Virus record (IMG/VR): IMGVR_UViG_3300043427_001127
Coordinates: 107,626 to 171,625 of that record
Source: a virus
Strand: one strand, 5' to 3'
Length of the DNA stretch: 64,000 nucleotides
The notes under the pieces were generated by a model that did not search any database, had not been told where the DNA came from, and saw only the letters and a program-made list of their open reading frames with translations. The translations under genes were made by a program, and so were the position numbers. Shown here one piece after another: positions 1 to 64,000 of the stretch. Every line of letters starts with the position of its first letter. Positions within the stretch are counted from its first letter, which is position 1.

Positions 1-108
1 AAGACGGACTCTTTGTGATATCGTAATACCAAATCCTAAATCAATATCCAAATCAACTGTGTCTCCATCAACGACTCGGTTGATTTTTTTTACTTTGTAA
101 GTATACAT
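1..108 (-). CDS. Staphylococcal-nuclease-like endonuclease (N-terminal part only)
   Basis: Reading leftward from an ATG at 108, 36 codons run off the window edge with no stop. The peptide contains VVDGDTVDLDIDLGFG and then RVRL, which matches the N-terminal beta-barrel of SNase/thermonuclease proteins (the RVVDGDT strand and the following catalytic-loop strand ending in an arginine). Such small nucleases are common in cyanomyoviruses and may degrade host DNA, which is family knowledge. It starts 4 bp after the stop of the next minus-strand gene, so it is the last visible member of a minus operon starting near 705. The catalytic residues further on lie outside the window. Confidence 0.7.
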   Translation of the reverse strand, partial: MYTYKVKKINRVVDGDTVDLDIDLGFGITISQRVRL

Positions 109-112
109 TTTC

Positions 113-409
113 TTAAAGCTTAGTTTTAAGTGCGATTAATGTAGCGAGCAACCCAACCAATGTCTCTATAGACTTGGAGTTTGTATCGTCACATTTGCTA
201 GGAGGAGTTTTATTTTTACTCAACCCATTGACAGTATAAAGATACTGAAGGTTCAATGGATGTTTGATGTTACACACAGCATAGTTGAAGAATACCATTG
301 AGATGATTGCTGTTACAACTGCACCTAGCAACCAACTAATCACCGCATCTAGGTGAGACTTTTTTTCTTTCTTTTCTTCTACTGCTAACTCTTCTGGTGT
401 TTCATTCAT
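113..409 (-). CDS. Small membrane protein of unknown function
   Basis: 98 residues. The N-terminus is acidic and lysine-rich. A hydrophobic helix lies at about residues 22-47 (ISWLLGAVVTAIISMVFF) and a second, weaker one near the C-terminus (ETLVGLLATLIAL). Two membrane segments in a small phage protein would fit a holin or a membrane modifier, but nothing specific identifies it. Its ATG overlaps the stop of the upstream gene by 4 bp (ATGA), which suggests translational coupling, and it ends 4 bp before the nuclease start. Confidence 0.6.
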   Translation of the reverse strand: MNETPEELAVEEKKEKKSHLDAVISWLLGAVVTAIISMVFFNYAVCNIKHPLNLQYLYTVNGLSKNKTPPSKCDDTNSKSIETLVGLLATLIALKTKL

Positions 410-597
410 CGTCCTTCCTCCTTATGAATCCATGTTTTTAACTCGTGTAGATATTGTCTAAGTTCGTCTGCTTTTTGTAGATGCCACGTATTACCACTCT
501 TGAAATACTCTTGAGTGTGGTTGTCTATTGCTTTGAGAATATTATGTATAGGTGCGTTCCAAGGCTCACGTTTGGGAGTGTTCCATTCTCTTGGCAT
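406..597 (-). CDS. Small hypothetical protein
   Basis: 63 residues, charged and soluble, with a likely helical segment rich in Lys, Glu and His (residues 20-60) and several tryptophans. No recognised family. It lies between a 34-residue basic gene and the membrane-protein gene of the same minus operon, with a 4-bp overlap to the latter and a 3-bp gap from the former. Coding is supported mainly by this tight packing. Confidence 0.55.
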   Translation of the reverse strand: MPREWNTPKREPWNAPIHNILKAIDNHTQEYFKSGNTWHLQKADELRQYLHELKTWIHKEEGR

Positions 598-600
598 ACT

Positions 601-705
601 TCACTTTTTCTTACCCCCGTTCTTTGCCTTCTTCGCAGTCGCATTCCCTTGATTTTGCTTAGGTTTTTTGACAGCTTTGCTGCCCTTGTTCTTTGCCTTA
701 GACAT
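601..705 (-). CDS. 34-residue lysine-rich basic peptide
   Basis: ATG at 705, stop TGA at 601-603. The product begins MSKAKNKGSKAVKKPK and is about 40 percent Lys, with further Asn, Gln, Ala and Gly and no hydrophobic core, so it is probably disordered and nucleic-acid binding or structural. This is inference from composition. It is the first gene after a minus-strand late-promoter-like CTAAATA box and stops 3 bp before the next start. No strong ribosome binding site is visible. Confidence 0.45.
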   Translation of the reverse strand: MSKAKNKGSKAVKKPKQNQGNATAKKAKNGGKKK

Positions 706-708
706 GAT

Positions 709-734
709 TCGGTATACCGATACACTATATTTAG
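709..734 (-). promoter_or_regulatory. Late-type promoter (CTAAATA) plus 12-bp palindrome
   Basis: On the minus strand CTAAATA occupies 734-728, about 23 bp before the ATG at 705, matching the late -10 box seen throughout this genome. Between box and gene lies the perfect palindrome TCGGTATACCGA (709-720), which would sit at the start of the transcript and could be an operator or an RNA hairpin. Confidence 0.5.
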
Positions 735-736
735 GA

Positions 737-771
737 GGGGGCTTGACAGAAAGCTAAATACGTGTTATATT
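737..771 (+). promoter_or_regulatory. Host-type promoter GGGGGCTTGACA / TATATT
   Basis: TTGACA at 743-748 and TATATT at 766-771 with a 17-bp spacer. The -35 box lies in the 12-mer GGGGGCTTGACA that recurs at four other promoters here. It points toward the RlpA-like gene at 902 and leaves a leader of about 120 nt. Confidence 0.75.
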
Positions 772-901
772 ATGTTTTCTTCACATTTGTGGAGAGTCTC
801 ATTATTATAACGTGAGTGACAATCAGAGCCCAGGAAGATGCCCCCAGAGATGGTTGCGGTGTACCCCTCTTCTATTGGGATGTAGAGTTCTATTTAACTA
901 A

Positions 902-1264
902 ATGCTTCTTAAAACACTTTCTATTCTCGCCATTGCCGCTGCAGGACTAGCACCCCTTCAAGCAAAGGCAGCGAGCGGATGTTCCCTCGCATCACATTAT
1001 GGAGTTGGTGACGGATATCATGGGCAGACGACTGCAAACGGCGAAAGATACAATGCTTATGGCAACACAACAGCACACAGATGGCTTCCTTTCGGAACTA
1101 GATTGAAGGTTACAAATCAGCGAAATGGTAGGTCAGTCATCGTGCGAGTAAATGATCGCGGTCCTTTCGTAGGTGGAAGGAGCCTTGATTTGTCTTATGG
1201 TGCATTCTCTTCTATTGCTTCCCCAGGTCAAGGCGTCGCAAGCGTCTGCTACACAAGGGTTTGA
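902..1264 (+). CDS. RlpA-like double-psi beta-barrel protein, exported
   Basis: 120 residues with a clear signal peptide (hydrophobic residues 4-20, likely cleavage after the AKA at 21-23). The mature part is one RlpA-type double-psi beta-barrel: SHYG (31-34), TTANGE (43-48), TAHRWLPFGT (57-66) and NDRGPF (84-89). Bacterial RlpA proteins bind septal peptidoglycan, and some are lytic transglycosylases with a conserved Asp and His in these motifs; both D85 and H59 are present. No lipobox cysteine follows the signal peptide, so it is probably periplasmic rather than a lipoprotein. It could weaken the host wall or help lysis. It is preceded by a host-type promoter and followed by a hairpin. Confidence 0.85.
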   Translation: MLLKTLSILAIAAAGLAPLQAKAASGCSLASHYGVGDGYHGQTTANGERYNAYGNTTAHRWLPFGTRLKVTNQRNGRSVIVRVNDRGPFVGGRSLDLSYGAFSSIASPGQGVASVCYTRV

Positions 1265-1281
1265 ATAACTGAATAAATATT

Positions 1282-1306
1282 GGGGAGTGCTGCAGAACTC
1301 CCCTTT
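1282..1306 (+). terminator. Possible terminator hairpin after the RlpA-like gene
   Basis: GGGGAGT (1282-1288) pairs perfectly with ACTCCCC (1297-1303) over an 8-nt loop, followed by only three T. The next ATG is at 1307, so the hairpin may instead control initiation of that gene. Confidence 0.45.
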
Positions 1307-1708
1307 ATGTTTAACTTTCACATTGGCAAGCCCTCTAATAAAACTATTATAACAACCAGTATCGTATTATCTTCTATCATTGCAGCACTCTCCCAATGCA
1401 CTGGAATACATGAAAACAACCTTTGGGATTTACTTGACGAAGTTCAAAGAAAGTTTTTCCCGCAGACTACTATTAACAGGGTTATTGTTAAAGACCCTGA
1501 CAAAGTAAAACGTAGAGTAGAACGAGATGTCACCAATGCCATCGATGATTATTGGAGACAATCTGGTTTATCAAAAGCAGAAGTATACAAACCTCGCTAT
1601 ATAGAAGAAGCAAATGACGAAACATTATGCTACAGTGATGAGTGCAAAGCACTCGCTCCACCAATGAGACTCTGTGCTCCATGGCTTGACAACTGCCCTA
1701 AGCAGTAG
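1307..1708 (+). CDS. Hypothetical membrane-anchored protein
   Basis: 133 residues from the ATG at 1307. A TTG start at 1280 is possible but would place coding sequence across the hairpin. A hydrophobic segment lies at about residues 10-28 (TIITTSIVLSSIIAAL), followed by SQCTG, so it may be a membrane anchor or a poor lipoprotein signal. The rest is charged, with four cysteines near the C-terminus (CYSDEC, LCAPWLDNC) that could form disulfides outside the cytoplasm. No family recognised. Its last codons overlap the promoter of the following tRNA pair. Confidence 0.55.
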   Translation: MFNFHIGKPSNKTIITTSIVLSSIIAALSQCTGIHENNLWDLLDEVQRKFFPQTTINRVIVKDPDKVKRRVERDVTNAIDDYWRQSGLSKAEVYKPRYIEEANDETLCYSDECKALAPPMRLCAPWLDNCPKQ

Positions 1709-1714
1709 TATAAT
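1686..1714 (+). promoter_or_regulatory. Consensus promoter for tRNA-Arg/tRNA-Val
   Basis: TTGACA (1686-1691), 17 bp, TATAAT (1709-1714): a full consensus match. The transcript would start within a few bases of tRNA-Arg at 1723. The -35 box lies inside the coding end of the gene before. Confidence 0.85.
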
Positions 1715-1722
1715 ACTCTCAT

Positions 1723-1796
1723 GTCTCGGTAGCTCAGTTGGATAGAGCATCTGCCTTCTAAGCAGTTGGTCACAGGTTCAAGTCCTGTCCGAGACG
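1723..1796 (+). tRNA. tRNA-Arg (TCT)
   Basis: Seven-bp acceptor stem GTCTCGG/CCGAGAC, standard D and T arms (GGTTCAAGTCC), anticodon loop CTTCTAA with TCT reading AGA and AGG. The 3' CCA is encoded (1797-1799) and the next tRNA starts at the following base. Confidence 0.95.
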
Positions 1797-1799
1797 CCA

Positions 1800-1871
1800 G
1801 GGCGATTAACTCAGCGGTAGAGTGGCCTCCTTACAAGTGGTAAGTCACTGGTTCGATTCCAGTATCGCCCA
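1800..1871 (+). tRNA. tRNA-Val (TAC)
   Basis: Acceptor stem GGGCGAT/ATCGCCC, T arm GGTTCGATTCC, anticodon loop CTTACAA with TAC. It directly abuts the CCA of tRNA-Arg, so the two are one transcript. CCA is not encoded. Confidence 0.95.
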
Positions 1872-1879
1872 TATAAACT

Positions 1880-2110
1880 ATGAATACATACTATATTTCT
1901 TTAATACTAATCTGTGCTCTGGTGTATATCATCTGGCAGGATCCAAATGTACCAGAGTACATTAACCTAAGGATAAAGTTAATGCATATCAACTTTATTC
2001 GGTGGAACATGGCAAGAAATATGAAGCGACAACTTGATAGAGAATCTAAAAAAATGCAAAAAGAAATGGCAGAGTGGTTAAAAGAAAAAAATGGCAAAGA
2101 TCAGATGTAA
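1880..2110 (+). CDS. Small hypothetical protein with one membrane segment
   Basis: 76 residues. The N-terminus is a hydrophobic helix (residues 3-19, YYISLILICALVYIIW), followed by a long charged helix rich in Lys, Glu, Arg and Met (45-75). This fits a single-pass inner-membrane protein with a cytoplasmic coil. No family recognised. It begins 8 bp after tRNA-Val and overlaps the next gene by 20 bp. Confidence 0.5.
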   Translation: MNTYYISLILICALVYIIWQDPNVPEYINLRIKLMHINFIRWNMARNMKRQLDRESKKMQKEMAEWLKEKNGKDQM

Positions 2111-2348
2111 CGCATGTGGCGTAGAGTTAGAAGTATATCAACCAAACAAAAGCAAGTCATGTGGCTGCGATAATCATACCCTTCTGAGGTTAGATAGAAG
2201 TGGTATGCCTATTATCAGTGGCAATGACTTGTCGCACATTACTGCTGTTGATGGAGTCGGAAAACCGAAAGAGAAAAAGGTTGACAATCCTCCCGTAGCA
2301 GGTTATACTAAGAGAATACCCAGAAAACTGGACTTTGAAATCCGCTAG
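2091..2348 (+). CDS. Small zinc-ribbon-like hypothetical protein
   Basis: 85 residues. CNAC at 6-9 and CGC at 24-26 could make a four-cysteine metal site of zinc-ribbon type. The remainder is polar with a basic C-terminus. I do not recognise a named family. Its final G (2348) is also the first base of the following tRNA-Ser, so the gene and tRNA share a base. Confidence 0.55.
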   Translation: MAKIRCNACGVELEVYQPNKSKSCGCDNHTLLRLDRSGMPIISGNDLSHITAVDGVGKPKEKKVDNPPVAGYTKRIPRKLDFEIR

Positions 2349-2436
2349 GAAGTGTGGCAGAGCGGCTTAATGCAGCGGTTTGCTAAACCGCCGATGTCTT
2401 TATGGGCATCCGTTGGTTCAAATCCAACCACTTCCG
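2348..2436 (+). tRNA. tRNA-Ser (GCT)
   Basis: Acceptor GGAAGTG/CACTTCC, long variable arm (class II), anticodon loop TTGCTAA with GCT reading AGC and AGU, discriminator G73 as expected for serine. It begins on the last base of the preceding stop codon. Confidence 0.95.
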
Positions 2437-2481
2437 TTGCCCTATGGGCATGACATGTCGTTTAAATCTTAAGAAACTATT

Positions 2482-3336
2482 ATGATTCGTTCATTTATTG
2501 CTGCTGGCGTCGCTGCTGCTTCTATTGCTGCTCCCGCCATGGCACAAGTCACCAGTGTGACTCAACTGAAAGATGTGCAACCTACTGATTGGTCGTATCA
2601 GGCTATCTCTAACCTGATCTCTCGCTACGGTTGTGTTGCTGGTTACCCCAATGGCACTTTCCAGCCTGGTCAACCTGCTTCCCGTGCTGAGCTCGCCGCT
2701 CTCACCAACGCTTGCCTTGACCGCATCAGCGAGTATCAGAGCGCCGCTGACGCTGCTCTGGCTGCCGCTCTACGCGCTCAGTTCTCCAAAGAGATTGCTG
2801 CTACTAACACCCGCGTGAGCGCCCTTGAGGTCGCTGCTGCTCGCAAGGCACAAGGCGTTGGTAACTACGTTGGTCTTGGCGTTCTGCTGAATAAGCAAGG
2901 CGTTGACGGTGGTGGTAAGACTGCCAACAGCACCATCTCTGGTGGTACTCTCCAAGCTCGCTATGCTGTGAAGACTTTCGGCAACCAGAATGCTGTATCG
3001 GTTCGCCCTTACATTAATGCTGTTGCTGGACCTGATAGCAACATCGGTGCCGCTGGTGGTGCTATGCTCTCTTATGACTGGAGCATCGCCCGCAAGGCAG
3101 GTGTAAGCGCCGCTAACATCTATGCCGCTGCTGGTTACCAAGTTCCTTTTGTCAATGGTGTTGAAGCAAACTCTCAGTCTGCTGTAGGCACTGGTACTGC
3201 TGTGCTTGCTCTTGGTTTGGAAGGTCGCATCACTAACTCTCTGATTGGTTTTGCTGATCTGAAGTTCCCTACTGAGAAAGTTGGTACGGGTTCTTACTCT
3301 CCTGTGTTCACTACGGGTCTTGGATTCAAGTTCTGA
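2482..3336 (+). CDS. SLH-domain outer-membrane porin-like protein
   Basis: 284 residues. A signal peptide (1-21, ending APAMA) is followed by one S-layer homology domain (about 29-80: DVQPTDWSYQAI, GYPNGTFQPGQPASRAEL), an Ala-rich coiled-coil stretch (85-125), then beta-rich sequence ending in Phe (GLGFKF), typical of outer-membrane barrels. This is the architecture of cyanobacterial SLH porins, whose SLH domain anchors to peptidoglycan, but the barrel region is only about 155 residues against several hundred in host porins. It may replace or mimic a host outer-membrane protein, which is inference. The coding sequence is visibly richer in GCT and CGC codons than its neighbours, like psbA and gp32, suggesting high expression or host origin. 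Confidence 0.8.
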   Translation: MIRSFIAAGVAAASIAAPAMAQVTSVTQLKDVQPTDWSYQAISNLISRYGCVAGYPNGTFQPGQPASRAELAALTNACLDRISEYQSAADAALAAALRAQFSKEIAATNTRVSALEVAAARKAQGVGNYVGLGVLLNKQGVDGGGKTANSTISGGTLQARYAVKTFGNQNAVSVRPYINAVAGPDSNIGAAGGAMLSYDWSIARKAGVSAANIYAAAGYQVPFVNGVEANSQSAVGTGTAVLALGLEGRITNSLIGFADLKFPTEKVGTGSYSPVFTTGLGFKF

Positions 3337-3342
3337 TAAGTG

Positions 3343-3717
3343 ATGAAAAAACTCTTCAAGCGTTGGAAAAATAGACCAAGAACTCGCCAAGGGTGGATTG
3401 ATTTATATGTTTCATATTTGAAGAGGATACCAGAGAGGCAATACTTTCCAATCTTTGTATTGCTCTCTCTGTATTTCGTGGTTCCGTATAGTGAGTTTGT
3501 AGTCACTGCACTCATACCACTATACTTTCTCTTCGAGAAACAAGTTCGTTGGTTCTTTAGTAAGATTCCAATGCCAGACTATCTGAGAATAGGTGGCTCA
3601 GTTATATTCTTTTTGGTTATGATTGATGACTACCTGTTCTACTTTGCTATCATGGCATTCGCTGCTTGGAGCGCCAAGCAACTGAAGAAAACAAAAGAGT
3701 CCGACGAGGGGGCTTGA
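3343..3717 (+). CDS. Hypothetical membrane protein with three or four helices
   Basis: 124 residues from ATG 3343 (an in-frame GTG lies at 3340). The basic N-terminus MKKLFKRWKNR is followed by hydrophobic segments near residues 34-62 and 76-109 (IFVLLSLYFVV, VIFFLVMIDDYLFYF). It begins seven bases after the SLH-protein stop, so the two are probably one transcript. The stop TGA (3715-3717) lies inside the TTGACA of the next promoter, and the last residues Gly-Ala are encoded by the G-rich promoter block. No family recognised. Confidence 0.6.
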   Translation: MKKLFKRWKNRPRTRQGWIDLYVSYLKRIPERQYFPIFVLLSLYFVVPYSEFVVTALIPLYFLFEKQVRWFFSKIPMPDYLRIGGSVIFFLVMIDDYLFYFAIMAFAAWSAKQLKKTKESDEGA

Positions 3718-3742
3718 CATGCTCCCGACCCTCCTATATAAT
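3708..3742 (+). promoter_or_regulatory. Host-type promoter GGGGGCTTGACA / TATAAT
   Basis: TTGACA 3714-3719, 17-bp spacer, TATAAT 3737-3742. After the -10 box comes ATGAGGGTCAAC, shared exactly with the promoter at 7075-7108. It drives tRNA-Ser(TGA) starting at 3759. Confidence 0.9.
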
Positions 3743-3758
3743 ATGAGGGTCAACAAAT

Positions 3759-3843
3759 GGAAGTGTGGCCGAGTGGTTTAAGGCACTTGTCTTGAAAACA
3801 AGCATGGTGAAAGCCATCGTGGGTTCAAATCCTACCACTTCCG
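3759..3843 (+). tRNA. tRNA-Ser (TGA)
   Basis: Acceptor GGAAGTG/CACTTCC, class II with long variable arm, anticodon stem CTTGT/ACAAG with TGA, discriminator G. It is a second serine tRNA, complementary in codon range to the GCT one at 2348. Confidence 0.95.
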
Positions 3844-3975
3844 CTTGGTACTCGTTAGGCAGATAGCCTAGAAGGAGACCAACTTATCACAAGCGCCTGG
3901 AGATAAACTTGTCTGCTGTGATACGACAGAGGGTAAGTCCCTGTTATATCCTTGAGGTATATCACACTTACTCCA
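3844..3975 (+). ncRNA. Candidate structured RNA between tRNA-Ser and tRNA-Pro
   Basis: The 135-nt gap has no open frame but three consecutive helices. TTGGT (3845-3849) pairs with ACCAA (3878-3882) around TAGGC/GCCTA (3856-3860/3866-3870). TATCACA (3885-3891) pairs with TGTGATA (3917-3923). GGGTAAGT (3931-3938) pairs with ACTTACTC (3966-3973, one GU). It should be co-transcribed with the tRNAs. T4 carries two stable RNAs of unknown role in its tRNA cluster (RNA C and RNA D), and this may be a functional counterpart. Function unknown. Confidence 0.5.
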
Positions 3976-3978
3976 TCA

Positions 3979-4052
3979 CGGGATGTAGCTCAGTTTGGTA
4001 GAGCACTCGCTTTGGGAGCGAGGGGCCGTAGGTTCAAATCCTATCATCCCGA
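3979..4052 (+). tRNA. tRNA-Pro (TGG)
   Basis: Acceptor CGGGATG/CATCCCG, anticodon stem CTCGC/GCGAG with loop TTTGGGA and anticodon TGG, T arm GGTTCAAATCC, discriminator A. Confidence 0.95.
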
Positions 4053-4073
4053 TTCTTCTTAGAGGAGATGTTA

Positions 4074-4346
4074 ATGATTTCGCAACTGGTTATTTACACA
4101 CGAGATAACTGTGAATATTGTCGTAAACTCAAGGTCATCCTTGATAGTTTTACTGTCAAATACACACAGTACAAACTGGATGTTGACTTTGATAGGGAAA
4201 CATTCTATAATGAGTTTGGTGAAGGTTCTACATTTCCTCAGGTGACCCTTGATGGTCACTCTGTTGGGGGTTGTACTGAAACCATTGAATACCTAACCAG
4301 CATTGGTTGCCTACAAGAAGAAAAAGACATGGAGTGTATGGTATGA
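4074..4346 (+). CDS. nrdC: Glutaredoxin
   Basis: 90 residues, the normal size for a monothiol/dithiol glutaredoxin fold. The N-terminal strand VIYT is followed by CEYC (C13, C16), the active-site CxxC. TFPQV supplies the cis-proline and GGCTE the glutathione-binding glycine pair. T4 NrdC serves as reductant for ribonucleotide reductase; that role is likely but no reductase gene lies in this window. ATG 4074 is preferred over 4068 because AGAGGAG (4061-4067) is then correctly spaced. The stop overlaps the next ATG. A second glutaredoxin lies at 15848. Confidence 0.88.
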   Translation: MISQLVIYTRDNCEYCRKLKVILDSFTVKYTQYKLDVDFDRETFYNEFGEGSTFPQVTLDGHSVGGCTETIEYLTSIGCLQEEKDMECMV

Positions 4347-4504
4347 AAACGATCACAGAAGAAACTTTTTGTCACGACTTTGATGAGATTATGGACAACG
4401 TGATGCTTAACAAAGAAAGTTTTATCATTACCACATCAGATGGTAGTGATGTTCTTCTGATGCCATACGAAAACTATGAGCGAATACAAGGGGAGTTAGC
4501 TTAG
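4343..4504 (+). CDS. Phd/YefM-like antitoxin, orphan
   Basis: 53 residues: MKTITEETFCHDFDEIMDNV, then SFIITTSDGSDVLLMPYENYERI. This matches the Phd/YefM antitoxin core, where an N-terminal DNA-binding sheet includes a strand like ITTxDGxxVxLxxYExY. Antitoxins of this family are usually 70-90 residues with a C-terminal toxin-binding tail, which is missing here. No toxin gene follows; instead the last 15 nt of the frame are the 5' end of a tRNA-Ala gene. It may counter a host toxin or act only as a repressor, which is inference. ATGA overlap with the glutaredoxin stop; ribosome binding site GGAG at 4331. Confidence 0.65.
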   Translation: MKTITEETFCHDFDEIMDNVMLNKESFIITTSDGSDVLLMPYENYERIQGELA

Positions 4505-4562
4505 TTGGTAGAGCGCCTGCTTTGCAAGCAGGAGGTCAGGGGTTCAAATCCCCTACTCTCCA
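4490..4562 (+). tRNA. tRNA-Ala (TGC)
   Basis: Acceptor GGGGAGT/ACTCTCC with one GU pair, anticodon stem CCTGC/GCAGG, anticodon TGC, T arm GGGGTTCAAATCCCC. Its first 15 nt encode the last four codons and stop of the antitoxin-like gene. Confidence 0.95.
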
Positions 4563-4565
4563 TAA

Positions 4566-4658
4566 GGGGGTGTAGCTCAATTGGCAGAGCGAGAAGCTTA
4601 TACCTTCTGTATGCACCAGATTAGTGCGCGGTTGGGGGTTCGACTCCCTCCACCCCTA
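4566..4658 (+). tRNA. tRNA with anticodon TAT (Ile-type) and unusual long variable arm
   Basis: Acceptor GGGGGTG/CACCCCT (terminal GU), TA at positions 8-9, D arm GCTC/GAGC, anticodon stem AGAAG/CTTCT with 7-nt loop CTTATAC (TAT, reading AUA), T stem GGGGG/CCCTC. Between the anticodon and T stems lie 25 nt (4609-4633) that form an extra arm TGCAC/GTGCG. The D arm is of the class I kind, yet class I tRNAs have a 4-5-nt variable loop. It may be an isoleucine tRNA with an insertion, or a decayed or chimeric tRNA. Confidence 0.7.
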
Positions 4659-4674
4659 TTAGGATAGATAAAAA

Positions 4675-5295
4675 ATGAAACTGATTAAACATACAAATTA
4701 CGTATACGAATATCAAAACTTTGTAAGTGATGATGTGTGTGATCACGTAACATCAATCATGCAATCTTCAAATATTTCTTCCGAAATATGGAATGCTGGC
4801 AGAAATGATATTAGAAATAATAATGTTATTAACTTAACAACTTATAAAACTATACAGGGTTGGACAGATCAAAATACTTTACAAAACCTACATAGTGTAG
4901 ATAGTATTTCTCACGAAGTTTTTTCAAAAGTATACCGTGAGTATCTAAAAGATTGCCCTAGGTTATCTTTTACTATGATAAGACAAAAAATCTTAAACTT
5001 TGGTAGTGCGTATTACTATCGAACTTATGATGAAAAAGATTATTATGATTGGCATATAGATCATGATCTTCAAGAAGAAAATCTTCTTTCATTTTTATGG
5101 TACTTGAATGAAGATTATTCTGGTGGAAAACTTATGTTCTTAAATGATAAGATTTCTATTCAACCAAAGAAAGGAAGTCTAATATGTTTTCCTGTTGGTC
5201 ATTGGTGGGTACACAAATCATCACCAATAAAATCTGGGAATAAAAAAGTGATTTGGACTTGCTTTTTTAAAGATAGGGAGAAAAAAAATGTATGA
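4675..5295 (+). CDS. 2OG-Fe(II) oxygenase
   Basis: 206 residues. The prolyl-4-hydroxylase-like double-stranded beta-helix is recognisable by H127-x-D129 (in DWHIDHD), SFLWYLNEDYSGGKL (a typical core strand and turn), PKKGSLICFP and the distal H180 (WWVHKSSPI), with K190/K191 in the place of the 2OG-binding basic residue. These enzymes hydroxylate proteins or small molecules using 2-oxoglutarate and iron; the substrate is unknown. Two further members lie at 56289 and 57835. The gene is AT-rich, starts 16 bp after a tRNA and overlaps the next gene by 8 bp. Confidence 0.85.
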   Translation: MKLIKHTNYVYEYQNFVSDDVCDHVTSIMQSSNISSEIWNAGRNDIRNNNVINLTTYKTIQGWTDQNTLQNLHSVDSISHEVFSKVYREYLKDCPRLSFTMIRQKILNFGSAYYYRTYDEKDYYDWHIDHDLQEENLLSFLWYLNEDYSGGKLMFLNDKISIQPKKGSLICFPVGHWWVHKSSPIKSGNKKVIWTCFFKDREKKNV

Positions 5296-5500
5296 AAATC
5301 AAACAGATTTTGAATGGCACCTTTTTGAGTTTGGTAAAAAAGTAGAATACATTCTTGCTGCAGAGCTTGCAGGCAAAGAAGATGCTAACGAAGCATACAA
5401 AAAGATTAAACATTTGTTTGAAGACCTCAAAAAGTTTCGCAAACAAGAAAAGAAACAAGATCATCCATTAGATTACGACCAAATCCCTGATAGGTATTGA
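5288..5500 (+). CDS. Small charged hypothetical protein
   Basis: 70 residues, Lys- and Glu-rich, probably two helices (8-55) and a polar tail ending DQIPDRY. The ribosome binding site GGGAG (5276-5280) is well spaced from ATG 5288, which overlaps the oxygenase gene by 8 bp. No family recognised. Confidence 0.6.
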   Translation: MYENQTDFEWHLFEFGKKVEYILAAELAGKEDANEAYKKIKHLFEDLKKFRKQEKKQDHPLDYDQIPDRY

Positions 5501-5502
5501 TT

Positions 5503-6078
5503 ATGTTGTCACAAGGATTAGTTGAAACTGAACACGAAGAGCCTGGATTTGTGATTACTCATCTGTCTTTCAGGAAACGTGAATCTTCACAACTCTATGG
5601 TGGTCCTGTAGATTACTACATCGGCAACATTGTATTTCGTTTGACTAACGAAGATGCGAAAGGTCGCATGGAATACATTATGAGAGAGAATGAAAGAGTT
5701 CGTGTAGCACCAGACGAGGAGTTACATAACAAGTATTACGATGGTCTTCACTTCAAGTTTGACAGAGAAAAGGAAGAAGTAAATGAAGATGGTGAAAAGT
5801 TTTATAAGCTTGACATCATCAACAAAGAAGGTATCAAAGATGAAGATGTATTCATCTGGGGATACCGTCGCAACATGGATCCACTACATGACTTCATTGA
5901 ATACAATGAGAAGTTCGATTGTTACCGAATGCACGAATACTTTCAAGACACACCAGTAGTTCGTGGTATAATACAGTATCTCCAAGACATGAAAGATGGT
6001 AAACCTAATCCAAGCCGCACGGTCTATCATGAGCAGTTCCTCTCAACGCTCACAAACCTCTGTTGGTGGTGGGACTAG
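5503..6078 (+). CDS. Hypothetical protein, 191 residues
   Basis: Soluble acidic protein from ATG 5503 (TTG at 5497 possible). Mixed alpha/beta composition with no signal peptide or membrane helix; features such as GGPVDYYIGNIVFRL and DVFIWGYRRNMDPLHDF are not diagnostic. It follows the previous gene by 2 bp. The last 50 nt overlap the start of the following zinc-finger-like gene. Function unknown. Confidence 0.6.
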   Translation: MLSQGLVETEHEEPGFVITHLSFRKRESSQLYGGPVDYYIGNIVFRLTNEDAKGRMEYIMRENERVRVAPDEELHNKYYDGLHFKFDREKEEVNEDGEKFYKLDIINKEGIKDEDVFIWGYRRNMDPLHDFIEYNEKFDCYRMHEYFQDTPVVRGIIQYLQDMKDGKPNPSRTVYHEQFLSTLTNLCWWWD

Positions 6079-6211
6079 AACCTGTTCCAAGTGCCACACC
6101 GAGCAACCCCTTGACAAGGACCACTACCAAGTGGTAAAATACTTTCGTACAGGATTCTCCTACTACTGCAATGACTGCAACAAACCAAAGCCGCGTGAAG
6201 ACAATCCTTGA
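6029..6211 (+). CDS. Small four-cysteine zinc-finger-like protein
   Basis: 60 residues from ATG 6029 (an upstream ATG at 5996 would add 11). Two CxxC knuckles, CSKCH and CNDCN, separated by about 30 residues including HYQVVKYF, make a treble-clef or zinc-ribbon site resembling the metal knuckles of HNH-type phage proteins, but no HNH catalytic motif is present. A promoter for the next gene lies inside it. Confidence 0.55.
   Translation: MSSSSQRSQTSVGGGTRTCSKCHTEQPLDKDHYQVVKYFRTGFSYYCNDCNKPKPREDNP
6111..6140 (+). promoter_or_regulatory. Internal host-type promoter with inverted repeat in spacer
   Basis: TTGACA 6111-6116, 18-bp spacer, TAAAAT 6135-6140. The spacer holds the inverted repeat CCACT-ACCA-AGTGG (6121-6134), which would suit a repressor or activator site. 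It lies inside the zinc-finger-like gene and would serve the gene at 6171. Confidence 0.5.
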
Positions 6212-6440
6212 TCGTTTTCCATATAGATACGTACAGGCAGGTATCTTAGAGATCAACGGCAAACCTGATTATCGTATTCAAAAAATGTGTTCTTACACCA
6301 GTCGTTATCGTGATATGTATCTCTGCGACAATGAAATGCAGTTTATGACAGCGATCGAAGATTTTGAGTATACCAAGTGGCTTGACCCAGACACAGTTCC
6401 ATGCTATATTAAAGGAGACGACAACGATGAAGATGAGTGA
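6171..6440 (+). CDS. Hypothetical protein, 89 residues
   Basis: Basic N-terminal half (RVKTILDRFPYRYV), acidic tail (KGDDNDEDE), aromatic-rich centre with CSYTSRYRDMYLC. No recognised family. It overlaps the preceding gene by 41 bp and the following by 14 bp, typical of this compact region. Confidence 0.55.
   Translation: MTATNQSRVKTILDRFPYRYVQAGILEINGKPDYRIQKMCSYTSRYRDMYLCDNEMQFMTAIEDFEYTKWLDPDTVPCYIKGDDNDEDE
6382..6410 (+). promoter_or_regulatory. Host-type promoter TTGACC / TATATT
   Basis: TTGACC 6382-6387, 17 bp, TATATT 6405-6410, followed immediately by the AAGGAG ribosome site of the gene at 6427. It lies inside the coding end of the previous gene. Confidence 0.5.
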
Positions 6441-6705
6441 TCAAGTTAAATATCAACTAGAGCGAGCGGAAGATGCTTTGCGTTCTGCTCTTATGATGTT
6501 GGATAGTAAAGAGAGTGTTTATGTAATCTCTGCTATTTCTAAGGCATTGATTGAGATTGATAATAGTTTGTTTGCTGAACGTGCTGCTGAAGGTTCAATC
6601 TCTATTACCAAAGAGGAGCAACCTGATGGAAATGTTAAATACGAAATGAACAATACTCCTTTTAAATGGGATAATCAAACATCGTTTGTATCCGCAAATA
6701 AATAA
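6427..6705 (+). CDS. Hypothetical helical protein, paralogue of the gene at 61214
   Basis: 92 residues from ATG 6427, with AAGGAG (6411-6416) correctly spaced. The N-terminal half is an Ala/Leu-rich helical pair (LERAEDALRSALMML, VISAISKALIEIDNS) that matches the protein encoded at 61214 (LNEASAALRNALAYA, VCNSISEILCRIDQM), so the two are paralogues. The C-terminal half is polar and unique. Function unknown. Confidence 0.65.
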   Translation: MKMSDQVKYQLERAEDALRSALMMLDSKESVYVISAISKALIEIDNSLFAERAAEGSISITKEEQPDGNVKYEMNNTPFKWDNQTSFVSANK

Positions 6706-6758
6706 GACACGGATGGTCTATAACAGAACTGGTGGAGTCAAGTTACCCTTTGAATGCT

Positions 6759-6938
6759 ATGAACTTTCGTATTGTTGAGCAACTAGATAATAATGATGAA
6801 GTCATTACTTACTTTCAAGTTCATGAACTTGACAATGGTTATCATTGGGAGTATGATGGTGAGCAACATGGTCCTTTTGGGAACATGCAAGATGCAGTAG
6901 ATTCTGCATATGACAACTTAATACCTGTCTCGGAATGA
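6759..6938 (+). CDS. Small hypothetical protein
   Basis: 59 residues from ATG 6759 (GTG at 6732 is an alternative). Acidic, with a repeated aromatic pattern (YFQVHELDNGYHWEYDGEQHGPFGNM) that suggests a small beta-sheet domain. No family recognised. Confidence 0.5.
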   Translation: MNFRIVEQLDNNDEVITYFQVHELDNGYHWEYDGEQHGPFGNMQDAVDSAYDNLIPVSE

Positions 6939-7074
6939 CACTAAACTTGCCCTGGTCGGGTGAACCCCCTTCTGGTTTCTTGTTTTCCCATTAAAAAACA
7001 AGTGGTGCGGATGGGACTCTCTCCCGCCCAGTTTCCTGCCTCTGGTCAAAGGGCAGGTGGCGAGCCGAGCAACG
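6939..7074 (+). other. Intergenic region with strong hairpins
   Basis: No plausible gene. CTTGTTTT (6979-6986) pairs with AAAACAAG (6995-7002) over 8 nt, and CCTGCC (7035-7040) with GGCAGG (7052-7057). These may terminate the previous transcript or form a small RNA upstream of the tRNA promoter. Confidence 0.4.
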
Positions 7075-7108
7075 GGGGGTTGACATCCCCCACCCTCTCG
7101 GATATAAT
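7075..7108 (+). promoter_or_regulatory. Consensus promoter for initiator-type tRNA-Met
   Basis: A run of G, then TTGACA 7080-7085, 17 bp, TATAAT 7103-7108. The stretch TATAATATGAGGGTCAAC is identical to that at the promoter at 3708-3742. The tRNA starts 11 bp after the -10 box. Confidence 0.9.
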
Positions 7109-7119
7109 ATGAGGGTCAA

Positions 7120-7193
7120 CGCGGGATGGAACAGTCTGGTAGTTCAGCGGTCTCATAAGCCGCAGGTCGCAGGTTCAAATCCTGCTCCCGCCC
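7120..7193 (+). tRNA. tRNA-Met (CAT), initiator type
   Basis: C1 opposes C72 (no pair), then GCGGGA/TCCCGC; D stem GAAC/GTTC has the A11-T24 pair typical of bacterial initiators; anticodon loop CTCATAA. The body closely follows bacterial fMet tRNA (compare CGCGGG, GGTTCAAATCC, AGTCTGGTAG). The anticodon stem keeps G29-C41 and G30-C40 but has T31-G39 in place of the third GC pair. CCA is encoded (7194-7196). It would supply initiator tRNA during infection. Confidence 0.88.
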
Positions 7194-7197
7194 CCAC

Positions 7198-7279
7198 GTC
7201 GCTGTGGCGGAATTGGTAGACGCGCTGGGTTTAGGTTCCAGTGAGGTAACTCGTGAAGGTTCAAGTCCTTTCAGCGACA
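7198..7279 (+). tRNA. tRNA-Leu (TAG)
   Basis: Acceptor GTCGCTG/CAGCGAC, class II D arm TGGCGGAATTGGTAGACG, anticodon stem CTGGG/TCCAG with TAG, long variable arm, discriminator A. It begins 1 bp after the CCA of the initiator-type tRNA. Confidence 0.95.
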
Positions 7280-7326
7280 TTGAGAAAGTGATCCTGCGGG
7301 TTCGCCCAAGAGCTCTCCTTTCTCAA
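7280..7326 (+). ncRNA. Hairpin RNA element directly after tRNA-Leu
   Basis: TTGAGAAAG (7280-7288) pairs perfectly with CTTTCTCAA (7318-7326) and encloses GGG-TTCG-CCC (7298-7307). It starts on the base after the tRNA, so it could be a processing signal, a terminator without T-run, or the first part of a structured RNA. Confidence 0.45.
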
Positions 7327-7344
7327 CTATCTGGCCAGGTAGTA

Positions 7345-7437
7345 TAAAGTTAGCCTAGTCCGAGATTGGCACGGTCGTTATGATATGCTCAAACAGATTG
7401 CCTTTCGCAATCAAGCCTCTATCATCCCGTAACTTTA
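7345..7437 (+). ncRNA. Candidate structured RNA with three nested helices
   Basis: TAAAGTTA (7345-7352) pairs with TAACTTTA (7430-7437); inside it ATGATA (7380-7385) pairs with TATCAT (7420-7425); inside that GATTGC-CTTTC-GCAATC (7396-7412) forms a hairpin. There is no open frame. Position between tRNA-Leu and tRNA-Gly implies co-transcription. A further hairpin region follows to about 7485. Similar in kind to 3844-3975; function unknown. Confidence 0.5.
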
Positions 7438-7530
7438 ACCTGATTGGTTGAGTTGCAATCTCTCTTTAGGGGGAGAATGCTCAAAACTACATAGTATCGT
7501 AGCAGATATATAGTGTAGTAGCGAGCACCT

Positions 7531-7602
7531 GCGGAGTTAGTTCAGCGGTAGAACGCTATCCTTCCAAGTTAGATGTCGTCGGTTCGATTCCGATACTCCG
7601 CT
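7531..7602 (+). tRNA. tRNA-Gly (TCC)
   Basis: Acceptor GCGGAGT/ACTCCGC, anticodon loop CTTCCAA with TCC, T arm GGTTCGATTCC. The anticodon stem CTATC/GTTAG has one T-T mismatch. Confidence 0.92.
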
Positions 7603-7624
7603 CTTATCCCTGAGGATAAATAAC

Positions 7625-7795
7625 ATGTCACTTATTTCACAGAGAGACAGACAAGTTGCCATCAGAGCACTTGAAATGTATGCTGCTGAGGCAGAAACTG
7701 CAGAGTATTATCTGGGGTCTTCGCATCACTCAGCATCTGAAATCAACGCATTACTTAACTGGATTAGATTAGAGTATTACAAACATGAAGATTAA
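7625..7795 (+). CDS. Small helical hypothetical protein
   Basis: 56 residues, ATG 7625 to TAA 7793-7795. Starts MSLISQRDRQVAIRALEMYA and is helical, with many Ala, Glu, Tyr and His. A GAGG sequence lies about 10 nt upstream. It overlaps the next gene by 11 bp. Unknown function. Confidence 0.55.
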   Translation: MSLISQRDRQVAIRALEMYAAEAETAEYYLGSSHHSASEINALLNWIRLEYYKHED

Positions 7796-7949
7796 TCTGT
7801 GGTATTGCGAAACAATGAAACAATGGCGATGGACTCTCGTAGATGACCATCGACCCATTGTTAAAATGGAATCTGGTCAACGCCCAGATCTACGCGACGC
7901 CATGAATGACGTTGCAAATACTGTAGAATATATGTTATCTCAACAGTGA
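7785..7949 (+). CDS. Small hypothetical protein
   Basis: 54 residues, ATG 7785 to TGA 7947-7949. Three Trp in the first 16 residues (LWYCETMKQWRW) suggest a small folded sheet, followed by a helix (LRDAMNDVANTVEYML). Overlaps the preceding frame; tRNA-Asn follows 6 bp later. Unknown. Confidence 0.5.
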   Translation: MKINLWYCETMKQWRWTLVDDHRPIVKMESGQRPDLRDAMNDVANTVEYMLSQQ

Positions 7950-7955
7950 TTTTAT

Positions 7956-8027
7956 TGGAGTGTAGCTCAGCGGTAGAGCGGTCGGCTGTTAACCGATTGG
8001 TCGCAGGTTCGATCCCTGCCACTCCAG
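7956..8027 (+). tRNA. tRNA-Asn (GTT)
   Basis: Acceptor TGGAGTG/CACTCCA, D arm GCTC/GAGC, anticodon stem TCGGC/ACCGA region with GTT, T arm GGTTCGATCCC, discriminator G. Confidence 0.95.
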
Positions 8028-8030
8028 TTC

Positions 8031-8112
8031 GGGTAGGTGTCCGAGTGGTTAATGGAAACGGACTGTAAATCCGTCGGCTCCGCCTTCGGGGGTTCAAATC
8101 CCTCCCTGCCCA
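8031..8112 (+). tRNA. tRNA-Tyr (GTA)
   Basis: Acceptor GGGTAGG/CCTGCCC with one T-G pair, class II long variable arm, anticodon stem CGGAC/TCCGT with GTA, discriminator A. Three bases separate it from tRNA-Asn. Confidence 0.95.
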
Positions 8113-8172
8113 CCTTGGGATTATCTTGTAAAACAGCTCCAATGTTTCCTCTTTGAGGTTTAGATTTTTTCC

Positions 8173-8197
8173 TTGACCGCTGTGGGGAAACGGTCAA
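8173..8197 (+). other. Hairpin before tRNA-Ile
   Basis: TTGACCG (8173-8179) pairs perfectly with CGGTCAA (8191-8197). It lies in an 88-nt gap between tRNA-Tyr and tRNA-Ile that holds no gene, and may be a processing signal. Confidence 0.4.
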
Positions 8198-8200
8198 CTT

Positions 8201-8272
8201 GGAATCGTAGCTCAGTGGTAGAGCACTCGGCTGATAACCGAGCGGTCACAAGTTCAAATCTTGTCGGTTCCA
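8201..8272 (+). tRNA. tRNA-Ile (GAT)
   Basis: Acceptor GGAATCG/CGGTTCC (one T-G pair), anticodon stem CTCGG/CCGAG with GAT, discriminator A. It reads AUC and AUU, complementing the TAT tRNA at 4566. Confidence 0.95.
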
Positions 8273-8297
8273 TATTGTATAATAGACTACAGTTGTA

Positions 8298-8366
8298 GAT
8301 AAATATATACAATACGTTCATCCCTTTGGGACGGAAGTAAGCCGACTCGGAACGGATCGTTCATCT
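8298..8366 (+). promoter_or_regulatory. Late-type box and structured leader of a small gene
   Basis: GATAAATA (8298-8305) resembles the late -10 box. The leader that follows has the hairpin TCCC-TTT-GGGA (8321-8331) and CGTTCAT repeated at 8315-8321 and 8358-8364, the second copy just before ATG 8367. From memory, unverified, similar leaders precede small genes in other marine cyanophages. Confidence 0.5.
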
Positions 8367-8519
8367 ATGGAAGCACTCATTCTAACCTGCTTGCAGGCAC
8401 AACTGATTGCCACCCGAGTTGCTGCGGCAGACATGCCTAAGCAAACTCGCAACGATCTCATATGGGAGGTCAAACAGATCTCTCCTAAGGAGTGCAAGAT
8501 AGACGCAAAAGCCGACTGA
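8367..8519 (+). CDS. Small cyanophage-type hypothetical protein
   Basis: 50 residues starting MEALILTCLQAQLIATRV and ending in a basic tail with one Cys. The MEALxLTCxQA start is one I recall from small cyanomyovirus proteins, but no function is known. It follows the structured leader above and precedes two more tiny genes before the terminator at 8804. Confidence 0.55.
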   Translation: MEALILTCLQAQLIATRVAAADMPKQTRNDLIWEVKQISPKECKIDAKAD

Positions 8520-8558
8520 AGGAACGCTCTTTAACCTAAAAAACTAAGGAGAAACCTA

Positions 8559-8717
8559 ATGTCACAAGCAACCTACAGAGGTTGTCAGTACAACACTGAC
8601 GTACCTAAGCAAGAATATCAGCGTTGGTATTCACAAACTCATGCACCAGCACATCCACAGAATACATATCGTGGTGTTGCCTACCGTCCTTGTAAGAACT
8701 CGGAGGTAGCACAATGA
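8559..8717 (+). CDS. DUF4278-like small protein
   Basis: 52 residues, ribosome site AAGGAG (8547-8552). TYRGCQY near the start and TYRGVAYRP near the end give a duplicated YRGxxY motif, as in the small cyanobacterial/cyanophage family DUF4278. Function unknown. Its stop overlaps the next ATG (ATGA). Confidence 0.6.
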   Translation: MSQATYRGCQYNTDVPKQEYQRWYSQTHAPAHPQNTYRGVAYRPCKNSEVAQ

Positions 8718-8800
8718 ACTGGTTGAATCTAATCCGTAGACAGATTGAAAAACAAAAGAGACTAGAGATTGCCCAATATCATATGGCAACTCTCGGATAA
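8714..8800 (+). CDS. 28-residue peptide
   Basis: MNWLNLIRRQIEKQKRL and 11 more residues, a likely amphipathic helix. Coupled by an ATGA overlap and followed at once by the terminator. Support is positional only. Confidence 0.4.
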   Translation: MNWLNLIRRQIEKQKRLEIAQYHMATLG

Positions 8801-8803
8801 AGC

Positions 8804-8828
8804 AAAGGGGGCATATGCCCCCTTTTTT
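8804..8828 (+). terminator. Rho-independent terminator
   Basis: GGGGGCATATGCCCCC (8807-8822) then TTTTTT. It ends the plus-strand tRNA/small-gene unit where the minus-strand operon from 9533 arrives. Confidence 0.9.
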
Positions 8829-8994
8829 ATTTCCTTAGTGTATGTAAGTATTGAATCATTGCTTCCCTGATATACATTAGCTCGTGGTAGCATTTCTGAT
8901 TGTGAGCACACTGCCTCAGTTCGTTGTCTGGTTTGTGTACGCTCTCAATAAACAAATCTAATCCTCTGTTCCATTTGTCGTTGTCTTCAGTCAC
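8827..8994 (-). CDS. Small hypothetical protein
   Basis: 55 residues from a GTG at 8994, chosen because GGAGG (9003-8999) precedes it by 4 nt and because an upstream ATG (9051) would overlap the previous gene by 65 bp. Contains CAHNQKC and a C-terminal helix (YIREAMIQYLHTL). It is the last gene of the operon, ending at the terminator. Unknown function. Confidence 0.55.
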   Translation of the reverse strand: MTEDNDKWNRGLDLFIESVHKPDNELRQCAHNQKCYHELMYIREAMIQYLHTLRK

Positions 8995-9343
8995 GTTGCC
9001 TCCAGTCTTCGGGTTTGTCTCTACCTTCAGTAAACCAATCAACCATATCATCTACACTATCAAAACCACGCTTGCCGAAACGTTCGTGTCCAAGACCACC
9101 GATGTCAAGTTGATTTAAAAAATCATCCATATCTCCTTCTTGCATGTCTGGGTTCTCTGCTTTACGTCTTGCTTGGCGTAGTATTGTTGCAGCAGAACGA
9201 TTTGCTTTGGCCAGTTTCTCTGCCCAAATCATATCTTCTAAACCTACCGATTCATGCTTGGCAATCTTGCTGCAGATACCTTCCAAGCGTAGGCGATATT
9301 GTGTAGAGAGCATGTGCAATCTCCATATAGGGTTATTTAGCAT
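8987..9343 (-). CDS. Conserved cyanophage protein, 118 residues
   Basis: Helical N-terminal half (YRLRLEGICSKIAKHE, MIWAEKLAKANRSAATILRQARRKA) and an acidic, Gly-containing C-terminal half (DFLNQLDIGGLGHERFGKRGF). The start could be ATG 9343 or 9313. I recall this pattern from other cyanomyoviruses as a conserved protein without known function. It overlaps both neighbours of the minus operon. Confidence 0.65.
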   Translation of the reverse strand: MLNNPIWRLHMLSTQYRLRLEGICSKIAKHESVGLEDMIWAEKLAKANRSAATILRQARRKAENPDMQEGDMDDFLNQLDIGGLGHERFGKRGFDSVDDMVDWFTEGRDKPEDWRQRD

Positions 9344-9533
9344 TAATCATTGCTTCTAAATCGTTGATTTTACTGAACTCTTGGTATGCTTTCTCAGAGC
9401 GTTCAGATAGAATGTCTAAAATATCTTCAACGATTACTTCGTTGTCAATGTATTCATCCAAATACTTGTCCAACGCTTCCTTTAGATAGCGTTTGCGATG
9501 CCACTCAGCTGAGTATGGTTTGTAGTGCGTCAT
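9333..9533 (-). CDS. Conserved small cyanophage protein
   Basis: 66 residues: MTHYKPYSAEWHRKRYLKEA followed by an acidic helix (DNEVIVEDILDILSERSEKA). First gene after a consensus minus promoter at 9557-9585. The pattern is familiar from cyanomyoviruses but has no assigned function. Confidence 0.65.
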   Translation of the reverse strand: MTHYKPYSAEWHRKRYLKEALDKYLDEYIDNEVIVEDILDILSERSEKAYQEFSKINDLEAMINAK

Positions 9534-9556
9534 AACAAAACAGATATATGTGGCTG

Positions 9557-9585
9557 ATTATAAGATATATATGTGATTTTGTCAA
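9557..9585 (-). promoter_or_regulatory. Consensus minus-strand promoter
   Basis: On the minus strand TTGACA (9585-9580), 17 bp, TATAAT (9562-9557). The TGA inside its -35 box is the stop codon of the upstream tiny gene at 9582-9671. It drives 9533-8827. Confidence 0.85.
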
Positions 9586-9671
9586 CTGGGATATGCGTGA
9601 GTCAACCCCCAGTAAATAAACAATCCTATCGCTCCAAACAAACAGATACTAGTGAGAGCTAGGTGGTTCAT
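9582..9671 (-). CDS. 29-residue single-pass membrane peptide
   Basis: MNHLALTSICLFGAIGLFIY then WGLTHAYPS. Almost the whole peptide is one hydrophobic helix. It overlaps the preceding gene by 23 bp, and its stop is inside a -35 box. Likely real given the run of similar tiny genes. Confidence 0.45.
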   Translation of the reverse strand: MNHLALTSICLFGAIGLFIYWGLTHAYPS

Positions 9672-9777
9672 CTTTCATTTCCTCGTATGCTAGTTTTAAG
9701 ATGTAATAGATGACATAGGCAGTACCTGCTAATCCTACTCCTAGAATAGCAAACACTCCCCAAGGTAAGTTACTCAT
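9649..9777 (-). CDS. 42-residue single-pass membrane peptide
   Basis: ATG 9777. A hydrophobic helix at residues 5-28 (PWGVFAILGVGLAGTAYVIY) is followed by a charged tail. Overlaps the gene before by 8 bp and the next by 23 bp. Confidence 0.5.
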   Translation of the reverse strand: MSNLPWGVFAILGVGLAGTAYVIYYILKLAYEEMKDEPPSSH

Positions 9778-9880
9778 GTTCATCCTCGTAGGTAGATGGT
9801 TCTTCAAATAACTCGTCCATCTTTTGTTGGAAAACTATTTCTTGTAGTTCTTGTAAGTCTTCTTCGGTAAGAGTTATCAT
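9770..9880 (-). CDS. 36-residue acidic peptide
   Basis: ATG 9880, starts MITLTEEDLQELQEIVF, Glu/Asp-rich and helical. ATGA-type overlap with the preceding gene. No known function. Confidence 0.45.
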   Translation of the reverse strand: MITLTEEDLQELQEIVFQQKMDELFEEPSTYEDEHE

Positions 9881-10056
9881 TTGTCCTTAAGTATTTCTTC
9901 TATTCTTTTACGCATGTTTGTGCTATCTTGTTTCATGTAATCTCTACATGAATAACCACGCTGCCCTTTGATGATACATGTTCCTTGATAAAACATGGTG
10001 GCAGCAAACACTAGCAGGAAAACTATTCCTATTATTTCAGGGTAATGCTGAGCCAT
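9877..10056 (-). CDS. 59-residue membrane protein
   Basis: ATG 10056. A hydrophobic helix at residues 7-24 (EIIGIVFLLVFAATMFY), then a basic cytoplasmic part with two Cys. The stop overlaps the next start by 4 bp. Confidence 0.55.
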   Translation of the reverse strand: MAQHYPEIIGIVFLLVFAATMFYQGTCIIKGQRGYSCRDYMKQDSTNMRKRIEEILKDK

Positions 10057-10220
10057 GGTAGCAGAGGTGGTATTACTCCAATGAGTCTAAGAAGACCCTC
10101 AGCAAAAAGTGCAAGAACAACCCAACCAATACACATTGAAGTAATCGCAGCATTACGATTGTGTCTTCGTATTGCATCATCAATCATCTCCTTCACTTCT
10201 TCTTTCGTTACTTGTGTCAT
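10032..10220 (-). CDS. 62-residue membrane protein
   Basis: Charged N-terminus (MTQVTKEEVKEMIDDAIRRH), then a hydrophobic C-terminal half (MCIGWVVLALFAEGLLRLIG). One or two membrane helices. Overlaps both neighbours. Unknown function. Confidence 0.55.
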   Translation of the reverse strand: MTQVTKEEVKEMIDDAIRRHNRNAAITSMCIGWVVLALFAEGLLRLIGVIPPLLPWLSITLK

Positions 10221-10320
10221 GGATTTTAGCGATTCCTATAATGGGAAACATTACAAGGGCAAAGCAAAGGATGCCCAAACTGACGGGATTATTTAAGATT
10301 TCAACTATCAGATGAGTCAT
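10180..10320 (-). CDS. 46-residue membrane peptide
   Basis: ATG 10320. A hydrophobic N-terminal helix (LGILCFALVMFPIIGIA) with a basic/acidic tail. The last 41 bp overlap the next gene. Confidence 0.5.
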   Translation of the reverse strand: MTHLIVEILNNPVSLGILCFALVMFPIIGIAKIHDTSNERRSEGDD

Positions 10321-10513
10321 CTTTCTTTACATTGATGTAACATTCAAGTGGCTTCTGAGTCTCTGCATCAAAGTTCTGGTCTAGGTAGACACAAAGTTTA
10401 TTGATGATTTTGATATACTCGTCGTGCATCCAATCACTACCAGTTTCGTGGTAGGCATAGTGCTTACATGCTGTGATGATTCTATTAACGTCTCTACTTG
10501 ATAGGTTATACAT
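10301..10513 (-). CDS. Hypothetical protein, 70 residues
   Basis: Soluble and helical (SSRDVNRIITACKHYAYHETG, DEYIKIINKLCVYLDQNF) with a polar tail. Overlaps the following gene by 20 bp and follows the first gene of the operon by 4 bp. No family recognised. Confidence 0.6.
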   Translation of the reverse strand: MYNLSSRDVNRIITACKHYAYHETGSDWMHDEYIKIINKLCVYLDQNFDAETQKPLECYINVKKDDSSDS

Positions 10514-10517
10514 TTGA

Positions 10518-10646
10518 TTATCCTTCGTAATACATTATAATGTCGCCGTGTTTTCTGTGAAAATCAAGGTGCTTTTTGCCCCATGGTATAGTCCTCCATT
10601 CAGTTTTTCCATTCCAAAGTAATAGGCAAATGTGAATGTATCTCAT
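10518..10646 (-). CDS. 42-residue hypothetical protein
   Basis: ATG 10646 to TAA 10518. Sequence MRYIHICLLLWNGKTEWRTI then PWGKKHLDFHRKHGDIIMYY. The WRTIPWGKKHLDFHRKHGD part looks like a real conserved small protein. First gene after the minus promoter at 10655-10682. Confidence 0.55.
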   Translation of the reverse strand: MRYIHICLLLWNGKTEWRTIPWGKKHLDFHRKHGDIIMYYEG

Positions 10647-10654
10647 ACACCTGT

Positions 10655-10682
10655 AGTATAACGAGCTATTTAGATGGGTCAA
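10655..10682 (-). promoter_or_regulatory. Minus-strand promoter TTGACC / TATACT
   Basis: TTGACC (10682-10677), 16-bp spacer, TATACT (10660-10655). It drives the chain of tiny genes 10646-9582 and is divergent from the hli promoter. Confidence 0.7.
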
Positions 10683-10709
10683 TATACCTATCAGAGTTTC
10701 CTAACAAAA

Positions 10710-10744
10710 GGGGGCTTGACAGGGGCGCTGAGATGCTATATACT
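10710..10744 (+). promoter_or_regulatory. Host-type promoter GGGGGCTTGACA / TATACT
   Basis: TTGACA 10716-10721, 17 bp, TATACT 10739-10744, 25 bp before the first hli ATG. Shares the 12-mer with the psbA promoter. Confidence 0.85.
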
Positions 10745-10769
10745 ATGTAAAGATTTATGACAAACGTAA

Positions 10770-10973
10770 ATGACTGTTACGACAAATGAGTATGGCCAGC
10801 AAAACATGTGGGCCAAAGAACCTGAAATGGTTTACCAAGAATACAATCGCAAGGGTCTTATGACTCCTATGCAAACTACGGAGATGTACAATGGACGCTG
10901 GGCTATGGTCGGTATTATTGCTGGGTTCATTTCTTATGTTGGCACTGGCAAACTCTTCTTCGGCATCTTCTGA
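10770..10973 (+). CDS. hli: High-light-inducible protein (HLIP)
   Basis: 67 residues. The single chlorophyll-binding-type helix carries the family motif ExxNGRWAMVG (EMYNGRWAMVGIIAGFISY, about 38-56). The N-terminal 37 residues are hydrophilic. HLIPs are thylakoid proteins that bind chlorophyll and carotenoid and protect photosystem II assembly under stress; cyanophages carry them with psbA. First gene of the hli-petF-hli unit. Confidence 0.9.
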   Translation: MTVTTNEYGQQNMWAKEPEMVYQEYNRKGLMTPMQTTEMYNGRWAMVGIIAGFISYVGTGKLFFGIF

Positions 10974-10981
10974 CTGAGGGC

Positions 10982-11010
10982 TTGACAATGACTTCGCTTT
11001 TGTTTACAAT
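10982..11010 (+). promoter_or_regulatory. Host-type promoter for petF
   Basis: GAGGGC, then TTGACA 10982-10987, 17 bp, TACAAT 11005-11010. It would start transcription about 55 nt before petF and overlaps the 28-codon frame at 10988. Confidence 0.65.
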
Positions 11011-11074
11011 GACTTCGGTTGCCTTCTTCGTATTGCTGGCAATCTCCGTAGAAAAACTTTGTGAGACTTATTGA
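10988..11074 (+). CDS. Possible 28-residue membrane peptide coupled to petF
   Basis: [20 protein letters not shown] then VEKLCETY, a single membrane helix. GAGGG (10977-10981) could be its ribosome site, and its TGA shares the A with the petF ATG (TGATG). However, a promoter lies across its start, so it may not be translated from all transcripts. It does not match PetN, PsbT or PsbN as I know them. Confidence 0.35.
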
Positions 11075-11367
11075 TGGCTACCTATTCCATTACTCTTCAA
11101 TCCCCCGATGGCACTGAGCAAACTATTCAGTGCCCTGACGACCAATATATTCTTGATGCTGCTGAGTTTGCAGGTATCGACCTACCTTCCAGTTGCCGTG
11201 CGGGTGCTTGTAGTGCCTGTGCTGGTAAACTAATCAGCGGCACTGTTGATAACGAGGAGCAATCCTTCCTTGATGATGAACAAATGGCAGATGGTTGTGT
11301 TCTAACTTGTGTAGCATATCCCACCAGCGACTGTGTTATTCTGACTGAACAAGAAGAAAATCTTTAA
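11074..11367 (+). CDS. petF: Plant-type [2Fe-2S] ferredoxin
   Basis: 97 residues, the standard length for photosynthetic ferredoxin. Cluster ligands C41, C46, C49 (CRAGACSAC) and C79 are all present, with the usual acidic surface and C-terminal region. It carries electrons from photosystem I to ferredoxin-NADP reductase, bilin reductases and others. In cyanophages it may serve phage-encoded reductases or nucleotide synthesis. ATG 11074 is used; the frame also has a TTG one codon earlier. Flanked by two hli genes. Confidence 0.95.
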
Positions 11368-11382
11368 TCTAGGAGAACTACT

Positions 11383-11502
11383 ATGAAATTCGGATTCACC
11401 CCTGAGGCAGAGATCCTCAATGCTCGCCTGGCAATGCTCGGTTTTGTCATTGCTGTTGGCACTTATCTCACTACAGGTCAGATTATTCCTGGAGTGCTCT
11501 GA
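11383..11502 (+). CDS. hli: High-light-inducible protein (HLIP), short form
   Basis: 39 residues, ribosome site AGGAG (11371-11375). AEILNARLAMLGFVIAVGTY is the canonical HLIP helix with its E-x-x-N-x-R chlorophyll-binding pattern, and TTGQIIPGVL the usual C-terminus. Nearly the whole protein is the helix. Ends at the terminator at 11509. Confidence 0.95.
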   Translation: MKFGFTPEAEILNARLAMLGFVIAVGTYLTTGQIIPGVL

Positions 11503-11508
11503 TACTTT

Positions 11509-11535
11509 AAAGGGGGTCGTAAGACCCCCTTTTTT
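11509..11535 (+). terminator. Rho-independent terminator
   Basis: GGGGGTC-GTAA-GACCCCC (11512-11529) followed by TTTTTT. Ends the hli-petF-hli transcript, and lies at the end of the opposing fibre-like gene. Confidence 0.92.
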
Positions 11536-14170
11536 AATCTTCTAGTTTTAAAATAGTTAATGTAGTCGTAATCGCAGTATTTGAACCAGATTTATTTACA
11601 ATGGTTGCAAATATAGTAGTATCTTCATCACTAAATCCTACAAGAGATGGGGTTATTGGGAGAACTTGATTGGATATCGTTGTTACATCACAGACAACAC
11701 CAGCATTTTCAGGAATCGGATCTCCATAGTTTCTTCCAGAATCATTGTCTCTAGCAGTCGAGCTTGTATACAAACGAACCCACGCAGAGTTATTTGTTTG
11801 TACTTTTAATAGTGCATAAGATTTGAATCCTGTTATGGTTATGTTTGCAGATTCGTCTTGTGCTAGTAATGGTGTTGTTCCTACAGAAGTTGTTCTTGAT
11901 TGTAGTTGTTTTTGTGGTTGTGGTTCGTATACAGTTCTCCAAATAGTACTAATATTTACGTTTGGATTTGTGCTATAAACTCTTAATTTTGCATTATGTG
12001 GAATGTTTGTGGTAACTGGAGTGTTTAAGTTGAACCACCCAACATTATTACCTGTTTGTGGATCAAATCTACTGGAAACAAAAGCACCTGATGGTATGCC
12101 AGGTCCAACAATAAACTGGTTATCTGTGGGAATGTAAATCAGTGGGATTCTGTCACAGAAAAATCTACTATCTCCTAAGTCTACTGCTTGAAAATAATCT
12201 ACAGTAGCATCTGGAGTTGGATATAAACTTTCATCGAATATTTTTAAAACTCCTGTGGTATTGTTATACCATAGATCTCCATCTTTTGCCCATGCTGGAG
12301 CAGAAGTTCCTACATGTACTGCTGGGGGTGGTGTGATAGTTAGTCCACCTATTGATGCAGATTGCTGAGAACCTGTTACGCTATCTGTATCTACTTTAAG
12401 ACCACCCACGCCAGAAACTATAGCGTATGTAGTACCACCTGTGTTTGATCCTAGTAAACCTATTTTTCCTTCGTAAAAACGAGTATCAGTTTCAGAAACA
12501 TCCATCGTATAAGTTTTGTTGGTGCTATCTACAATGATAGTGCCATTTAAGTTGGGTAGTGTTAGGGTTCTATTTGCAGTTGGATTTGCTACTTGAACTG
12601 TAGTTTTAAAAGTATCTACTGTAGACCCTTCAAACACCAATGAAGATGCAGTGGCAGTTAATCCTGAAGGCAATCCACTTACCGTTGATGCAATATTAAT
12701 AGTATTTTCATTAGTTCTGCTGACAGTGATACCAGTTCCAGAAACTAAAACTAAATCATCATCTGTTAAGCTATTGTTTTCTCTAAGTCTGATCTTAGCT
12801 CCAGATGCATCTGTTTCTGCTGATATAATGTATTCTCTATTTGGTGGAATAGTTGGCAATCCTAATAGATCACTGTACTCACCTGTGGTTGCAACTAGTT
12901 TTAAATCTGGAAGACTTAGTAAATCGCTATAGCTTCCTGACGTTGCTACATCTGCTAAAGCGGGAGCATTTAATAAGTCACTATAATCTCCAGAGAAGAA
13001 ACGATTCGTTGTGTCAGTTAAATCCGATGCATCGATAACTAATACGGGTAAATCATCTAGGTCGTTGTATGATCCAGATGTTGCTACTGGTTGTAAGTCA
13101 GGGAGATTTAATAGATCACTATAACTTCCGCTGGTTGCTACAGTCGCTAAAGCAGGAGCATTGGTGAGATCTGTATAACTTACAAAACCGTTTATCCAAG
13201 AACCATTTAAATATTTTAATGAGTGATTATTAACAGGATCTGTGATTGTAACATCACCTAAGTCGTTGATGTCGATAGTTGAAACGTTAACAGAAAACTC
13301 GATATCATTATTGTCAACTGTTAATACAACTCCAGGACCAGCGGTAAGAGTAACATCAACAGAAGTATTATCTGAACCAGCTAGTGAGATAGTTTTTACT
13401 GTAGTTGAAGTGCTTGATACATTAAGACCATATGTAGTGTTTGGAGCGTTAACAGTAATAGTAGAACCACTTTGAGTTATTGAGGCAGCACCACCACCCG
13501 CTAACGTAATGTCGCCAGTTGTAAATGTTCCACCAGCCCCACTTGCTTTTAGTCTTGTTACAGTGTCTGTACTTGAAATGTTTACTGTATTTCCTGCTTG
13601 AGTTGCAGATGAAGCACCAGAAGCAGTAATAGTTACGTCACCTGTGACAAAACTTCCAGCACTACCACCTTTGATTCTTGTGATAGTGTTGGTATCAGAA
13701 GCACCAATGGTAATGTTATTTCCTACTTGAGATATAAAAACAGAACCAGTTGGCAACAAAGAAACTTCGCCAGTAACAAAAGAACCAGCAACACCACCTT
13801 TAATACTTGTGATAGTATCTGTATCTACATATGTTGCGTTTATGGTTATTTCATCTCCACTCCTTGTGAGTGAAATATTTGTTCCAGGTGCTAGAGTTAC
13901 GTCATCAGTGACGAAGTTTACATCAGTTAAACGGATTATTTTTTTGCCACTGCCACCATCTTCTGCGCTAATAGAATAAGTAGTATCGATTTCTGCAGGA
14001 ACATTTGCCCATTCGATTCCTTCCCCAGTTGAATATAGGATTTGACCAGGATTACCTATACCTGTTCCGTCATAAATCCCACTCTCTGAAAGATTTAGAT
14101 TGTCCGTTGCTGCTAGTTCTTCTAGACGTTTAGTTACAGAGTTACCTATTAACGGAAAGCGATTTGCCAT
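11534..14170 (-). CDS. Fibre-like virion protein with repeats
   Basis: 878 residues. MANRFPLIGNSVTKRLEEL is followed by Thr/Ser/Gly/Val/Ile-rich sequence of beta-structural type. Three related blocks (RIKGGSAGSFVTGDVTI) lie at about 125-220, and at least five copies of a SGSYSDLLNLPDL-type repeat at about 335-445. Repetitive beta sequence, a late promoter on its strand and isolation between host-like genes suggest a tail fibre or other adhesin. The C-terminus has no peptidase S74 or collar domain that I can see. It lies between the ferredoxin/HLIP genes and psbA, transcribed against them. Confidence 0.7.
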   Translation of the reverse strand: MANRFPLIGNSVTKRLEELAATDNLNLSESGIYDGTGIGNPGQILYSTGEGIEWANVPAEIDTTYSISAEDGGSGKKIIRLTDVNFVTDDVTLAPGTNISLTRSGDEITINATYVDTDTITSIKGGVAGSFVTGEVSLLPTGSVFISQVGNNITIGASDTNTITRIKGGSAGSFVTGDVTITASGASSATQAGNTVNISSTDTVTRLKASGAGGTFTTGDITLAGGGAASITQSGSTITVNAPNTTYGLNVSSTSTTVKTISLAGSDNTSVDVTLTAGPGVVLTVDNNDIEFSVNVSTIDINDLGDVTITDPVNNHSLKYLNGSWINGFVSYTDLTNAPALATVATSGSYSDLLNLPDLQPVATSGSYNDLDDLPVLVIDASDLTDTTNRFFSGDYSDLLNAPALADVATSGSYSDLLSLPDLKLVATTGEYSDLLGLPTIPPNREYIISAETDASGAKIRLRENNSLTDDDLVLVSGTGITVSRTNENTINIASTVSGLPSGLTATASSLVFEGSTVDTFKTTVQVANPTANRTLTLPNLNGTIIVDSTNKTYTMDVSETDTRFYEGKIGLLGSNTGGTTYAIVSGVGGLKVDTDSVTGSQQSASIGGLTITPPPAVHVGTSAPAWAKDGDLWYNNTTGVLKIFDESLYPTPDATVDYFQAVDLGDSRFFCDRIPLIYIPTDNQFIVGPGIPSGAFVSSRFDPQTGNNVGWFNLNTPVTTNIPHNAKLRVYSTNPNVNISTIWRTVYEPQPQKQLQSRTTSVGTTPLLAQDESANITITGFKSYALLKVQTNNSAWVRLYTSSTARDNDSGRNYGDPIPENAGVVCDVTTISNQVLPITPSLVGFSDEDTTIFATIVNKSGSNTAITTTLTILKLED

Positions 14171-14196
14171 TACACGACGCTCGTAAAAATGAGTTC

Positions 14197-14213
14197 TATT
14201 TATGTTATTTATA
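14197..14213 (-). promoter_or_regulatory. Tandem late promoters for the fibre-like gene
   Basis: On the minus strand TATAAATA (14213-14206) and CATAAATA (14204-14197), 27-36 bp before the ATG at 14170. Both match the T4-type late -10 box. Confidence 0.75.
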
Positions 14214-14225
14214 AATGGTTCTGGC

Positions 14226-14265
14226 GGGGGCTTGACAGGTGCGGGAAACCGTGCTACTATAAATA
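14226..14265 (+). promoter_or_regulatory. Overlapping early and late promoters of psbA
   Basis: GGGGGCTTGACA (14226-14237), 17 bp, TACTAT (14255-14260). The late box TATAAATA (14258-14265) overlaps the -10 element by three bases. psbA could therefore be transcribed by unmodified host polymerase and later by the phage-modified enzyme. Confidence 0.8.
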
Positions 14266-14326
14266 AGTGTTAAGGAATGGAAACATTTCTTCACAATACA
14301 TACCTCAACTACTCGGAGTATTTTCA

Positions 14327-15409
14327 ATGACTGCAACTATCGCACAACGTCGCGGTGTTGGCAGTGGATGGGAAAGCTTCTGCGAGTGGGTTACCTCTAC
14401 CAACAATCGTCTTTATGTTGGGTGGTTCGGAACTCTTATGATTCCTACCCTTCTTGCAGCAACCATCTGCTTCATCATCGCATTCATCGCCGCTCCCCCC
14501 GTGGACATCGACGGCATCCGTGAACCTGTTGCTGGTTCGCTTATGTATGGAAACAACATCATCTCTGGTGCTGTCGTTCCTTCTAGCAACGCAATCGGTC
14601 TTCACTTCTATCCTATCTGGGAAGCCAACTCACTTGACGAATGGCTATATAATGGTGGACCTTTCCAACTGGTCGTCTTCCACTTTCTGATTGGTATCTA
14701 TGCCTACATGGGTCGTGAATGGGAACTATCTTACCGATTGGGTATGCGTCCTTGGATTTGTGTTGCCTACAGCGCACCCGTTGCTGCTGCTTCTGCAGTT
14801 TTCCTCGTCTATCCCTTTGGACAAGGTTCATTCTCTGACGCCATGCCGCTTGGCATTAGTGGAACATTTAACTACATGCTTGTTTTTCAGGCGGAGCATA
14901 ATATCCTCATGCACCCCTTCCATATGCTTGGGGTGGCTGGTGTATTTGGCGGTTCTCTTTTCTCTGCTATGCATGGATCTCTGGTCACTAGCTCACTCGT
15001 TCGTGAAACAACTGAAACCGAATCACAAAACTATGGATACAAGTTCGGACAAGAAGAAGAGACCTACAACATCGTCGCCGCTCACGGATACTTCGGACGC
15101 CTCATCTTCCAATACGCTTCCTTTAACAACTCTCGTAGCCTACACTTCTTTTTGGCTGCTTGGCCTGTCGTTGGTATTTGGTTTACTGCTCTCGGAGTTA
15201 GCACGATGGCATTCAACTTGAATGGTTTCAACTTTAACCAGTCCATTGTTGACAGTCAGAACCGTGTGATCCCTACCTGGGCAGACATCCTCAATCGTGG
15301 TGGTCTGGGCATGGAGGTGATGCACGAGCGCAACGCTCACAACTTCCCGCTTGACCTTGCTGCTGCTGAGATGACTCCTGTTGCTCTCACCGCACCTGCA
15401 ATCGGTTGA
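14327..15409 (+). CDS. psbA: Photosystem II reaction centre protein D1
   Basis: 360 residues, full length, uninterrupted and without intron. ATG 14327 is preceded by GGAG at 14315-14318; an upstream in-frame TTG at 14267 is ignored. The five membrane helices are all present, and the C-terminus reads [19 protein letters not shown], including the manganese-ligand region and the D1 processing site. Residue 131 here, equivalent to position 130 of host D1, is Glu ([10 protein letters not shown]), the form found in high-light D1 variants, where host low-light D1 has Gln. It replaces turned-over host D1 and keeps photosynthesis running during infection. Base composition is closer to host-like than its neighbours. 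Confidence 0.99.
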
Positions 15410-15434
15410 TACTTCAGTTAAAATCTGATATACT

Positions 15435-15457
15435 AGGAGGGGCAACCCTCCTTTTTT
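15435..15457 (+). terminator. Rho-independent terminator after psbA
   Basis: AGGAGGG-GCAA-CCCTCCT (15435-15452) followed by T-rich sequence. Separates psbA from the speD late unit. Confidence 0.9.
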
Positions 15458-15462
15458 ATTGC

Positions 15463-15470
15463 CATAAATA
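15463..15470 (+). promoter_or_regulatory. Late promoter CATAAATA before speD
   Basis: CATAAATA, 26 bp before the speD ATG and after the psbA terminator, so speD and following genes form a separate late transcript. Confidence 0.7.
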
Positions 15471-15495
15471 TTCAAACGATATTGGAGAAACATTG

Positions 15496-15846
15496 ATGGT
15501 AGATGAAGTGCTTGGTGTGCATCACATTGCTGAGTTATGCGAGTGCAATGCAGACCTTTTAAATGACTCAGCATTCATCAGCACTTCCCTTAGGCAAGCA
15601 GTAGAACATGCTAACGCAACACTGATTGAAGAAGTTAAATACGAGTTCACGCCACAGGGAATCACTGCTGTTTGCTTGCTATCAGAAAGTCATATCAGTA
15701 TTCATACATGGCCAGAGAAAAGATATGCTGCCGTAGATATCTTTACCTGTGGCGACCACACCATGCCAGATAAGGCTTGCGAATACATGGTGGAGGTGTT
15801 AGAATGTATGCAACCAAACATTAAAGTATATTTTAGAGGAATATAA
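15496..15846 (+). CDS. speD: S-adenosylmethionine decarboxylase proenzyme
   Basis: 116 residues, the short bacterial/archaeal SpeD type. The self-cleavage site is E64-S65 in LSESHISIHTWPE, where S65 becomes the pyruvoyl cofactor; H70 and C85 (FTCGDH) are the other conserved catalytic residues. It makes decarboxylated SAM, the aminopropyl donor for spermidine synthesis. ATG 15496 has GGAG at 15484-15487. Polyamines could help condense phage DNA or support D1 translation, which is inference. The next gene begins 1 bp later. Confidence 0.97.
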   Translation: MVDEVLGVHHIAELCECNADLLNDSAFISTSLRQAVEHANATLIEEVKYEFTPQGITAVCLLSESHISIHTWPEKRYAAVDIFTCGDHTMPDKACEYMVEVLECMQPNIKVYFRGI

Positions 15847-15847
15847 A

Positions 15848-16102
15848 ATGAACATCATAGCGTATACACTTCCAGGTTGTCCATCTTGTAGTCATTTAAG
15901 AGAACTTTTTAGGAGAGCAGAAGTAGAATATAAAGAAGTGACAGTTAAAAACGATATGACTATTTCTGAGTTTAACTCTTTACATCCAAATGTTTCTTCT
16001 TTTCCGTTTGTTGTTATAGACGGCGAACGTGTTGGTGGACTGGTTGAAGTAGTCAGAATGTTTGTTAAGAATGGATTAGTAAGTAGTTCAAAGAAGGCAT
16101 AA
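15848..16102 (+). CDS. Glutaredoxin
   Basis: 84 residues. CPSC (C11, C14) active site after the first strand, SSFPFVV with cis-proline, GGLVE glutathione site. It is a second glutaredoxin, different from the one at 4074 (CEYC). Packed directly between speD and an AT-hook-like gene. Confidence 0.88.
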   Translation: MNIIAYTLPGCPSCSHLRELFRRAEVEYKEVTVKNDMTISEFNSLHPNVSSFPFVVIDGERVGGLVEVVRMFVKNGLVSSSKKA

Positions 16103-16103
16103 C

Positions 16104-16487
16104 ATGGTTTTCCTTGAAGACATATATGATATTATTAATAATGCTATAGAACTGGCATTTTTTAATGAAAAATATCAGTTGGATTTTTATGCGTATTTAA
16201 AATCTCAAAATTTTAAGAGGGAAACTATAACAGAGTTTCTAGGATCTAACTTATGTAAAGCTCTTCAGGATCAAATACAAGAGATTGATATGTATTTAGA
16301 TGGAGGAGACTCTGCTGCTCTGCTCAAAGAAGCATATAGTTGGATGGGAAAATCTAGAGCAAGAAAAGTTAAAGATTATTTGAATACTATAGTTGAAGAT
16401 GCTAAAAAATATGAACAATCAAAAAGGAGAGGAAGAAAACCAGGAAGCAAAAACAAAAAGAAAGGCACAGCAACTACGAATAAATAA
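16104..16487 (+). CDS. Hypothetical protein with C-terminal AT-hook-like motif
   Basis: 127 residues. The first 100 are helical with no recognised family. The tail SKRRGRKPGSKNKKKG (106-121) contains RGRKPGS, close to the AT-hook core RGRP with K in place of R, followed by a lysine run, suggesting minor-groove binding of AT-rich DNA. It starts 1 bp after the glutaredoxin. Confidence 0.6.
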   Translation: MVFLEDIYDIINNAIELAFFNEKYQLDFYAYLKSQNFKRETITEFLGSNLCKALQDQIQEIDMYLDGGDSAALLKEAYSWMGKSRARKVKDYLNTIVEDAKKYEQSKRRGRKPGSKNKKKGTATTNK

Positions 16488-16500
16488 GGGTATAGAATTC

Positions 16501-16582
16501 ATGTTGCGTAGGAGGGTTGATAAAGTCAAACCTAAACATGGATTAAAACTGAGTAAAACATTCAACCTCCTACGCAGAACAT
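16501..16582 (+). repeat. Long imperfect inverted repeat
   Basis: TGCGTAGGAGG, one unpaired G, TTGA (16505-16520) pairs with TCAACCTCCTACGCA (16562-16576). Outside it ATGTT (16501-16505) can pair with AACAT (16578-16582). The loop is about 41 nt. It lies between two genes and could be a transcript-stabilising, attenuating or processing structure. A 44-codon frame inside it is not convincing. Confidence 0.6.
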
Positions 16583-16639
16583 TTCATTTTAATATGGAGT
16601 TCTCTTGGGAGGTTGACAAACCAACAAGGGAGTAGTAAG

Positions 16640-16882
16640 ATGGAGTCAGCAACACCATACATCCTGTTCTTCAGCGGGATAGGTATCATCGGTTCATTCG
16701 CTATTGGGTTCATCGCTGGGTGGTTCGGAAACGATATCATCTATGCATTTCTAAACAAGAACAGGATTGCTCCCATGCATCCTGAAATGTTTGATGAAAA
16801 CGGTCAACTGATTCCTGATGAAATCGTAGCGGTTCGCTTTGAAAATTCTGAAGATTTTGAGGAGTACGACGACGAGGATTAA
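16640..16882 (+). CDS. Single-pass membrane protein
   Basis: 80 residues from ATG 16640 with GGGAG at 16628-16632. A hydrophobic glycine-rich helix at residues 7-28 (ILFFSGIGIIGSFAIGFIAG), then an acidic cytoplasmic tail ending EEYDDED. Next to rnh (ATG directly after its stop). Unknown role. Confidence 0.6.
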   Translation: MESATPYILFFSGIGIIGSFAIGFIAGWFGNDIIYAFLNKNRIAPMHPEMFDENGQLIPDEIVAVRFENSEDFEEYDDED

Positions 16883-17773
16883 ATGATTCTTATTGATATG
16901 AATCAGATTATGATTAGTAATCTGATGATGCAACTGAAGGGCGATGCTTTAAATGAAAATCTTGTTCGTCATATGGTGCTTACTGCCCTTCGCGCATTTG
17001 AAAGACAATACTCTCCTAAGTATGGTGAGATTGTTCTAGCTTATGACAGTAAGCACTACTGGCGGAAAGAAGCATTTCCCTATTACAAACAGAATAGAAA
17101 GAAAGACCGAGAAGCATCTGACTTAGATTGGAATGCTATCTTTGAAGTCTTGAATAAAATACGCGATGAGATCAAAACGTTCTTTCCTTATAAGGTAGTA
17201 GAAGTATATGGTGCTGAGGCTGATGATGTTATTAGCACTCTTACTACCTATCAATCTTATCGCAATATTAAACTGCAGAAAGAAGGTAAAGATGCTGAGG
17301 AAGTATTGATTCTCTCGGGAGATAAAGACTTCATTCAGTTACAGAAGTATCCATTTGTGAAGCAATACAATCCGATTCTTAAGAAAGAGATTAAACATGC
17401 AGACCCTAAAGCATACGCCAGAGAGCATATCATTAAGGGAGATAAGTCAGATGGCATACCTAACTTCTTATCTGATGCTGATACATTTGTGGTAGGCAAG
17501 AGACAGAAACCTATAAGTAAGAAAAACTTAGAAAAGTGGGTCAATCTAGATCCATCTGTATTCTGTTTAGATCAACAAGCCAGAGAAAACTATGAACGTA
17601 ATCGAAAACTGATCGATCTTTCTTGTATACCTGAACATCTTGCCACTGAGATTGTATCTTATTACAAATCACTAAATAGCAACGAAAGGAAAGTTCCATT
17701 AGAATACTTTCAGCAACATCAACTTACGAAGTTGATGGAAGATTTTGTATTTCGTAACACACAACCATTTTGA
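16883..17773 (+). CDS. rnh: T4-type RNase H (5'-3' exonuclease, FEN family)
   Basis: 296 residues, close to T4 Rnh. Acidic active-site clusters in order: MILIDMNQ, VLAYDSKHYWRK, GAEADDVI, LSGDKDFIQLQ, then GDKSDGIPN (helix-hairpin-helix region). It removes RNA primers and 5' flaps during lagging-strand synthesis. Starts at the base after the preceding stop. Confidence 0.95.
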   Translation: MILIDMNQIMISNLMMQLKGDALNENLVRHMVLTALRAFERQYSPKYGEIVLAYDSKHYWRKEAFPYYKQNRKKDREASDLDWNAIFEVLNKIRDEIKTFFPYKVVEVYGAEADDVISTLTTYQSYRNIKLQKEGKDAEEVLILSGDKDFIQLQKYPFVKQYNPILKKEIKHADPKAYAREHIIKGDKSDGIPNFLSDADTFVVGKRQKPISKKNLEKWVNLDPSVFCLDQQARENYERNRKLIDLSCIPEHLATEIVSYYKSLNSNERKVPLEYFQQHQLTKLMEDFVFRNTQPF

Positions 17774-17779
17774 ACTGAC

Positions 17780-18229
17780 ATGGCAACTAAAACATACCGC
17801 CCTCTAATCTCAGAGGTGCTTCGTAAAGCTAACAACGCAAAGACTAAAGAAGAAAAGAAAAAGATTCTGCTTGAGAACAACACTCAGGTTCTTCGTTCAC
17901 TGTTTATCTGGAACTTCGATGAGACTGTAGTTTCTATGCTGCCAGAAGGAGAAGTTCCTTATACTCCAAATCCAGCACCAGAAGGTACGGATCATCTTCT
18001 TTTGGAGAATGAGGGAAAGAAAATGTTTCACTTCGTAAAAGGTGGATCTGGTATTACTCAGAGTAAGCGTGAGCAAATCTTTTTGGGGATGATTGAAAAT
18101 CTACATCCAGATGAAGCAGAAGTTCTTTGCTTGGTGAAAGATAAAAAACTACAGAAAAAATATACTCGTATTTCAAAAGCACTCATCGAAGAAACATTTC
18201 CTCAGATTCAATGGGGAGGTCGTAGCTGA
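17780..18229 (+). CDS. Conserved T4-like cyanophage protein (DUF6433-like)
   Basis: 149 residues. PLISEVLRKANNAKTKEEK, then NFDETVVSMLPEGEVPYTPN and a C-terminal HPDEAEVLCLVKDKKL followed by FPQIQWGGRS. I recognise this as the conserved cyanophage family carrying the label DUF6433, without known function. Its last base is shared with the next ATG. Confidence 0.7.
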   Translation: MATKTYRPLISEVLRKANNAKTKEEKKKILLENNTQVLRSLFIWNFDETVVSMLPEGEVPYTPNPAPEGTDHLLLENEGKKMFHFVKGGSGITQSKREQIFLGMIENLHPDEAEVLCLVKDKKLQKKYTRISKALIEETFPQIQWGGRS

Positions 18230-18480
18230 TGAAGATTCTCCATCAAAACTGTGACCCCGAACTGGCAAACGATAGAGGTCTGCCATACACTGCTTACTTA
18301 GTTACCTATGAGATTGATGGAGCACTTGCTTACGATATAGTTATCCCAGATAAACAAATGGAAATCTTTGATTATTATTGGGATAGATATAGAGAAGGTC
18401 TAAAAGGTTGGAAACAATCTGAAGGAAGAGTAAACCCCAAACTTTGGGGAAATAAACCACCAAAAGAAAAGAGGAAATAG
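18229..18480 (+). CDS. Conserved small hypothetical protein
   Basis: 83 residues, mixed charge, aromatic-rich (YTAYLVTYEIDGALAYDIVIP, FDYYWDRYREGLKGW) with a basic tail. TGATG overlap with the gene before and a 3-bp gap to the next. No function known. Confidence 0.6.
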   Translation: MKILHQNCDPELANDRGLPYTAYLVTYEIDGALAYDIVIPDKQMEIFDYYWDRYREGLKGWKQSEGRVNPKLWGNKPPKEKRK

Positions 18481-18483
18481 TAA

Positions 18484-18879
18484 ATGACTTTACAAGTTAC
18501 TAATGGAGCTAAAAGTTTAGCACTTGCTTACTTGGTAGCAAATGATACTACGGTTGAAAATTTAAAACTTCGACTGTACAATAATGATTATACCCCCGAC
18601 CAGGAAAGTATATCTTCAGATTTTATTCAAGTAACTTCTGGAAACGGATATGAAGAAAAAAGTTTAGTGGGATCTTCATGGTTAGTTAATGGAACTACCG
18701 CGTCATATCCTGTGCAAACGTGGGATTTTACTGGATCAGTTGGTAATATCTATGGGTATTATGTTATAACTGCAACAAATAATACTGTTCTATTCGCAGA
18801 AAGATTTCCAAGTGCTCCCTATAATGTTGCTAATAATGGGGATAAGATTTCTGTAACATTAAACCTGACATCAAACTGA
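18484..18879 (+). CDS. Putative phage structural/decoration protein
   Basis: 131 residues, beta-rich, with the start LQVTNGAKSLALAYLV and a strand pattern (LKLRLYNNDYTP, YGYYVITATNNTVLFAERF) that I associate with a common small phage protein often found among tail or decoration proteins. No cysteine or catalytic motif. It lies alone among replication genes, so its role is uncertain. Confidence 0.45.
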   Translation: MTLQVTNGAKSLALAYLVANDTTVENLKLRLYNNDYTPDQESISSDFIQVTSGNGYEEKSLVGSSWLVNGTTASYPVQTWDFTGSVGNIYGYYVITATNNTVLFAERFPSAPYNVANNGDKISVTLNLTSN

Positions 18880-18880
18880 T

Positions 18881-19525
18881 ATGACAATTCATTCGCAAGT
18901 TAAACTCATTTCCGTAACGCCAGATGCAGAAAAGACAATGGCATATGTTGCTAGAGTGTCTAACCCTAGTAACCAAGATAACGAGAACTATGCGGGGTTA
19001 CTTCGTTATTGCATTAAGCATAATCATTGGTCTGTGTTTGAACAATCTCATATGACACTTGAGATTGAAACGAATCGTGGTATCGCAGCTCAGATCCTGC
19101 GCCACCGTTCGTTTACATTTCAGGAATTTTCACAACGCTATGCTGATACCAATCTAATCACAGAACATATTCCTATTCCTGATCTTCGCAGGCAGGATAC
19201 TAAGAATCGTCAGAACTCTACTGATGATCTCGGTGAGTATGTCAAACTCAAGTTCCAGTCCGAGATTGCTGAGCACTTTGCCGCTGCCAACAACCTCTAC
19301 AAGCGCCTCCTAGACGCGGGAGTTGCCAAGGAGTGTGCCCGCTTCGTGCTGCCCCTGGCAACGCCCACAAGGATCTACATGACAGGCTCGTGCAGGTCAT
19401 GGTTGCATTACATTGACCTTCGCTCTGCCCACGGCACCCAGAAGGAACACATGGTCATCGCTGAGCAGTGTAGAGAAATCTTTAAGGAGCAGTTTCCAGC
19501 GGTTGCGGAAGCAATGGAATGGTGA
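18881..19525 (+). CDS. thyX: Flavin-dependent thymidylate synthase
   Basis: 214 residues. The ThyX signature R74-H-R-x7-S84 (RHRSFTFQEFS) is followed by QRY, and SGCRS-type region TGSCRSWLHY comes later. It methylates dUMP to dTMP using methylene-tetrahydrofolate, FAD and NADPH, in place of T4 Td. Base composition changes inside the gene: the 60 bases from 19021 are 37 percent GC, those from 19321 are 60 percent. Confidence 0.96.
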   Translation: MTIHSQVKLISVTPDAEKTMAYVARVSNPSNQDNENYAGLLRYCIKHNHWSVFEQSHMTLEIETNRGIAAQILRHRSFTFQEFSQRYADTNLITEHIPIPDLRRQDTKNRQNSTDDLGEYVKLKFQSEIAEHFAAANNLYKRLLDAGVAKECARFVLPLATPTRIYMTGSCRSWLHYIDLRSAHGTQKEHMVIAEQCREIFKEQFPAVAEAMEW

Positions 19526-19531
19526 TATAAT
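19503..19531 (+). promoter_or_regulatory. Host-type promoter TTGCGG / TATAAT
   Basis: TTGCGG 19503-19508, 17 bp, TATAAT 19526-19531, followed by AGGGTCAAC as at the tRNA promoters at 3737 and 7103. Overlaps the end of thyX and serves the gene at 19553. Confidence 0.65.
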
Positions 19532-19552
19532 AGGGTCAACCACGTAGACCCA

Positions 19553-20116
19553 ATGAATATTTTCTATCTCAGCTACGATCCCCGAACGTGTGCCGCCGAG
19601 CATTGCGATAAGCATGTGGTTAAAATGATTGTTGAGTACGCTCAGCTTCTCTCCACTGCTCATCGTGTGCTTGACGGCATTCCTTATACTGCCAAGACTG
19701 CTAACAATCGTAATATCAAACGCTGGCGACTTGACAAACCACGCGAAGATATTCTTTATAAAGCATCGCATATCAATCACCCGTCTGCTGTGTGGGCAAG
19801 ACAGTCACGGTCACACTACCGTTGGTTGTTTGATTTGTTTCAACACTGTTGTGTAGAATATACACGACGCTATGGTAAGTATCACAGCACAGAAAGTTTG
19901 GTTAGTTACCTTTGGGTTGCTCCTTTTAATATTAAAGATGCTGGGTGGACAGATCCTCCTCCCGCAATGCCTGATAAATACAAGGTAACTGGAGATTCAA
20001 TCCAGTCATACCGCAACTATTACGTCGGAGACAAAGTTGCTTTTGCTACTTGGAAGTCTCCATCTACACCCCCATTATGGTTTATTGAAGATGCCAACTT
20101 ACAAGTTCAAGGATAA
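19553..20116 (+). CDS. Conserved phage protein, function unknown
   Basis: 187 residues. The N-terminus MNIFYLSYDPRTCAAEHCDK then HVVKMIVEYAQLLSTAHRV is a distinctive pattern found in many tailed phages, but I cannot attach a function. His and Cys residues near the start and repeated Trp/Tyr later may indicate a nucleic-acid enzyme. The last 26 bp overlap the next gene. Confidence 0.65.
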   Translation: MNIFYLSYDPRTCAAEHCDKHVVKMIVEYAQLLSTAHRVLDGIPYTAKTANNRNIKRWRLDKPREDILYKASHINHPSAVWARQSRSHYRWLFDLFQHCCVEYTRRYGKYHSTESLVSYLWVAPFNIKDAGWTDPPPAMPDKYKVTGDSIQSYRNYYVGDKVAFATWKSPSTPPLWFIEDANLQVQG

Positions 20117-20321
20117 TAATACTGGTGAAGAGTTTGAGAAATGGATGTATATGGCAGAGAGAGAACCATATCTTGAAGCCAATCCTCATATCACTCAGAT
20201 GCCTACTATTCTCCATGCTGTTTCCGAGGTAGGAAACTGGCAGAACAAAACTGATAGCGATTGGAAACACGTTATCAATCGTGCCGCAGATACACCTGGA
20301 TCTAACATTAATCGTCTCTAA
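20091..20321 (+). CDS. Small conserved hypothetical protein
   Basis: 76 residues from ATG 20091. PTYKFKDNNTGEEFEKWMYM at the N-terminus resembles the first strand pair of FmdB-like zinc-ribbon proteins but the cysteines are absent. The remainder is polar. Overlaps the gene before by 26 bp; phoH begins 1 bp after its stop. Confidence 0.55.
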   Translation: MPTYKFKDNNTGEEFEKWMYMAEREPYLEANPHITQMPTILHAVSEVGNWQNKTDSDWKHVINRAADTPGSNINRL

Positions 20322-20322
20322 T

Positions 20323-21081
20323 ATGCCTGTAAGAACTCGTAAAACAAAGCAAGCTGTTCCATCGGGAATGAGCGTCAAGCAAATGAAGCGCAAGAAGCCA
20401 TTAAACATGGAGTATTTCGCTAAGGATATCGAACCTCTTACCGATTCACAACGTAAGATGTTTGAGGAGTGGGGAAATGATAAGCATCTATTTGCTTATG
20501 GTGCCGCAGGAACTGGTAAAACATTCGTTGCACTTTACCTCGCTCTTAAAGATGTTCTCAATGAGAATACTCCATACGAAAAAGTTTATATTGTTCGCTC
20601 ACTCGTAGCAACCCGTGAGATTGGTTTCCTTCCTGGTGACCATGAAGATAAGTCATCGCTCTACCAGATTCCTTATAAGAATATGGTGAAGTATATGTTT
20701 GAACTTCCTACTGATGAAGAGTTTGAACTACTCTATGGCAATCTAAAGAACCAGGGAACCATTAGCTTCTGGTCCACTTCATTCCTTCGTGGAACTACAA
20801 TGGACAACTGCATCATCATCGTAGATGAAATGCAGAACTTGAACTTTCATGAACTCGATTCTATCATCACTCGTGTGGGTCAAGATTGTAAGATTATTTT
20901 CTCTGGTGACGTTCAGCAAACTGACCTCGTTCGTACCAACGAACGTAACGGTATCCTTGACTTCCAGAAGATCATTGGTACAATGGAAGAGTTTTCTTCT
21001 GTTGAGTTTGGCGTTCAGGATATCGTTCGTTCTGGTCTTGTTCGTTCTTATTTGATTAGTAAAATTAATTTGGGATTCTAA
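20323..21081 (+). CDS. phoH: PhoH-like P-loop ATPase
   Basis: 252 residues from ATG 20323. Walker A GAAGTGKT (60-67), Walker B CIIIVDEMQN, and the later FSGDVQQTDLVR motif are those of PhoH. The family is near-universal in marine T4-like phages; proposed roles are RNA metabolism or phosphate-stress related, unproven. A basic N-terminal extension of about 35 residues precedes the ATPase core. Confidence 0.95.
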   Translation: MPVRTRKTKQAVPSGMSVKQMKRKKPLNMEYFAKDIEPLTDSQRKMFEEWGNDKHLFAYGAAGTGKTFVALYLALKDVLNENTPYEKVYIVRSLVATREIGFLPGDHEDKSSLYQIPYKNMVKYMFELPTDEEFELLYGNLKNQGTISFWSTSFLRGTTMDNCIIIVDEMQNLNFHELDSIITRVGQDCKIIFSGDVQQTDLVRTNERNGILDFQKIIGTMEEFSSVEFGVQDIVRSGLVRSYLISKINLGF

Positions 21082-21756
21082 ATGTTTATTCATTCTTCGT
21101 TATTCACTCCTATTGAACTGGAACCTATCATGGTAGATGGTCGTAGGCTCTATCCAACACCTTCGGGTGGCAAGTATCCTTCAATCACCACAGTTCTAGG
21201 TGTGTGCCCGAAGAAGAAAAAGAAACTCAATGAGTGGAAGCAGCGTGTCGGTCATGATAAGGCACAAGCAATCTCAACTCGTGCTGCCACACGCGGCACA
21301 AACTTTCACAAGATGGTTGAAGATTTGCTCAATAACTGCTATAATGAGAACAACTTCAAAGGGCAACCCCTCCCCCTTATGATGTTTAAAAATGCTGTTC
21401 CAACTCTTAATAGAATCACTCAGGTCTATTTACAAGAAGCAGCATTATATTCTGACCACCTGGAAGTAGCTGGGCGAGTTGATTGTATCGGTGAGTTTGA
21501 TGGTATTCCATCCATCATTGACTTCAAAACCTCAAAGGAAGAGAAGAAAGAAGAATGGATGGAAGACTATTACATTCAAGAGACTGCTTATGGGTGTATG
21601 TTTTATGAACTATATAATACACGCATTAAACAACTTGTTACTATCGTTGCCTGTGAGGATGGCAACACTCAAGTTGTGATTAAGCAACCTAAAAAAGAAT
21701 ATCTCGACAGATTAATCGAACTACGCTCTCTCTACCAGGAAATCTATGGAGGATAA
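21082..21756 (+). CDS. PD-(D/E)XK exonuclease
   Basis: 224 residues. The RecB/Cas4-type nuclease core is visible: H76 (TNFHKMVE), D134 (GRVDCIGEFDG), D147-F-K149 (SIIDFKTSK) and the Q166-x3-Y170 motif (QETAY). It starts right after phoH and overlaps gp33 by 11 bp. Likely a DNA exonuclease in recombination or host-DNA breakdown. Confidence 0.85.
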   Translation: MFIHSSLFTPIELEPIMVDGRRLYPTPSGGKYPSITTVLGVCPKKKKKLNEWKQRVGHDKAQAISTRAATRGTNFHKMVEDLLNNCYNENNFKGQPLPLMMFKNAVPTLNRITQVYLQEAALYSDHLEVAGRVDCIGEFDGIPSIIDFKTSKEEKKEEWMEDYYIQETAYGCMFYELYNTRIKQLVTIVACEDGNTQVVIKQPKKEYLDRLIELRSLYQEIYGG

Positions 21757-22000
21757 AGATAAAATATTTGAGGATAGATTTATGACCGTTGCGAAGTTTT
21801 CTGCAGAAGTAGAAACTCTTGTAAATAATGATGACATGAGTTACATTGATGCTATTATTCATTACTGTGACAGTAATGAGATTGAACTGGAAACAGTTCC
21901 CAAGTTAATATCAAAACCATTAAAAGAAAAACTAAAACATGAAGCTCAGCAACTGAACTTCATCAAAAAAACATCCCGTGCAAAACTAATGTTAGTATGA
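21746..22000 (+). CDS. 33: Late promoter transcription accessory protein gp33
   Basis: 84 residues. MTVAKFSAEVETLV, SYIDAIIHYCDSN and SKPLKEKLKHEAQQLNF match the cyanophage gp33 pattern. In T4, gp33 binds the RNA polymerase beta flap and, with gp55 and the sliding clamp, activates late transcription. That fits the many TATAAATA-type late boxes here. A gp55 gene is not in this window. Ribosome site AGGA lies before ATG 21746; ATG 21782 is possible. Confidence 0.8.
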   Translation: MEDKDKIFEDRFMTVAKFSAEVETLVNNDDMSYIDAIIHYCDSNEIELETVPKLISKPLKEKLKHEAQQLNFIKKTSRAKLMLV

Positions 22001-22341
22001 GCGACTTCTTTGATTCTGATATCGTCCGTAATGAGGCGAAAGAAATGGAGTTCCTGCAAATGAAAGCAATGGAACTTACTCTTGCTGCTCCCATGAAGGG
22101 TAGCAAAGAGGATCAACTAGAATACATCAAAACTGTACGAGAACTGGTTGAAAAACAACAAGTGTTTTACATGCGTTTGAAACTTTCAGATGATCCTCGT
22201 GCAGTAGAAATGTGTGAGCAGATTGAAGAAGGTGCTAAGATGTTGTATGGGTGGTGGGAAACTGAAAACGTTCAGACTCTCATGCGTAACATGCTAGACA
22301 AGCTCGATGAGTTTGAGCAGGAGATCGAGGCAGAGGGTTGA
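21997..22341 (+). CDS. DUF1825 family protein
   Basis: 114 residues, all-helical. FFDSDIVRNEAKEMEFLQ and the YMRLKLSDDPRAVEMCEQIE region match DUF1825, shared by cyanobacteria and their phages, function unknown. ATGA overlap with gp33; its TGA stop lies inside the -35 box of the gp32 promoter. Confidence 0.75.
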   Translation: MSDFFDSDIVRNEAKEMEFLQMKAMELTLAAPMKGSKEDQLEYIKTVRELVEKQQVFYMRLKLSDDPRAVEMCEQIEEGAKMLYGWWETENVQTLMRNMLDKLDEFEQEIEAEG

Positions 22342-22366
22342 CGCCGCCCCCTGCCCGTGGTATGAT
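22338..22366 (+). promoter_or_regulatory. Promoter of gp32
   Basis: TTGACG 22338-22343, 17 bp, TATGAT 22361-22366, about 55 nt before the gp32 ATG. The leader GGGTGATGAGGCGTCAC may fold and could be a site of autoregulation as in T4 gp32 mRNA, which is inference. Confidence 0.8.
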
Positions 22367-22421
22367 GACTGGGTGATGAGGCGTCACACAAACCAAATCC
22401 AAAACAATCCGAGGTAATCCT

Positions 22422-23342
22422 ATGTCTTTCGCTGATCTTAAGCGTAAATCTCAAAACTCCTTTGCTTCTCTGACTAAGGAACTTGAGAAAGCAAACTCTA
22501 CTTCCACTGGCGATGATCGCTTCTGGAAACCTAGCGTTGACGCCGCTGGTAACGGGTTCGCTGTTATTCGTTTCCTCCCTGCACCTGATGGTGAGGAAAT
22601 CCCTTTTGTGAAACTCTATTCCCACGCCTTCCAAGGTGATGGTGGTTGGTATATCGAGAACTCTCTCACCACCCTAGGTCAGAAAGATCCTGTGGGTGAA
22701 GTGAATCGCCGCCTGTGGAATAGTGGTCGTGATGCTGATAAAGAAACTGCCCGTAAGCAGAAGCGCAAGCTAACTTACTACGCCAACATCTATGTGGTGA
22801 GCGACAAAGCAAACCCCGAGAATGAAGGCAAAGTGTTCCTGTATAAGTTCGGTAAGAAAATCTTTGACAAGATTACTGCCGCTATGCAACCTGAGTTTGA
22901 AGATGAAACTCCCGTGAATCCTTTCGATCTGTGGGAAGGTGCCAACTTCAAACTGAAAATCACCAACGTTGCTGGTTACTGGAACTACGACAAGTCTGAG
23001 TTCGCTGCTCCCTCTGCTCTCGCCGCCGATGATTCCAAACTGGAAAATATCTGGCGTCAGGCACACTCTCTCCAAGCATTCGTGTCTCCTGATAACTTCA
23101 AGAGCTATGAAGAACTGGAAGAGCGTCTGAATCTGGTGCTGGGTATCACTCAGACCCCTGCCTCTGCTCGTGCTGCTCAAGCAACCCGTGTGATGGATGA
23201 GGAAGAGGATGAAGAGTTCTCTGCTCCCGCTCCCGTTGCTCGCCGTGAACCTGCCCTGCCTAAGGTTGCAGTCGCTGCTGGTGTAGATGAGGATGAGGAT
23301 GATGCTCTCAGTTACTTCGCTCGCCTCGCTGAGGAAGACTGA
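22422..23342 (+). CDS. 32: Single-stranded DNA-binding protein gp32
   Basis: 306 residues, same size as T4 gp32. The basic LAST-type motif KRKS lies at 7-10, the OB-fold core contains RKLTYYANIYVV, PENEGKVFLYKFGKKIFDKI and WEGANFKLKI, and an acidic C-terminal tail (DEDEDDALSYFARLAEED) would recruit partners. The T4 zinc site (His, then three Cys) keeps only H68; the cysteine positions are filled by residues such as Asn, Asp and Gly, so no zinc site is visible. GC- and CGC/GCT-codon-rich, suggesting strong expression. Own promoter and terminator. Confidence 0.97.
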   Translation: MSFADLKRKSQNSFASLTKELEKANSTSTGDDRFWKPSVDAAGNGFAVIRFLPAPDGEEIPFVKLYSHAFQGDGGWYIENSLTTLGQKDPVGEVNRRLWNSGRDADKETARKQKRKLTYYANIYVVSDKANPENEGKVFLYKFGKKIFDKITAAMQPEFEDETPVNPFDLWEGANFKLKITNVAGYWNYDKSEFAAPSALAADDSKLENIWRQAHSLQAFVSPDNFKSYEELEERLNLVLGITQTPASARAAQATRVMDEEEDEEFSAPAPVARREPALPKVAVAAGVDEDEDDALSYFARLAEED

Positions 23343-23370
23343 AATCAAAATCCATAGTTAAAAACCTTTT

Positions 23371-23399
23371 GGGCGGAAAAAAAATCCGCCCATTTTTTT
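23371..23399 (+). terminator. Rho-independent terminator after gp32
   Basis: GGGCGGA (23371-23377) and TCCGCCC (23385-23391) around an A-rich loop, then ATTTTTTT. Marks the border with the convergent baseplate operon. Confidence 0.92.
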
Positions 23400-23411
23400 G
23401 TGTAAAAAAGT

Positions 23412-24098
23412 TTAGACTCCAGATTTCTTGGTGAATCTGTCTATGTATGATGTTGACTTAGAGTACTCTAGTTTCTCATCATATTGATCAATAAAATCTT
23501 GAACAAACTCTGGGCGAAGAAGATAGATATTTCTCTTTGCGTCGTTCAAAGTTTTTTCGTGCTCGTAGTTAGTTACGATTCTACAGACTTGATTGCCGAC
23601 TTTACTAGTCACTGTACCATTATCATTGTAGTAGAATGGTGTGGTATAAAAAGATCTCTCTACCTTTAATCCTTCTTTTAAAACTACAACTCCAGAAGAG
23701 TTTTTGATTTCGTATGTTTCATAGTGGTGTGTTCTGTCAGCTGGTAAAGTATTTTCTTCTCCAGATTCAAATGGAGCATAACGATATGCTGCATCCACCA
23801 TATCATACAGATCAACTTCTTTTACTGGCCAATCAAAATAACTATTGATTATATTGTTGGTTATTAAAATAACCCAATCTAAATCTGATTTGTCATATGT
23901 TTTATACGCGAGAAAGTCAACGCGATCTTCATCAGTTAAAACATATTCATTAAAAAAGTTAGAAAAGTTATACGACGAGTCTGTTAACTTGTGTCTTCTG
24001 AAAAAGTTTTTTGCTAAGACATATTCTCTTTCCGAGTATGGAAAGATCAGTGGTTTTTTGTCGTACTCTATATTTGGTATGCGATTAAAGTATGGCAT
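23412..24098 (-). CDS. 53: Baseplate wedge protein gp53
   Basis: 228 residues. MPYFNRIPNIEYDKKP, followed by VLAKNFFRRHK, LAYKTYDKSDLDWVILITNNI and YFDWP, is the gp53 pattern (the DxxDWxIxxxNNI region is diagnostic). gp53 contains a LysM-like domain in T4 and joins wedges into the baseplate. Last gene of the minus operon gp4-unknown-gp48-gp53, one base after gp48. Confidence 0.9.
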   Translation of the reverse strand: MPYFNRIPNIEYDKKPLIFPYSEREYVLAKNFFRRHKLTDSSYNFSNFFNEYVLTDEDRVDFLAYKTYDKSDLDWVILITNNIINSYFDWPVKEVDLYDMVDAAYRYAPFESGEENTLPADRTHHYETYEIKNSSGVVVLKEGLKVERSFYTTPFYYNDNGTVTSKVGNQVCRIVTNYEHEKTLNDAKRNIYLLRPEFVQDFIDQYDEKLEYSKSTSYIDRFTKKSGV

Positions 24099-24099
24099 T

Positions 24100-24969
24100 T
24101 TATCTTACCGTTCCATCTGTAAACTCTTCACTGAAGCATAGTTTCAGTTCAGTTAAGGAAACTGTTAAAGTTATTCCTAAAGGATGTCCATCAGTATATG
24201 AAACATATTGACCATCTGTAATATAACCAACGGAAACTGACGTAATGCCAGATGGTTTATATTTTGGTAGATGTGGATTTTCTGATCCGCCACTATAGAA
24301 TCTTACCTCACATATATCTGGGATTCCAATAAAGTTTCTGGTTGCTCCCCCAAACACACTGTTTTTACTTTTGGGAGCACAAGATGCTTTAAATATTTTT
24401 GCAATATTCATTAATGTTTTTGCTTCTGTGTCATCTTGAGCGATTAGTTTGAAAGTATATCCATGTGTTCTTAATCCTGTTCCGCCATATAACAACTCTG
24501 TATTTGGATTGATAATATTTCCTGTCGTTAGTTGTAATATATCATTTGTTTGTAAGTTTGCTCCCATACCTGGAGCTTCTGAAAACTTAGTTGATATTGC
24601 TGTTAACGCATCAGCAGCTAGTCCTCCAGCTGCTGCTTTTATTGTGTCTACCTTAAACGCATTTGCGATTGCTGTTGATGTCCCTTTTACGTCACCTGTT
24701 ATCGCCTGACCGATTACTGCTCCTGCTGTTTGGAGAGCTACTTGTGCCAATCCTGTGACATCTTTTCCTCCCCAGTTTCCTCCAACATTACTCCCTATAT
24801 CATTAGGCATAGGCAACCAAACACTATTCTCTTCAGTAAATGTTACTCCAGGATTGTAACCAGCTCCACCAGGATCTGATTGAATGTAAGCTCCTTCGTA
24901 TTTGCCAAAACTAAATCGAATATAATCACGAGCTGATGATACTTGTGATGGATACTTATATGTTGCCAT
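24100..24969 (-). CDS. 48: Baseplate tail-tube cap protein gp48
   Basis: 289 residues. Starts MATYKYPSQVSSARDYIRFSF and contains an Ala/Gly-rich central helix region (LAQVALQTAGAVIGQAITGD) followed by the tube-like beta domain with NTELLYGGTGLRTHGYTFKL, typical of gp48. gp48 sits on the hub and templates tube polymerisation. One-base overlap with the gene before. Confidence 0.85.
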   Translation of the reverse strand: MATYKYPSQVSSARDYIRFSFGKYEGAYIQSDPGGAGYNPGVTFTEENSVWLPMPNDIGSNVGGNWGGKDVTGLAQVALQTAGAVIGQAITGDVKGTSTAIANAFKVDTIKAAAGGLAADALTAISTKFSEAPGMGANLQTNDILQLTTGNIINPNTELLYGGTGLRTHGYTFKLIAQDDTEAKTLMNIAKIFKASCAPKSKNSVFGGATRNFIGIPDICEVRFYSGGSENPHLPKYKPSGITSVSVGYITDGQYVSYTDGHPLGITLTVSLTELKLCFSEEFTDGTVR

Positions 24970-25649
24970 TAGTTTCTTACTACCTCGATGTCTTCTGGAT
25001 TACCATAACCTTTAATGATTCTTTTTGCTTTAATCCTATCATTATAGTTTTCGTTTGTTTCTTTCCATACATCAGATGATTTATACGGAACTAAAACATT
25101 ACCACGTTCTTTAACAAAGTGCTCCACAGGCAATGTGATAGCAGTATCCCACTCGTCAATAGCAAGATCTAATAAGAATCCATCTACATGGTCTAAAATA
25201 TATTTATGAAGACATGAGCGAGGTAAATCTATTCTATCTTGCTTTAGTTTTTCTATTGCAATCACTCTTTTTCTTGGTTCTAAGTAGTGTAGATTAAACC
25301 CAACAAAATGATCTGCATTTGCTTTGATCACATATACTAAAGGAAAGGTGTCGTAGTAAGGTAGATACTTCATCTTTGCTTTGTATTCAAACAGAAATAA
25401 TCTACCTTGTCTGGCATATCTTCTTAGTTGATTTTCGTCTTTTTTATCTTCATCATCCGTCCTATCTCTACGCTCATCACGTATTGTTTTTTCTGGATTT
25501 TGTTTATATTCTAATGCCATGGTGCGAACAGTCTTTCTGTACCACTGCCAAGTCTGTTCTTCGCCACCTGTCTTTTCTTTTACTCTTTCAAACAGAGTGT
25601 TGTAACCTTTTTTTGTTTTTTTCTCTTCTTTTTTGAATCCTTTTGCCAT
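24969..25649 (-). CDS. Conserved protein of the gp4-gp48 interval, unknown
   Basis: 226 residues. The N-terminal 75 are very Lys/Glu/Asp-rich (AKGFKKEEKKTKKGY), then LFLFEYKAKMKYLPYYDTFP and FVGFNLHYLEPRKRVIAI. Its place beside gp4 is where T4 has gp2 (DNA end protector), but I cannot establish homology by eye. Probably a head-completion or baseplate component. Confidence 0.6.
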   Translation of the reverse strand: MAKGFKKEEKKTKKGYNTLFERVKEKTGGEEQTWQWYRKTVRTMALEYKQNPEKTIRDERRDRTDDEDKKDENQLRRYARQGRLFLFEYKAKMKYLPYYDTFPLVYVIKANADHFVGFNLHYLEPRKRVIAIEKLKQDRIDLPRSCLHKYILDHVDGFLLDLAIDEWDTAITLPVEHFVKERGNVLVPYKSSDVWKETNENYNDRIKAKRIIKGYGNPEDIEVVRN

Positions 25650-25652
25650 AGA

Positions 25653-26087
25653 TTATATCCCCAAGTGATCTTCGGTGAGAATAAGGAACTGCATCTGTCT
25701 ATCCTCACACCAGTCACTTGCGGCTTCCCATTTCGCTTGGTTCTTTAGAAACGTCAGGACTTTATCTTTGTATACTTTAGTTTGTTTCTTTGATGGGGGT
25801 GGAGGAGTTGTTTGATTCTTTGGTTTGATTTCAATGAGATATTTTTTGATTTCATTTGTTTTAGTACGAACTTTAATATAGAAGTCAACATAATAACGAT
25901 GCACCCTACCATCCAGAGGAGACCGATAAGGTATCACAACTTCTTCACTGCCCCACTCAATGACATTCTGATTTCTGTCACAGAACATCATAAACTTTCT
26001 TTCCCATAACGAGCGGTAGATGATATTTGATGGGTTGCCTCTGTATTTTTTAGGATTAGTTGGTTTAAAGAATCCAGAGTATGCCAT
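25653..26087 (-). CDS. 4: Head completion protein gp4
   Basis: 144 residues. MAYSGFFKPTNPKKYRG, IIYRSLWERKFMMFCD and EVVIPYRSPLDGRVHRYYVDF match T4 gp4, which has a nuclease-like fold and finishes filled heads before tail joining. The conserved YRSxWE and YxxDF-type residues are present. First gene of the minus operon behind a late promoter. Confidence 0.9.
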   Translation of the reverse strand: MAYSGFFKPTNPKKYRGNPSNIIYRSLWERKFMMFCDRNQNVIEWGSEEVVIPYRSPLDGRVHRYYVDFYIKVRTKTNEIKKYLIEIKPKNQTTPPPPSKKQTKVYKDKVLTFLKNQAKWEAASDWCEDRQMQFLILTEDHLGI

Positions 26088-26090
26088 AAA

Positions 26091-26119
26091 TATAAATACA
26101 TCTTCCCCAAGTATTTATA
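26091..26119. promoter_or_regulatory. Face-to-face late promoters for tail tube (+) and gp4 operon (-)
   Basis: TATAAATA on the plus strand at 26091-26098, and on the minus strand at 26119-26112. Predicted starts for both strands fall near 26105, so the two transcription units share one 29-bp control region. Confidence 0.75.
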
Positions 26120-26120
26120 G

Positions 26121-26750
26121 ATGGCAACAACAGGAATCAACTCATTACTTGCCATGATTTCAGATGGCAAAGGTATGGCTACTAGCAATAACTTTGCTGT
26201 TACTATAGATTTTTCTGGTGCTTCTGTTAGTTCTGTGGTTGGGTCAAAATGGTCTTATGATGGTACTGCTTCTGCGGATGAAACGAGAATGATGATTTTT
26301 TGTGATGAAGTAGCTCTTCCTGGATATCAACTTGCCACAGGATCTGTAACAAGATATAGTGGTGACGCTCCTGTTTATTATCCTACTGCTCCAATCTACA
26401 ATGATATCCAGTTGTCGTTCATGTGTGATGCTAAAATGACACCAATGCATAAGTTACATCAGTGGATGGAATATATTTTTGAAGACAATGGAACTAATGG
26501 AAATGAAACTGGAAGGAGAGTTAGATATCCAAAAGATTATCAGGCAAAAATAATCATAAAAAAGACTGAGAGATCTAGAGATAGTGATAACGGTGCTATA
26601 TCTTCTGTATTTACTTTATATAATGCGTGGCCTTACACCATAGATGCTGTTCCTTTGTCCTATGGGTCATCGCAGTTAGTAAAAGTGAATGCAAACTTTT
26701 ACTATAAAAAGTTTAAAAGAGAAACTGATACTCTTAAAAACAGAGGATAA
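26121..26750 (+). CDS. Tail tube-type protein (gp19/gp54 family)
   Basis: 209 residues. NNFAVTIDFSG, MMIFCDEVALPGYQLATG and DIQLSFMCDAKM with C-terminal YSSQLV-type strand are the pattern of T4-like tube-fold proteins. Its position next to gp48 argues for the baseplate tail-tube initiator gp54, although T4 gp54 is longer; the major tube protein gp19 has a similar fold. No ribosome site is visible; the transcript would have a short leader. Confidence 0.75.
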   Translation: MATTGINSLLAMISDGKGMATSNNFAVTIDFSGASVSSVVGSKWSYDGTASADETRMMIFCDEVALPGYQLATGSVTRYSGDAPVYYPTAPIYNDIQLSFMCDAKMTPMHKLHQWMEYIFEDNGTNGNETGRRVRYPKDYQAKIIIKKTERSRDSDNGAISSVFTLYNAWPYTIDAVPLSYGSSQLVKVNANFYYKKFKRETDTLKNRG

Positions 26751-26753
26751 ATA
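26747..26753 (+). promoter_or_regulatory. Late-type box ATAAATA before gp26
   Basis: GATAAATA at 26746-26753 overlapping the stop of the tube gene, 33 bp before the gp26 ATG. Confidence 0.6.
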
Positions 26754-26785
26754 TTTTTGCGACATTATAAATTTTTGGAGTAATC

Positions 26786-27502
26786 ATGGCTTTACCAAAA
26801 CCCCCAGTGCCTACCTATGAGTTGGAACTACCATCAACAGGTAAGACTATTAAGTATAGACCATTCCTTGTAAAAGAAGAAAAGATTCTTCTTATGGCAA
26901 TGGAATCGCAAGAGGAAAAACAAATCACAGATGCTGTAGTTAATATTGTAAAGGACTGTGTTCTTACTAGAGGAATCAAAGTAACTGAACTTGCTTCTTT
27001 TGATATTGAATATTTGTTCTTAAACATTCGTGCCAAATCTGTTGGCGAAACAGTTAAGATGAAAATCACATGTGAAGATGATGGTCAGACACAAGTAGAT
27101 TATGAGTTGGATATTAATGAGGTAAAAGTTATCAAAGATTCTAAACATAATAATAAGATTATGCTTTCGGATGATTCTGGATTGATTATGAAGTATCCTG
27201 GTATGGAACAGTTTATTCAGACTCAGATTATGATGAAGAGTTTGAATGCCGAAGAAGTATTTGATATTATTATTGATTCAGTAGATCAGATTTTTGTTGG
27301 TGATGATGTTTATGAAGCAAAGACAACTTCCAAAAAAGAAATCGAAGAGTGGGTTGGTGGTATGACATCAAAACAGTTTGAGAAAGTTAAAGATTTCTTT
27401 GCAACAATGCCAAAACTATCTCACACTTTTAAAATAGTTAATCCAAACACAGAAGTTGAATCTGAATATACTATTGAGGGTCTGGTAAATTTTTTCGGGT
27501 AA
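26786..27502 (+). CDS. 26: Baseplate hub assembly protein gp26-like (T4_baseplate family)
   Basis: 238 residues. The start YELELPSTGKTIKYRPFLVK and the EEKILLMAMES region are typical of the gp26 family that assists hub assembly. The position just before giant tape-measure-like genes is that of tail-assembly chaperones in other phages. The 3' end carries a slippery heptamer T TTT TTC (27490-27496) two codons before the stop, in the correct phase for -1 frameshifting into the next frame. Confidence 0.85.
   Translation: MALPKPPVPTYELELPSTGKTIKYRPFLVKEEKILLMAMESQEEKQITDAVVNIVKDCVLTRGIKVTELASFDIEYLFLNIRAKSVGETVKMKITCEDDGQTQVDYELDINEVKVIKDSKHNNKIMLSDDSGLIMKYPGMEQFIQTQIMMKSLNAEEVFDIIIDSVDQIFVGDDVYEAKTTSKKEIEEWVGGMTSKQFEKVKDFFATMPKLSHTFKIVNPNTEVESEYTIEGLVNFFG
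27490..27496 (+). promoter_or_regulatory. Candidate -1 ribosomal frameshift site
   Basis: T TTT TTC in gp26 phase fits the X XXY YYZ rule. Slippage gives CGG GTA AGC ATG, in frame with the ORF at 27505. A small hairpin CTGGT/ACCAG (27520-27537) lies downstream, further than the usual stimulator spacing. Confidence 0.5.
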
Positions 27503-27504
27503 GC

Positions 27505-27684
27505 ATGTTCCATGAAACTCTGGTGAACCATTACCAGTCTAACTTTAACTTGATGTATCATCATAAGTTTTCATTAACTGAGTTAGAGAACATGCTTCCG
27601 TGGGAAAGAATCGTTTATGTTACTATGCTTAATGCATATATCGAAGAACAAAACGAAAAAGCAAGACAGAAAGCAATGCGATGA
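27505..27684 (+). CDS. Small gp51-like / chaperone C-terminal ORF
   Basis: 59 residues from ATG 27505, two bases after the gp26 stop, with no clear ribosome site. MFHETLVNHYQSNFNLMYHH, then LENMLPWERIVYVTMLNAY and a Lys/Glu tail resembles the second part of tail-assembly chaperones and T4-like gp51. It may be made as a separate protein or as a gp26 fusion. Its stop overlaps the next ATG by 4 bp. Confidence 0.6.
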   Translation: MFHETLVNHYQSNFNLMYHHKFSLTELENMLPWERIVYVTMLNAYIEEQNEKARQKAMR

Positions 27685-30362
27685 ATCCCGAAGACTTAGA
27701 TTTAGATTTGCCACAACCACCCGAGGGAGTACTAGATCCTAGTAATCCTTGGTATAGTGCTAAGGTTGGCGAAAGGACATGGATGCTTCTTAAAGCCAAG
27801 TTAACTGGCAGGAAGATGAATGATGGCACACAGTATTCATCCACTGTTAATTTAACTGAAGCAGATGCTGATAAGTTAATAGAAAATCTAAAGAAAGATC
27901 CTAGAGGATATCCTCAGTTTAATGATGGGGGTGGTGGACTTAAGTTTTATGAAAACTATGAGGCATATCAAGGGTGGTTGGTAGAAGAGTATCTTGAGAA
28001 ACCATTTCGCAAACAGGTTGACGCGAAGATAGAAGAAGCTGAGATACAAAGAGTAATAAATCAAAGAAAAGAATCAAAAGTTCAACCAATGACTCTTTTG
28101 ATTCCTTCAAAAAAGGAAGAAGACCTTTTAAAAGTACCAGAAATAAAAGAAGAACCTGTTGAGGAACCTGAAGAATCACCTCAAGAAACTATAACGGAAC
28201 AACAAATACCAGAACCTGTTGCTGAACCACAAACAGAACCTGTGTCAGCATCGATACCTCTTCCTGCCACATCGCCACCAACATTTGATCCAACTAAGGT
28301 ATTAAACATACCCGAAACTATTCCAGAAAAAGTTCCGAATGGATTAACACAAAACATAACAAAGTTATCCGAGACTTTAGATAATATCAATGCAGAACTA
28401 TCGGCACAGATTGTTCTGATAAGAAAAAGAACATCTATCTTAAAAAAAGATAATGCTGGATTAGAACTTGCCAAGTTTTTAGTTGGTCAACAAATAGAAA
28501 ACTATAGTGAGTTCTTGAATGATTTGGAGTCGCAATCTAGAGAGATAGATTTAGAGGATGGATATGATATTCCTTCTGATGCCGAATCTAAACCTCCAGT
28601 AGACAATCAAGTAGAACCAGAAGGACCACCACCAACACCCGAAAAACCACCAGAAAAACAATGGTGGGAGTTCTGGAAAGAAGATCCAAATAAATCTCCA
28701 AGAAAAGCTTCTTCTGGATTGATGTCAACTGCGATGCCAGCAATGGCAGAAGGTGGTATATCAGCTGGAACTGGACTGAATAACATCATTAAACCAGGAA
28801 TATATGATAATCCTACGGTAGGTAATCTAGCACCAGGAACCGCTATCATACCATTGAATAGAAACTATGGTAAAGATATGTTTGGTAACTATGATGAGAT
28901 TGAATACATGAATGCTTTTGGGGAAGTAATGGCTTCGTCAAGAAAAGCATTACTTGGTTCTGTTCTGACAGTTTATGGAGATATTCTCAGTAGTTTTGGA
29001 CCACTAGCAGGATTTTTTAATAAATCTTTGCCTGGTATACTTCAAGGTGCTGCAAATATTTTGGGAGCACCATTAAATCTTGTTCTTGATATGCTTGGTG
29101 GACCAGCATATGCTGGTACTGTGCCAAATGAGTTGGAAGAAAGAAAGTTTTATAAATCTTGGAAGATTTATTTTGAAGGCAATCGTCTAATATTTGAAGG
29201 TGGTGTGCAAGAAGGAAGTTCTGAAGAAAACCCAACAGGAACTGCTGAGTTTGCAAAAGATATTTTAACTATTGGTCCTGGTGGCGAGGGTCTCGGTGGC
29301 ATGGGTGGTACTAATGTGTCTAAACCACCAGCATGGATTCCATATGCTAAATCAGATTCTGGAAAACTCCATTATATTTCTGGATTTGGTTGGCGTTGGG
29401 GTAGAATGCACACTGGTATTGACTTGGCACCAGCTGGATATGCGCCATTAAAACTAATCTCTCCTTTTGACGGTAAAGTTTCTGATGTGAACAGAAACTG
29501 GCCTAAAGACGGCGGTGGTGGATATGGAAACTATGTTGAAGTAGAGCATAAAAATCCAAATGTTCATTTATTTTATGGTCACATGAAAGAAGTTTCTGAT
29601 AGTATAAACCAAGGATCTGATGTAAAAGCTGGGCAAGTTTTGGGAACTACAGGAACAACAGGTCGTTCTGAAGGAGTTCACGTACACTGGGAAGTTAGAA
29701 AAGGTAGTTGGGGGCAGCAGGTAGATCCAGTTGAATGGACTCATCAAAATAAACCAAGCTTTGCTAAAGGTGGAAGTTGGCAACTGCCATCGTTACCCAG
29801 TTTACTTCCATCACCTATTGATTTACTGAAAGGATTATTAAAGTCTAAACAATCTAAAAGAAACTATGGTGCTGATTACAAAAGGCAAGAGTTGATACTT
29901 TCGGCAAAGGCTTCTGGTGGGAGTGGACTTGCAGATATTAGAGGCAATCAAAGACCAAGACTCCAACAGTCTGGTAGCATCAGTAGACCTAAAGGTTCTG
30001 TAGTAGTAAAACAAACAGAACCAGAAGTTCCAAAGTTAGATCCAAATCTAACAGCAATACAAAACTGGACTAAACTATTTCCACAACTTGCTAGAAAAGT
30101 TAAACCAGGGCAGTCTGGATACGATGAGATTCAAAAAGTTTTATCACCACAAACTTCAACTATGCCATCAGCAACTCCAACTACAACAGCAGTTGCTACA
30201 GAATCTAAAGTTCCACCAAAACAAATGACTATGCAGATGCCATCTGCACCTTCTACCCCCACTGTTACACCATCATCTAGTGCATCTTCCGTTTCTTTTG
30301 TTCAACTTGATATGAATACTAATGATGTGAAAGAACTAGTAAAACTTCGTAGAATACAGTGA
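27681..30362 (+). CDS. Large baseplate hub/tail protein with M23 peptidase domain
   Basis: 893 residues. The N-terminal 150 are folded and charged; 150-400 is Pro/Glu-rich and low complexity. The region 565-680 is an M23 (LytM-type) metallopeptidase: GFGWRWG, H577-x3-D581 (HTGIDLA), FYGHM, and H667-V-H669 (GVHVHWEV), all zinc ligands and catalytic His present. The 700-893 tail is again Pro/Ser/Gln-rich. It would cut peptide cross-links of host peptidoglycan during DNA injection. It sits where T4 has hub/tape-measure genes. Confidence 0.82.
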   Translation: MNPEDLDLDLPQPPEGVLDPSNPWYSAKVGERTWMLLKAKLTGRKMNDGTQYSSTVNLTEADADKLIENLKKDPRGYPQFNDGGGGLKFYENYEAYQGWLVEEYLEKPFRKQVDAKIEEAEIQRVINQRKESKVQPMTLLIPSKKEEDLLKVPEIKEEPVEEPEESPQETITEQQIPEPVAEPQTEPVSASIPLPATSPPTFDPTKVLNIPETIPEKVPNGLTQNITKLSETLDNINAELSAQIVLIRKRTSILKKDNAGLELAKFLVGQQIENYSEFLNDLESQSREIDLEDGYDIPSDAESKPPVDNQVEPEGPPPTPEKPPEKQWWEFWKEDPNKSPRKASSGLMSTAMPAMAEGGISAGTGLNNIIKPGIYDNPTVGNLAPGTAIIPLNRNYGKDMFGNYDEIEYMNAFGEVMASSRKALLGSVLTVYGDILSSFGPLAGFFNKSLPGILQGAANILGAPLNLVLDMLGGPAYAGTVPNELEERKFYKSWKIYFEGNRLIFEGGVQEGSSEENPTGTAEFAKDILTIGPGGEGLGGMGGTNVSKPPAWIPYAKSDSGKLHYISGFGWRWGRMHTGIDLAPAGYAPLKLISPFDGKVSDVNRNWPKDGGGGYGNYVEVEHKNPNVHLFYGHMKEVSDSINQGSDVKAGQVLGTTGTTGRSEGVHVHWEVRKGSWGQQVDPVEWTHQNKPSFAKGGSWQLPSLPSLLPSPIDLLKGLLKSKQSKRNYGADYKRQELILSAKASGGSGLADIRGNQRPRLQQSGSISRPKGSVVVKQTEPEVPKLDPNLTAIQNWTKLFPQLARKVKPGQSGYDEIQKVLSPQTSTMPSATPTTTAVATESKVPPKQMTMQMPSAPSTPTVTPSSSASSVSFVQLDMNTNDVKELVKLRRIQ

Positions 30363-30435
30363 TTTCAAAAATGACCCCTAAAAACCAAATTGGTCCAAAA
30401 AAAATCTCGGCAAATTTTTGCCAAAAAAGGTTTTT

Positions 30436-30442
30436 CTAAATA
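30436..30442 (+). promoter_or_regulatory. Late-type box CTAAATA
   Basis: CTAAATA 28 bp before the next ATG, in a 101-bp gap that also has GGCAA/TTGCC and ACCAA/TTGGT inverted repeats of uncertain role. Confidence 0.55.
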
Positions 30443-30463
30443 TTTCAGCTAAGTAGGTCGATT

Positions 30464-33091
30464 ATGGCAAGAACACTAACAGACTATATTTTAGAAAAAG
30501 CATCACAAAAGCGAGATGATGCGAAAAAGTCTGATAGCAAAAAATCTAAAAAAGACAAAAAATCTCAATCTGGTACTTTGGTTGAGTTTTTGCTCGACCG
30601 AAAAAATACATCAAAATCTTCAAAAACAGGTAAATCTAACAAAAAAGGGGAAACTTTAACTGAGTATATTGTATCGAAGATTACTGATAAAAAAAAGAAG
30701 GAAGAAACGAAAAAACAGCAATCTCAAACGTCTTTTGTAGAAAGTTTAAATCAATCTTTTAGAATGTTGTCTAGAAAGACCGAAGAGATGAAGTCTCTAG
30801 TAAGTCAGCAAAGAAAACTTCTAGAACAACAATCAGAAGAAGAAAACTTATTAGCAGTAAATGTTTCTATTTTAGAAGATCTTTTTGCACATAGAGCAAA
30901 GTTAGAAAAACAAGTATTTCTCTCTGTAGCACATAGATTTTCGGATTTTCCTGAAGATATACCAGAACCATCAAATAATGAAAATGACGATGAACCAGAA
31001 GAATCAGATGATAGTTCAAATGATAATGATAGTTCTTCGTCTGCTCCAGATAAACCAGACTCCCCACCGCCCAGCACGCCATCCGCTCCACCCACATCAC
31101 CAGATAAAAAAGCAGAAGGTGGTATAACTCCAGCGCAACCAACACAAAAACAATCCAAGAAATCTAAAACACAGTCTTTGGTTCCTTATGCTGATGTCAT
31201 GCAGTTAGGAATGCAGGCATCGGGAATGGCAGCTATCAACACAGTTGCTGAGTTGATGAAAAAATCTGGTGCATTAGGTGGATTTTTTGTTCCCTACATT
31301 AAATCTTTAGTCACTCCATTTGGTGTGGCAATGGGTATTGGTGAGAGTGTAATAAGCAGTTTATTGGGTGGATCCGCTAGGGCAGCAACTTTAGAAATGA
31401 ATGCAGCTCAAAAAGATTTTGGTAAAACTTGGCGTTCTTTCCTAGGCGATGAAAACTTTATTGCTAAGTTTATTGATAGAACAACTACAGGAGTAATGGA
31501 TCAACTTGATAATGTAGTTCCTCAAGAACTTACTGGAGACTTAGCGCAGAAGTCTTTACAGTTTGCAAAATACTTGATGTCCAAGCATGGACTTAAAGAT
31601 TTCCAAGCTGCTGCTATTGTTGGTGTTATGCTTCGTGAAGGATTTGGTAGTGGAAAACCTGATGTGCGAGAAGGAGGACAACGTGGAGCTCCTACTTACG
31701 ATGGCACTAGTCAAATGGGTTATGGTTGGATTCAGTGGACAAATACTCAAGGTGGTGGACCAAATGATAGACTGAACAGAGTTCTGATACATCTTGGTAT
31801 GGGACCACCACCAAAGAAAACAAGACCATGGACTGATATGGATAATATCAAGGCTATGGAATATGAATGGCAAAATCACTACACTAAAACTATTCCTGCT
31901 GTAAAAGGAACTAGTAATATAACCGATGCTGTTTATGAATTTGTTGGAAACTATACTGCAGGCAGTCACGCAAACATTTCTACTTATCAAAATAGAGAAG
32001 ATAAATCTGGCGGTGGGTTTATTGGAAGAAGAAACTCATCTGCTGCTGGAGTGCTAAAACTATTTCAGAGTGGTGATACAAAAAATGCAAAATTATTTGA
32101 AAGGGGTGGACTTGAAGGAAACAAATCTTCTTTATTAAACTCTTACATTGTAGATGGTCCTGAAAGTGGATTTTCTGCCAATATTCAAGGATTGCCAGTT
32201 ACTCTACACGGTAAAGAGATCGTTCGCGTGTTTGATGGTGGATTTGAAGTTTATCCTCTAGAAAACAGAGAATATAGCATAAAAGAGGATCCGATGGGAG
32301 TGATGCAAAGATGGTCAGAAATCGCATCTGGATTGGATGCAAAGATTTCTTCATATTTTGCTGCTGGTGGAGTTTCTGAAGGAGTTAAAGCAATCAAACA
32401 TGACGAGGCATTATCTTCGCTTTCTAGAGGAAGAAATGACTATATCGTAAATCGCGGACCTAGTGTTATTTCATCTGTACCATGGTCAAAAGTATCTGCA
32501 TCTACTCCTTTGTATGCTTATGAAACTGGAGTTTCTGGAGATAGAACTACGATTGGATGGGGTATGACATATTATGATTCTATTACTGCAGGTAGAAAAG
32601 CAGTTAAACCAGGGGATGTTATAACAAAGGCAAAAGCAGATTCTTTATTAATGGGATTAGTTAATAACTATGTGAATACATTGAAGGGGCAAAAATGGTA
32701 TCAAAAATATTGGAATAAGATGTCTGCTAAACAGCAAGGTGGATTACTTGCTTATGGTTATAATCAACCAGCACATTTACTTGGAACTGGTGCTCCCAAG
32801 ATGTATGCTGCTTTGAATAGGGGAGATATGAATGCTGTGGCAGCAAATATTGATAGAGGACTCCCAGCGAGAGAAAAAAATGAAAAAGCGTTGGTTCTTT
32901 CTGGTCCGAGAAATCTAAATACGGCAACATCATCTAAACCAGATAGACAAGTAGTTGTAAATCGTGTTGGTGGTGGAACTTCTCAACCTAGAGTATCCAC
33001 ATCTTCTCGTAGAGCAAATACATCTTCTCCTTCATTCTCTTTTGATCCTCTTAGATTTATAAGAGAGTTAACTATGCAACGCACTCGATAA
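30464..33091 (+). CDS. Large tail protein with two lysozyme-type domains
   Basis: 875 residues. The N-terminal 110 are Lys/Ser-rich repeats (DAKKSDSKKSKKDKK); 170-230 is acidic/proline-rich. About 360-510 (KHGLKDFQAAAIVGVMLREG, YGWIQWTNTQGG) matches the Phage_lysozyme2 tail-lysozyme domain. About 650-810 (TTIGWGMTYYDS, MSAKQQGGLLAYGYN) matches a T4/GH24-type lysozyme domain with the TIGxG turn. It would cleave glycan strands at the tail tip. It begins MARTLTDYILEKA, a signature repeated inside (GETLTEYIVSKI) and related to the start of the next gene. Confidence 0.8.
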   Translation: MARTLTDYILEKASQKRDDAKKSDSKKSKKDKKSQSGTLVEFLLDRKNTSKSSKTGKSNKKGETLTEYIVSKITDKKKKEETKKQQSQTSFVESLNQSFRMLSRKTEEMKSLVSQQRKLLEQQSEEENLLAVNVSILEDLFAHRAKLEKQVFLSVAHRFSDFPEDIPEPSNNENDDEPEESDDSSNDNDSSSSAPDKPDSPPPSTPSAPPTSPDKKAEGGITPAQPTQKQSKKSKTQSLVPYADVMQLGMQASGMAAINTVAELMKKSGALGGFFVPYIKSLVTPFGVAMGIGESVISSLLGGSARAATLEMNAAQKDFGKTWRSFLGDENFIAKFIDRTTTGVMDQLDNVVPQELTGDLAQKSLQFAKYLMSKHGLKDFQAAAIVGVMLREGFGSGKPDVREGGQRGAPTYDGTSQMGYGWIQWTNTQGGGPNDRLNRVLIHLGMGPPPKKTRPWTDMDNIKAMEYEWQNHYTKTIPAVKGTSNITDAVYEFVGNYTAGSHANISTYQNREDKSGGGFIGRRNSSAAGVLKLFQSGDTKNAKLFERGGLEGNKSSLLNSYIVDGPESGFSANIQGLPVTLHGKEIVRVFDGGFEVYPLENREYSIKEDPMGVMQRWSEIASGLDAKISSYFAAGGVSEGVKAIKHDEALSSLSRGRNDYIVNRGPSVISSVPWSKVSASTPLYAYETGVSGDRTTIGWGMTYYDSITAGRKAVKPGDVITKAKADSLLMGLVNNYVNTLKGQKWYQKYWNKMSAKQQGGLLAYGYNQPAHLLGTGAPKMYAALNRGDMNAVAANIDRGLPAREKNEKALVLSGPRNLNTATSSKPDRQVVVNRVGGGTSQPRVSTSSRRANTSSPSFSFDPLRFIRELTMQRTR

Positions 33092-33094
33092 ATA
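33088..33094 (+). promoter_or_regulatory. Late-type box ATAAATA
   Basis: GATAAATA (33087-33094) overlapping the previous stop, 25 bp before ATG 33118. Confidence 0.6.
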
Positions 33095-33117
33095 TCAATA
33101 TAAAGTAGGGTCGATAA

Positions 33118-35970
33118 ATGTCTTTTGGCATAGAGCAATCACAAAAAACAGGTGGTCAAACATTGGGAGGATTCATAGCTGGCAAAGCTATGCAATCTAG
33201 AGATGATGCAAAAAAAGAAAAAGAAAAGCAACAAAAGATAGAAGAAAAGGGCGGCGAAGTAAACGAAGAAGACAAAAAGGGATTATTTAAAAAAGCTCTC
33301 GCTCATAACTTTGGTGGTGGATTTTTATCTGGTAAAAAATCTTTTGGCGAAAACTTTAACTATAAAATGCCACCCAAACCAGAATCATCTGGATCATCTT
33401 CTTCCGCGTCAGGTGCTGGTGGTGGATCTGGTGGTGCTGGAAAAGGACTAGCGAAGATTCTTACTGGAGGATTTGGTTCTCTGGTAGCAGATACTACGGC
33501 TATTCAGGGGGGTTTGTCTGCGATTACGCAACTATTAAACTCTCAGTTGCAGTCTAGTAGTTTCACTTCTAACGGTATATCTGGTATTCAGGCGATTTTA
33601 GCAGATCAACTTGAATCTCAAGGTCAGATGATAGAGTTGATGGGAGGCGAAAGACCATCTTCAAGTGCTGCTGCTGGCGCTTCTGGTATGTTTGGCATGT
33701 CCCAATCATCTAAAACTGGTGGCGAAACTTTAACTGGATTTATAGCAGAAAAATGGCAACAGATTCAGGGAGTTATTAGTTTTGTTTCTGGATTGATGTC
33801 TGGTGGTGGTATAACTGGACTGATTGCAAGAATGCTTCCTGGTCCTGTTGCAAACATATTGGGTCTTGGTGGAGCGCAAGGAGCAGCTGCGGCAGGAGGT
33901 GGCGCTGCAGCGGGTGGTGGAGTTACTGCAGGAGCAGTTGCGACTGGTGCCGCTGCTACTGCCGCTGTTGCTGGTACGGGACTTGCTGCTAGTGCTGTAG
34001 GCGAAGCAACAAGAGGTCTTGGAGATCAATGGAGAAACCTAGACAATAAAAAGAAAAAGGAAATTTTAAAGAATCCATTTTTGAATACATTTTTAATGAT
34101 GCCGCCACTTACGCCAGTAGGTATTGCAGCACAGACTGGTATGATACCAGATCAGTTATTGGACATGACTGAAGACCCTATTGCTCGCGTTTTGGATGGA
34201 AACTCTGCAATAGCAGAAACTATTGGAGCTCCATTTAGGGCAATATTTGAACTTATTATGGCTGGTGGTGATGTGAGTAAATCAAATGCCAAGATGGCAG
34301 AGATTGACGCAAACCTTCGTGAAAACTTCCGTCAAGCTTTTGATCCAAATGGAAAGAAAGGATCCTGGGGATCTGCATGGGGTAATGAATATGGCACTGC
34401 TGAGTCTAGAATAACAAAGAATGCATCTGGATCTGTGATGCTTGGGGAAGCGGGTAAAGAAGCAGTTGTAGATTTGCATAGTGCGGATGCTGCTGGCATG
34501 GAAGGCACTCAAGACCCTGGCATGAAGGCGTCTGGAGCATCTATGCTTGCTGTGGTTGACCAGTTTGTGAAAGGAATGGGACCACTTGGAGCACCAGTTG
34601 CACAAGCATTGGGACCAGATGTTCAGAATCTTGCAAGACAGTTTGGTATGTCACAAACTCTACCAAACTTAAAAATAGGTGGTGGTAAGTTCAAAGAGGA
34701 TGGAAAATCAAGAAGAGAAAAAAACAAGTTTTTAGAGAATCTTATTTCTGGATCTTTAGAAGCATTAGGTGCTAAAAAGAAAGAGGATAAGCAGACAACG
34801 CCAGGTGGAGCTCCAGCTCCAACAGGAGACGCAAATCAACAAAGATCGCAAGAAAGACAAGAAGATACAAGACAAACACTTGAAAGTATTCCTGGTGCTG
34901 GTGCTGCAATGGAAAGACCTGATCCAGAAGGCATTAAAAAAGCGGAAGGCGAACAAGCAATGATGACTACTGGTAAGGTGAAAGGAACTCAAGTTAAACT
35001 AGGTACTGGTGATAAATTAACTGTTCCTAGCGCAGATTTGAATCCTGTTGAAGGCAGTAACGGTAAGTATTGGTATGATAACAAAGGACAGATATATAAA
35101 TGGCGACCAGGGGAGCAAGTTGTACAACTATACTTAGACGAAATACAGAAGCAAGGAAAAGCTGATAGTTTTGATTTGGTGAGGAATACAACAACTGGTG
35201 TTGTAAGAAGAGTCAGTACCCAAAGAGATTGGAATCCATTTAATAATGCCAGCATTATTAAAAATGGCGAATACAGTTATAGAGCAAATGATAAGTTGAT
35301 TGATAATAGAAATGGAACACCAGTTTGGTCTAGACAAACTGAGAAACAAGATTTAGGTGGATTGCATGGACCAGAAATAGCAATACCAAAACAAAGTAGT
35401 TTAACTTCTTTTGAAGATGGTGGATGGTTCCAACGTCTCACAAGATGGTTGACAACTCCAATGGGTCAAGGCGCTTCTGATAAGGCAGTTTCTTCCCTGC
35501 AAAGATCTGCTAGTGCTGGAAATATGGGAAGCACTGCACAAGGTCTCAGTAATAGGAGAGCAGCAACTGATGCTGCCATTAGAGAAATGCTGGGTCATGA
35601 AAAGGGTGGTTCTATGTTTGGTGTTACTCAACATAACAAAATCACCATTGAACAAAGGATGGATGATATTGAGAAGATGACAAAAATGTTGGCTTCCATG
35701 GTTGGATCAACTACTAGTGCTGCTGGACCATCTTCTACTTCATCTGCTCCTAAGGTTTCTGCTCCAGCATCTCCAGTAACAGCAACAGATCAAGTTGCTG
35801 ATGAGATGTCTGAAATGGCAGTTATTAATGTTATCCAATCTGGCGGTTCTTCTCCTACTATTCCAGTTGAGCAAGAATCACCTCAAAATAGTACAGATTA
35901 TATTGCAGATCCCTCTTCTAGTGGTCTAGCTTCAGTTCTTTGTATGTCTTCACCTTGGGGGGCGATGTAA
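33118..35970 (+). CDS. Large Gly/Ala-rich tail protein (tape-measure-like)
   Basis: 950 residues. The start SFGIEQSQKTGGQTLGGFIA recurs at about 198 (QSSKTGGETLTGFIAEK), a module shared with the previous gene. Residues 90-300 are Gly/Ala/Ser-rich with hydrophobic helices (AAAAGGGAAAGGGVTAGA), as in tape-measure proteins. The motif MLGEAGKEAVVDLHS (about 441-455) is also typical of phage tail tape measures. No catalytic domain is visible. Its stop overlaps the next ATG by one base. Confidence 0.7.
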   Translation: MSFGIEQSQKTGGQTLGGFIAGKAMQSRDDAKKEKEKQQKIEEKGGEVNEEDKKGLFKKALAHNFGGGFLSGKKSFGENFNYKMPPKPESSGSSSSASGAGGGSGGAGKGLAKILTGGFGSLVADTTAIQGGLSAITQLLNSQLQSSSFTSNGISGIQAILADQLESQGQMIELMGGERPSSSAAAGASGMFGMSQSSKTGGETLTGFIAEKWQQIQGVISFVSGLMSGGGITGLIARMLPGPVANILGLGGAQGAAAAGGGAAAGGGVTAGAVATGAAATAAVAGTGLAASAVGEATRGLGDQWRNLDNKKKKEILKNPFLNTFLMMPPLTPVGIAAQTGMIPDQLLDMTEDPIARVLDGNSAIAETIGAPFRAIFELIMAGGDVSKSNAKMAEIDANLRENFRQAFDPNGKKGSWGSAWGNEYGTAESRITKNASGSVMLGEAGKEAVVDLHSADAAGMEGTQDPGMKASGASMLAVVDQFVKGMGPLGAPVAQALGPDVQNLARQFGMSQTLPNLKIGGGKFKEDGKSRREKNKFLENLISGSLEALGAKKKEDKQTTPGGAPAPTGDANQQRSQERQEDTRQTLESIPGAGAAMERPDPEGIKKAEGEQAMMTTGKVKGTQVKLGTGDKLTVPSADLNPVEGSNGKYWYDNKGQIYKWRPGEQVVQLYLDEIQKQGKADSFDLVRNTTTGVVRRVSTQRDWNPFNNASIIKNGEYSYRANDKLIDNRNGTPVWSRQTEKQDLGGLHGPEIAIPKQSSLTSFEDGGWFQRLTRWLTTPMGQGASDKAVSSLQRSASAGNMGSTAQGLSNRRAATDAAIREMLGHEKGGSMFGVTQHNKITIEQRMDDIEKMTKMLASMVGSTTSAAGPSSTSSAPKVSAPASPVTATDQVADEMSEMAVINVIQSGGSSPTIPVEQESPQNSTDYIADPSSSGLASVLCMSSPWGAM

Positions 35971-37376
35971 TGTCTTTAGACTTAAATGCAGTAGTTAAAT
36001 CTGTTACTATAACTGACACAAAAGGTGTATCACATCCGCTTACTGGAAATAATCCAGAAGCTCAGATAGTTGGGTTGAAGATTTTTGAGAGTATAGAAAG
36101 TTATACAATGATGGCAGAACTTATGATTTTTGATACTGCCATAAACTTGGTGGGAACTGCACCAATCGTGGGAACTGAAACCGTAGAAATAGAACTAGAA
36201 GCACCAAATATTTCAGAGACTACTTATAAATGGAAGTTTGTTGTGTATGGCATCAGAAACAGAGTTGTGTCAAAAAATCAACAACTATATGTTTTAGATT
36301 TATTTTCTGAAGAAGCTTTACGAAATGAGACTTTGAGAATAGGAAAAGTTCTTAAAGAAACTGGAGATAAAATAGTCGAAGATATTGTAAAAAATTATTT
36401 AAAATCAGAAAAACAAATAGTGGATAGAGAAGTTGCTAAGTATAAGATGAAACTAATCCCTGCATTGAAAAGACCCTTTGATGTGATTACTTCTATTTTA
36501 CCAGAATGTGTTTCAAGTACTGCTAATCCTAGCGTACCAAACTCAGCAACATCACTTTCTGGAAGTGGTGGTGCAGCATCAAACCAAAATGGTGTTACTA
36601 ACTCAGTCACAGCAACATCGGCACCTGTTATTTCTGGGAGTGCTGGATACATGTTTTTTGAGAGATATGATGGTTATGTTTTTAAGTCAATAGACAGCAT
36701 GATTATTGCCGATTCAAAGCATAAAGAATATGTCTATGCGTATGCTCAATCAGATCAAGACACAGCGGAAAAAAACTCATATAAAATCCTCAACTATTCT
36801 TTTTCAAGTCAAGAAAATATTTTAAGAAAAATGAGATATGGTGTTTATTCTTCAATGATCTCATTTTTCAATCCTTCTTCGTGTGAATATGAAGAATATT
36901 TTTTTGATTTGAGTAAAGAATATCCACAGATGTATCATTTGGGTAAAGACGAAGCTTTGCCAGAAACTATAAAAACTTTATCTCAGTTTCCGACTCGCAT
37001 TATGTTACAATGCTTTGATCATGAAATCTTCCATAATACTGATGGTATTGCTGCTCCTGACCAAGGAGGAACTGCAGAGTTCCCAGACTTCAAAAAACAG
37101 TGGTTAGCTCAATCAGTCAGTAGAGGAATGATATTGAATAATCAGGTGCTAAATATCACTATACCTATTAATTTTGACTTAAGAGCTGGAGATAAACTCA
37201 AAGTTCAACTACCAAATCAATCAGTGCAATCTAAACGTGAAGATGAAAAATATGATAAAGCAAATAGTGGATTTTATTTAATCAAAAAAATATCTTATGA
37301 AGTTATGAGAGATAATAACAAAGGATTGATAGCAGTTTGTAACTTAGAGTTAATCCGAGACAACCTAGGGAGTTAA
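35970..37376 (+). CDS. 27: Baseplate hub protein gp27
   Basis: 468 residues from ATG 35970, longer than T4 gp27 (391). SVTITDTKGVSHPLTG, FESIESYTMMAELMIFD, VVYGIRNRVV, QLYVLDLFSEEALRNE and PFDVITSILPE are the gp27 core; the hub trimer carries the spike and opens the tube channel. The extra length includes a Ser/Gly-rich insert (about 190-225). Confidence 0.88.
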   Translation: MSLDLNAVVKSVTITDTKGVSHPLTGNNPEAQIVGLKIFESIESYTMMAELMIFDTAINLVGTAPIVGTETVEIELEAPNISETTYKWKFVVYGIRNRVVSKNQQLYVLDLFSEEALRNETLRIGKVLKETGDKIVEDIVKNYLKSEKQIVDREVAKYKMKLIPALKRPFDVITSILPECVSSTANPSVPNSATSLSGSGGAASNQNGVTNSVTATSAPVISGSAGYMFFERYDGYVFKSIDSMIIADSKHKEYVYAYAQSDQDTAEKNSYKILNYSFSSQENILRKMRYGVYSSMISFFNPSSCEYEEYFFDLSKEYPQMYHLGKDEALPETIKTLSQFPTRIMLQCFDHEIFHNTDGIAAPDQGGTAEFPDFKKQWLAQSVSRGMILNNQVLNITIPINFDLRAGDKLKVQLPNQSVQSKREDEKYDKANSGFYLIKKISYEVMRDNNKGLIAVCNLELIRDNLGS

Positions 37377-37381
37377 AAAAT

Positions 37382-37600
37382 ATGACAGATAAATCTATAA
37401 GCGATCATATTGAGCGCGATAAAAAAATATTAGACGATCCTCTGGTATCTTCGCAGTCAAGAAGACACGCAGAAGAAGAACTTGAACAACTAGAAAGATA
37501 TCAACAAAATCATCCAAACGATGACCACGATCCAAGTCCTTTGGAGTTATATTGTAATGATAACCCAGAGGCATTAGAATGTAGAGTATATGAAGTCTGA
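37382..37600 (+). CDS. Conserved small protein between gp27 and gp5
   Basis: 72 residues. SDHIERDKKILDDPLVSSQS, RRHAEEELEQLERYQ and the tail DPSPLELYCNDNPEALECRV are a pattern I recall as constant at this place in cyanomyoviruses. Function unknown; two Cys near the end. Its last base is the first of gp5. Confidence 0.7.
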   Translation: MTDKSISDHIERDKKILDDPLVSSQSRRHAEEELEQLERYQQNHPNDDHDPSPLELYCNDNPEALECRVYEV

Positions 37601-40272
37601 TGTTACCTGAACTTAACTTACCTGTTAATTTTGCTGGAAAAGATGGTTTCTACTGGTGGATAGGGCAAGTAGAGACGGAAGATGGTGTAAAAAATTCTAA
37701 CAGGTATAAAGTTCGCATTGTTGGGCAGCATGTCAAGAGTTGCACTGCTGTTCCCGTTGAAGATTTACCATGGGCAGTGGTAATGCTCCCAGTGACAGCA
37801 CCATCAAGCGAAGGAAATAGTAACTACTCTCCTGCTAAGTTGCAGAAGGGAGATTGGGTTATTGGTTTCTTTATGGATGGTGCTGTTGGGCAGCAACCCA
37901 TTATTATGGGTAGTCTACAAAAAGTTACCAACTCAACAAAAAATAATAAACTTGATGGTGAAAATCCAACAACAGAATGCCTAGCATTCACTAGATACGT
38001 TCCGCCAACAAACCCATATATTGCACAACCTGTAGGTGCTATTGATAAATCTGATGCCAGACCTGGAAATACAGGTGATGTAAAAGGAAAGGGAACAAAT
38101 AATCCTGGTCCACCTCCCGCTGTTGCTAGATCTGCATCTGAATACAGTCCAACCGCAACATCAACTAGATTTTCTTGTGCAAATGTTGCTGATGTAGCGT
38201 GTAAAGATACGAATAAGACAAACAGTTGGATGGAAAATACTCTAACTGAGTTATTTGGTTCTATATCAAGTAGTGGAGGACAGATAGGAACTCAGTTATT
38301 GAGTAGTGCTACAGGAACATTAGTTGATTATGCAAGTGCAGCAAAAGGATATATTAACAGAGCATTTGGTGTAGCAAAAGCTTATTTGGAAAGAGCAAAA
38401 GCACAAATGTTAGCACTAATAAAACAAGGTGTTGGTGCTATTGTTAAGTTTACTATGGGTGTTCCCGCACCAACTATTGATCCAGTAACAGGAGAAGCAG
38501 TAAAGACTAAAAAAACTGGAGTTCTCGGAACTATTATTCAGTGGTTAAACGATCAACTTGGGTTAGTAAACTGCGCGATTGCTGATTTAGAACAAAAACT
38601 TTTAGATTTTCTTACCAAGTTAATAACAGATCTATTGACCAGTGTTGTAAATGGAGCAACTTGTATTGTAGAAGCGGTAATATCTGAGATTTTATCGGAA
38701 ATAGAATCATATTTGACAGGATTGATTGACGCTATATTGGGACCACTGCAAGCATTGTTAGGAATCATTGCTAGTCCTTTGAATATTTTAGGTGCGGCTT
38801 TAGAATATATTTTTCAACTATTGGGAATATCATGTAGTGGTAATGGCAACAAATGTAGAGACGAGGAACAGTTAAAAAACTGTACTGGACCAGAGAAAAA
38901 ACCTGGCGAAGATGATTTCGCGGCATTGGATAAGTTAATCGCGGATATTCAAGATGATATTGCTCCATCTCCACTCCAAACCAGTTGCGCTGCTTCTGAA
39001 GCTATTCCTTGTGCTCCACTGACAGAAGCAGATGTTGCTGGCGGAGAACCAAACCCAGAAGAGTTTACGGGTGAACCAGAAGGAACTTTAGATCCACCTT
39101 CAGATCCATTTGGAGAAGATTATTTTGATGATTTTCCAAATCCATACGAACCAGATGAAGATGATTTGCCAGATGGAGAAGACGATACTGGAGATACCAC
39201 AACAACTTTACCATTGATAGCTGGCGTGGTTAGTAATGGATTCTTTAGTGTATTAGGTACTACAGAGATAGTATCTGACATAAACACAGTATTAAATGCC
39301 AATCTGGTAACAACTGGGCATTTTTCAATATATCCTACTGGAACTGAAGAAGATGGTGTGAGTTTTACAGATGCTACTGAGGGGCAAACACCTTCTGTTT
39401 TTGTTTCGTATTCTCTCACTTCTAACAAGAATACAGTTTCTGCGGGAGAAAGCATAACCTTTACATTAACCGATTTGTCTGAAACTATTGCTGATGGAAC
39501 TGTGTTTGATTATGTATTATTTGGAGTGGTGCAAACTGGAGATTTTGTGGGTAATAGTATTCTTGGGCAAATGACCATGAATAATAGTGTTTCTACAAAA
39601 ACTATTCAAATTTCAAGTAATCTTAGTTTTGTTGGATCTAGGCAAGTAACTTTTAATGTTGCAGCTAGATCTAAACTTTTTACAATAAACAATCTCGTTC
39701 CAGATTCTACCACACCTACAACAACACCGCAACCTACTTTTAAACCTCCTGTGTTAGGAACTCCAGAAGTAGATGATGAAGGAAAAATCATTGACATACC
39801 AATAGAAGATCCTGGAGATCCTTACATTTTCCCACCATTCATAAAAATATATGGAACTGGAGTGGGAGCTTCTGCAAAAGCGGTTCTGGATAATAGTGGA
39901 AGACTATCAAAAGTTTTAGTACAACGTCCTGGTAGAGGATATACGCCTAATAAAACTCCAGCAAAATCATGTGTTATTGATGGATTTGTAGTCATTCGAC
40001 CAGGAGTGGGATACACAAAAACTCCAACAATATATGTTGATGGAGATCCAGCAGTTGCTAGAGCGATTATAAATGACAAAGGAAATATTGTAGACATAGA
40101 AGTTTTGAATAAATTAAAACCTTTTGAGGGATATCCTGAGATTATTATACAAGGCAACGGTGCTGGAGCAAAAGCGATACCTTCTTTCTCTTGCCTAGAT
40201 AATAAGAGATTCAATCTACTTGTTGGTGAGATTGCTCCTTCTGGTGTTGATGAAGTTGTTGATTGTCCATAA
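37600..40272 (+). CDS. 5: Baseplate hub spike protein gp5
   Basis: 890 residues. Residues 1-115 are the gp5 OB domain (FYWWIGQVETEDGVKNSNRY, VRIVGQHV, WAVVMLPVTAP, GDWVIGFFMDGAVGQQPIIMG). T4 gp5 has a lysozyme domain next, and none is visible here; instead there is a long helical region (210-400), a Pro/Asp/Glu-rich linker and beta-rich repeats (VLVQRPGRGYTP, GVGYTKTPTIYVDGDP). Wall digestion is presumably taken over by the M23 and lysozyme domains of the two large proteins upstream. Confidence 0.88.
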   Translation: MLPELNLPVNFAGKDGFYWWIGQVETEDGVKNSNRYKVRIVGQHVKSCTAVPVEDLPWAVVMLPVTAPSSEGNSNYSPAKLQKGDWVIGFFMDGAVGQQPIIMGSLQKVTNSTKNNKLDGENPTTECLAFTRYVPPTNPYIAQPVGAIDKSDARPGNTGDVKGKGTNNPGPPPAVARSASEYSPTATSTRFSCANVADVACKDTNKTNSWMENTLTELFGSISSSGGQIGTQLLSSATGTLVDYASAAKGYINRAFGVAKAYLERAKAQMLALIKQGVGAIVKFTMGVPAPTIDPVTGEAVKTKKTGVLGTIIQWLNDQLGLVNCAIADLEQKLLDFLTKLITDLLTSVVNGATCIVEAVISEILSEIESYLTGLIDAILGPLQALLGIIASPLNILGAALEYIFQLLGISCSGNGNKCRDEEQLKNCTGPEKKPGEDDFAALDKLIADIQDDIAPSPLQTSCAASEAIPCAPLTEADVAGGEPNPEEFTGEPEGTLDPPSDPFGEDYFDDFPNPYEPDEDDLPDGEDDTGDTTTTLPLIAGVVSNGFFSVLGTTEIVSDINTVLNANLVTTGHFSIYPTGTEEDGVSFTDATEGQTPSVFVSYSLTSNKNTVSAGESITFTLTDLSETIADGTVFDYVLFGVVQTGDFVGNSILGQMTMNNSVSTKTIQISSNLSFVGSRQVTFNVAARSKLFTINNLVPDSTTPTTTPQPTFKPPVLGTPEVDDEGKIIDIPIEDPGDPYIFPPFIKIYGTGVGASAKAVLDNSGRLSKVLVQRPGRGYTPNKTPAKSCVIDGFVVIRPGVGYTKTPTIYVDGDPAVARAIINDKGNIVDIEVLNKLKPFEGYPEIIIQGNGAGAKAIPSFSCLDNKRFNLLVGEIAPSGVDEVVDCP

Positions 40273-40283
40273 CGTAAACTATC

Positions 40284-41831
40284 ATGGCAAAAAGTTGGTT
40301 AGAACTACAAGAAGAATTAAAATCTGGTGCATCTACCTTAGCGGTTCCAGTACAAGATGAGGGGTGTGGAAGTACAACCACGACTACATCTTCAAATGTT
40401 ATTGATCTAGGAGATCCTGCAGATTTAACTGCTGGTATTAGCGATACTTTATCAGAAGTTCAATCTAGTATTGATGCTTTTGGTTCTGAAGTGATGGGAG
40501 TGCTTCAAGATATCGGAGCATGGATTCCTTCTGAGTTGCAAGGATCTGCGGTTGCAGGTGGGACAGAAGCATCAGCACAAGAAAACTTTCAGGCGGGGAA
40601 TGCTTTTGCTGCAGTAGATAAGGTAAAATCAGAAGTTAGTCAAGGTGGAAACATCATAAAAACCGAAGGTCATGATAGTCAGACTGGGGATAGTTTTTAC
40701 CAGATATTAACCAGTTCTGGAGCTGGTTTTACTATTGATACAGATGGGAGTTTTTACATAAGAGGAACAAAAAATCCTTCGGAAGACCCAAAAACAGGTG
40801 GTGTTCATGTATTAGCAGACGGAGGAAGTCAGATTAAGTTGGGTGAATATTTGGTGATTGAAGTTGGCAACAACAATAAAGTTCTTTCTGGTAAATCGGG
40901 ATCTTCGGGAACAGAAGGACCAGCATTCTCATTATACATCAATGGTAACGCAGATATCAAGTGTGCTAACGGCGATTTGAGACTAGGTGGAAATAATATT
41001 TTGATTGATGCTGCAGATTCTTTAGAGTTAAAAGGAACTGATATTAAGATTCACGCTGGTGTTGGAGCTGGTGAACAACAATCAGAAGGTCAAGCACCAC
41101 CAGATGAACAGGGTGGAACTATTGAAATGAAGTCTGGCGTTTTCAAGCAAACTTATGTTAGCAAGCAAGGAATAGAATCTGCCAACTATGCAAAATGCGA
41201 TGGTGAACAGATTATTGCAATGAATGAACCTCAAGGAAACTTCGCTATTGAATCGGCGGGAACAATGAGTATTAAAGTTGAAGGTGATATGCTAGAGGAG
41301 ATTGGCGGAAGAAAGATGACAGAGGTTATGAGACAGTTCGCACCTCTTCCACCTCCACTTGGACCATCACCAATAATAAACGGCGTAAGTGCAGGATATT
41401 ATATCGTAAACAAGAATCTCATTAAACCAGCTTTAGGAGCAAAGAGTGTAGAAAAAACGCCCCCTGTAGTTTATATACACAGTCCAGAAACAGCAGTTGG
41501 TGGCGGACTTAAGGTTAGAGCAACTACTGGAAATATTGACTTAACTACAAACTTGGGAAATGTCATAATGGCATCCCAACAAGATATGTTTGCTTCTGTG
41601 TTTGATACTGCTTCCATGAAAGCAGACTTGTCTACTCCTGCTTTGGTCAAAGGTTTAACTAAACCAGGAGTATATGTTGGATCTGTGTTGTCAAAAACAA
41701 CACTGTTTAGTGGCACTGGTGTTTTGATGGGCATTACACCAACACCAATCGTTCCACCAGTTGATAAGTTTATAGATATTGCTTTGACAAGAACAACAAT
41801 CAAAAATATGACTGGCATCTTCTTGAACTGA
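40284..41831 (+). CDS. Spike-like beta-helical baseplate protein
   Basis: 515 residues. After a helical start, residues 130-330 contain strand repeats (GSFYIRGTKN, GNADIKCANGDLRLGGNNIL, LELKGTDIKIHAG) like the triple-stranded beta-helix of gp5 C-terminal/VgrG spikes. It directly follows gp5 and may supply the needle that the long gp5 variant lacks. No enzymatic motif seen. Confidence 0.65.
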   Translation: MAKSWLELQEELKSGASTLAVPVQDEGCGSTTTTTSSNVIDLGDPADLTAGISDTLSEVQSSIDAFGSEVMGVLQDIGAWIPSELQGSAVAGGTEASAQENFQAGNAFAAVDKVKSEVSQGGNIIKTEGHDSQTGDSFYQILTSSGAGFTIDTDGSFYIRGTKNPSEDPKTGGVHVLADGGSQIKLGEYLVIEVGNNNKVLSGKSGSSGTEGPAFSLYINGNADIKCANGDLRLGGNNILIDAADSLELKGTDIKIHAGVGAGEQQSEGQAPPDEQGGTIEMKSGVFKQTYVSKQGIESANYAKCDGEQIIAMNEPQGNFAIESAGTMSIKVEGDMLEEIGGRKMTEVMRQFAPLPPPLGPSPIINGVSAGYYIVNKNLIKPALGAKSVEKTPPVVYIHSPETAVGGGLKVRATTGNIDLTTNLGNVIMASQQDMFASVFDTASMKADLSTPALVKGLTKPGVYVGSVLSKTTLFSGTGVLMGITPTPIVPPVDKFIDIALTRTTIKNMTGIFLN

Positions 41832-41834
41832 CAC

Positions 41835-41863
41835 TTGACAACCCTGCCAAAACCCAGTACAAT
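41835..41863 (+). promoter_or_regulatory. Host-type promoter TTGACA / TACAAT
   Basis: TTGACA 41835-41840, 17 bp, TACAAT 41858-41863, starting 4 bp after the spike-gene stop. Drives the gene at 41899 and the tRNAs. Confidence 0.8.
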
Positions 41864-41898
41864 AGCAATGTAGTCGCTTCAAGGTCATGGAGTCTCAT

Positions 41899-42087
41899 AT
41901 GAATCTCAAAAATCCACAGGAACAGGCTCTTGACATCATCACGGTTGACCTGTATAATAAGAAGATCGTCATACGGGGTGAGGATGCCACTACCATCACA
42001 TTTAAATGCTCTACTATCAATGAGTTGGTTGAGTTAAAGGACGAATGTTCTCGATTACTTAAGTCCAAAAACTTTGCTTATCGCTAA
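41899..42087 (+). CDS. Small conserved hypothetical protein
   Basis: 62 residues from ATG 41899, chosen over ATG 41887 because GGAG (41889-41892) is 6 nt upstream. A strand-rich start (ALDIITVDLYNKKIVIRGED) and helical end. A perfect promoter lies within its coding sequence. tRNA-Met begins 1 bp after the stop. Confidence 0.6.
   Translation: MNLKNPQEQALDIITVDLYNKKIVIRGEDATTITFKCSTINELVELKDECSRLLKSKNFAYR
41930..41958 (+). promoter_or_regulatory. Consensus promoter inside a gene, before tRNA-Met
   Basis: TTGACA 41930-41935, 17 bp, TATAAT 41953-41958. It would give a transcript with the second half of the small gene and tRNA-Met. Full consensus makes chance occurrence unlikely. Confidence 0.65.
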
Positions 42088-42088
42088 T

Positions 42089-42161
42089 GCTGGTTTAGCT
42101 ATCTGGTGAAAGCACCCGACTCATAATCGGATACAGGCGAGTTCGATCCTCGCAACCAGCA
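42089..42161 (+). tRNA. tRNA-Met (CAT), elongator or Ile2 type
   Basis: Acceptor GCTGGTT/AACCAGC, anticodon stem CCGAC/TCGG with CAT, T arm GAGTTCGATCCTC, discriminator A. It lacks the initiator features of the one at 7120 (C1-G... pair is normal here). The anticodon stem resembles tRNA-Ile2, whose CAT is modified to read AUA; sequence alone cannot decide. Confidence 0.92.
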
Positions 42162-42162
42162 C

Positions 42163-42191
42163 TTGACAATCCGAGCAAACTCTGCTATGAT
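42163..42191 (+). promoter_or_regulatory. Host-type promoter TTGACA / TATGAT
   Basis: TTGACA 42163-42168 directly after tRNA-Met, 17 bp, TATGAT 42186-42191; tRNA-Leu(TAA) starts 13 bp later. Confidence 0.8.
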
Positions 42192-42204
42192 TGTCTCATC
42201 ACCT

Positions 42205-42288
42205 GGGGCGGTGGTGGAATCGGTAGACACACCAGACTTAAAATCTGTTGGGAGCAATCCCGTGAGAGTTCAAGTCTCTCTCGCCCTA
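42205..42288 (+). tRNA. tRNA-Leu (TAA)
   Basis: Acceptor GGGGCGG/TCGCCCT with GU pairs at both ends, class II D arm TGGTGGAATCGGTAGACAC, anticodon loop CTTAAAA (TAA), long variable arm, discriminator A. Confidence 0.93.
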
Positions 42289-42290
42289 TC

Positions 42291-42313
42291 CCCACTAAAT
42301 AATGTGTAGTGGG
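42291..42313 (+). promoter_or_regulatory. Hairpin with late-type box CTAAATA
   Basis: CCCACTA (42291-42297) pairs with TAGTGGG (42307-42313); the 5' arm and loop contain CTAAATA (42295-42301). It lies between tRNA-Leu and ATG 42321 and could be a terminator, a late promoter, or both. Confidence 0.45.
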
Positions 42314-42320
42314 AAATGTT

Positions 42321-42587
42321 ATGAAATACACATTATCTCAAGCATATGTCTTTTATATGGGTGAGGTTGTGCGTATGTATTTCATACAAGGTCTTCCTTA
42401 TACATTTGATGAACTTCCTCAAATAGTACAAGACCATCCTTCAGTTCAATCAGAAGCTCTTTCTCATCGTGACTACGATGACGAAGATATGTTTAACTGG
42501 TGCAACTATCTTGTTATGGAAGAAATGCACCCTTTAATGTTTGACATAGAAGTGGAAAACCCAGATTTACTCCCAAAAGACGAATAA
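42321..42587 (+). CDS. Hypothetical protein, 88 residues
   Basis: From ATG 42321 (GTG 42309 lies inside the hairpin). Aromatic- and Met-rich start (YTLSQAYVFYMGEVVRMYFI), then an acidic helical part (DDEDMFNWCNYLVMEEMHPL). Starts between two tRNA genes. No family recognised. Confidence 0.55.
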   Translation: MKYTLSQAYVFYMGEVVRMYFIQGLPYTFDELPQIVQDHPSVQSEALSHRDYDDEDMFNWCNYLVMEEMHPLMFDIEVENPDLLPKDE

Positions 42588-42588
42588 T

Positions 42589-42662
42589 GCCCTGATAGCT
42601 CAGCTGGATAGAGCAACGGTTTTGTAAACCGTAGGTCGTCGGTTCAAGTCCGACTCGGGGCT
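42589..42662 (+). tRNA. tRNA-Thr (TGT)
   Basis: Acceptor GCCCTGA/TCGGGGC (one T-G), anticodon stem ACGGT/ACCGT with TGT, T arm CGGTTCAAGTCCG. Begins 1 bp after the preceding stop codon. Confidence 0.95.
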
Positions 42663-42686
42663 CTCCGTGTGAAGGAAGTCAAATCC

Positions 42687-42712
42687 AACCTGAGGTCTCC
42701 TCAGGTTTTTTT
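42687..42712 (+). terminator. Rho-independent terminator
   Basis: AACCTGAGG-TCT-CCTCAGGTT (42687-42707) and T-run. Ends the tRNA unit before the late structural operon. Confidence 0.92.
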
Positions 42713-42713
42713 G

Positions 42714-42721
42714 TATAAATA
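42714..42721 (+). promoter_or_regulatory. Late promoter TATAAATA
   Basis: Exact TATAAATA, directly after the terminator, 38 bp before the giant structural gene. Confidence 0.8.
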
Positions 42722-42759
42722 ACTCAGAAGAAATCCACCATAGTTAGGGTAACTGAGTA

Positions 42760-45700
42760 ATGCCATTAACGAGATTAGATAATCTTATTTCAAGTAAAAC
42801 TGGTAAATATCTTTATGTTTCACCTGATGATTATAATGCATCAGATGCGCTAGATAACAGAGGAAATACACCTTTAAGACCATTCGTAAGTATTCAACGT
42901 GCCTTCTTAGAAGTAGCTCGTTTTTCGTATCTACCTAATGTAGATAATGATAGATTTGACCAGTTTACCATTATGTTGGCACCTGGCAATCACTATATTG
43001 ATAACCGTCCTGGTGTTGCAAATGTAGAAGATATTCCAACATTCCAATATAATGAGGCATTACAGCAGTGGGAAGCAAATGAAGATGTAAGTTTTGATCT
43101 TTCCGATCCAGATAATATTCTTTATCGTTTCAATGGTCGTGATGGTGGTGCTACGATTCCTAGAGGTACATCTCTTGTAGGTACAGACCTTCGTAGAACT
43201 CAGCTACGTGCTCTGTATGTTCCCGATCCTGCTGATAAAGATGTTCCTCGTTGTGCGCTGTTCAACGTAACAGGTGGTTGCTATTTCTGGCAGTTCACTA
43301 TTCTTGATGGCGACCTTTCTTCAAACTCTCCTCTATACGACGGTACGGTAGGTCGCGTCTACACACAACCTAACGATACTACAAACCGCCCAGTACCTGA
43401 GTTTTCACACCACAAGATTACAAACTTTGTTTTTGCTGATAGAGAAGATTTAGGTCTACTTTACAGAAAGATTGCAAAAGCTTTTGGTGACTATCAAGAT
43501 ACTATTGATGATGTATATGTAGAAGGTTCATCTACACCAGTAAGTAGTCAGTGGTCTGAAGATGTTACCTATAACGTTGGTGATAGGATTATCTACAATG
43601 GAAACGCTTTTGTTGCTAATGCAGTTGTAACAGGCATCGACCCAGAATCGGATGATACTAAATGGACCAGACTTGTAATCCGTGGTAGAGAGTTTGACTA
43701 CAGAGTACAGGAAAACAGAATCGTTGGTCCTCTATCTGATGCCGTGTTTATTGATAGCATCAAACTTATTGATGGTGTTGGAACTGATGTTGGTATTCTA
43801 ACTCTTGAAGTTAGAACTAAGATTAATCATGGTTTCTTCCCTGGTCAATATGTTGCGGTAACAAATAACAATCTTAATAATGCTTTAAACGGTGTATTTG
43901 CTGTATACAATATCAGCACTAATGATCCTAAAGTCTTCTACTATCGTGTTCCGTTTACTGCACAAGGTCTAAACCTAACTTCGGGTGAGACATATACAGC
44001 TACTTCTACCATTCCTCTCAACCAGACTGCTACAGTTCAGGCAGAAGTTGACTCGGTAGAATCAGCATCACCATACGTCTTCAACTGTTCGATTCGTTCT
44101 ACATGGGGTATCTGTGGTATCTGGGCAGATGGTCGCAAGGCGACTGGTTTCAAGTCGATGGTTATCGCTCAGTACACTGGTGTTTCGCTACAGAGAGACG
44201 ACCGTGCATTTATTCGTTATGATGAGTTTAGCAACACTTGGAACCAGGCACCTCTAACTGATGCATTTGCAACAACTCCTTACCACATCAAGGGTGATGC
44301 ATACTGGAAAGATGATTGGAGAAACTTCCACGTTCGTGCTTCGGATGACTCCTTCATTCAGAACGTTTCGATCTTCGCTGTAGGTTTCGCAGATCACTTC
44401 CTGCTTGAGTCTGGTGGTGACATGTCGATCACCAACTCCAACTCAAACTTCGGTAACACATCGATGCACTCGGTTGGTTACAAAGGATTCTCCTTTAACC
44501 AAGATAAGGGTGGATATATTACTGACATTATTCCTCCACAGGAACTTAAGACTTCCGACAAGTCTAAGCAGCAATATTATCCTATTCAGATTAACCTAAC
44601 AAATGATGCCACAAACACAAGCAGAGTTTATCTTGCTGGTGATGCTGTAAAGGATCCTGAGAATCGCCCTGCTGCCTCTGTAAGTGGGTATAGAATCGGT
44701 GCCAGGGTAAATGAACAGATTAAGGTAAAACTTAATGCGGGTACTGGAGAATCTGGTCCTACGGAAAAGAGTGCGGTATTAAATCCTTCTGGATTTAAGA
44801 GATGGGCTACATCACTTACAACTCTAAATCCTGCTGGTGCTTCATTTACTACTGAATATAATCTACAACAAGATGCAGCAAATCTAATCGAAGCAAACCA
44901 AACGTTTATTCAATCTGAAGCATTTGGATATATCCTTGAGAAATATCCATATCTACAAAATATTTCGTATGTAAACCCAAATATTACTTCCGAAACTGGT
45001 AGATATAGAGACGCTTCAAACCTGATCAAAGCAAATAGACAGGAAATCATTGATACAGCTTATAATGAAATGGTTACTGCATTCCCTGGATTTGTGAATC
45101 CAGATGTAGTAAAATGTAAGAGAGATTTAGGATACATTATTGACGCTATTGCAAACGATCTTTATGATGGTGGAAATGCTCATATTGTTGAAGCAACTCA
45201 ATCATATTTTGGCAGTAACGGGCAAATCTTAAGCAACGGTTTGAGTGGAGAACAAACTCAATCTGTATTTGCTTTTAATCGCGTTAGGGATCTTTGTAAG
45301 TTAGCTATTGCTAACATGCTTTCATCTACAAGTTCTTTACAAGTTTCTTCTATCACTTCTAGTGGAACTACTGTAACTGTAACTTGTTCTTCTCCGCATA
45401 ACTTAACAGTTAACACAAAAATCAGTGTTATTGGTTTAAATCAATCTGCTTATAATGGTGATTTTACTGTTCTTTCTACTGGATTAACCGCAACACAGTT
45501 CCAGTATACTGCTCTATCTGCTCCTTCTGCCTCTCCTGCTACTGGAGTTTCATACATTTCCACGGTAACTATTGATCAGGCAAACAGAACTACTCTTGCG
45601 GGTAAGTTAAAAAATGCAAGTGATCTAATCTTTGCTAACAAGCAGCAAATCGTAGATGCTGCTTATGTAAGTTCCATTCCTTCAGATACGAATGGTACTA

Positions 45701-48700
45701 AGTGTAAGCGCGATATCGGTTATGTTGTTTCTGCAGTTGCGAACGATCTAAACTTTGGTGGTAACGAATACACTATTGCTGCTATTAAAGAATATTTTAA
45801 TGGCAATAGTTTACTATCAAATGGCGTACAGGGTGAAGTAACTCAAACTGTCGCAGCATTCAACAATGCTAGAGAGCAGTGTAAACTTGCAATCAACAAC
45901 CAGTTGAATGTAAAAGATTTAACTATCAAACCAGATCCTGCAACAGGTTCTAACACTAGCGTAAACTCTTGTGCTGATGTTAAGAGTACAATCGATAACT
46001 TATTTGGATTGGTTACTACAACTCTCCAAGCTGGAAATCTAGATAATCTTGCAACAGTAAATAACGGTTTGTATGACTGTGCTAATGTTAGAAGCACGAT
46101 TGATACATTAAGTGCTATTCTGACAACTGCTATTTCTTCTGCTAGCCTCACTTCTGTTCCTGCTCCAAATCCAGGATTATGGTCAAGAGTTTCTGAGAAT
46201 AGCAAGTGTAAGAGAGATATTGGTTATATTGTGGAAGCAATCGTTGCTGACTTGAGACTTGGTGGAAATGTCAATACTGTTAATGCAGCAAAAGCTTACT
46301 ATATTGGTGTAACACAAGATACTGATGGAGTGAATGATGGGTTTACTCTGGACTATATTGAAAATGAACTGAATGAAACTCTAGATGCATATAACTATGT
46401 GAGAGATTTGTGTATTTCTTCCATGAGAAATCACAACACTTACATGACAGTTAATACTGCAAACTCTTCATTAGTTACAGTTCCATCTACAGTGGGACTT
46501 GCAGTTGGAATGAAGGTTGTTGGTGTTAACAACATTCCTTCTACGACTGGTACTAGTGCTCTAACTAACTATAATGATCAATATGAAGAGTTAGTTGATG
46601 GAAAAGTTGTACCCAAATCTTCAAACATTAGCACTGCGTACATTCCAGCAGATACCTACATCAAGAGAATCGTAAACTCAACACAGATTGAACTTGGTGT
46701 TAGAGGTAGTAAACTAAACTATGGTACTACAAAGACTGCTGTTGCTGGAACAGGAGTAAAGGTATTCTTCCAACTTGAGGAAGGAATCTGGACATCATCT
46801 ATTGGTCCTTCAGTAGATAATACAGTTATTCAAGATTATGTTTATAGTGGAAATGGCGAATGCTCTTCTGTTTATACCACTATTGGTAACTACTTTGGTA
46901 TTATTTCTACCATTTTACAGAATGGTGTTAATGCTGTTACTGCAACCACTCCAACTGCTGATACTGCACTTCTTTCCCAAAGAGCTACTGCATTTACTCT
47001 TCAGGAGATTCAAGGCGAAAATCTTCTTGCTAACCCACATAATCTAGAGACGGGTACTCCAGTAAGACTTGTTCCTAGAGCAAAACCAGGATCTAATGTA
47101 GACAAGCGTTTAGTGCGTCTTCCAAAAGGATTCAGTACAAATACTAAGTATTATGTAATCGCTCCTGGTAGAAGAACACAACCTTTCAACTATGCTACTG
47201 GCGATTTTGCCGCTGCCGATCAACAAAAGATTCTTCTTGCGACCAGTGAAGAGAATGCAGCAGCTGGTATCTATATCTACTCTCCTGAAACGGAAAACAT
47301 TAACGAAAATGTAATCATTGATGTTTATCAATACGTTCTTGATAATAGTTACGATCTACATCAGTATAAGACTACTCTCTTCGATTCTACTACTTTCTTG
47401 ACAGAATCTCCACATATTTTTGACATTCCTGTTAATGATGTTGGGGTAACACTTCAGAAAGTGTTCTTTAGAACAGGCAGCGATTTAGGTGCAAACTCTA
47501 CGCTTCCAAATCCAGCTAATACTTATATCGGTTTGTTTAATGACACCACTGAGTATTATGTTAGATATTTTGATGACGCCAGCGGTTCTTCGATTGCCAA
47601 GAAGTTCAAGATTTATTTGACGGCTCAAAATGCTATTAACAATGAAAACCCTGTAGAATTTTTTGAAAATAGTGGAACTACTTTTTACACATTTGCTAAT
47701 AAAAAACGTGTTTCATTAAAGTTTGATCCGACAGTTGATATTGCTGATCTTCCAAAAGGAAGATGGTATTTAAATACAGTTGCTGATTCTTCTTCTGGAA
47801 ATATTATCACTAGATTGAAGCAATCTGATTATAGTGATGATTCTGTTGGGAATAATGCAAAAACTTCTGATTCTTTCTTTGAAAGAGTAAATGATTTAAG
47901 AGACAAGCAAGATAGAGTTTATAGATTTAGATTTGTCATCCCTGCATACAGAGGTACTACAGTTAGAGATCCTCTAAATGGATTTGTATTTAAGATTAGA
48001 ACTGACTCTAAGAGAAAACTATTACCACAGAAAATTCTTTTAAGACCAACTGGAAATGCAAGTGCATTTGCAACATTTTATGCTTTAAACTCTGCTGGAC
48101 AGCAAGTTAATGAAAAACTTGGTTGGACATATTCACAACTGAATGCCGCTGGATTTGATGATACTGTTTATGATCCATATCTAAATCCAGTTAAGATTCA
48201 AACTAACTCTAAGATTACTGCCAGCATTCAATCTGCCAGACAAAGAAGCATTAATGGAGTAAACTATCTTGAACTTACTGTCTTTGACCATGATGTTGAC
48301 GCAGCATACAAAACAACAATCTTCACTACTGTAAAGATTACTGCACCTCAGGGTGGTAATGGAGCGTTTGAAGCAAGTTTAACTGACTTAGATTCTGATA
48401 ACTTTATTGAGTGGGAAGGAGCTTGTTCTGGATCTGGATATGTACACGCATTCTTAAACTATGGAACAGAATATCATCTGATTCTGAAGGGAATAACTGG
48501 TAACTCAACACTAGATTTTGACCCATTTGTGACAACTACCTTTAAGCAAGGATCAGTTTCTGCTGTCATGATGGACGAACCTGACGGTGGTAGAACAGAT
48601 AAAGAAAAAAATCTATATGCAGTTGAGGGTGCTAACGTTTATACATTAACACCAGGAGATATTGTAAAAGATTCTACAAACGTAAGTTATACGATTGCGG

Positions 48701-51700
48701 AAGTAACTGATATTGAAGATTTAGAAGGAACTTATTATATCTTCTCTGTTGATACTATTCGCAGAAGAATTCCTAACCAACAAGATGGTGTTTACTATCT
48801 AACTTGTGTGCGTGGTGATATTAGACCATTCCCTGTTGGATCTGGTGTTGGTGAAAACTTCAGAAACTTTAGATTCTCACAACCCATTTCTAAACTCTAC
48901 CCTGAGTTCTATAAGAACGATCCTGAGTGGTATAGAGCACTTGATGATACTTTAAAAGATCCCCCAGAAACTATTTCTGCTGCGGATAACTATATTCATG
49001 GATTGGTTACAGTTAACGATTCCAAGAACTCTTTGACAAAAGAAACAGTCCTTGATTTCGTACAAGATTCTGGTTCTGGTGTATATTCGTTTACTGGAGA
49101 TAATGTCATTCAGGCGCAGTCTGGACCTGCTTCTGCTGGATCTGAGACTAGAAGGATTCCTATTTCTGGTGATTCTGTATATCCTACAGAAAAGAGAGTT
49201 TATGTAGAACTTCGCAGACCTTCGATTGCAAGATCTGGCAACCACACGTTTGAATATCTTGGTTTTGGTCCTGGTAACTACTCCACAGGTTTCCCTGCGC
49301 GTCAGGAGATCGTTCTGACTGATGTTCAGGACTTCTATGCCCAAGCTAAGCGTGAAGACGCTGGTATCGTCTTCTACACGGGTCTGAACTCCAATGGCGA
49401 CCTTTATATTGGTAACAGAAAGATCAACGCTATTACTGGCGAAGAGACTTTCTTAGAATCTGCTGAACTTGTAGAATCTGAGGATGAAGATGAAAGCCCA
49501 GCAACACTGGTAACTACTTTTGAAGTTCCAGTAACCTTCAAGGATATTATTACTGTTGAAGGATTTGACGGAACCAAGCAAAGTGTATTTACTTCTCCTG
49601 TATACTTCAACGTAAGAGTTCTTGATGATTTTGGTGGTCCTGTTGATCCAGCTATCACTGTTAAGACTAATATTGATCCAACTAACGATGATAGTTATTT
49701 AAATATCACATCTTTGGGTCAAAAGACTGGCGATATTAAGATTGAGAAGAATAGTATCGCTTTGGGAATGTTGAGGATATATGCTCGTGGTGAGCAAGGA
49801 TATACAATCAGAGCACATATTTCAAACAAAACTCCTGATCAGGCATCTCCTTTTGGCGGTGATATTACACAACCATCTACTCAGATTATCAAGTTTGGTT
49901 CAAGAAATCCTGTTTCTGGTGATGTTCTTTTCAAGGGATCTCAAACAGATGTAACTGGCGCTGCTGGTTGGATTTTTGCAAATACCTACGCTGTTCTGTC
50001 TAAGACAGGCGACAGTGGTATTACAAATCCTCAGATTGCAAATATTCAAGGATTTGGTAGTGGTAATGTTATTCGTCTGAACTGGAACACTACTGGTTCT
50101 CCAGCTTGGACAAATAGTTTACTTGGCATCACTGAATCAACTCAGATTAAGATTGTCGGTGCTCAATCTCCAATCTCTCAGATCAATGGTATCTGGAGAG
50201 TAGTTAACACAGTTGCAAATCCATTCAGTTCTACTGCAAACTATCTTGATGTATCGCCATCTGAAGGCAATCAAATCACGGTTGAGTCCAATCTTTACAC
50301 TATAAGCACAGTTACTCAACCAAATATATCCATTTCTAAGAGTTCTACTTCTTGGAGAGAATGGGGAATCATTGGTTCTGAAGCTCTCAGAACAGAAACA
50401 GATTCTATTGGCAACTATAAACTAGGTGTTAATACTGTATCTCGTGCTCCACATAGCGCATATAACAATGCATTTATTTCATTAGAAACAACTCCTAGAG
50501 CAAACTTAGATGTTGTTGGAACTGCATTCTTCAGTGGAAAAACTTTATCTACATCACCAAACAACTTCTTAGCAAACTCTAACCCAACAAACAGAACATT
50601 TAGTGGTGTATCTAATGCGTTCTTGATTGGTGGTGATAGTGCTAATCCAGATAACGAGGCAACATTTAGATTATCTACTTCTACCAACAGAGTTGGTATT
50701 AATGTAACTAATGCTGAACTTGATAGAAGTTTAGTTATTGATGGTGATGGTAGAGTTACTGGAAACTTCAGATTCCAAGCGGATATTGAAGTCAATGGTG
50801 GAGACATTACAACAACTGTAACCACTGGATCATTTAACTTTGTTGAAGATAGCACTTTCACTGGTACTCTTAATATTGGTAGCTATCCAGCAACCGTTAA
50901 CTTTGCTGCTAGAGCAACCACACTTAATATTGCTAACACAACGACATCAACTCAAACGATTAATGTTGGTAATGCTGCAGCAAACCAGACCATAAACGTT
51001 GGCAATACTGGAACTGGTACACATGATGTAAATATTGCTACTGCTGCTACAGGAGCAACTACTTTAGATGTATTCAACTCTTCTGCCAATGTAAGAGTAG
51101 ATATTGGCAATCCTTCTGCTTCTGCTACATCATCCAAGATTACTCTTGGTGGTGCTTATAATGCCAACGAATCTAACAGTTACTTAGAAGTTAAAACTAA
51201 GTCTGCTAAGTTCTTTGGTGATATGCAGATTGGAACGAATAAGACTGTTTCTGATACTGTAACGCTCGGAACTGATGCAGGAACCGTAAACTTCTTCTCT
51301 ACATCTGGATCTGCCTCTACCATTTCATTTGGATTAAATGCTTCTGTATTGAATATTGGCGGTCAGGGTGGAACAACCACAGTAAGAAACAGTTTGACTG
51401 TGGACGCTTCGCTGCTTGTCAAGAACAATATCACTCTTGATGGTGGTACTGCTACATTCTCATTCAATGGAAACAGAGCATCTCTTGGATCTACCATTGC
51501 TTCTCACACTGGTTTTCCAACAACCGTCCCAGTTGATAAGAATGTTGACCTAGTTACTATTGTCAGTGGTTTTGATAACGTTGTTGATACAGCTGGTGCT
51601 GGTGATTGGGGTGGAACTTTCTTCCAACAAGCGATTCCAACATATACAGGAAATGACGGAACTGCTCTAGGTGCTCTATCTGGAAACCAATACTACTTAC

Positions 51701-53250
51701 CACTTGAAAATTCACCAACTTACTTGGAAGGTTATGATATTTTAATCGATACCGTTGTTGGTGGTACGAGACATCCTGAGATTGTTAGAGTTGCATCTGG
51801 TGGATTAAGAAGAACCACAACTGCTCCATACTATATTATTGTTGAGAGACAACCATATGGTACTTTCTTGCCAATAAAAACAAATCACACTGATGGAACT
51901 GCCACAAAACGAGTTAATGTTGCATTAGATTCCACATGGTTGACTGCTAACGTTGACGGTAGTGGCACCTCAGATGTCTTCAGTCTTTCTGAGTTTGGTG
52001 GAACTCTAGCATCAGGTGATTATATTTTTGTTGATAGAAATAGCACTGGAACTTCTGGTGAAGCAGTAAAGATTACTTCTTCTACAGGATCAGTTGCACA
52101 AAAACTAATCGTTACTGATGGTGCTGGATCTACTACTTTTGAAGTTGATTCAACAGATGGTCATACAGTTGTAAGTAACTCAACTGCTCTCGGTGGACTA
52201 GATGTATATGGTCCATTCAACCTCATCAGTTCTTGTTCTGCAACCTCTGCTAACAGACTATTCTCGCTTAAGAATAGTTCTTCAAATACCACATGGTCGG
52301 TTGACATGTGTAATGGAGAGACTACTATTACACAGGGAACATTAACTACTGATGTAAATGTTCTTGATGCCACTGCAACATGGAATAGCTCTTCGACAAC
52401 ATTTACAGCAATCAAGTTAAATGTTACTAATACATCTTCTAATGATGCATCTAAACTCATTGATCTACAGGTAGGATCAACCACTAGATTTAATGTTGAT
52501 GCATCTAGTGGTGACACTTATATGCTAGGTGATTTAACAGTTGCTGGTAATGATATTAAGTCAAGTACGGCAACTGCTCTAACCTTGTCTGGTGCCAACG
52601 TAACTGTTGCTGGTGACTTAACAGTATCTGGAAATGATATTAAGTCCAGTACAGGTGACACGGTATTGACATTAAACGCAAATGATGCTACATTTGCTGA
52701 TAACGTTACTGTTGGCGGTGATCTTACAGTCTCTGGAGGTGACTTTGTTGTTAACTCTTCATCCACAGAAAGATTTGCAGTCAATAATGATGGCAGTGTG
52801 GATCTTGGTGGTATCAACAACTACTTCACAAACTCTGGTGGAAGAAAATGGTTGTTCATAAGTTCAGGAACAAATACTGACGCAACAGCTCCAAGTCTAG
52901 TATCAAATCTCAGCTATATACTTAAACCGAGTGGTACAGGATCATTGGTCCTTAAACTACCAGCTTCTCCTCAAACTGGTGATATGATTAGATTCGTTGA
53001 TGCTTCTGGTGGATTGACATACAACTGCACATTAGTTATTAGAGCTCCAAAACAAGGAACAACCGCTGTTCCTATTCAAGGTGACAATACTGGCACTTTA
53101 GCTGGAAATAGATCTACTGTTTGGGATAGCGGAGAACTCTTAGTCAATACACCTAACGCTGCATTTGGTCTTCTTTATATTGGTGCTCAAGATGGAGCTG
53201 GAACTGCTATCGATTCAGCGCAACAAGGTTGGTGGCTAATGGAAATCTAA
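42760..53250 (+). CDS. Giant virion structural protein (3,496 residues)
   Basis: The longest gene of the window. The N-terminal third (LTRLDNLISSKTGKYLYVSP; PLRPFVSIQRAFLEVAR) looks like a beta-helical domain. Three copies of a module CKRDIGYIVxAIxxDLxxGGN occur at about residues 785, 980 and 1149, each followed by a helix with FNxxRxxCKLAI-like sequence. The last 900 residues are Thr/Ser/Asn-rich repeats (TLNIANTTTSTQTINVGN; LTVSGNDIKSST) as in fibre shafts. Cyanomyoviruses carry one such very large tail or fibre protein; its role is probably adhesion or wedge/fibre connection. Followed 3 bp later by three collar-domain genes. Confidence 0.8.
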   Translation: MPLTRLDNLISSKTGKYLYVSPDDYNASDALDNRGNTPLRPFVSIQRAFLEVARFSYLPNVDNDRFDQFTIMLAPGNHYIDNRPGVANVEDIPTFQYNEALQQWEANEDVSFDLSDPDNILYRFNGRDGGATIPRGTSLVGTDLRRTQLRALYVPDPADKDVPRCALFNVTGGCYFWQFTILDGDLSSNSPLYDGTVGRVYTQPNDTTNRPVPEFSHHKITNFVFADREDLGLLYRKIAKAFGDYQDTIDDVYVEGSSTPVSSQWSEDVTYNVGDRIIYNGNAFVANAVVTGIDPESDDTKWTRLVIRGREFDYRVQENRIVGPLSDAVFIDSIKLIDGVGTDVGILTLEVRTKINHGFFPGQYVAVTNNNLNNALNGVFAVYNISTNDPKVFYYRVPFTAQGLNLTSGETYTATSTIPLNQTATVQAEVDSVESASPYVFNCSIRSTWGICGIWADGRKATGFKSMVIAQYTGVSLQRDDRAFIRYDEFSNTWNQAPLTDAFATTPYHIKGDAYWKDDWRNFHVRASDDSFIQNVSIFAVGFADHFLLESGGDMSITNSNSNFGNTSMHSVGYKGFSFNQDKGGYITDIIPPQELKTSDKSKQQYYPIQINLTNDATNTSRVYLAGDAVKDPENRPAASVSGYRIGARVNEQIKVKLNAGTGESGPTEKSAVLNPSGFKRWATSLTTLNPAGASFTTEYNLQQDAANLIEANQTFIQSEAFGYILEKYPYLQNISYVNPNITSETGRYRDASNLIKANRQEIIDTAYNEMVTAFPGFVNPDVVKCKRDLGYIIDAIANDLYDGGNAHIVEATQSYFGSNGQILSNGLSGEQTQSVFAFNRVRDLCKLAIANMLSSTSSLQVSSITSSGTTVTVTCSSPHNLTVNTKISVIGLNQSAYNGDFTVLSTGLTATQFQYTALSAPSASPATGVSYISTVTIDQANRTTLAGKLKNASDLIFANKQQIVDAAYVSSIPSDTNGTKCKRDIGYVVSAVANDLNFGGNEYTIAAIKEYFNGNSLLSNGVQGEVTQTVAAFNNAREQCKLAINNQLNVKDLTIKPDPATGSNTSVNSCADVKSTIDNLFGLVTTTLQAGNLDNLATVNNGLYDCANVRSTIDTLSAILTTAISSASLTSVPAPNPGLWSRVSENSKCKRDIGYIVEAIVADLRLGGNVNTVNAAKAYYIGVTQDTDGVNDGFTLDYIENELNETLDAYNYVRDLCISSMRNHNTYMTVNTANSSLVTVPSTVGLAVGMKVVGVNNIPSTTGTSALTNYNDQYEELVDGKVVPKSSNISTAYIPADTYIKRIVNSTQIELGVRGSKLNYGTTKTAVAGTGVKVFFQLEEGIWTSSIGPSVDNTVIQDYVYSGNGECSSVYTTIGNYFGIISTILQNGVNAVTATTPTADTALLSQRATAFTLQEIQGENLLANPHNLETGTPVRLVPRAKPGSNVDKRLVRLPKGFSTNTKYYVIAPGRRTQPFNYATGDFAAADQQKILLATSEENAAAGIYIYSPETENINENVIIDVYQYVLDNSYDLHQYKTTLFDSTTFLTESPHIFDIPVNDVGVTLQKVFFRTGSDLGANSTLPNPANTYIGLFNDTTEYYVRYFDDASGSSIAKKFKIYLTAQNAINNENPVEFFENSGTTFYTFANKKRVSLKFDPTVDIADLPKGRWYLNTVADSSSGNIITRLKQSDYSDDSVGNNAKTSDSFFERVNDLRDKQDRVYRFRFVIPAYRGTTVRDPLNGFVFKIRTDSKRKLLPQKILLRPTGNASAFATFYALNSAGQQVNEKLGWTYSQLNAAGFDDTVYDPYLNPVKIQTNSKITASIQSARQRSINGVNYLELTVFDHDVDAAYKTTIFTTVKITAPQGGNGAFEASLTDLDSDNFIEWEGACSGSGYVHAFLNYGTEYHLILKGITGNSTLDFDPFVTTTFKQGSVSAVMMDEPDGGRTDKEKNLYAVEGANVYTLTPGDIVKDSTNVSYTIAEVTDIEDLEGTYYIFSVDTIRRRIPNQQDGVYYLTCVRGDIRPFPVGSGVGENFRNFRFSQPISKLYPEFYKNDPEWYRALDDTLKDPPETISAADNYIHGLVTVNDSKNSLTKETVLDFVQDSGSGVYSFTGDNVIQAQSGPASAGSETRRIPISGDSVYPTEKRVYVELRRPSIARSGNHTFEYLGFGPGNYSTGFPARQEIVLTDVQDFYAQAKREDAGIVFYTGLNSNGDLYIGNRKINAITGEETFLESAELVESEDEDESPATLVTTFEVPVTFKDIITVEGFDGTKQSVFTSPVYFNVRVLDDFGGPVDPAITVKTNIDPTNDDSYLNITSLGQKTGDIKIEKNSIALGMLRIYARGEQGYTIRAHISNKTPDQASPFGGDITQPSTQIIKFGSRNPVSGDVLFKGSQTDVTGAAGWIFANTYAVLSKTGDSGITNPQIANIQGFGSGNVIRLNWNTTGSPAWTNSLLGITESTQIKIVGAQSPISQINGIWRVVNTVANPFSSTANYLDVSPSEGNQITVESNLYTISTVTQPNISISKSSTSWREWGIIGSEALRTETDSIGNYKLGVNTVSRAPHSAYNNAFISLETTPRANLDVVGTAFFSGKTLSTSPNNFLANSNPTNRTFSGVSNAFLIGGDSANPDNEATFRLSTSTNRVGINVTNAELDRSLVIDGDGRVTGNFRFQADIEVNGGDITTTVTTGSFNFVEDSTFTGTLNIGSYPATVNFAARATTLNIANTTTSTQTINVGNAAANQTINVGNTGTGTHDVNIATAATGATTLDVFNSSANVRVDIGNPSASATSSKITLGGAYNANESNSYLEVKTKSAKFFGDMQIGTNKTVSDTVTLGTDAGTVNFFSTSGSASTISFGLNASVLNIGGQGGTTTVRNSLTVDASLLVKNNITLDGGTATFSFNGNRASLGSTIASHTGFPTTVPVDKNVDLVTIVSGFDNVVDTAGAGDWGGTFFQQAIPTYTGNDGTALGALSGNQYYLPLENSPTYLEGYDILIDTVVGGTRHPEIVRVASGGLRRTTTAPYYIIVERQPYGTFLPIKTNHTDGTATKRVNVALDSTWLTANVDGSGTSDVFSLSEFGGTLASGDYIFVDRNSTGTSGEAVKITSSTGSVAQKLIVTDGAGSTTFEVDSTDGHTVVSNSTALGGLDVYGPFNLISSCSATSANRLFSLKNSSSNTTWSVDMCNGETTITQGTLTTDVNVLDATATWNSSSTTFTAIKLNVTNTSSNDASKLIDLQVGSTTRFNVDASSGDTYMLGDLTVAGNDIKSSTATALTLSGANVTVAGDLTVSGNDIKSSTGDTVLTLNANDATFADNVTVGGDLTVSGGDFVVNSSSTERFAVNNDGSVDLGGINNYFTNSGGRKWLFISSGTNTDATAPSLVSNLSYILKPSGTGSLVLKLPASPQTGDMIRFVDASGGLTYNCTLVIRAPKQGTTAVPIQGDNTGTLAGNRSTVWDSGELLVNTPNAAFGLLYIGAQDGAGTAIDSAQQGWWLMEI

Positions 53251-53253
53251 GAT

Positions 53254-54357
53254 ATGTCTATTAACTATAACACATTAAAAACATTAAAAGGAATGGCTAT
53301 TGGCACTATCATGCCGTGGGCTGGTGGTGAAGATAGTATTCCTAAGGGATGGATATCATGTGATGGTTCTACCAAACAAAAAGTTGATTATCCAGATTTA
53401 TTCGATGTTATTGGTCAATACTATGGTGGATCTGGAAACTTTTTTAGATTGCCAGATTTAAATGCCAAAGCTTTGGCTGATATGAAAACTAGTTATCTTC
53501 CTTCTGGAACATCTACTGTTTTTTCTGGTCAAATAGGTACAAATCAGTCAACTTTGAGTAATGTGATTTATACGTCTAATCTAGCATTGACGATAGCTAT
53601 TGATACTAGTCTTGCATCTGGAACATATACTGCAAAAATAACAGGGCAGACTATTAATCCTCCTGCATATTTTGATGAAGTTACCGTTGCTTCTAGAACT
53701 CTTGGAGATTATCATTGGCCTACGCATACTCACACGGGTAACTTTTCTAGTATTGGAAGAGGAAGCGGTGGCGTAGAATCATGTGAAGACAACTTTGGCA
53801 CCAACCCAGCATTTACTGGATGTGACCCCCCAGGCGGCGGTATTTTTGACCCTGACCTTTTTCAGACGGGAGACTGTTGTGATAACGATACCTTTCTTTT
53901 GAGTGAATGTAATAATTCCAGTAGTGGTGTAAATAACTATTACAAAAACTCTATTGCTGGTGGTATTCCTTTAGGTGATGGATTTAACAATACTAATCAG
54001 AGAGTCACAGATGCTCCAGCTAGAATCAACACGGCCCCTAAAAACTGGTTAGGCAGCTCTGATAGTACTTTAATTAGTACAGGTAATTTTAACTTTGCAA
54101 CTACTATAAGTGATGTTTTTAGTGTGTGGCCAACTTCTACCTCTGGAAATGATAACTCTTTAGGATCTCACGTACATGGTCCTGTTGGATATTCTGTAAA
54201 TCAGGGTAGTTTTCAAGTTCAGTCTAATATTATCGTTAATGATATTACTACTGGTAACGTAGCACCAGTAAACGAAACTTTTGAGGATTTGTTGCAATTT
54301 ACTGTAAACACATCAACTCCTTCGTTAAGAATGCAGTATATCATCAAGGCTTGGTAA
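53254..54357 (+). CDS. Tail-collar domain fibre protein 1
   Basis: 367 residues. The collar (PF07484-type) domain at 12-75 shows IGTIMPWAGGEDSIPKGWIS, CDGS, YPDLFDVIGQYYGG and FFRLPDL. The centre is Ser/Thr/Asn-rich, with CEDNF, CDPPGG and DCCDND cysteines at about 180-210, and HTHTGNF and GSHVHGP metal-binding-like His motifs as in short tail fibres. Ends LRMQYIIKAW, an ending shared in kind with the next two genes. Confidence 0.85.
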   Translation: MSINYNTLKTLKGMAIGTIMPWAGGEDSIPKGWISCDGSTKQKVDYPDLFDVIGQYYGGSGNFFRLPDLNAKALADMKTSYLPSGTSTVFSGQIGTNQSTLSNVIYTSNLALTIAIDTSLASGTYTAKITGQTINPPAYFDEVTVASRTLGDYHWPTHTHTGNFSSIGRGSGGVESCEDNFGTNPAFTGCDPPGGGIFDPDLFQTGDCCDNDTFLLSECNNSSSGVNNYYKNSIAGGIPLGDGFNNTNQRVTDAPARINTAPKNWLGSSDSTLISTGNFNFATTISDVFSVWPTSTSGNDNSLGSHVHGPVGYSVNQGSFQVQSNIIVNDITTGNVAPVNETFEDLLQFTVNTSTPSLRMQYIIKAW

Positions 54358-54358
54358 A

Positions 54359-55222
54359 ATGGCAAACTACTCATACGAAAAGGGAAAATACGGATCGACT
54401 GCTGGAACTATTGTACCATTTCCCAGGAGATTAGATGGTAAACAGGGAACAGATTGGGAGCAATATGTTCCTGCTGGATATCTTAGATGTGATGGCAGTA
54501 AACTTTCGGCGGATCTTTATCCAAATCTTGCGAGAATACTAGGAACGGGTGACGCATCGATTTATAAAAAAGAAAATGTTGAACTTGATGACGATGAGTT
54601 TCAGTTGCCAGATTTAGGATCAAAATATATAAAAGCCAGTCCTTCTTCTGGTGGATATGAAAGTTACTATGCTGTTGGTGCTCCTAGTGGAGTTTTGCAA
54701 CCAAAAGTCGGTGTTGATGTTGAACTTGAGTCAACAGAAGGAACTGGTCAAATAACAGTTGCTGTTCAATATACTGGGTCTTTTGCTATTCCTGCGAGAT
54801 CTGTAGTTTTAAATGGAAACTTAGCCATATCTATTCCAGGTTCGACGGATCAATCTACAGTGACATCTGATAGTATGCTTCCGCATGGTCACTGGGCAAA
54901 CACGGTAAGTCTTAGAGGTAGTCCTGTAACTGGAAACTATTCATATGACACCACACAAACGTTTGGATCTGAGTGTACTCATAAGGCGGAAGGAGTAGAA
55001 ACTCAAATAGGTGATGATCTTTCAGAAGAGGCAACATTGCATTCACACACTGTTAAATATGGATCTCCACCCACCAAAAGCATATCTGGAAATATTGCAG
55101 CACTTACTGCACCTGTGGAAGATAAACTTTTTACTGATGTTAAAATAAATATAGATGACACATATGTTATAAATGATGTTCAACCACCATTTATTTTAGT
55201 AGAATATTTAATAAAATATTAA
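54359..55222 (+). CDS. Tail-collar domain fibre protein 2
   Basis: 287 residues, collar domain at 15-95 (GTIVPFPRRLDG, AGYLRCDGSKLSADLYPNLA, FQLPDLGSKYIKAS), beta-rich centre with LPHGHWAN and LHSHTVKYG histidines, and the end FILVEYLIKY. One-base gap from the previous gene; clearly a paralogue of it. Confidence 0.85.
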   Translation: MANYSYEKGKYGSTAGTIVPFPRRLDGKQGTDWEQYVPAGYLRCDGSKLSADLYPNLARILGTGDASIYKKENVELDDDEFQLPDLGSKYIKASPSSGGYESYYAVGAPSGVLQPKVGVDVELESTEGTGQITVAVQYTGSFAIPARSVVLNGNLAISIPGSTDQSTVTSDSMLPHGHWANTVSLRGSPVTGNYSYDTTQTFGSECTHKAEGVETQIGDDLSEEATLHSHTVKYGSPPTKSISGNIAALTAPVEDKLFTDVKINIDDTYVINDVQPPFILVEYLIKY

Positions 55223-55223
55223 A

Positions 55224-56273
55224 ATGGCAGTAAAATATTCTAAGCAATCAGAAAAAAGCGGAGCAACAGTTGGTACTGTTGTTTGTATACCAAAACCTGC
55301 TGAGTGGACTAGTACCTCGGATGATTGGGATATTGATGTTGATTATCCAGGGTGGTTAGAATGTGATGGTTCATCTTTAAATCCAAATAACTATTATGCA
55401 TTATATCAAATAATAGGAACTACTTACGGTGGAACTGTTAGTGGGACATACCCAAACATGACAGGCACGTTCAAACTGCCAAACTATAGAGCAAGATATT
55501 TAACTGGAACTGGTAGGTCTGACGGTAATATTCCAGGAAGCGCAACGCTTACTCCAAATACATTAGCTGATGGAACAGCACCTATAGATGTAAACTATCC
55601 TGGTAGTACAGGTGGAGTTTACACGATTAATGATATTAGACAACAAACTCCAACTCAAGATGATACTTTTGAAATCGTAAGCAAAAAATCTAGAGGATTT
55701 GAAAATGTTGAGGTTGAAGCACCAATAACTTTATCTGGTAATATTACACAAAATTTTGGTCCATTTGGTGCAACTCAACTATATTCTGCTCCTCCTCATA
55801 CACACGTATTGCCACATAGTAGATTGACAAATGAAGAAGCTGCTACAACAGCTGATGGTGGTCCTTCTATTGGATTTGATTTAATCTGTTGTTTGAATGG
55901 TGCATCTGGTAGTATTATTTCTTACAGAAGAAGGGTTGAAAATGCAAGTCCAGGAGATATTCCAACTACAAGAAAACACAGTCATAAAATATCTGCAAAT
56001 ACTGCTGGACAGGCTAGAACATGGGGGCATGATGAGGAAGGTGGAAATACTGGCATATCTTCAGGTGCAGTTGGATACGGTAATACTGCAACTAAAACTA
56101 TTTCTGTTACCGATCTTGGATTAGATTGTAATGTGGGCACATTAAAAGTGAGTAGTTCTTCTTCAGTAAGAACCTTATTTGACAGTAGATTAACTACCAA
56201 CTTGACAAGTGCCGAAACTTTGTCTATGATGCAAGCTTATCACCGAAATAAATACATCATTAAAGCATTTTAA
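55224..56273 (+). CDS. Tail-collar domain fibre protein 3
   Basis: 349 residues, collar domain at 15-100 (GTVVCIPKPAEW, YPGWLECDGSSLNPNNYYAL, FKLPNYRARYLTGTG), HTHVLPHSR and RKHSHKIS histidine motifs, end YHRNKYIIKAF. Third tandem paralogue. Together they may form hetero-oligomeric short fibres or wedge connectors. Confidence 0.85.
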   Translation: MAVKYSKQSEKSGATVGTVVCIPKPAEWTSTSDDWDIDVDYPGWLECDGSSLNPNNYYALYQIIGTTYGGTVSGTYPNMTGTFKLPNYRARYLTGTGRSDGNIPGSATLTPNTLADGTAPIDVNYPGSTGGVYTINDIRQQTPTQDDTFEIVSKKSRGFENVEVEAPITLSGNITQNFGPFGATQLYSAPPHTHVLPHSRLTNEEAATTADGGPSIGFDLICCLNGASGSIISYRRRVENASPGDIPTTRKHSHKISANTAGQARTWGHDEEGGNTGISSGAVGYGNTATKTISVTDLGLDCNVGTLKVSSSSSVRTLFDSRLTTNLTSAETLSMMQAYHRNKYIIKAF

Positions 56274-56288
56274 ATCTTGGAGTGACTT

Positions 56289-56903
56289 ATGACTATACCT
56301 ATCAAACCTCTAGAACTAATGGAGGGTGAGTTTGATGAGTTTATTGGAATATGGAAAAATCATGTTCCTGCTAGCCTTTGTAAAAAGTATATAAAATATT
56401 TCGATGAAATATTTTCTGAAGATAGATCTTCTTTTGCAGATGGCACTGAGCAGTTTCATGATAATAATTTAGGTCGCAAAGATTTGTCTTTGATGATCAA
56501 TGCACATAATCCAGAATTTACTGGTGAAATCAATCAATATTTGCAAGCATGTGTGTTAGATTACATTAGAGAATATGGTCAACTAAGAAGTATTCCTATT
56601 ATCTCAACTGATATTAAAATGCAAAAAACTCCCCCTGGTGGAGGATATCATGTTTGGCATTATGAAGCTGGTTCCTATGATCATTCACATAGAGAACTAG
56701 TTTGGGCAATCTATCTAAATACTCTACCAGATGGAGAAGCAGAAACAGAATTTTTATACCAGAAACGTAGAATAAAACCAGAAGCGGGGACAGTTGTTAT
56801 TTGGCCAGCTGGTATGACCCATGTTCATAAAGGAAATACTGTCTTCACTGAAGATAAATATATTTTGACTGGGTGGTATATCAAAATCCCAAAACTTAAA
56901 TAA
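56289..56903 (+). CDS. 2OG-Fe(II) oxygenase
   Basis: 204 residues. H124-Y-E126 (VWHYEAG) is the HxE variant of the iron-binding motif, distal H180 (THVHKGN), K190 at the 2OG position, and the core strands LVWAIYLNT and GTVVIWPAG are present. This form of domain is common in cyanophages. It lies directly behind the adhesin genes (ribosome site TTGGAG at 56277), so adhesins may be substrates, which is inference. Confidence 0.85.
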   Translation: MTIPIKPLELMEGEFDEFIGIWKNHVPASLCKKYIKYFDEIFSEDRSSFADGTEQFHDNNLGRKDLSLMINAHNPEFTGEINQYLQACVLDYIREYGQLRSIPIISTDIKMQKTPPGGGYHVWHYEAGSYDHSHRELVWAIYLNTLPDGEAETEFLYQKRRIKPEAGTVVIWPAGMTHVHKGNTVFTEDKYILTGWYIKIPKLK

Positions 56904-56913
56904 GATATAATCA

Positions 56914-57828
56914 ATGACAAACATCATTCTTCAAGCTAATCTAAAAGAAAGCACTATCCTTTACGAAGGGAAGGTAGTTACTTTGGATGAGGAAAAAAAA
57001 TCTTTATTGTGCCAACAGTTAGGATCTTTTTGGCATAATGATAAAGATTATATTCTTCTGTTTGAATATTATGATGATGGAAAATATAACTGCGAAAGAA
57101 AAAAGCAAATATATGATTACAGATATCGTGAGTTTTCAGAAAAAAACTACATGTTTACTGAAGCTACTTTAGAACAAGCTAAGAGTGCATATGATATTTT
57201 TGCTTCTTTTTATGAGCAAGCGAGAGTATTAGATTTACAGAAGGCGAAGGAAGAAGTACAGAAAAAGATAAACGAGTTTACTAGTATTTTACAAATTAAT
57301 CTTCGTCTTTTGAGACAAAGAATGTTATCTATGACAGATTGGATTTTTATTGACGATGGATCAGTAAGAGATCCAGAAAAACAAGATTTGTATAGAAAAT
57401 ATAGACAATATTTAAGAGATATTCCAGAAACAAATCCAGAGTTTGAAAGTGATCCGCTTAATGCAAAATTTCCTATTATGCCCGAACAGTATTTGGAAAA
57501 CTATCCAAACAAAGAAGTAGAATATTTATCTACTCCAGATCAGTTTACTCAATATTATTTTGAAACTATAAAGAGAAAACTTTTAAGATTCCAGCAGTGG
57601 TTGTCTTTACCATCAACTAGAATCGATTGGTCGGTAGACGGCAGTGAAATAGAACTAGAAGATTTCAAGAGAATACAAGAAAAAATCAAAAAAGCACTGG
57701 ATGCTGTTGATACTGAACTTATTGTTCCGCCTTTACAGTTCGTTCCACCAGTTAATACTGCTTCAGAAGCTTACATAGATAGATTAGTACAAAACGCAGA
57801 AGATTATATAGAAAACACTGGGAGTTGA
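56914..57828 (+). CDS. Fibre-assembly/chaperone-like protein
   Basis: 304 residues. The middle contains LRQRMLSMTDWIFIDDGSVR, then KYRQYLRDIPE, the pattern of phage tail-fibre assembly and tail-assembly chaperones (DWxxxxDxxxx...YRQxLRDIP). The N-terminal 100 residues are charged, with a coiled segment (about 100-130), and the C-terminal half is helical. Position after three collar genes supports a fibre-folding or attachment role. Confidence 0.7.
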   Translation: MTNIILQANLKESTILYEGKVVTLDEEKKSLLCQQLGSFWHNDKDYILLFEYYDDGKYNCERKKQIYDYRYREFSEKNYMFTEATLEQAKSAYDIFASFYEQARVLDLQKAKEEVQKKINEFTSILQINLRLLRQRMLSMTDWIFIDDGSVRDPEKQDLYRKYRQYLRDIPETNPEFESDPLNAKFPIMPEQYLENYPNKEVEYLSTPDQFTQYYFETIKRKLLRFQQWLSLPSTRIDWSVDGSEIELEDFKRIQEKIKKALDAVDTELIVPPLQFVPPVNTASEAYIDRLVQNAEDYIENTGS

Positions 57829-57834
57829 TTAAAT

Positions 57835-58530
57835 ATGTTTTATGTAATGAAAGTTTTGAATGACAATCAAATCAATAAAATAAAAAAATATTATGATTCT
57901 GCTATTTTTGAATCTGGACGCTGGGGCGGCAAAACAGTTAATCTAGATAAAAAAAATAATCTAGAAGCTGATCATGGAGAATCTTATAGGGATAAAAAAT
58001 ACATAGAAGTTTCTGATATTGTCGCACATGCCCTAGAAGATTGTCATGATTTTAGAAACTATATTTTGCCAGTTTCTATATCAATAATGAACTTTGCTCG
58101 CTATACTGAGGGGATGTATTATGGATTTCATAATGATAACTATGTGATGCAACATAAAAGTAGTGGTGATTATATTAGAACTGATTATAGTTGTACTCTT
58201 TTCTTGTCATCTCCCGATGATTACGATGGTGGTGAACTAGTTCTGCAAATCGGGAATCAAACTCAGTCCTTTAAACTTGATTCTGGATATGCTATTTTTT
58301 ATCCAACAACATATATACACAAAGTTAACGAAGTTACACGAGGAACTAGAGATGTAGTTGTTTTTTGGATTCAAAGTAAAATACGAGATTCTATGATAAG
58401 AGAACTCATTTGTGATATACATGAAATAAACAAAGAATACAAAGATAAACTAAATACAGCAGAATTTGATAATCTTAATAATCGACTGACTCACATCTAC
58501 ATGCAACTAAGAAGGAGATTTTCGGACTAA
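57835..58530 (+). CDS. PKHD-type 2OG-Fe(II) hydroxylase
   Basis: 231 residues. H99-N-D101 (YGFHNDN), TDYSCTLFLSSPDDYDGGEL, H162 (YIHKVNEVTRG) and R172 form a complete catalytic set of the PiuC/PKHD hydroxylase type. Such genes are frequent in cyanophages, substrate unknown. It lies between the chaperone-like gene and a small unknown before the halogenase. Confidence 0.92.
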   Translation: MFYVMKVLNDNQINKIKKYYDSAIFESGRWGGKTVNLDKKNNLEADHGESYRDKKYIEVSDIVAHALEDCHDFRNYILPVSISIMNFARYTEGMYYGFHNDNYVMQHKSSGDYIRTDYSCTLFLSSPDDYDGGELVLQIGNQTQSFKLDSGYAIFYPTTYIHKVNEVTRGTRDVVVFWIQSKIRDSMIRELICDIHEINKEYKDKLNTAEFDNLNNRLTHIYMQLRRRFSD

Positions 58531-58892
58531 TGGAATCATACTACGAACCAAAAAGTTTCTGGCAAGCTATGTCTGAATACGCTGCTCTTAAACAAAAATC
58601 TTTGATGTATTTCAGAGCAGTTGGTATTCAAGAATCTTCGGATGAAGAAAAAATCAAAGAAGTTCTGGATCATTACAAACAGATCTGCCCTGAAGAAATA
58701 TTAGACTGCTTAGTTTATCAAAAACATAATGTTTTGTTTTTTGAAGACGAAATAGCAGCTAGAGAAAGAGCACAAGAATGGTTTCCATTTTTGGATGAAA
58801 TGGATTACCCAGAATATAATGTATATGTTCATATTTTTACTCCAAATGGCGACAGTTGTTTTGAGAATCTACCTTTTGTAAAACATGATTGA
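58530..58892 (+). CDS. Hypothetical protein between oxygenase and halogenase
   Basis: 120 residues, acidic, helical first half, aromatic-rich end (MDYPEYNVYVHIFTPNG). Its ATG shares a base with the oxygenase stop, and it ends 11 bp before the halogenase ATG, so it is co-translated with both. It could be a partner protein of either enzyme; no family recognised. Confidence 0.6.
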   Translation: MESYYEPKSFWQAMSEYAALKQKSLMYFRAVGIQESSDEEKIKEVLDHYKQICPEEILDCLVYQKHNVLFFEDEIAARERAQEWFPFLDEMDYPEYNVYVHIFTPNGDSCFENLPFVKHD

Positions 58893-58903
58893 AGAATATT
58901 ATT

Positions 58904-60340
58904 ATGAAACTATGTGTGATTGGAACAGGTGCCGCTGGGTGGATGGCAGCGAACTATTTTGCAGTTGATAAAAATATAGAAAAAGTAACTATTATTGGTT
59001 CTCCTGAAATAATGCCTATTGGGGTGGGAGAATCTAATACTATAGTCTTGAATGATTTTCATGCTGGTATTGGCAGCAAAATGGATGAGTTTGTTGTAAA
59101 ATCCGACGCTGCTGTTAAGTATGGAGTTTTTTACAAAAACTGGTCCGATGAAGATTTTTTACATAACTTTAAACGTGCAGGCACTCCATGGAAGCACATT
59201 GGTATAAAATCAAAAGAATATTTTGCTTCTCTATCAAATAGAGACAGTCGAGTAAAGTTTCATGATTTGTATGCCAAAGATTTATTTGATATTGTAAGAT
59301 CTAATCAAGTTATATTAAATTTTGATGAATATCCTATTTCTTGGCATTTTGATGCTGCAAAATATATTGATTATCTTTCAAATCACATAAAAACAAATAA
59401 CTTTGAGGCGATTTACAGCACAGTTTTGGGTTGTACACTTGATCAAGGTAAAATCAAATCTTTGAAGTTGGCAAATGGTTCTCAGATCGAAGCGGATTAT
59501 TTTATTTTTGCAACGGGTTCGAATAGTTTAATCGTAGATCAGCTGAGATTGGAATATGTTGATCTTTCTGATATTTTACTTACAAATAAAGCATATGTTT
59601 ATCCTTTAGAATATAAAGAAAAGCGTAAACAGTTTCATCCATATACTGTTGCTAAAACCATGAAATATGGGTGGAGATGGATAACACCCACATATTCTAG
59701 AATAGGGACTGGTTATGTTTTTAGTGATAGACATGTTACACATGAACAAGCATTACGGGAGTTTTTGCAAGATATTGGCGATGATACTATAACTCCTAGA
59801 TTAGTGTCATTTGAACCCAGGTATAGTAAAAATACTTTCAATAGTAACTTTTGCACTATTGGTATGTGTAATGGATTCTTAGAACCTTTAGATGCTCCTG
59901 GAATAACATTAACTCTAGATACGTTGATACGTTTGAAATATCTATTCGATCAGCAAAAGAGATACGGCGTGGGAACTTTTTATGATCATTGTTTGTGGTC
60001 TTCAAACAAAACAATGGAACATCTATATAAATTTTGGGCTGCTTTTATCCTAGCACAATACAAAACTTGTTACAGGAACGATACTGATTTCTGGCAAGAT
60101 CATAAAAATGTGCAATGGGATTTTTATGATGATATGATTAAACGATTTGATAGTCATGATGGGAATGATATTATTAATGGAGATATGATTTTCCATACAA
60201 TGTCTGCACGAAGATATAAATGGAAATACTACTCAGATATTCCTACTTTTGTTTTATCTTCAGAACTTAATGAGCAAACAATGAATCATTTGGATTATAT
60301 CCAAGGTTTTCATAGAAGTTTACATGCCCAGGGGGCTTGA
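58904..60340 (+). CDS. Flavin-dependent tryptophan-halogenase-like protein
   Basis: 478 residues from ATG 58904. The FAD-binding GxGxxG motif lies at 7-12 (GTGAAG), GVGES at 40-44, K72 (AAVKYGVFYKNW) at the place of the catalytic lysine, and GWRWITP is a variant of the WxWxIP motif that blocks monooxygenation. All family landmarks are present. Tryptophan halogenases chlorinate or brominate indole rings of free or bound substrates and need a flavin reductase, not seen here. The gene ends with GGG GCT TGA, where the stop lies in the next promoter's -35 box. Confidence 0.9.
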   Translation: MKLCVIGTGAAGWMAANYFAVDKNIEKVTIIGSPEIMPIGVGESNTIVLNDFHAGIGSKMDEFVVKSDAAVKYGVFYKNWSDEDFLHNFKRAGTPWKHIGIKSKEYFASLSNRDSRVKFHDLYAKDLFDIVRSNQVILNFDEYPISWHFDAAKYIDYLSNHIKTNNFEAIYSTVLGCTLDQGKIKSLKLANGSQIEADYFIFATGSNSLIVDQLRLEYVDLSDILLTNKAYVYPLEYKEKRKQFHPYTVAKTMKYGWRWITPTYSRIGTGYVFSDRHVTHEQALREFLQDIGDDTITPRLVSFEPRYSKNTFNSNFCTIGMCNGFLEPLDAPGITLTLDTLIRLKYLFDQQKRYGVGTFYDHCLWSSNKTMEHLYKFWAAFILAQYKTCYRNDTDFWQDHKNVQWDFYDDMIKRFDSHDGNDIINGDMIFHTMSARRYKWKYYSDIPTFVLSSELNEQTMNHLDYIQGFHRSLHAQGA

Positions 60341-60366
60341 CAACCCCTTGACGCCCGTGCTACAGT
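60331..60366 (+). promoter_or_regulatory. Host-type promoter GGGGGCTTGACA / TACAGT
   Basis: TTGACA 60337-60342, 18 bp, TACAGT 60361-60366. The 12-mer is that of psbA and hli promoters. Starts the small-gene and Dam unit. Confidence 0.75.
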
Positions 60367-60391
60367 AGCGGAGCACTGAACAGGACATCCC

Positions 60392-60625
60392 ATGAAAGGC
60401 ATCATCGATTACGGTGACGACGGCGTGATTCCGATGATTGAGTCGGATGACGTTGAAACCGTTGTTGAAAGCATTCTTGAATATGTAGAAAATCGCTTTG
60501 AACTCCTTGATAAAGAGGGTGGACGCGATGCTGACATTTTTGCTCTTGTGCAAGAGTTTCACGAATGGGGAACTGCTGAGCAAGGCGATGAAGTTTCTTA
60601 TTTTACCTGCCCTACTTTTGAGTAA
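60392..60625 (+). CDS. Hypothetical acidic protein
   Basis: 77 residues, Asp/Glu-rich, helical (DDVETVVESILEYVENRFEL), ending CPTFE. First gene behind the G-rich promoter. No family recognised. Confidence 0.6.
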   Translation: MKGIIDYGDDGVIPMIESDDVETVVESILEYVENRFELLDKEGGRDADIFALVQEFHEWGTAEQGDEVSYFTCPTFE

Positions 60626-60653
60626 TCCTATATAATCACAAAAGGACAGACCA

Positions 60654-60779
60654 ATGACCACGCCCAACTGGCAGCACCATTCTAAGAAAGATGCCAAACG
60701 CACTCTGAAACCTCAGATGTTGCGTCAGGCAAAAGCTCGTAAACAGGCGCTTAAGCGTCAACTGGAGGTAATCAAATGA
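60654..60779 (+). CDS. 41-residue basic peptide
   Basis: ATG 60654 with AAAGGAC just upstream; product MTTPNWQHHSKKDAKRTLKP plus a Lys/Arg/Gln-rich helix, possibly nucleic-acid binding. A TATAAT without a clear -35 box lies at 60631-60636. ATGA overlap with the next gene. Confidence 0.5.
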   Translation: MTTPNWQHHSKKDAKRTLKPQMLRQAKARKQALKRQLEVIK

Positions 60780-60961
60780 CTCATTATGATAAACTGATTG
60801 ATTCCATCGTTGATGAAATCTACTATGTGTGGACTGAAGTTTCCAGTTGGAATGAAGACGACCAAGAAACTGCAAAAGAAGCAGCACATCGCATTCTACA
60901 GCATGTAGAAGAGTTTCAAACTGTTCGTACTAAAATAAATCAATGGAGGGCATCAGATTGA
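60776..60961 (+). CDS. Hypothetical helical protein
   Basis: 61 residues (LIDSIVDEIYYVWTEVSSWN, ETAKEAAHRILQHVEEF). Overlaps the basic-peptide gene by 4 bp and the next ATG by one base. No family recognised. Confidence 0.55.
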   Translation: MTHYDKLIDSIVDEIYYVWTEVSSWNEDDQETAKEAAHRILQHVEEFQTVRTKINQWRASD

Positions 60962-61212
60962 TGCAGTATAGATTTATAGATCCCAACTATCCTATTCTTA
61001 GTTGGTTTAGAGTAGTTGGTAATATGATGTTTGTGGTAGGATATATTGTAATCCTATTCACAAGCGTAGAAGTTGGTATATATTGCAGAATGATAGGAAA
61101 CGTAATGTCTTGGCCACATTTTCAAAAGATGCGAATGTGGGACATCTTGACAATCCGTGCCTTCTTTGCTATTGTAGAGATTGTAAAACTTATTCAGATT
61201 TGGTTTTTTTAA
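60961..61212 (+). CDS. Hypothetical membrane protein
   Basis: 83 residues from ATG 60961 (TGATG coupling; ATG 60943 possible). Hydrophobic segments at about 15-40 and 65-80 (FRVVGNMMFVVGYIVILFT; FFAIVEIVKLIQIWF). Two membrane helices, unknown role. Confidence 0.55.
   Translation: MQYRFIDPNYPILSWFRVVGNMMFVVGYIVILFTSVEVGIYCRMIGNVMSWPHFQKMRMWDILTIRAFFAIVEIVKLIQIWFF
61147..61175 (+). promoter_or_regulatory. Possible host-type promoter TTGACA / TATTGT
   Basis: TTGACA 61147-61152, 17 bp, TATTGT 61170-61175, inside the membrane-protein gene and 39 bp before ATG 61214. Confidence 0.45.
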
Positions 61213-61213
61213 T

Positions 61214-61420
61214 ATGGCATTATCACAATCCGTAGACGAATCACTGAACGAAGCATCTGCTGCACTTCGCAATGCTTTAGCATATGCTGCTCGTCAAGAG
61301 CGTCCAGTGGTTTGTAATAGTATCTCAGAGATTCTTTGTCGTATCGATCAGATGAAATCTTTTGACGGTATTCTAGATAAACTCGATGAGATGACTAAAG
61401 ATGTCCCTTTTAAAGATTAA
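61214..61420 (+). CDS. Hypothetical helical protein, paralogue of 6427 gene
   Basis: 68 residues. LNEASAALRNALAYAARQER and VCNSISEILCRIDQM align with the first half of the protein at 6427. The end is LDEMTKDVPFKD. Overlaps the next gene by 20 bp. Confidence 0.6.
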   Translation: MALSQSVDESLNEASAALRNALAYAARQERPVVCNSISEILCRIDQMKSFDGILDKLDEMTKDVPFKD

Positions 61421-61619
61421 TAAAACAGACTTGTACGAAGTACCAGTTAAAACAACACCACAAAATGTCAAGGAAGCAAATGAAGGGTTGTTTCAATCAA
61501 AAATGACACTTCCTGCTGCCGCAAAACATTGTGGTATGACTCAAAAAGAAATGAAGTTGACATTTTTTGAGTATTTGAAGTATCATCCACCTACCTACAT
61601 TAATGGTCAAGATGCCTAA
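61401..61619 (+). CDS. Hypothetical protein with HTH-like segment
   Basis: 72 residues. MTLPAAAKHCGMTQKEMKLT followed by FFEYLKYHPP looks like a helix-turn-helix (small residue in the first helix, Gly turn). Could be a small DNA-binding regulator of the adjacent methylase unit; not a recognised family. Confidence 0.5.
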   Translation: MSLLKINKTDLYEVPVKTTPQNVKEANEGLFQSKMTLPAAAKHCGMTQKEMKLTFFEYLKYHPPTYINGQDA

Positions 61620-62451
61620 ACTAAAACCACTGTTTATTTGGGCAGGAGGCAAAACCAAAATGCTCAAATACCATAGTCCTCACCTACCGTCAACGGTTAA
61701 CAGTTATTCTGAACCGTTTTTTGGTGGTGGGGCTATGTTTTTGCATGTCATGCAGAAGTATAATCCCGATCGGGCATATATCAATGATATTAACGAAAGT
61801 ATCGTAAATATTTACCGAACGGTAAAAAAATGCCCTGATGAGTTCTGTAATGTAGTGAATGTATTTCAGACCAAATACATTTCTTTATCTAAAGAAGACA
61901 GGAAAAAATACTTCTTTGAAGTACGTCATGCTCATGCATACGATTATACTTCATGGTCTAAAGAGTTTGAAGCGGGAGTGCTGTATTTCCTGATGAAAAC
62001 AGGTTTCAATGGTATCTGGCAGATCAATAAAAATACTAACGGTAGATATGGTACTCCTGCAGGACTATTGAATCAAAAAGATGTAGTTTACGATAAAGCA
62101 ACAGTATATGCTTGGCATGAGTTGTTGCAAAATGTAGAGATTTATTGTGGTGATTACAAAGATTGCCCCACTGGCGATTTAAACTATTTTGATCCACCCT
62201 ATCGTGATAGTTTTACTAAGTATGGTACGAGCTGGGGTGATACAGAGACTGAAGAACTGATAGAACATGCCAAAAGCATTGATGGTCACGTTCTTCTGTG
62301 TAATCGTTGCGATGGATCTACATTCTTTGATGACAGGAAAGGTGATCTAAACATCACTAGATTTCCTGTGACATATACTGCTGGTCGTCGTAAGAAAACC
62401 AGCACTGGATACGCTGCTAAACCCGCTACCGAGATTTTGTTGTATTCCTAA
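61612..62451 (+). CDS. dam: DNA adenine methylase (Dam family)
   Basis: 279 residues from ATG 61612 (ATG 61603 also possible). SAM-binding WAGGKTK (10-16) and EPFFGGG (34-40), and catalytic D194-P-P-Y, are the Dam N6-adenine methylase motifs, in the alpha-class order (FxGxG before DPPY). It may protect phage DNA from restriction or mark it for packaging or replication. No partner restriction enzyme in the window. GATC is the usual target of the family, not shown here. Confidence 0.92.
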   Translation: MPKLKPLFIWAGGKTKMLKYHSPHLPSTVNSYSEPFFGGGAMFLHVMQKYNPDRAYINDINESIVNIYRTVKKCPDEFCNVVNVFQTKYISLSKEDRKKYFFEVRHAHAYDYTSWSKEFEAGVLYFLMKTGFNGIWQINKNTNGRYGTPAGLLNQKDVVYDKATVYAWHELLQNVEIYCGDYKDCPTGDLNYFDPPYRDSFTKYGTSWGDTETEELIEHAKSIDGHVLLCNRCDGSTFFDDRKGDLNITRFPVTYTAGRRKKTSTGYAAKPATEILLYS

Positions 62452-62452
62452 C

Positions 62453-62752
62453 ATGTATTATGACAACGAGCGTCTCAATCAAATATATAGAGATACTTGG
62501 CCTAATCTAGGGTGGGCGTTAATGGATAGAATCAAAGCAGGTGCTACAGTAAAGTATATCGGATGCTCTATTGAGCAGGTAAGATGGGGGTCTAATGATG
62601 ACCCAAATGGGATTCTAATAGTGGGTGACAAATACTATGTTGAGCATGTGTATGTGCATTCTCAACATACTAAAATAGAACTCAGAGGAGTCAAAGGTAA
62701 GTTTAACTCAGTATGTTTTGAGGTGACACATGACACACGAAGAAATGCTTGA
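62453..62752 (+). CDS. Conserved hypothetical protein
   Basis: 99 residues, beta-rich (GATVKYIGCSIEQVRWG, ILIVGDKYYVEHVYVH, KIELRGVKGKFNSVCFEV), resembling a small SH3-like barrel. Starts 1 bp after dam and overlaps the next gene by 23 bp. Unknown. Confidence 0.6.
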   Translation: MYYDNERLNQIYRDTWPNLGWALMDRIKAGATVKYIGCSIEQVRWGSNDDPNGILIVGDKYYVEHVYVHSQHTKIELRGVKGKFNSVCFEVTHDTRRNA

Positions 62753-63083
62753 AGAAGCAGCGAAACGCGAAGAAGAAAACGAGCGACCATTCTATCGCTT
62801 CTTTGCTATTGAATACTTTGCCACTGGAGAGGGTATGTCTTTCTGGTTGAAAGTATGTCGTAACTATGGTCTATACAATGGCAGAGATTACGAGTTAGAA
62901 CGATTTGCTAAGTTTATTGGTGAGGGAGCGGAGCATTACATGCATGGTCTTACAATGCCCACACAAGAAGAGTTTATGACTCAGTATGCTAATCTGATTC
63001 CTCCCTATATTGTAAAGATGATTGAGCGTAGAGACCAGCCAGGATTTGATTGGGAAACACACTTCTACTTTAACTATTCATAA
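62730..63083 (+). CDS. Hypothetical protein, 117 residues
   Basis: Acidic/basic helical start (MTHEEMLEEAAKREEENERP), aromatic-rich middle, and a FIGEGAEHYMHGLTMPTQEE segment. No family recognised. Its last base is shared with the next ATG. Confidence 0.6.
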   Translation: MTHEEMLEEAAKREEENERPFYRFFAIEYFATGEGMSFWLKVCRNYGLYNGRDYELERFAKFIGEGAEHYMHGLTMPTQEEFMTQYANLIPPYIVKMIERRDQPGFDWETHFYFNYS

Positions 63084-63277
63084 TGGACGATAAAACACTA
63101 TTCAACCCAGACGAGTTTCTGCTGGATAATATCAAATCCTACCATTATGAGGTGATGGATGAAGGCGAGCATGTGTGGATGGCATTCTATTTTGAGAATG
63201 GTAACACAGGGCACTTGAATATCTTCCTCAACAATGGTAAAATCAATACTAGATACGAAGAATGGGATGAGGTTTAA
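63083..63277 (+). CDS. Small hypothetical protein
   Basis: 64 residues, acidic, strand pattern YHYEVMDEGEHVWMAFYFEN and GHLNIFLNNGKINTRYEEWD. Overlaps the next gene by 11 bp. No family recognised. Confidence 0.55.
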   Translation: MDDKTLFNPDEFLLDNIKSYHYEVMDEGEHVWMAFYFENGNTGHLNIFLNNGKINTRYEEWDEV

Positions 63278-63482
63278 AGAAAGTAAATGGGAAGACTTCT
63301 TAGAAGGATTCCACTACATCTGCTCTGCCCTAGACGCCTACAATGCTGGCGAAGAATGGGGTTATGGGGAGTTTTGGGAAACTATCAATGTTGGATGGTA
63401 TTATGAATATGTCTACCCATACGATGATGCATATCGCATACACATTCCTTCACCCGAACGTAAACTGAGGTTAGCAGAATGA
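63267..63482 (+). CDS. Small hypothetical protein
   Basis: 71 residues from ATG 63267. Aromatic-rich (WEDFLEGFHYICSALDAYNA, WGYGEFWETINVGWYYEYVY). Related in style to its neighbours, perhaps by duplication, but no alignment is clear. ATGA overlap with the next gene. Confidence 0.55.
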   Translation: MRFKESKWEDFLEGFHYICSALDAYNAGEEWGYGEFWETINVGWYYEYVYPYDDAYRIHIPSPERKLRLAE

Positions 63483-63754
63483 AACTCTTTGACTACTACC
63501 ACTACGAAGATTACGGGCATGAGTGGTATTTCCAACTGCTTGGACAGTATCCACACTTCGCACTGTTGGATGTTGTCATTCAGTGGGATGATTACCCTGC
63601 CACCGAGATATTCCCAATGCTGCTGATTAGCTTCGGTAGTCGCTCAGTCACAGGATTCTCATTCCGCTGGAAGTGGTTTGAGATTCGCTGTGATTTTCTG
63701 ACATCAGCACCACGAAACTTTGACAGATACCATCGTGGAGATTCATACTTATGA
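63479..63754 (+). CDS. Hypothetical aromatic-rich protein
   Basis: 91 residues, many Tyr/Trp/Phe (LFDYYHYEDYGHEWYFQLLG, FSFRWKWFEIRCDFL). No signal or catalytic motif. ATGA overlaps at both ends. Confidence 0.55.
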   Translation: MKLFDYYHYEDYGHEWYFQLLGQYPHFALLDVVIQWDDYPATEIFPMLLISFGSRSVTGFSFRWKWFEIRCDFLTSAPRNFDRYHRGDSYL

Positions 63755-63930
63755 TTACATTTAAACAAACCTGTGATAAACCATACGACAGGCACAAATA
63801 CAAACTATTCTACGCCAATGGCAAGGTAGAGACATACGAATGGTATGATGAAGTTACAGCACGTTGGATGCAAGTGCCACCAGGATACGTTACCCATGTT
63901 GAAGTTACAGACAGGAAGAAAAAGCGATGA
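63751..63930 (+). CDS. Small basic hypothetical protein
   Basis: 59 residues: MITFKQTCDKPYDRHKYKLF followed by VETYEWYDEVTARWM and a DRKKKR tail. Overlaps the preceding and following frames by 4 bp each. No family recognised. Confidence 0.55.
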   Translation: MITFKQTCDKPYDRHKYKLFYANGKVETYEWYDEVTARWMQVPPGYVTHVEVTDRKKKR

Positions 63931-64000
63931 GCAATCCATTACTTGACAAGTTTGAAGAAATCTACGGTGAAAAGAAAGAAGAGGAAGTCGTAGAAGAAAA
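63927..64000 (+). CDS. Start of a gene cut by the window edge
   Basis: ATG 63927, open to the edge: MSNPLLDKFEEIYGEKKEEE. Acidic helical start; too short to identify. Confidence 0.5.
   Translation, partial: MSNPLLDKFEEIYGEKKEEEVVEE

Follow-up and report, generated by a model that had tools for sequence, protein, structure and literature searches.

The gap between tRNA-Ser and tRNA-Pro in the tRNA island of a cyanophage was found to consist of three RNA modules, A, M and B, arranged end to end over 134 nt (3845–3978). A and B are conserved structured RNAs, and the sequence of B gives good support for its homology to the leader RNAs of Abi_2 toxin genes. We consider it probable that the gap supplies RNAs cut from the tRNA precursor and that B is an orphan antitoxin-type RNA, which keeps the Abi_2 toxin of the host inactive. 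Positions refer to the window, i.e., the whole stretch of 64,000 nucleotides analysed, which covers positions 107,626–171,625 of the IMG/VR record IMGVR_UViG_3300043427_001127; this virus record holds 171,625 bases.

All features lie on the + strand. A sigma-70-type promoter-like sequence, read from the letters as TTGACA–17 nt–TATAAT (3714–3742), is a putative promoter 5′ of tRNA-Ser(tga) (3759–3844; called by ARAGORN, 61.6 bits with Rfam RF00005). Module A, a 38-nt bulged hairpin (3845–3882), begins 0 nt from the 3′ end of tRNA-Ser and was assigned by model R2 (65.2 bits) and covariation. Module M, a 42-nt hairpin with a 7-bp stem (3883–3924), was assigned from its fold. Module B, a 53-nt bulged hairpin (3925–3977), was assigned by model R1 (77.1 bits), covariation and homology to Abi_2 leaders, and it ends 1 nt before tRNA-Pro(tgg) (3979–4052; ARAGORN, RF00005 71.1 bits). 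The original prediction had described three helices in a gene-free gap between two tRNAs, and these are real: both tRNAs are called, and no listed ORF of at least 40 aa overlaps 3845–3978. It had also read the gap as a single RNA, which had to be replaced by the three modules, two of which (A and B) are found separately elsewhere. No Rfam 15 family reached its gathering score within 3845–3978, and a search of 3700–4100 with E up to 10 returned, apart from the two tRNAs, only four rows far below threshold. A self-cleaving ribozyme or group I intron in the gap was dropped, as the same Rfam search gave it no support. To our knowledge, the gap contains no recognisable catalytic core of either kind.

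The comparison with the stable RNAs of T4 that had been proposed for this gap holds for position in the tRNA cluster. T4 RNA C and RNA D (species 1 and 2; 119 and 139 nt) are likewise small RNAs in a tRNA cluster, as in this T4-like setting. The comparison does not extend to a relationship, since in the T4 tRNA region containing rnaC and rnaD (3,701 bases) the best E values were 0.12 for A (R2) and 0.23 for B (R3, a covariance model built from phage copies of B only). The wcaG, manA, glnA and PhotoRC-II RNAs are, like A, M and B, structured RNAs of T4-like cyanophages, but these families differ from the modules and gave no match. A wcaG RNA (RF01761, 92.9 bits) is present in the same tRNA island at 6971–7071, just 5′ of tRNA-Met and tRNA-Leu.

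Module A folds into a 5-bp outer stem, a bulged A, 3 bp and a 6-bp inner stem, and the 7-bp stem of M is TATCACA/TGTGATA. In module B, the 8-bp stem (GGGTAAGT/ACTTACTC) is followed by a CNC bulge, 2 bp, a 1 × 1 mismatch, the 6-bp stem of the inner hairpin and a loop. By itself, the folding energy of the gap was unremarkable, a weak signal with a z value of −1.61 on the + strand (11/200 shuffles were equally good) and 0.14 on the − strand. The single modules yielded z values of −4.2 (A), −2.0 (M) and −1.1 (B).

A and B are lifted far beyond chance by conservation and covariation, not by energy. In alignment A1 of B (53 distinct cores), 95.1% of the cells were paired, and 49 cells carried double changes, as compared with 9.8 ± 2.5 after shuffling. 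Pairing dropped to 27–61% in slid controls, and six of the seven pairs with double changes fall in the 8-bp helix. Part of the invariance that A1 shows in the inner hairpin comes from the search pattern, which prescribed most of its letters; in the 8-bp helix, the pattern left the 5′ strand and the greater part of the 3′ strand open. Before counting, 13 of the 144 pattern matches with full flanks were removed because they failed a flank test. A more diverse set, A2 (24 of 34 forms chosen from 58 distinct short forms), was 99.1% paired, with 48 double-change cells vs. 11.5 ± 2.6 shuffled; a further alignment, A5, comprised 23 phage-only forms. For module A, whose search pattern fixed the inner-hairpin letters and left the outer stem free, alignment A3 (37 of 50 distinct forms) was 97.9% paired and contained 67 double-change cells vs. 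16.5 ± 3.2 shuffled. The number of pairs in A with any double change was not above the shuffles (6 vs. 5.2; 165/500). The double-change counts of A1 and A3 were each reached by 0/500 shuffles. The covariation suggested earlier as a check on inter-tRNA RNAs was thus found for A and B, and together with the Rfam searches it bears out the expectation that a cyanophage tRNA transcript contains a conserved, structured RNA missing from Rfam 15. A pseudoknot in B, in which the loop of a short 5′ hairpin pairs downstream, was rejected: its extra stem had 74% of the cells paired and zero double changes, and the RNAs of the window, Cyanobium and six plasmid leaders each adopt a single nested hairpin with bulges.

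In a BLASTN search of 50,697 phage records, the gap matched 12 of them, as separate pieces. The 5′ piece was found in S-SZBM1, DSL-LC02, DSL-LC03 and S-EIVI, and the 3′ piece in S-SZBM1, S-RIM8, S-CREM1, S-SRM01 and S-RIM32. We attribute a match to a Clostridioides phage (E = 5) to chance. Scanning IMG/VR with a pattern for each piece returned at least 120 stretches per piece and placed A and B in over 100 phage contigs; these counts are lower bounds, and the sample is not random. Among nine phage records (that of the window and eight named phages), B was not found in two. In relatives, the Ser–Pro gap keeps A and B around a different middle module. The helix of M is predicted from its fold, and its copies are those of the window's record and of three IMG/VR stretches, which hold the exact core, each in the order tRNA–A–M–B–tRNA; the named phages gave no match to M.

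The relatives of B outside phages were found at Abi_2 genes. A loose B pattern matched 19 contigs among 84,980 prokaryote genomes, and only three of these pair 8/8 in the main helix; the other 16, with an incompletely paired helix, were taken as chance. The three fully paired contigs are all cyanobacterial (two are titled Cyanobium), and in each of them B stands at the start of an Abi_2 gene. Model R1 run over 400 genomes of the host family returned three matches, the same three Abi_2 loci. The protein of one locus (L251) is an Abi_2 protein (PF07751, E = 7.3e-48) and matches PDB 8vz6 (E = 3.6e-26), described in the accessible text of PMC12737573 as AbiF bound to its ncRNA. Of the other two loci, L247 has a shifted Abi_2 frame and L241 keeps the first part of the gene only. 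The cyanobacterial support for the pairing of B with Abi_2 comes from one lineage with three near-identical loci, set against more than 100 phage copies.

Plasmid relatives of the Cyanobium protein amounted to 227 records, of which 16 were sampled (nine from the top of the list and seven spread over it). Model R3 was run unfiltered over 18 Abi loci, the 16 from plasmids plus L258 and L259. The five top-scoring matches all fell in the Abi_2 leader slot (E = 1.6e-15 to 2.8e-5): Cyanobium L258 and L259 (best E = 1.6e-15) and the plasmid loci of P. putida (L296), P. nitroreducens (L294) and S. baltica (L293), with E values of 1.7e-6 to 2.8e-5 for the Pseudomonas and Shewanella plasmids. The sixth match (L308), also in the leader slot, was not significant (E = 0.44). 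A further 10 Abi_2 loci, including four in which Rfam calls an abiF RNA, gave a best E of 0.19. Three of the 16 plasmid loci thus gave a significant match; when the remainder were inspected by eye, most had a similar leader hairpin, that of L307 was abiF-like, and L299 and L302 showed none.

Comparison of the individual RNAs agreed with this result. Between the window B and the P. nitroreducens leader, 14/14 pairs are kept, 11 of them changed on both sides and 0 on one side, and 18/25 unpaired letters are identical. Relative to the Cyanobium leader, 14/14 pairs are kept as well (7 changed on both sides, 0 on one side), and 23/25 unpaired letters are identical. Helices kept by compensation and unpaired letters kept by identity are as expected for a protein-bound RNA. 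The homology of B to the Abi_2 leader RNAs is well supported by these sequence comparisons. B has the features of the leader type, for which Rfam 15 has no name, i.e., the 8-bp stem, the CNC-type bulge, the 6-bp inner hairpin and the shared unpaired letters; the placement directly 5′ of an Abi_2 gene is not shared by the phage B, which precedes tRNA-Pro in a record without Abi_2. In the phage, B counts as an orphan relative rather than a full toxin–antitoxin pair.

The proteins with B-type leaders share the HEPN motif RNRCAH (6/6; L258 and L293–L297, the leaders of L295 and L297 being assigned by position and fold only), which occurs in 0/19 other Abi_2 proteins. In L295 (682–731) and L297 (687–737), the 3′ strand of the leader helix enters a T run before Abi_2, resembling an intrinsic terminator. 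For module A, nothing below E = 0.3 was found near the plasmid Abi_2 genes, and a single 25-nt plasmid match was at chance level. One partial match (positions 10–30) among 386 genomes of the phylum, in uninformative surroundings, was also taken as chance. The 400 host-family genomes yielded 0 matches to A in a search that contained no known positive, so that this zero alone shows nothing.

The abiF RNA provides a parallel to B. This RNA family (RF03085) lies directly 5′ of Abi_2 in sampled genomes from the cyanobacterial phylum (L262, L266, L267 and L268), and the accessible text of PMC12373285 describes the abiF RNA of C. difficile (RCd22) as an RNA antitoxin working in cis and in trans. As known from RCd22 and from AbiFr with PbAbiF (PDB 8vz6), the abiF RNA is, like the B family, a short hairpin directly 5′ of Abi_2. 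The two differ in sequence and bulge pattern, and the Rfam abiF model matches no B-type RNA, be it that of the window, of Cyanobium or of the plasmid leaders. No abiF RNA match was found in the window, at 3700–4100 (E up to 10), or in the whole record of the window. S-SZBM1, S-CREM1 and S-SRM01 carry the abiF RNA; its occurrence in S-CREM1 has already been published (PMC9964418, accessible text), and its role there is called unconfirmed in the accessible part of a 2025 review (PMC12197685). In the phage loci, a text pattern picked out 38 abiF-like hairpins, 36 of which end 1–6 nt before a tRNA, the slot of B. Two Abi_2-partner RNA families therefore sit orphaned in the same slot of phage tRNA islands. 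The Abi_2 gene itself was found neither in the nine phage records searched whole (that of the window and eight named phages) nor among 9,277 ORFs of the phage loci examined, and no relative of the Cyanobium protein was confirmed in viral contigs.

As the phage carries B without the toxin gene, its most likely job is counter-defence. The phage would transcribe B within its tRNA operons, and RNase Z, cutting at the 3′ end of the upstream tRNA, and RNase P, cutting at the 5′ end of the downstream tRNA, would release the spacer RNA. By analogy with the abiF RNA (RCd22, AbiFr), bacteria would use B-type RNAs as antitoxins, and the freed phage B would occupy the HEPN ribonuclease toxin Abi_2 of the host and block its RNase activity. 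Infection would stop the resupply of the host's own RNA and set the toxin free, and the phage B would then hold it inactive. Going by the title of Rince et al. (2000), a reference cited in PMC12737573, a DNA region of phage sk1 reportedly protects phage 712 from AbiF, which fits such a decoy. Phage RNA mimicry has a precedent in the pseudo-ToxI of phage TE, an RNA that imitates the host type III antitoxin RNA and blocks the toxin; it consists of ToxI repeats and arose in laboratory escape mutants (PMC5086642, accessible text). Unlike pseudo-ToxI, B is natural, widespread and a single-copy hairpin, belongs with another toxin family, and is tied to tRNA genes. Some phage copies of B precede ordinary coding genes, so B may serve another use.

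The placement of the modules was surveyed over 238 loci (2.01 Mb, 1,535 tRNAs). Among the matches listed, 85/127 copies of A start within −2 to +3 nt of a tRNA 3′ end, 60 of them exactly at it, and 86/132 copies of B end 0–8 nt before a tRNA start; the background chance of such adjacency is about 0.2–0.3%. The nearest tRNA was never on the strand opposite to A or B in these matches. TATATAA boxes before B sit 3–4 nt 5′ of its first G in 56/57 cases, a late-promoter-like arrangement, and TAAATA boxes 5 nt 5′ of it in 8/8. Judged from this box spacing, transcription of such copies would start at the beginning of B. A also occurs away from tRNAs, in non-tRNA leaders, often followed directly by a B variant with a different inner hairpin, and in some contigs B precedes coding sequences or further modules instead of a tRNA.

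Several other arrangements were noted in the loci examined. In L136, L144, L148, L149, L154, L163, L168, L185 and L226, a leader starting with GTTCCCCCTCTCTTT follows a TATAAT-like box and continues with A and directly a B variant whose inner hairpin is long; tRNAs are mostly not close. A lies inside a longer stem between coding genes in L008 (2497–2534), L135 (~2759) and L147 (~5797, minus strand). A module of ~85 nt (GTAGGAAGTGCAA...CCTCTC...TCCCTCCTACC) separates B from the next tRNA in L010, L013, L022, L040, L042, L077 and L118. The gaps of other cyanophages contain a tRNA-like element (L001 ~2604–2675, L002 2348–2421, L005 2552–2624 and L007 2569–2640), called tRNA-??? or tRNA-Leu(caa) by ARAGORN, whose T arm looks normal. 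A borderline tRNA-Sec (47.6 bits, gathering score 47) was seen in the phage tRNA island of L016 (3513–3598).

The adjacency to tRNAs is equally expected of a processing element, and this counts against a decoy role for B. A and B could be trailer and leader elements that direct RNase Z and RNase P or slow them down, or that offer protection to pre-tRNA or transcript ends, in which case the likeness of B to the Abi_2 leaders would reflect an old origin, since reused. A has no known toxin partner, and a B fixed 3–5 nt after late-promoter-like boxes could shield transcript 5′ ends. We nevertheless regard this explanation as unlikely: the same slot is occupied by the abiF RNA, a documented antitoxin family, A and B are found away from tRNAs as well, and most tRNAs of the same islands have neither. 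Moreover, the unpaired letters common to B and the Abi_2 leaders would be superfluous in a generic spacer.

The promoter-like box often found at a fixed spacing before B, and the coding genes behind B in some contigs, would suit a cis-regulatory leader that controls transcription of the tRNA or gene behind it, e.g., as an attenuator or antiterminator. The abiF RNA of C. difficile also controls its own gene in cis through a terminator (PMC12373285, accessible text). Such a role is improbable for B, as the genes behind it are dissimilar (many tRNA types) and the B of the window, with a tRNA on either side, occupies an internal spacer instead of a leader position. It is highly improbable that A and B act at the DNA level, as exchange cassettes or homing targets that shuffle phage tRNA genes and whose RNA is functionless, because the compensatory changes in both modules and the strict strand bias indicate selection on RNA. 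In favour of this reading, the Ser–Pro gap of relatives holds different middle modules, A and B recur at unlike tRNAs, and several copies have an annotated HNH or other endonuclease gene nearby.

With a decoy against Abi_2 as the preferred role of B, A and M may be the same sort of RNA directed against other effectors. We suggest only tentatively that the islands might be arsenals of anti-defence RNAs, in which A, B, M, the abiF RNAs and other inter-tRNA modules would each address a different RNA-controlled toxin, be swapped as cassettes and be released by the tRNA enzymes. The open-access literature that was searched gave no description of A, B or antitoxin-type RNA decoys in phage tRNA islands. 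The novelty lies in the RNA family and its tRNA-linked setting; RNA antitoxin mimicry itself was already known. AbiF-type toxins have been proposed as Cas13 ancestors guarded by RNA (PMC12737573, accessible text). If the proposed role of B is true, a widespread second family of Abi_2-partner RNAs would make antitoxin mimicry a routine natural strategy, beyond laboratory escape. The job of the RNAs in phage tRNA clusters, and the reason why phages keep such clusters, become testable. Should the islands indeed be RNA arsenals, cyanophages would have a second reason for their large tRNA arrays.

Follow-up and report, generated by a model that had tools for sequence, protein, structure and literature searches.

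One spacer of a cyanophage tRNA array holds a conserved 47 nt RNA, an RNA resembling a permuted antitoxin, and a further conserved hairpin

The 251 nt spacer between tRNA-Leu (3' end at 7279) and tRNA-Gly (start at 7531) in the tRNA array of a T4-like cyanophage contains several RNAs and not one nested RNA: element A, a new conserved RNA of 47 nt; M2, a longer RNA with a permuted antitoxin-like part; and M3, a third hairpin. With a probability of roughly 0.55, we read the spacer as a set of small structured RNAs within the tRNA transcript, in which M2 would be a decoy antitoxin and element A probably a similar decoy or effector.

Genomic setting

The window, by which we mean the whole 64,000 nt stretch analyzed (positions 107,626 to 171,625 of IMG/VR record IMGVR_UViG_3300043427_001127), is part of a virus record of 171,625 bases. 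The window comes from a T4-like cyanophage. Its DNA matches numerous phages of this type, and psbA (D1) as well as ferredoxin-, speD- and glutaredoxin-like ORFs were recognized by visual inspection of the listed ORFs. Sixteen tRNA genes were found in it, 13 of them between 1723 and 8273. Many adjacent tRNAs in arrays of this type are nearly spacer-free. Rfam scans of the whole window and of the spacer region placed no family in 7280-7530, and element A, M2 and M3 gave no Rfam 15 family at the gathering score or at E≤1. Of note, a glutamine riboswitch-like match (RF01739) lies at 8313-8358 (+), equivalent to L016:2534-2579, with 34.3 bits, slightly under the gathering score of 35. Coordinates of the features discussed are collected in Table 1.

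Table 1. Features of the window that are discussed in the text
Feature	Position	Strand	Basis or content
Element B, inter-tRNA hairpin	3845-3882	+	11 rows
wcaG RNA (RF01761)	6971-7071		Rfam
Sigma-70 type promoter, TTGACA-17-TATAAT	7080-7108	+	12/12 matches; upstream of tRNA-Met/tRNA-Leu and the whole spacer block
tRNA-Leu(tag)	7198-7279	+	ARAGORN, Rfam; 3' end adjoins element A
Element A, 47 nt hairpin RNA	7280-7326	+	19-row alignment, compensatory changes, covariance model R1
M2, conserved RNA of about 98 nt	7327-7424	+	7 distinct rows, model R2
M2: hairpin	7327-7342		
M2: GCC/GGC element, possible pseudoknot	7353-7376		
M2: circularly permuted abiF-like RNA (predicted)	7380-7425	+	parts shared with abiF RNAs of hosts and phages, order swapped
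abiF-like unit: closing helix	7380-7385/7420-7425		
abiF-like unit: U	7386		
abiF-like unit: 3 bp	7387-7389/7414-7416		
abiF-like unit: CAAACA	7390-7395		
abiF-like unit: second helix	7396-7401/7407-7412		
abiF-like unit: A	7413		
abiF-like unit: CUC	7417-7419		
Lineage-specific linker	7426-7478	+	3' arm of the unconserved 8 bp helix, local hairpin
M3, conserved hairpin directly 5' of tRNA-Gly	7479-7530	+	7 rows; z -3.0
tRNA-Gly(tcc)	7531-7603	+	ARAGORN, Rfam

Element A is a conserved RNA of tRNA arrays

An exact 25-mer of element A occurs in 14 IMG/VR viral contigs, and 35 nt of the element are present in Synechococcus phage DSL-LC02, the only isolate phage found to carry it. Because the 25-mer query fixes its own positions by construction, the two halves of the core were also scanned separately. 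All copies recovered by the 5' half (17/17) and by the 3' half (14/14) were true ones, the other half never differing by more than one base or one insertion. These scans added loci L065-L068, each with one substituted base, at 7313 or at 7314, and identified L002 as an element A with one inserted T. The resulting alignment covers 19 loci and 15 distinct sequences; L007, which is identical to the window over the 281 bases compared, was excluded from all alignments. Loci L017-L021 were discarded as chance matches lacking tRNAs.

The element consists of an outer helix, P1 (7280-7288/7318-7326), and a nearly invariant core (7286-7320) that carries GGG(UUCG)CCC at 7298-7307. Thirty-three of the 35 core positions are fixed across the 19 rows, while the tRNA-Asn genes at 17 of the element A loci have a mean identity of 70% and a minimum of 55%. 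P1 had been singled out by the sequence-only reading as a perfect 9 bp stem directly after tRNA-Leu, and the homologues bear this out: a helix of 6–10 bp is retained in 19/19 loci, with two-sided changes at five of the nine pairs. These changes fill 17 cells, compared with a mean of 7.4 in shuffles (0/500 as high) and 3–6 cells in slid controls. The inner structure is a different matter. The minimum-energy inner helix, GGGUUC/GAGCUC, is broken at two pairs in 4 of the 15 distinct rows and was rejected; the inner pairs proposed by RNAalifold are kept in all rows, and none of them varies. The idea that GUGAUCC might pair with the 3' end of 16S RNA was likewise dropped, as it spans only 7 nt that are themselves paired in the consensus.

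In 19/19 loci element A lies in a tRNA array, on the tRNA strand and as a single copy, and a promoter with at most one mismatch is found within 1.5 kb upstream in the sense direction at 18/19 loci and in the antisense direction at 1/19. Searches of whole records found one copy each in the window's record, two other virus records and DSL-LC02, and none in 13 of the 16 other records. The exact 20 nt core was not found in the genome_contigs collection (84,980 species). We use "host order" for the order of Synechococcus WH7803, a candidate host group for the phage; among 399 genomes of that order the best R1 scores were about 22–24 bits, which is chance level when true copies score 67–77 bits, and no relative of element A in permuted order was detected among 379 host-order genomes. 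Element A is an undescribed RNA of about 47 nt, and the available portions of the cited literature on tRNA-array RNAs, cyanophage ncRNAs and AbiF do not describe it.

Could such an RNA be a passive 3' trailer or spacer that aids RNase cutting or protects tRNAs, its core being read by a processing enzyme only? Placement is in keeping with this: the base of P1 lies 0–2 nt after the preceding tRNA in 12/19 loci, and in the other seven, where the distance is 39–45 nt (L001, L003, L005, L011, L013, L065 and L067), a second hairpin stands in between. The same slot is also filled by different hairpins in relatives, once by a plain one. Yet a generic spacer would not need a fixed core of 35 nt, nor would it be expected as a single copy per locus that wanders among six kinds of upstream tRNA, and many array tRNAs abut with hardly any spacer at all. 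We consider the passive explanation unlikely.

M2 and its homologues

M2 was found in nine further tRNA arrays, besides the window and L007. A 16 nt pattern hit 43 viral loci, of which nine (L007 included) are true homologues, all with tRNAs nearby, and 34 were rejected as chance matches without tRNAs; a second pattern hit 10 loci, all of them true, and added L064. Seven distinct rows remain once L054 and L056 (spacer identical to that of L044) and L060 (identical to L036) are excluded from alignments A3-A5. The homologous M2 sits between tRNA-Leu(tag) and tRNA-Gly(tcc), although in L062 a tRNA-like insert comes first and in L054 the upstream tRNA lies outside the available stretch. M2 was absent from 50,697 phage records (blastn). 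Model R2 found no M2 in 10 cyanophage records (best 13.7 bits), and its one match in 299 host-order genomes, at 28.3 bits, is read as chance.

Helices 7381-7385/7420-7424, 7387-7389/7414-7416 and 7396-7401/7407-7412 are kept in 7/7 rows, the first pair of the outer 6 bp helix (7380/7425) being the exception. The apical helix (7396-7401/7407-7412) shows one two-sided and two one-sided changes. Because there are only seven distinct rows and most of the core is invariant, covariation in M2 is thin, and its whole-structure score was matched by 16/500 shuffles. In L064 two single changes turn a U-U into an A-U pair in the crossing helices 7353-7357/7366-7370 and 7358-7362/7372-7376, which hints at a pseudoknot on the strength of this one sequence.

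M2 contains a permuted abiF-like unit

The conserved strands of abiF RNA, AAGCCUCU and AUGCUCAAAC, are both found in M2 with their order swapped, and strands A-GCCUCU and AUGC-CAAAC are present in all seven distinct M2 rows. Read 5' to 3', a host abiF RNA (L184) runs 6 bp helix, A, GGC, CUC, 6 bp helix, U, GCC, CAAACA and closure of the first helix, whereas window positions 7380-7425 run 6 bp helix, U, GCU, CAAACA, 6 bp helix, A, AGC, CUC and closure. The predicted folds match part by part: a 6 bp helix, 1 nt, 3 bp and the 3 nt CUC, then a 6 bp helix, 1 nt, 3 bp and the 6 nt CAAACA. In permuted order 18 nucleotides agree, as do the sizes of all helices and loops. The variable helix of M2, 7396-7401/7407-7412, is the counterpart of the outer helix of abiF. 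As the first pair of the 3 bp helix, hosts have G-C, M2 and phage S-SZBM1 have A-U, and S-CREM1 has U-A. As only the strand order is swapped and all else corresponds one-to-one, we take the unit to be a permuted relative of abiF RNA and not a plain member of RF03085. On the letters and predicted folds, both the structure and the circular permutation are well supported.

A text pattern of the unit matched in native abiF order at five loci (L065, L066, L158, L162 and L177). In permuted order it matched the window plus ten M2 loci, L007 among them, and 2.66 Mb of shuffled sequence gave no match. The Rfam abiF model (RF03085) reached scores above its gathering score beside tRNAs in S-SZBM1 (55.7 bits), S-CREM1 (52.2 bits) and L065 (49.3 bits), and in all three the solitary abiF RNA lies 4 nt 5' of the next tRNA. 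L065 holds both a solitary abiF RNA and element A. The sRNA of S-CREM1 was already annotated as abiF and reported (PMC9964418).

RF03085 itself misses the spacer. At the gathering score of 37 bits, applied over the whole window, nothing was detected in 7280-7530, nor was there a match at E≤5 in 6900-7640 or at E≤1 in L016, L054 or L060. Non-detection is to be expected of a permuted RNA, yet it remains a failed test. Together with the fact that the permutation was noticed post hoc, it speaks for the alternative that the likeness is a coincidence and M2 some other RNA. Agreement in 18 nt and in the size of every helix and loop argues against coincidence, as do the empty result in shuffled sequence and the native abiF RNAs of sister phages in equivalent slots, and we judge coincidence improbable.

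Abi_2 genes and abiF RNAs in host-order genomes

The Abi_2 domain scored above its cut-off in 11 of 299 host-order genomes (12 at E≤0.001). In seven of the 299, abiF RNA was detected at E≤0.01, with 29–34 bits, all of which are under the gathering score of 37. Each of the seven is found in an Abi_2 genome, 119–145 nt upstream of the domain and on its strand, so such toxin-antitoxin pairs do exist in the host order. No Abi_2 gene was found in any of five phage records, among them the window's own record of 171,625 bases. According to the available text of one report and one review, the abiF RNA of C. difficile neutralizes AbiF in trans through direct binding (PMC12373285), and AbiF is an RNase that processes its own RNA, is inhibited by a single-stranded bulge of that RNA, and belongs to a family described as ancestral to Cas13 (PMC12737573).

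M2 and abiF RNA (RF03085) are alike in strands A-GCCUCU and AUGC-CAAACA, in the 3 bp helix, in single strands of 1, 3 and 6 nt, and in two flanking helices of equal size, and both fill cyanophage inter-tRNA slots. They differ in that the GCCUCU strand lies 5' of the CAAAC strand in abiF RNA and the order is opposite in M2. Also, abiF RNA stands upstream of an AbiF/AbiD-type (Abi_2, PF07751) gene in all seven host matches, unlike M2, which is part of an RNA of about 98 nt, has no AbiF gene in the phage and falls under Rfam detection.

Exchangeable hairpins between tRNA genes

Directly 5' of tRNA-Gly, M3 has helices at 7479-7482/7523-7526 and around ACUACA/UGUAGU, with one two-sided change, in L064. 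The linker between M2 and M3 is deleted in L029 and replaced by another hairpin in five other distinct homologues; L062 and L064 have a tRNA-like insert after M2. This tRNA-like domain, with a shortened acceptor stem, lies directly 3' of M2 at approximately L062:264-327 (-) and approximately L064:2666-2735, and of the two copies only that of L062 is recognized by ARAGORN, as tRNA-His(atg).

On the other side of M2, the slot after tRNA-Leu is taken by element A in the window, by element B in L029, L044, L054, L056 and L062, and by two other hairpins in L036/L060 and in L051. Since slot contents differ in this way among relatives, the hairpins are exchangeable cassettes. In element B all 12 pairs are kept in 11/11 rows, with two-sided changes at five. 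As regards a possible RNA anti-CRISPR role of elements A or B, model R1 (for A) and model R3 (for B) gave no convincing host relative (best 23.5 and 25.6 bits, respectively). A fragment with 89% identity to element B over 28 nt (E 0.2) is located at 1501-1528 of Synechococcus phage S-EIVl (L160), a phage not assigned to Kyanoviridae. It lies outside annotated genes and may be a chance match.

The 214 spacers of 25 nt or more in 29 loci contained four families that recur, each after five or six kinds of tRNA: A at 19 loci, a count over-sampled because element A was the query, B at 11, C at 10 and J at 6. None of the four appeared in the full Rfam list for 15 loci. Element C (GACAGAGGGTAAGTCCCTGTTATATCCTTGAGGTATATCAC...), a recurring inter-tRNA sequence at about 3925-3978 of the window, is present without annotation in the isolate cyanophages S-RIM8, S-CREM1, S-SRM01, S-SZBM1 and S-RIM32. 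Element J has the core GCGCTGGAAAGATAAACCAGAATGCC and a variable outer stem, and was seen in L003, L011, L044, L067, L068 and L158, downstream of five kinds of tRNA.

Shuffling of slots between phages could also be the mark of a DNA element, palindromic by chance, such as a recombination or homing-endonuclease site. Watson-Crick changes would preserve a DNA cruciform too, and some arrays have HNH or GIY-YIG genes nearby. The constant strand of element A, the sense bias of its promoters, its single copy per locus and its asymmetric core fit a DNA site poorly, making this explanation quite improbable.

The spacer does not fold as one nested RNA

The sequence-only reading had joined P1, three nested helices at 7345-7437 and further pairing to about 7485 into a single nested design. 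All of the arms are present: besides the perfect 9 bp of P1, an 8 bp helix (7345-7352/7430-7437) and two 6 bp helices (7380-7385/7420-7425 and 7396-7401/7407-7412). The window sequence by itself is able to fold that way, and the fold of 7280-7530 has a z of -2.8 against shuffles, with 0/200 equaling it; single pieces gave -2.15 (7280-7326), -1.4 (7337-7443) and -3.0 (7480-7530). However, a perfect stem of at least 9 bp appears in 9/300 shuffles, so folding energy is insufficient to decide the matter, and the homologues decide it. The two 6 bp helices are retained in 7/7 rows, but the 8 bp helix that would close the design is absent from all six distinct homologues, as the stretch after M2 changes: L029 has lost its 3' arm by deletion, and the five others read CAATCAAA there. 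Loss of pairing among homologues, which the sequence-only reading had named as its refutation, is thus seen for the 8 bp helix and not for the other helices. Pairing toward 7485 does exist, but as part of the separate conserved hairpin at 7479-7530. In relatives the hairpin at 7280 is swapped and 7425-7479 is replaced, deleted or occupied by a tRNA-like insert, independently of M2. One nested regulatory RNA at 7280-7485 or 7345-7437 is therefore rejected as highly improbable, and the spacer is at least three separate small RNAs with independent histories.

That the structure goes beyond a terminator was correctly anticipated: an intrinsic terminator or attenuator in the tRNA-Leu/tRNA-Gly spacer could draw on a single match (7298-7315, tail TCCTTTCTCA) inside element A, where 1.3 are expected by chance, and is very unlikely given that no T run follows P1, that its inner helix is broken in variants L065-L068, and that no new promoter of at least 10 matches precedes M2, M3 and tRNA-Gly, which lie farther along on that strand.

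Relation to known RNAs of phage tRNA arrays

T4 RNAC and RNAD derive from the T4 tRNA region and are described, in the available text, as having unknown roles (PMC3014915, PMC9697503). Element A is like them in being a small RNA within a T4-like tRNA cluster and close to a tRNA; in T4 only 1 nt separates the end of rnaD from tRNA-Arg. The lengths differ, with 139 nt for rnaC and 119 nt for rnaD as against those of element A and M2, and neither R1 nor R2 matched at E≤10 in the T4 tRNA region (68,500-75,500).

The wcaG (RF01761) and manA (RF01745) RNAs, reported in cyanophages (PMC2864571, in the part available), are structured RNAs of T4-like cyanophages that share these tRNA arrays. They are other families, and neither covers 7280-7530. 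Although classed as cis-regulatory, they stand directly before or between tRNA genes here; among the matches listed are the wcaG or manA RNAs at window 6971-7071 and in L036, L051, L064, L062, L029, L044, L001 and L177, with manA at L010:3858-4065 and L177:1716-1930. The manA of S-CREM1 fills the gap from tRNA-Leu to tRNA-Asn exactly. In these phages wcaG and manA may be tRNA-array RNAs rather than mRNA leaders. Additionally, a tmRNA of cyanobacterial type (RF01851, 105.8 bits; also called by ARAGORN) is located near element A in a cyanophage tRNA array, at 4662-4917 (-) of L010 (IMG/VR 3300035703_000005, 248,835 bases).

GOLLD and ROOL are described in the text available (PMC12286853) as phage RNAs that commonly neighbor tRNA islands and whose function is unknown. 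They are far larger than the spacer RNAs, and neither had an Rfam match here. Phage tRNA loci and anti-defense genes are described as amplified under defense pressure in the accessible part of another report (PMC13096335), and cyanophage ncRNA profiles have been published (PMC10665884, likewise available in part). A permuted abiF RNA is not described in the portions available of PMC3014915, PMC9697503, PMC2864571, PMC12286853, PMC13096335, PMC9964418, PMC10665884, PMC12373285 or PMC12737573. Permutation is not mentioned in what was available of PMC12373285 and is mentioned once in that of PMC12737573, for the Cas13a protein fold; we do not claim novelty in print.

A proposed role in infection

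Under the reading of the spacer as several small RNAs, transcription would start from the consensus promoter upstream of tRNA-Met and tRNA-Leu, and tRNA-processing nucleases, to judge from the 0–2 nt spacing, would cut at tRNA ends and free the spacer RNAs. M2 would then display the two-strand abiF core in circularly permuted form. Given that abiF RNA binds and silences the HEPN ribonuclease AbiF, we infer from the likeness that M2 has antitoxin action. It would act in trans, because no AbiF-type gene was found in the phage, as a decoy antitoxin that keeps host AbiF inactive and so protects infection. A permuted antitoxin might, speculatively, bind the toxin while its own ends or processing site lie elsewhere. 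Judging from its position, size and build (a variable helix on a fixed asymmetric core), element A would most likely serve as a decoy or effector in a broadly similar way, directed against another RNA-binding host factor; a like role is suggested because slot, strand and build are shared.

A broader and more doubtful idea is that cyanophage tRNA arrays are arsenals of exchangeable decoy RNAs, with elements A, B, C and J, M2, M3 and solitary abiF mimicking different toxin or nuclease partners. M2 would be a permuted antitoxin whose moved ends could block processing by the toxin, element A a mimic for an RNA-regulated defense, and T4 RNAC and RNAD may be alike.

If M2 does silence host AbiF, the phage is equipped with a lone RNA antitoxin in rearranged form, aimed at an abortive-infection toxin. 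There would then be a testable account of why structured RNAs stand between phage tRNA genes, a puzzle that dates back to T4 RNAC and RNAD, and each recurring inter-tRNA cassette would be a bait for finding a host defense protein. The clearest bait would be element A, with its nearly fixed 35 nt core at loci whose tRNA-Asn genes differ by 30% on average.

Follow-up and report, generated by a model that had tools for sequence, protein, structure and literature searches.

We analyzed a window of 64,000 nucleotides from a cyanobacterial virus, whose host-recognition tail-fibre genes are directly followed by genes for oxidizing enzymes. All genes of the segment lie on the plus strand. The first is a giant tail fibre or virion structural protein of 3,496 aa (42760-53250), whose first 1,600 aa match the short tail fibre family phrog_4527 (E = 0) and the tail fibre family phrog_529 (3e-202). 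Three Collar-domain (PF07484) proteins follow. The first, a short tail fibre protein, is located at 53254-54357 (5.4e-17; phrog_4591, 1e-48), the second at 54359-55222 (9.9e-8; phrog_4714 tail collar, 1e-45) and the third, which is gp12-like, at 55224-56273 (1.8e-12; phrog_4924 short tail fibre, 3e-32; tblastn finds gp12 of marine cyanophages). Then comes oxyA (56289-56903), a 2OG-Fe(II) oxygenase (PF13640, 6.4e-9) in which the metal triad H124-x-E126...H180 and the basic residue K190 are conserved with the Syn1 homologue (55% identity). The next gene (56914-57828), second after the last collar, codes for a tail (fibre) assembly chaperone of the Phage_tail_APC family (PF16778, 2.5e-8, 34.1 bits against a cut-off of 26.6; phrog_4697, 5e-40) and is 31% identical to the protein in the same place in Syn1. 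It is followed by oxyB (57835-58530), a PiuC/PKHD-type 2OG-Fe(II) hydroxylase (PF13640, 1.5e-12) with full-length similarity to the PiuC structure 9ghl (residues 12-230, 7e-27) and with invariant H99-x-D101...H162 and R172. A protein of 120 aa (58530-58892; phrog_4883, 2e-9) is conserved in place in marine cyanophages, with homologues in S-CAM4 and in the loci L289 and L291; its AF2 model is decent (pLDDT 83.5) but has no significant fold match (best E = 0.059). The last gene codes for a PF04820 flavin-dependent halogenase (58904-60340; 1.7e-71, 241.9 bits against a cut-off of 21). The gaps between these nine genes are 3, 1, 1, 15, 10, 6, -1 and 11 bp, and the PHROG labels agree with the Pfam assignments.

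Thus, the observation of the earlier note, that two 2OG-Fe(II) oxygenases, a fibre-assembly-like protein, an unknown and a tryptophan-halogenase-like enzyme are packed directly behind three collar-domain fibre genes, is confirmed. Two small corrections apply. The start of the halogenase is probably the ATG at 58904 and not the TTG at 58889, as the resulting protein of 478 aa begins with MKLCVIGTG, matches the start of its relatives and leaves a gap of 11 bp. Furthermore, the fibre-assembly-like protein is a Phage_tail_APC tail assembly chaperone. The gene order is not due to chance. It is identical in the loci L002-L005, whose halogenases are 88-100% identical, although L005 may be the same virus from the same sample. 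The module without the halogenase is found in L289, L291 and L292. The order of collars, oxyA, chaperone, oxyB and unknown is an old module of cyanomyoviruses and not specific to this phage, whereas the halogenase is an addition seen only in the window phage and its close freshwater kin. The note also proposed that the genes form one late unit, which is plausible. A T4-late-promoter-like octamer TATAAATA (42714-42721, plus strand) lies 39 bp before the giant fibre gene. However, five matches to the pattern occur in the window against 4.4 expected by chance, and late-promoter motifs are thus no more frequent than expected, so that the evidence for a late promoter is weak.

The halogenase has the complete predicted fold of its family. 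The AF2 model (pLDDT 90.8) matches flavin-dependent halogenases in the PDB with TMq values of about 0.75-0.84 and Foldseek E-values of about 1e-31 or better. The flavin motif GxGxxG (GTGAAG) is present, and the catalytic lysine (K72; K79 in PrnA) is invariant in all 33 aligned sequences. Two other motifs deviate from the family. WxWxIP is replaced by WRWITP, in which both tryptophans (W257/W259) and the proline are kept but isoleucine is changed to threonine; this is invariant in the ten aligned subfamily members, and a few other viral members also vary here. The loop ESTG with the catalytic glutamate and the halide site (PrnA 346-349) is replaced by DAPG (D330-A-P-G333) in the window enzyme and in all 22 members of its subfamily, and the aspartate aligns with that of the engineered PrnA mutant E346D. 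In a tree, these 22 sequences form a monophyletic DAPG clade (SH-aLRT 100) apart from the core clade of 57 rows around VirX1, the halogenase of cyanophage Syn10. A cellular donor was not found, as the search returned six bacterial hits of only 26-28% identity (Alteromonas, Halobacteriovorax).

It is conceivable that the DAPG enzyme no longer halogenates but is a flavin monooxygenase-like enzyme, active in hydroxylation or in HOX/H2O2 handling, which kept the halogenase fold. The changes of E to D, S to A, T to P and I to T are invariant in the aligned subfamily members, halide is scarce in freshwater, and the exchange E346Q in PrnA slows the reaction about 100-fold (PMC5727139). On the other hand, the catalytic lysine, GxGxxG, both motif tryptophans and the whole fold are kept, and an exchange of Glu to Asp in another flavin-dependent halogenase gives low but real activity (PMC8407142). 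Moreover, the aspartate is conserved together with the lysine and not decayed. We consider this possibility unlikely, but halogenating activity of the window enzyme may be low or absent.

The note had named the lack of genomic linkage in other phages as a refutation of its interpretation, and we therefore searched for such linkage. The Collar domain was not suited as a fibre marker, since it was present above cut-off in only 12 of 30 records, and gene families annotated by PHROG were used instead. In the VirX1 clade, a tail-fibre gene lies within seven genes upstream of the halogenase in 39 of 45 loci, and a 2OG oxygenase is found in 40 of 45. In the reverse direction, all 60 testable IMG/VR loci found through a Gly-rich fibre have a halogenase within 4 kb downstream, with a median gap of 545 bp (47/47, 35/35 and 16/16 after dereplication at 99, 90 and 75%). 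All 20 isolate records with this fibre are halogenase phages, and S-RIM44 isolates without the fibre lack that halogenase. Since no Gly-rich fibre locus without a halogenase was found, there was no comparison set for an enrichment of aromatic residues in the fibres. We note, however, that the linkage in the VirX1 clade is one inherited arrangement and not many independent events; a chance calculation for the reverse linkage assumes independent clusters, which they are not, and is not used here as proof. For the DAPG subfamily the linkage is weaker. Only about a third of its members are fibre-linked, the automatic test finds 4 of 16 next to fibres, the window enzyme is only about 22% identical to VirX1, and its phage lacks the Gly-rich fibre. 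A separate DAPG lineage (loci L011, L067 and L068) also lies behind large structural-looking proteins with 2OG oxygenases. We found no paper reporting the linkage of halogenases to fibre genes.

The interpretation of the note, hydroxylation or halogenation of fibre residues or of host surface molecules as a new way to tune adsorption, is partly supported by these data. We suggest that the segment is a late tail-fibre module with its own protein-modifying enzymes, which carry out a fibre-directed oxidative modification, that is, hydroxylation and probably halogenation. The analysis itself establishes the gene order, the enzyme families, the conserved catalytic residues and the recurrent linkage of such enzymes to fibre genes, whereas the following steps, including all enzymatic activities, are inferred. 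The fibres would be made in the same transcript, and the chaperone would fold and trimerize the collar adhesins. While these are unfolded or on the chaperone, oxyA and oxyB would hydroxylate side chains using Fe(II), O2 and 2-oxoglutarate. The flavin enzyme, with FADH2 supplied by the host, O2 and halide, would make HOX which is relayed through Lys72 to an accessible aromatic residue (Trp, Tyr or His) of a fibre. The changed chemistry could tune the stability or the receptor binding of the adhesin tip. In this view, the halogenase of the window phage was added to an older collar-oxygenase-chaperone module. Besides the linkage, several findings agree with the model. The module is conserved with and without the halogenase. 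In S-SZBM1, proteins 51-54, encoded close upstream of the halogenase, are virion proteins by LC-MS (PMC9146016), and neighbouring JmjC_2 and PiuC-type proteins point to protein hydroxylases. VirX1 has an open pocket without the helical lid over tryptophan (PMC7948982). However, no modified residue has been observed in any virion, VirX1 has been shown to act on small aromatics only (its results, published in 2019, are cited here through reviews), and marine relatives keep the same collars and oxygenases without any halogenase. With the altered catalytic motif and the different subfamily, the case for the window phage is weaker than for the VirX1 phages. We regard the model as tentative, with a probability of roughly 0.45.

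The published view is that of a free-tryptophan or metabolic enzyme (PMC9964418, PMC2984593, PMC10452541), and free-tryptophan chemistry was also the alternative of the note. The halogenase would then be an auxiliary metabolic gene acting on free tryptophan or another host metabolite or pigment, the halogenated product of which protects or reprograms the infected cell, and its place behind the fibres would only give late expression. VirX1 accepts many small aromatics (PMC8407142), and some other clades sit among metabolic genes (S-PM2, Syn1, S-MbCM6, P-SSM2). S-SSM6a/S-SSM7 has a predicted biosynthetic cluster (PMC7824862), and most DAPG relatives lie in small-gene regions, some with glutaredoxin-like genes. 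In contrast, no biosynthetic partner genes lie near the enzyme here, and the frequent neighbour families in fibre-linked clusters show no amino-acid or sugar biosynthesis enzymes. The complete co-occurrence with one fibre family is also not expected of a metabolic gene. At the level of sequence alone, without a residue-level structural comparison, similarity to PrnA stops at PrnA residue 411, before its Trp clamp Y443/Y444/E450/F454 (PMC5659210), and this region is shorter in the window enzyme. On these grounds and with the missing lid of VirX1, free tryptophan as substrate appears weakened, and we regard the metabolic role as unlikely, though not excluded.

Equally unlikely, in our view, is that the co-location is architecture only. 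The stretch between the fibre genes and the uvsW-like helicase or neck gene could be a hypervariable insertion site in T4-like cyanophages, which collects oxygenases and halogenases that act elsewhere. Oxygenases and halogenases do occur outside fibre regions, the halogenase of the window lineage looks like a recent insertion between the unknown and the next genes, and the chance of falling near a fibre is not small for a single lineage. But the VirX1 cluster keeps its inner order although it sits before the neck gene gp13 in S-RIM44, Sf-FP1 and Sf-FR1 and before a helicase in S-WAM1 and S-SZBM1, and the fibre was never found without the enzyme in the 60 loci and 20 records.

Finally, the enzymes might modify host envelope molecules (lipopolysaccharide, porins, S-layer) to block superinfection or to assist release. 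PiuC-type hydroxylases belong to outer-membrane iron-uptake loci in bacteria, and late expression would fit; on the substrate of PiuC we found nothing informative among the papers searched. However, the enzymes need cytoplasmic FADH2 or 2-oxoglutarate and are co-inherited with fibres rather than with host-takeover genes. We regard this possibility as very unlikely.

Viral halogenases have a known chemistry but no known native substrate. That one fibre family was never seen without such an enzyme hints that these viruses chemically modify their own fibres. It points to a specific substrate and turns an open question into one for mass spectrometry, possibly on existing virion data. If right, it would be enzymatic halogenation of a virus particle's own adhesin and an added layer of host-recognition tuning beyond sequence change. 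A still wider reading, which we consider doubtful, is that T4-like cyanophages mature their receptor-binding fibres with dedicated, co-inherited flavin halogenases and batteries of 2OG protein hydroxylases. Halogenated virion adhesins would then be the native product of VirX1-type enzymes, and the DAPG subfamily a second, separately acquired enzyme type for the same purpose. The DAPG subfamily is a natural counterpart of the PrnA mutant E346D and thus of interest to halogenase enzymology.

Among known systems, VirX1 (PDB 6QGM) is also a PF04820 enzyme of a T4-like cyanophage with the catalytic lysine, encoded directly behind tail-fibre genes and followed by 2OG-type oxygenase genes. It has ESTG and WVWNIP, its neighbours are Gly-rich fibres instead of three Collar-domain proteins, and its activity is demonstrated, while that of the window enzyme is inferred. 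The tryptophan halogenases PrnA, PyrH and RebH share the fold (TMq about 0.78-0.81), the lysine, GxGxxG and both motif tryptophans; in the window enzyme Glu346 is Asp, the C-terminal part is not recognisably homologous by sequence alone, and there is no antibiotic gene cluster. Marine cyanomyoviruses (Syn1, S-PM2, S-CAM4, ACG-2014) have oxyA, chaperone and oxyB behind gp12 in the same order and, in S-CAM4, L289 and L291, also the small unknown, but no halogenase at the end; in Syn1, gp12 is one long protein and an extra 2OG oxygenase follows. The predicted halogenase/2OG/carbamoyltransferase biosynthetic cluster of S-SSM6a (PMC7824862) likewise has a halogenase beside 2OG oxygenases, but contains amino-acid and sugar enzymes, of which there are none here. 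In the freshwater myocyanophage Pam3, the fibre gene gp24 is followed by the gene of its assembly chaperone gp25 (PMC9608196), and no oxidizing enzymes are described there.

The virus record of IMG/VR is 171,625 bp in length and the window covers its last 64 kb. The window carries psbA as well as structural genes of the T4-like cyanophages. The arrangement described in the earlier note was confirmed. We find a 3,496-aa fibre, three Collar-domain proteins, the 2OG oxygenase oxyA, a Phage_tail_APC chaperone, the second 2OG oxygenase oxyB, a small unknown protein and a PF04820 flavin halogenase, all on the + strand and with gaps of -1 to 15 bp. The halogenase most likely starts at the ATG at position 58904. 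The same gene order is present in the relatives L002-L005, whose halogenases are 88-100% identical, although L005 may be the same virus from the same sample.

The oxygenase part of this gene cluster appears to be older than the halogenase. OxyA, chaperone and oxyB follow gp12 in phage Syn1 (identities of 55, 31 and 32%, respectively), and the small unknown protein has homologues next to oxyB in S-CAM4/ACG-2014j. The IMG/VR contigs L289 and L291 contain the three collars, oxyA, chaperone, oxyB and the unknown protein. In L289 a helicase-like protein follows, and in the partial locus L292 the oxygenase part is likewise followed by one. None of these has a halogenase. Thus, the oxygenase part is common cyanomyovirus equipment and the halogenase was inserted at its end in this lineage. 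OxyA keeps the HxE...H motif and a Lys, whereas oxyB keeps HxD...H and an Arg and is a PiuC/PKHD homologue. The annotation of such oxygenases is partly misleading. Proteins named "DNA endonuclease V" behind cyanophage fibres, as in S-WAM1 (NC_031944, locus L038, 35535-36092 and 36468-36770), are 2OG-Fe(II) oxygenases (PF13640, 35.4 and 33.6 bits). PHROG names such as phrog_2297 and phrog_274 spread the wrong label, which also concerns oxyA of the window, and "ferrochelatase" (phrog_3531) hits the same proteins.

The structure model of the halogenase (pLDDT 90.8) predicts a complete flavin-halogenase fold with a TMq of about 0.75-0.84 to PrnA, PyrH, RebH, Thal and AbeH. The catalytic Lys, the GxGxxG motif and both motif tryptophans are kept. 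The enzyme belongs to a monophyletic viral subfamily (22 members after dereplication at 90%, SH-aLRT 100), in which ESTG, that is, the catalytic Glu and halide loop, is DAPG in all members. The WxWxIP motif is WRWITP in the ten aligned members. For the alignment to PrnA we used the solved E346D mutant (2jkc), and the natural Asp sits exactly at the mutant Asp. In PrnA, the exchange E346Q slows the reaction about 100-fold and K79A stops it (PMC5727139), while Glu to Asp in another FDH leaves low activity (PMC8407142). So the enzyme is well conserved but its halogenating power is uncertain, and a flavin enzyme which does not halogenate has to be considered as a rival reading. The similarity to PrnA stops at residue 411 and hence before the Trp clamp (Y443, Y444, E450, F454; PMC5659210). 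This argues against free Trp as a substrate but does not exclude it. A metabolite-directed enzyme is the published view, and a predicted biosynthetic cluster exists in S-SSM6a (PMC7824862).

We then asked whether halogenases are linked to fibres in other phages. Of the isolate phages with an FDH, many have it directly behind fibres and before 2OG oxygenases, namely S-RIM44, Sf-FP1, Sf-FR1, Sf-CH11, Syn10 (VirX1 itself is CPUG_00131, identical to 6qgm), S-CREM1, S-WAM1, S-SZBM1, P-TIM40 and P-RSM6. In S-SRM01 the halogenase lies between fibre genes, as called by PHROG. More precisely, it is found between a giant tail fibre plus a tail protein and a protein annotated as gp37-gp38 adhesin tip (locus L037, 372-10582), and it represents a further fibre-linked halogenase lineage outside the VirX1 and DAPG clades on the tree. 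Other phages do not show the linkage, among them Syn1, S-PM2, P-SSM2, S-MbCM6, HTVC008M, S-B64 and S-H38. On a tree of 124 sequences, and counting only loci with enough upstream sequence, a tail-fibre family gene lies within seven genes upstream in 39/45 loci of the VirX1 core clade, in 5/17 of its sister, in 4/16 of the DAPG clade and in 1/20 of the rest. Within the DAPG clade the window pair and the loci L067/L068 count, whereas locus L011 has the large protein eight genes upstream. The large proteins of L011/L067/L068 match only a PHROG of unknown function, so calling them fibres rests on their length and N-terminal sequence. The freshwater contig L009 (2944-4185 and 10001-11437) holds a DAPG halogenase next to a convergent virion structural gene and, in addition, a second, divergent halogenase-like gene in a stretch with a sulfotransferase-looking protein and a 2OG oxygenase.

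To avoid starting from the halogenase, we also scanned IMG/VR with the Gly-rich fibre (PF21722-type, phrog_863) which is found two to five genes upstream of VirX1-like enzymes. All 60 loci with at least 4 kb of downstream sequence have an FDH there (47/47, 35/35 and 16/16 after dereplication at 99, 90 and 75%). The median gap is 545 bp, and 58/60 loci have at least one 2OG oxygenase within 7 kb. We note, however, that these loci descend from one arrangement and that the scan favours fibres similar to the query. In 50,697 phage records the fibre occurs in 20 (11 phages), all of which are halogenase phages. Within S-RIM44, the isolates with the fibre have the 104-kb halogenases, whereas those without (KX349292, KX349295, KX349297, KU594607) have only the Syn1-type copy. 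The window lacks this fibre. Furthermore, the loci L288 and L315 have another large Gly-rich fibre followed by several 2OG oxygenases but no FDH in the locus, and offer a natural comparison for oxygenase-only fibre modules. An insertion hotspot without functional meaning is a rival explanation for the co-location.

The fibre region encodes virion proteins. In S-SZBM1, proteins 51-54, close upstream of the halogenase (protein 46), were detected in purified virions, whereas neither the halogenase nor the oxygenases appear in the parts of the published table which we consulted (PMC9146016). This fits enzymes which act during assembly.

We suggest that the fibres are oxidatively modified during late assembly and that the chaperone helps in this process, in the way that Pam3 gp25 covers the fibre tip (PMC9608196). 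Gene order, enzyme families and the recurrent linkage to fibres are what our analysis shows; the modification of fibres and the halogenating activity of the window enzyme are inferred. For phages of the VirX1 clade we would put the probability of fibre modification above one half and for the enzyme of the window lower, which gives about 0.45 overall. The proposal of the earlier note that fibre residues are hydroxylated or halogenated is supported only in part. Modification of the host surface, which the note had also considered, remains a rival. Cyanophage halogenases, the chemistry of VirX1 and cyanophage 2OG oxygenases are already known. Among the papers we could search, which did not include most subscription papers, none links the halogenase to fibres, and the DAPG subfamily also appears undescribed there. 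The system is not categorically new, but known enzymes occur here in a new variant and in a new, testable context.

In S-RIM44 (KX349291, 104678-107789), Syn10, P-TIM40 and P-RSM6 two halogenase genes are arranged in tandem behind the same fibres, and 29 of the 60 fibre loci have two. In S-RIM44, Syn10 and P-TIM40 the two genes come from different sub-clades. Perhaps tandem halogenases serve two sites or two residues. In the VirX1-type clusters (e.g., locus L026, 7496-7990, and locus L153, 9562-10362) two conserved unknown families flank the halogenase, phrog_1787 mostly just upstream and phrog_7084 mostly just downstream. Both have no Pfam match and are candidate partners or fibre chaperones. 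Finally, in the window a DNA adenine methyltransferase, Dam-like by its sequence, is encoded shortly after the cassette (61603-62451) and is conserved in the close relatives.
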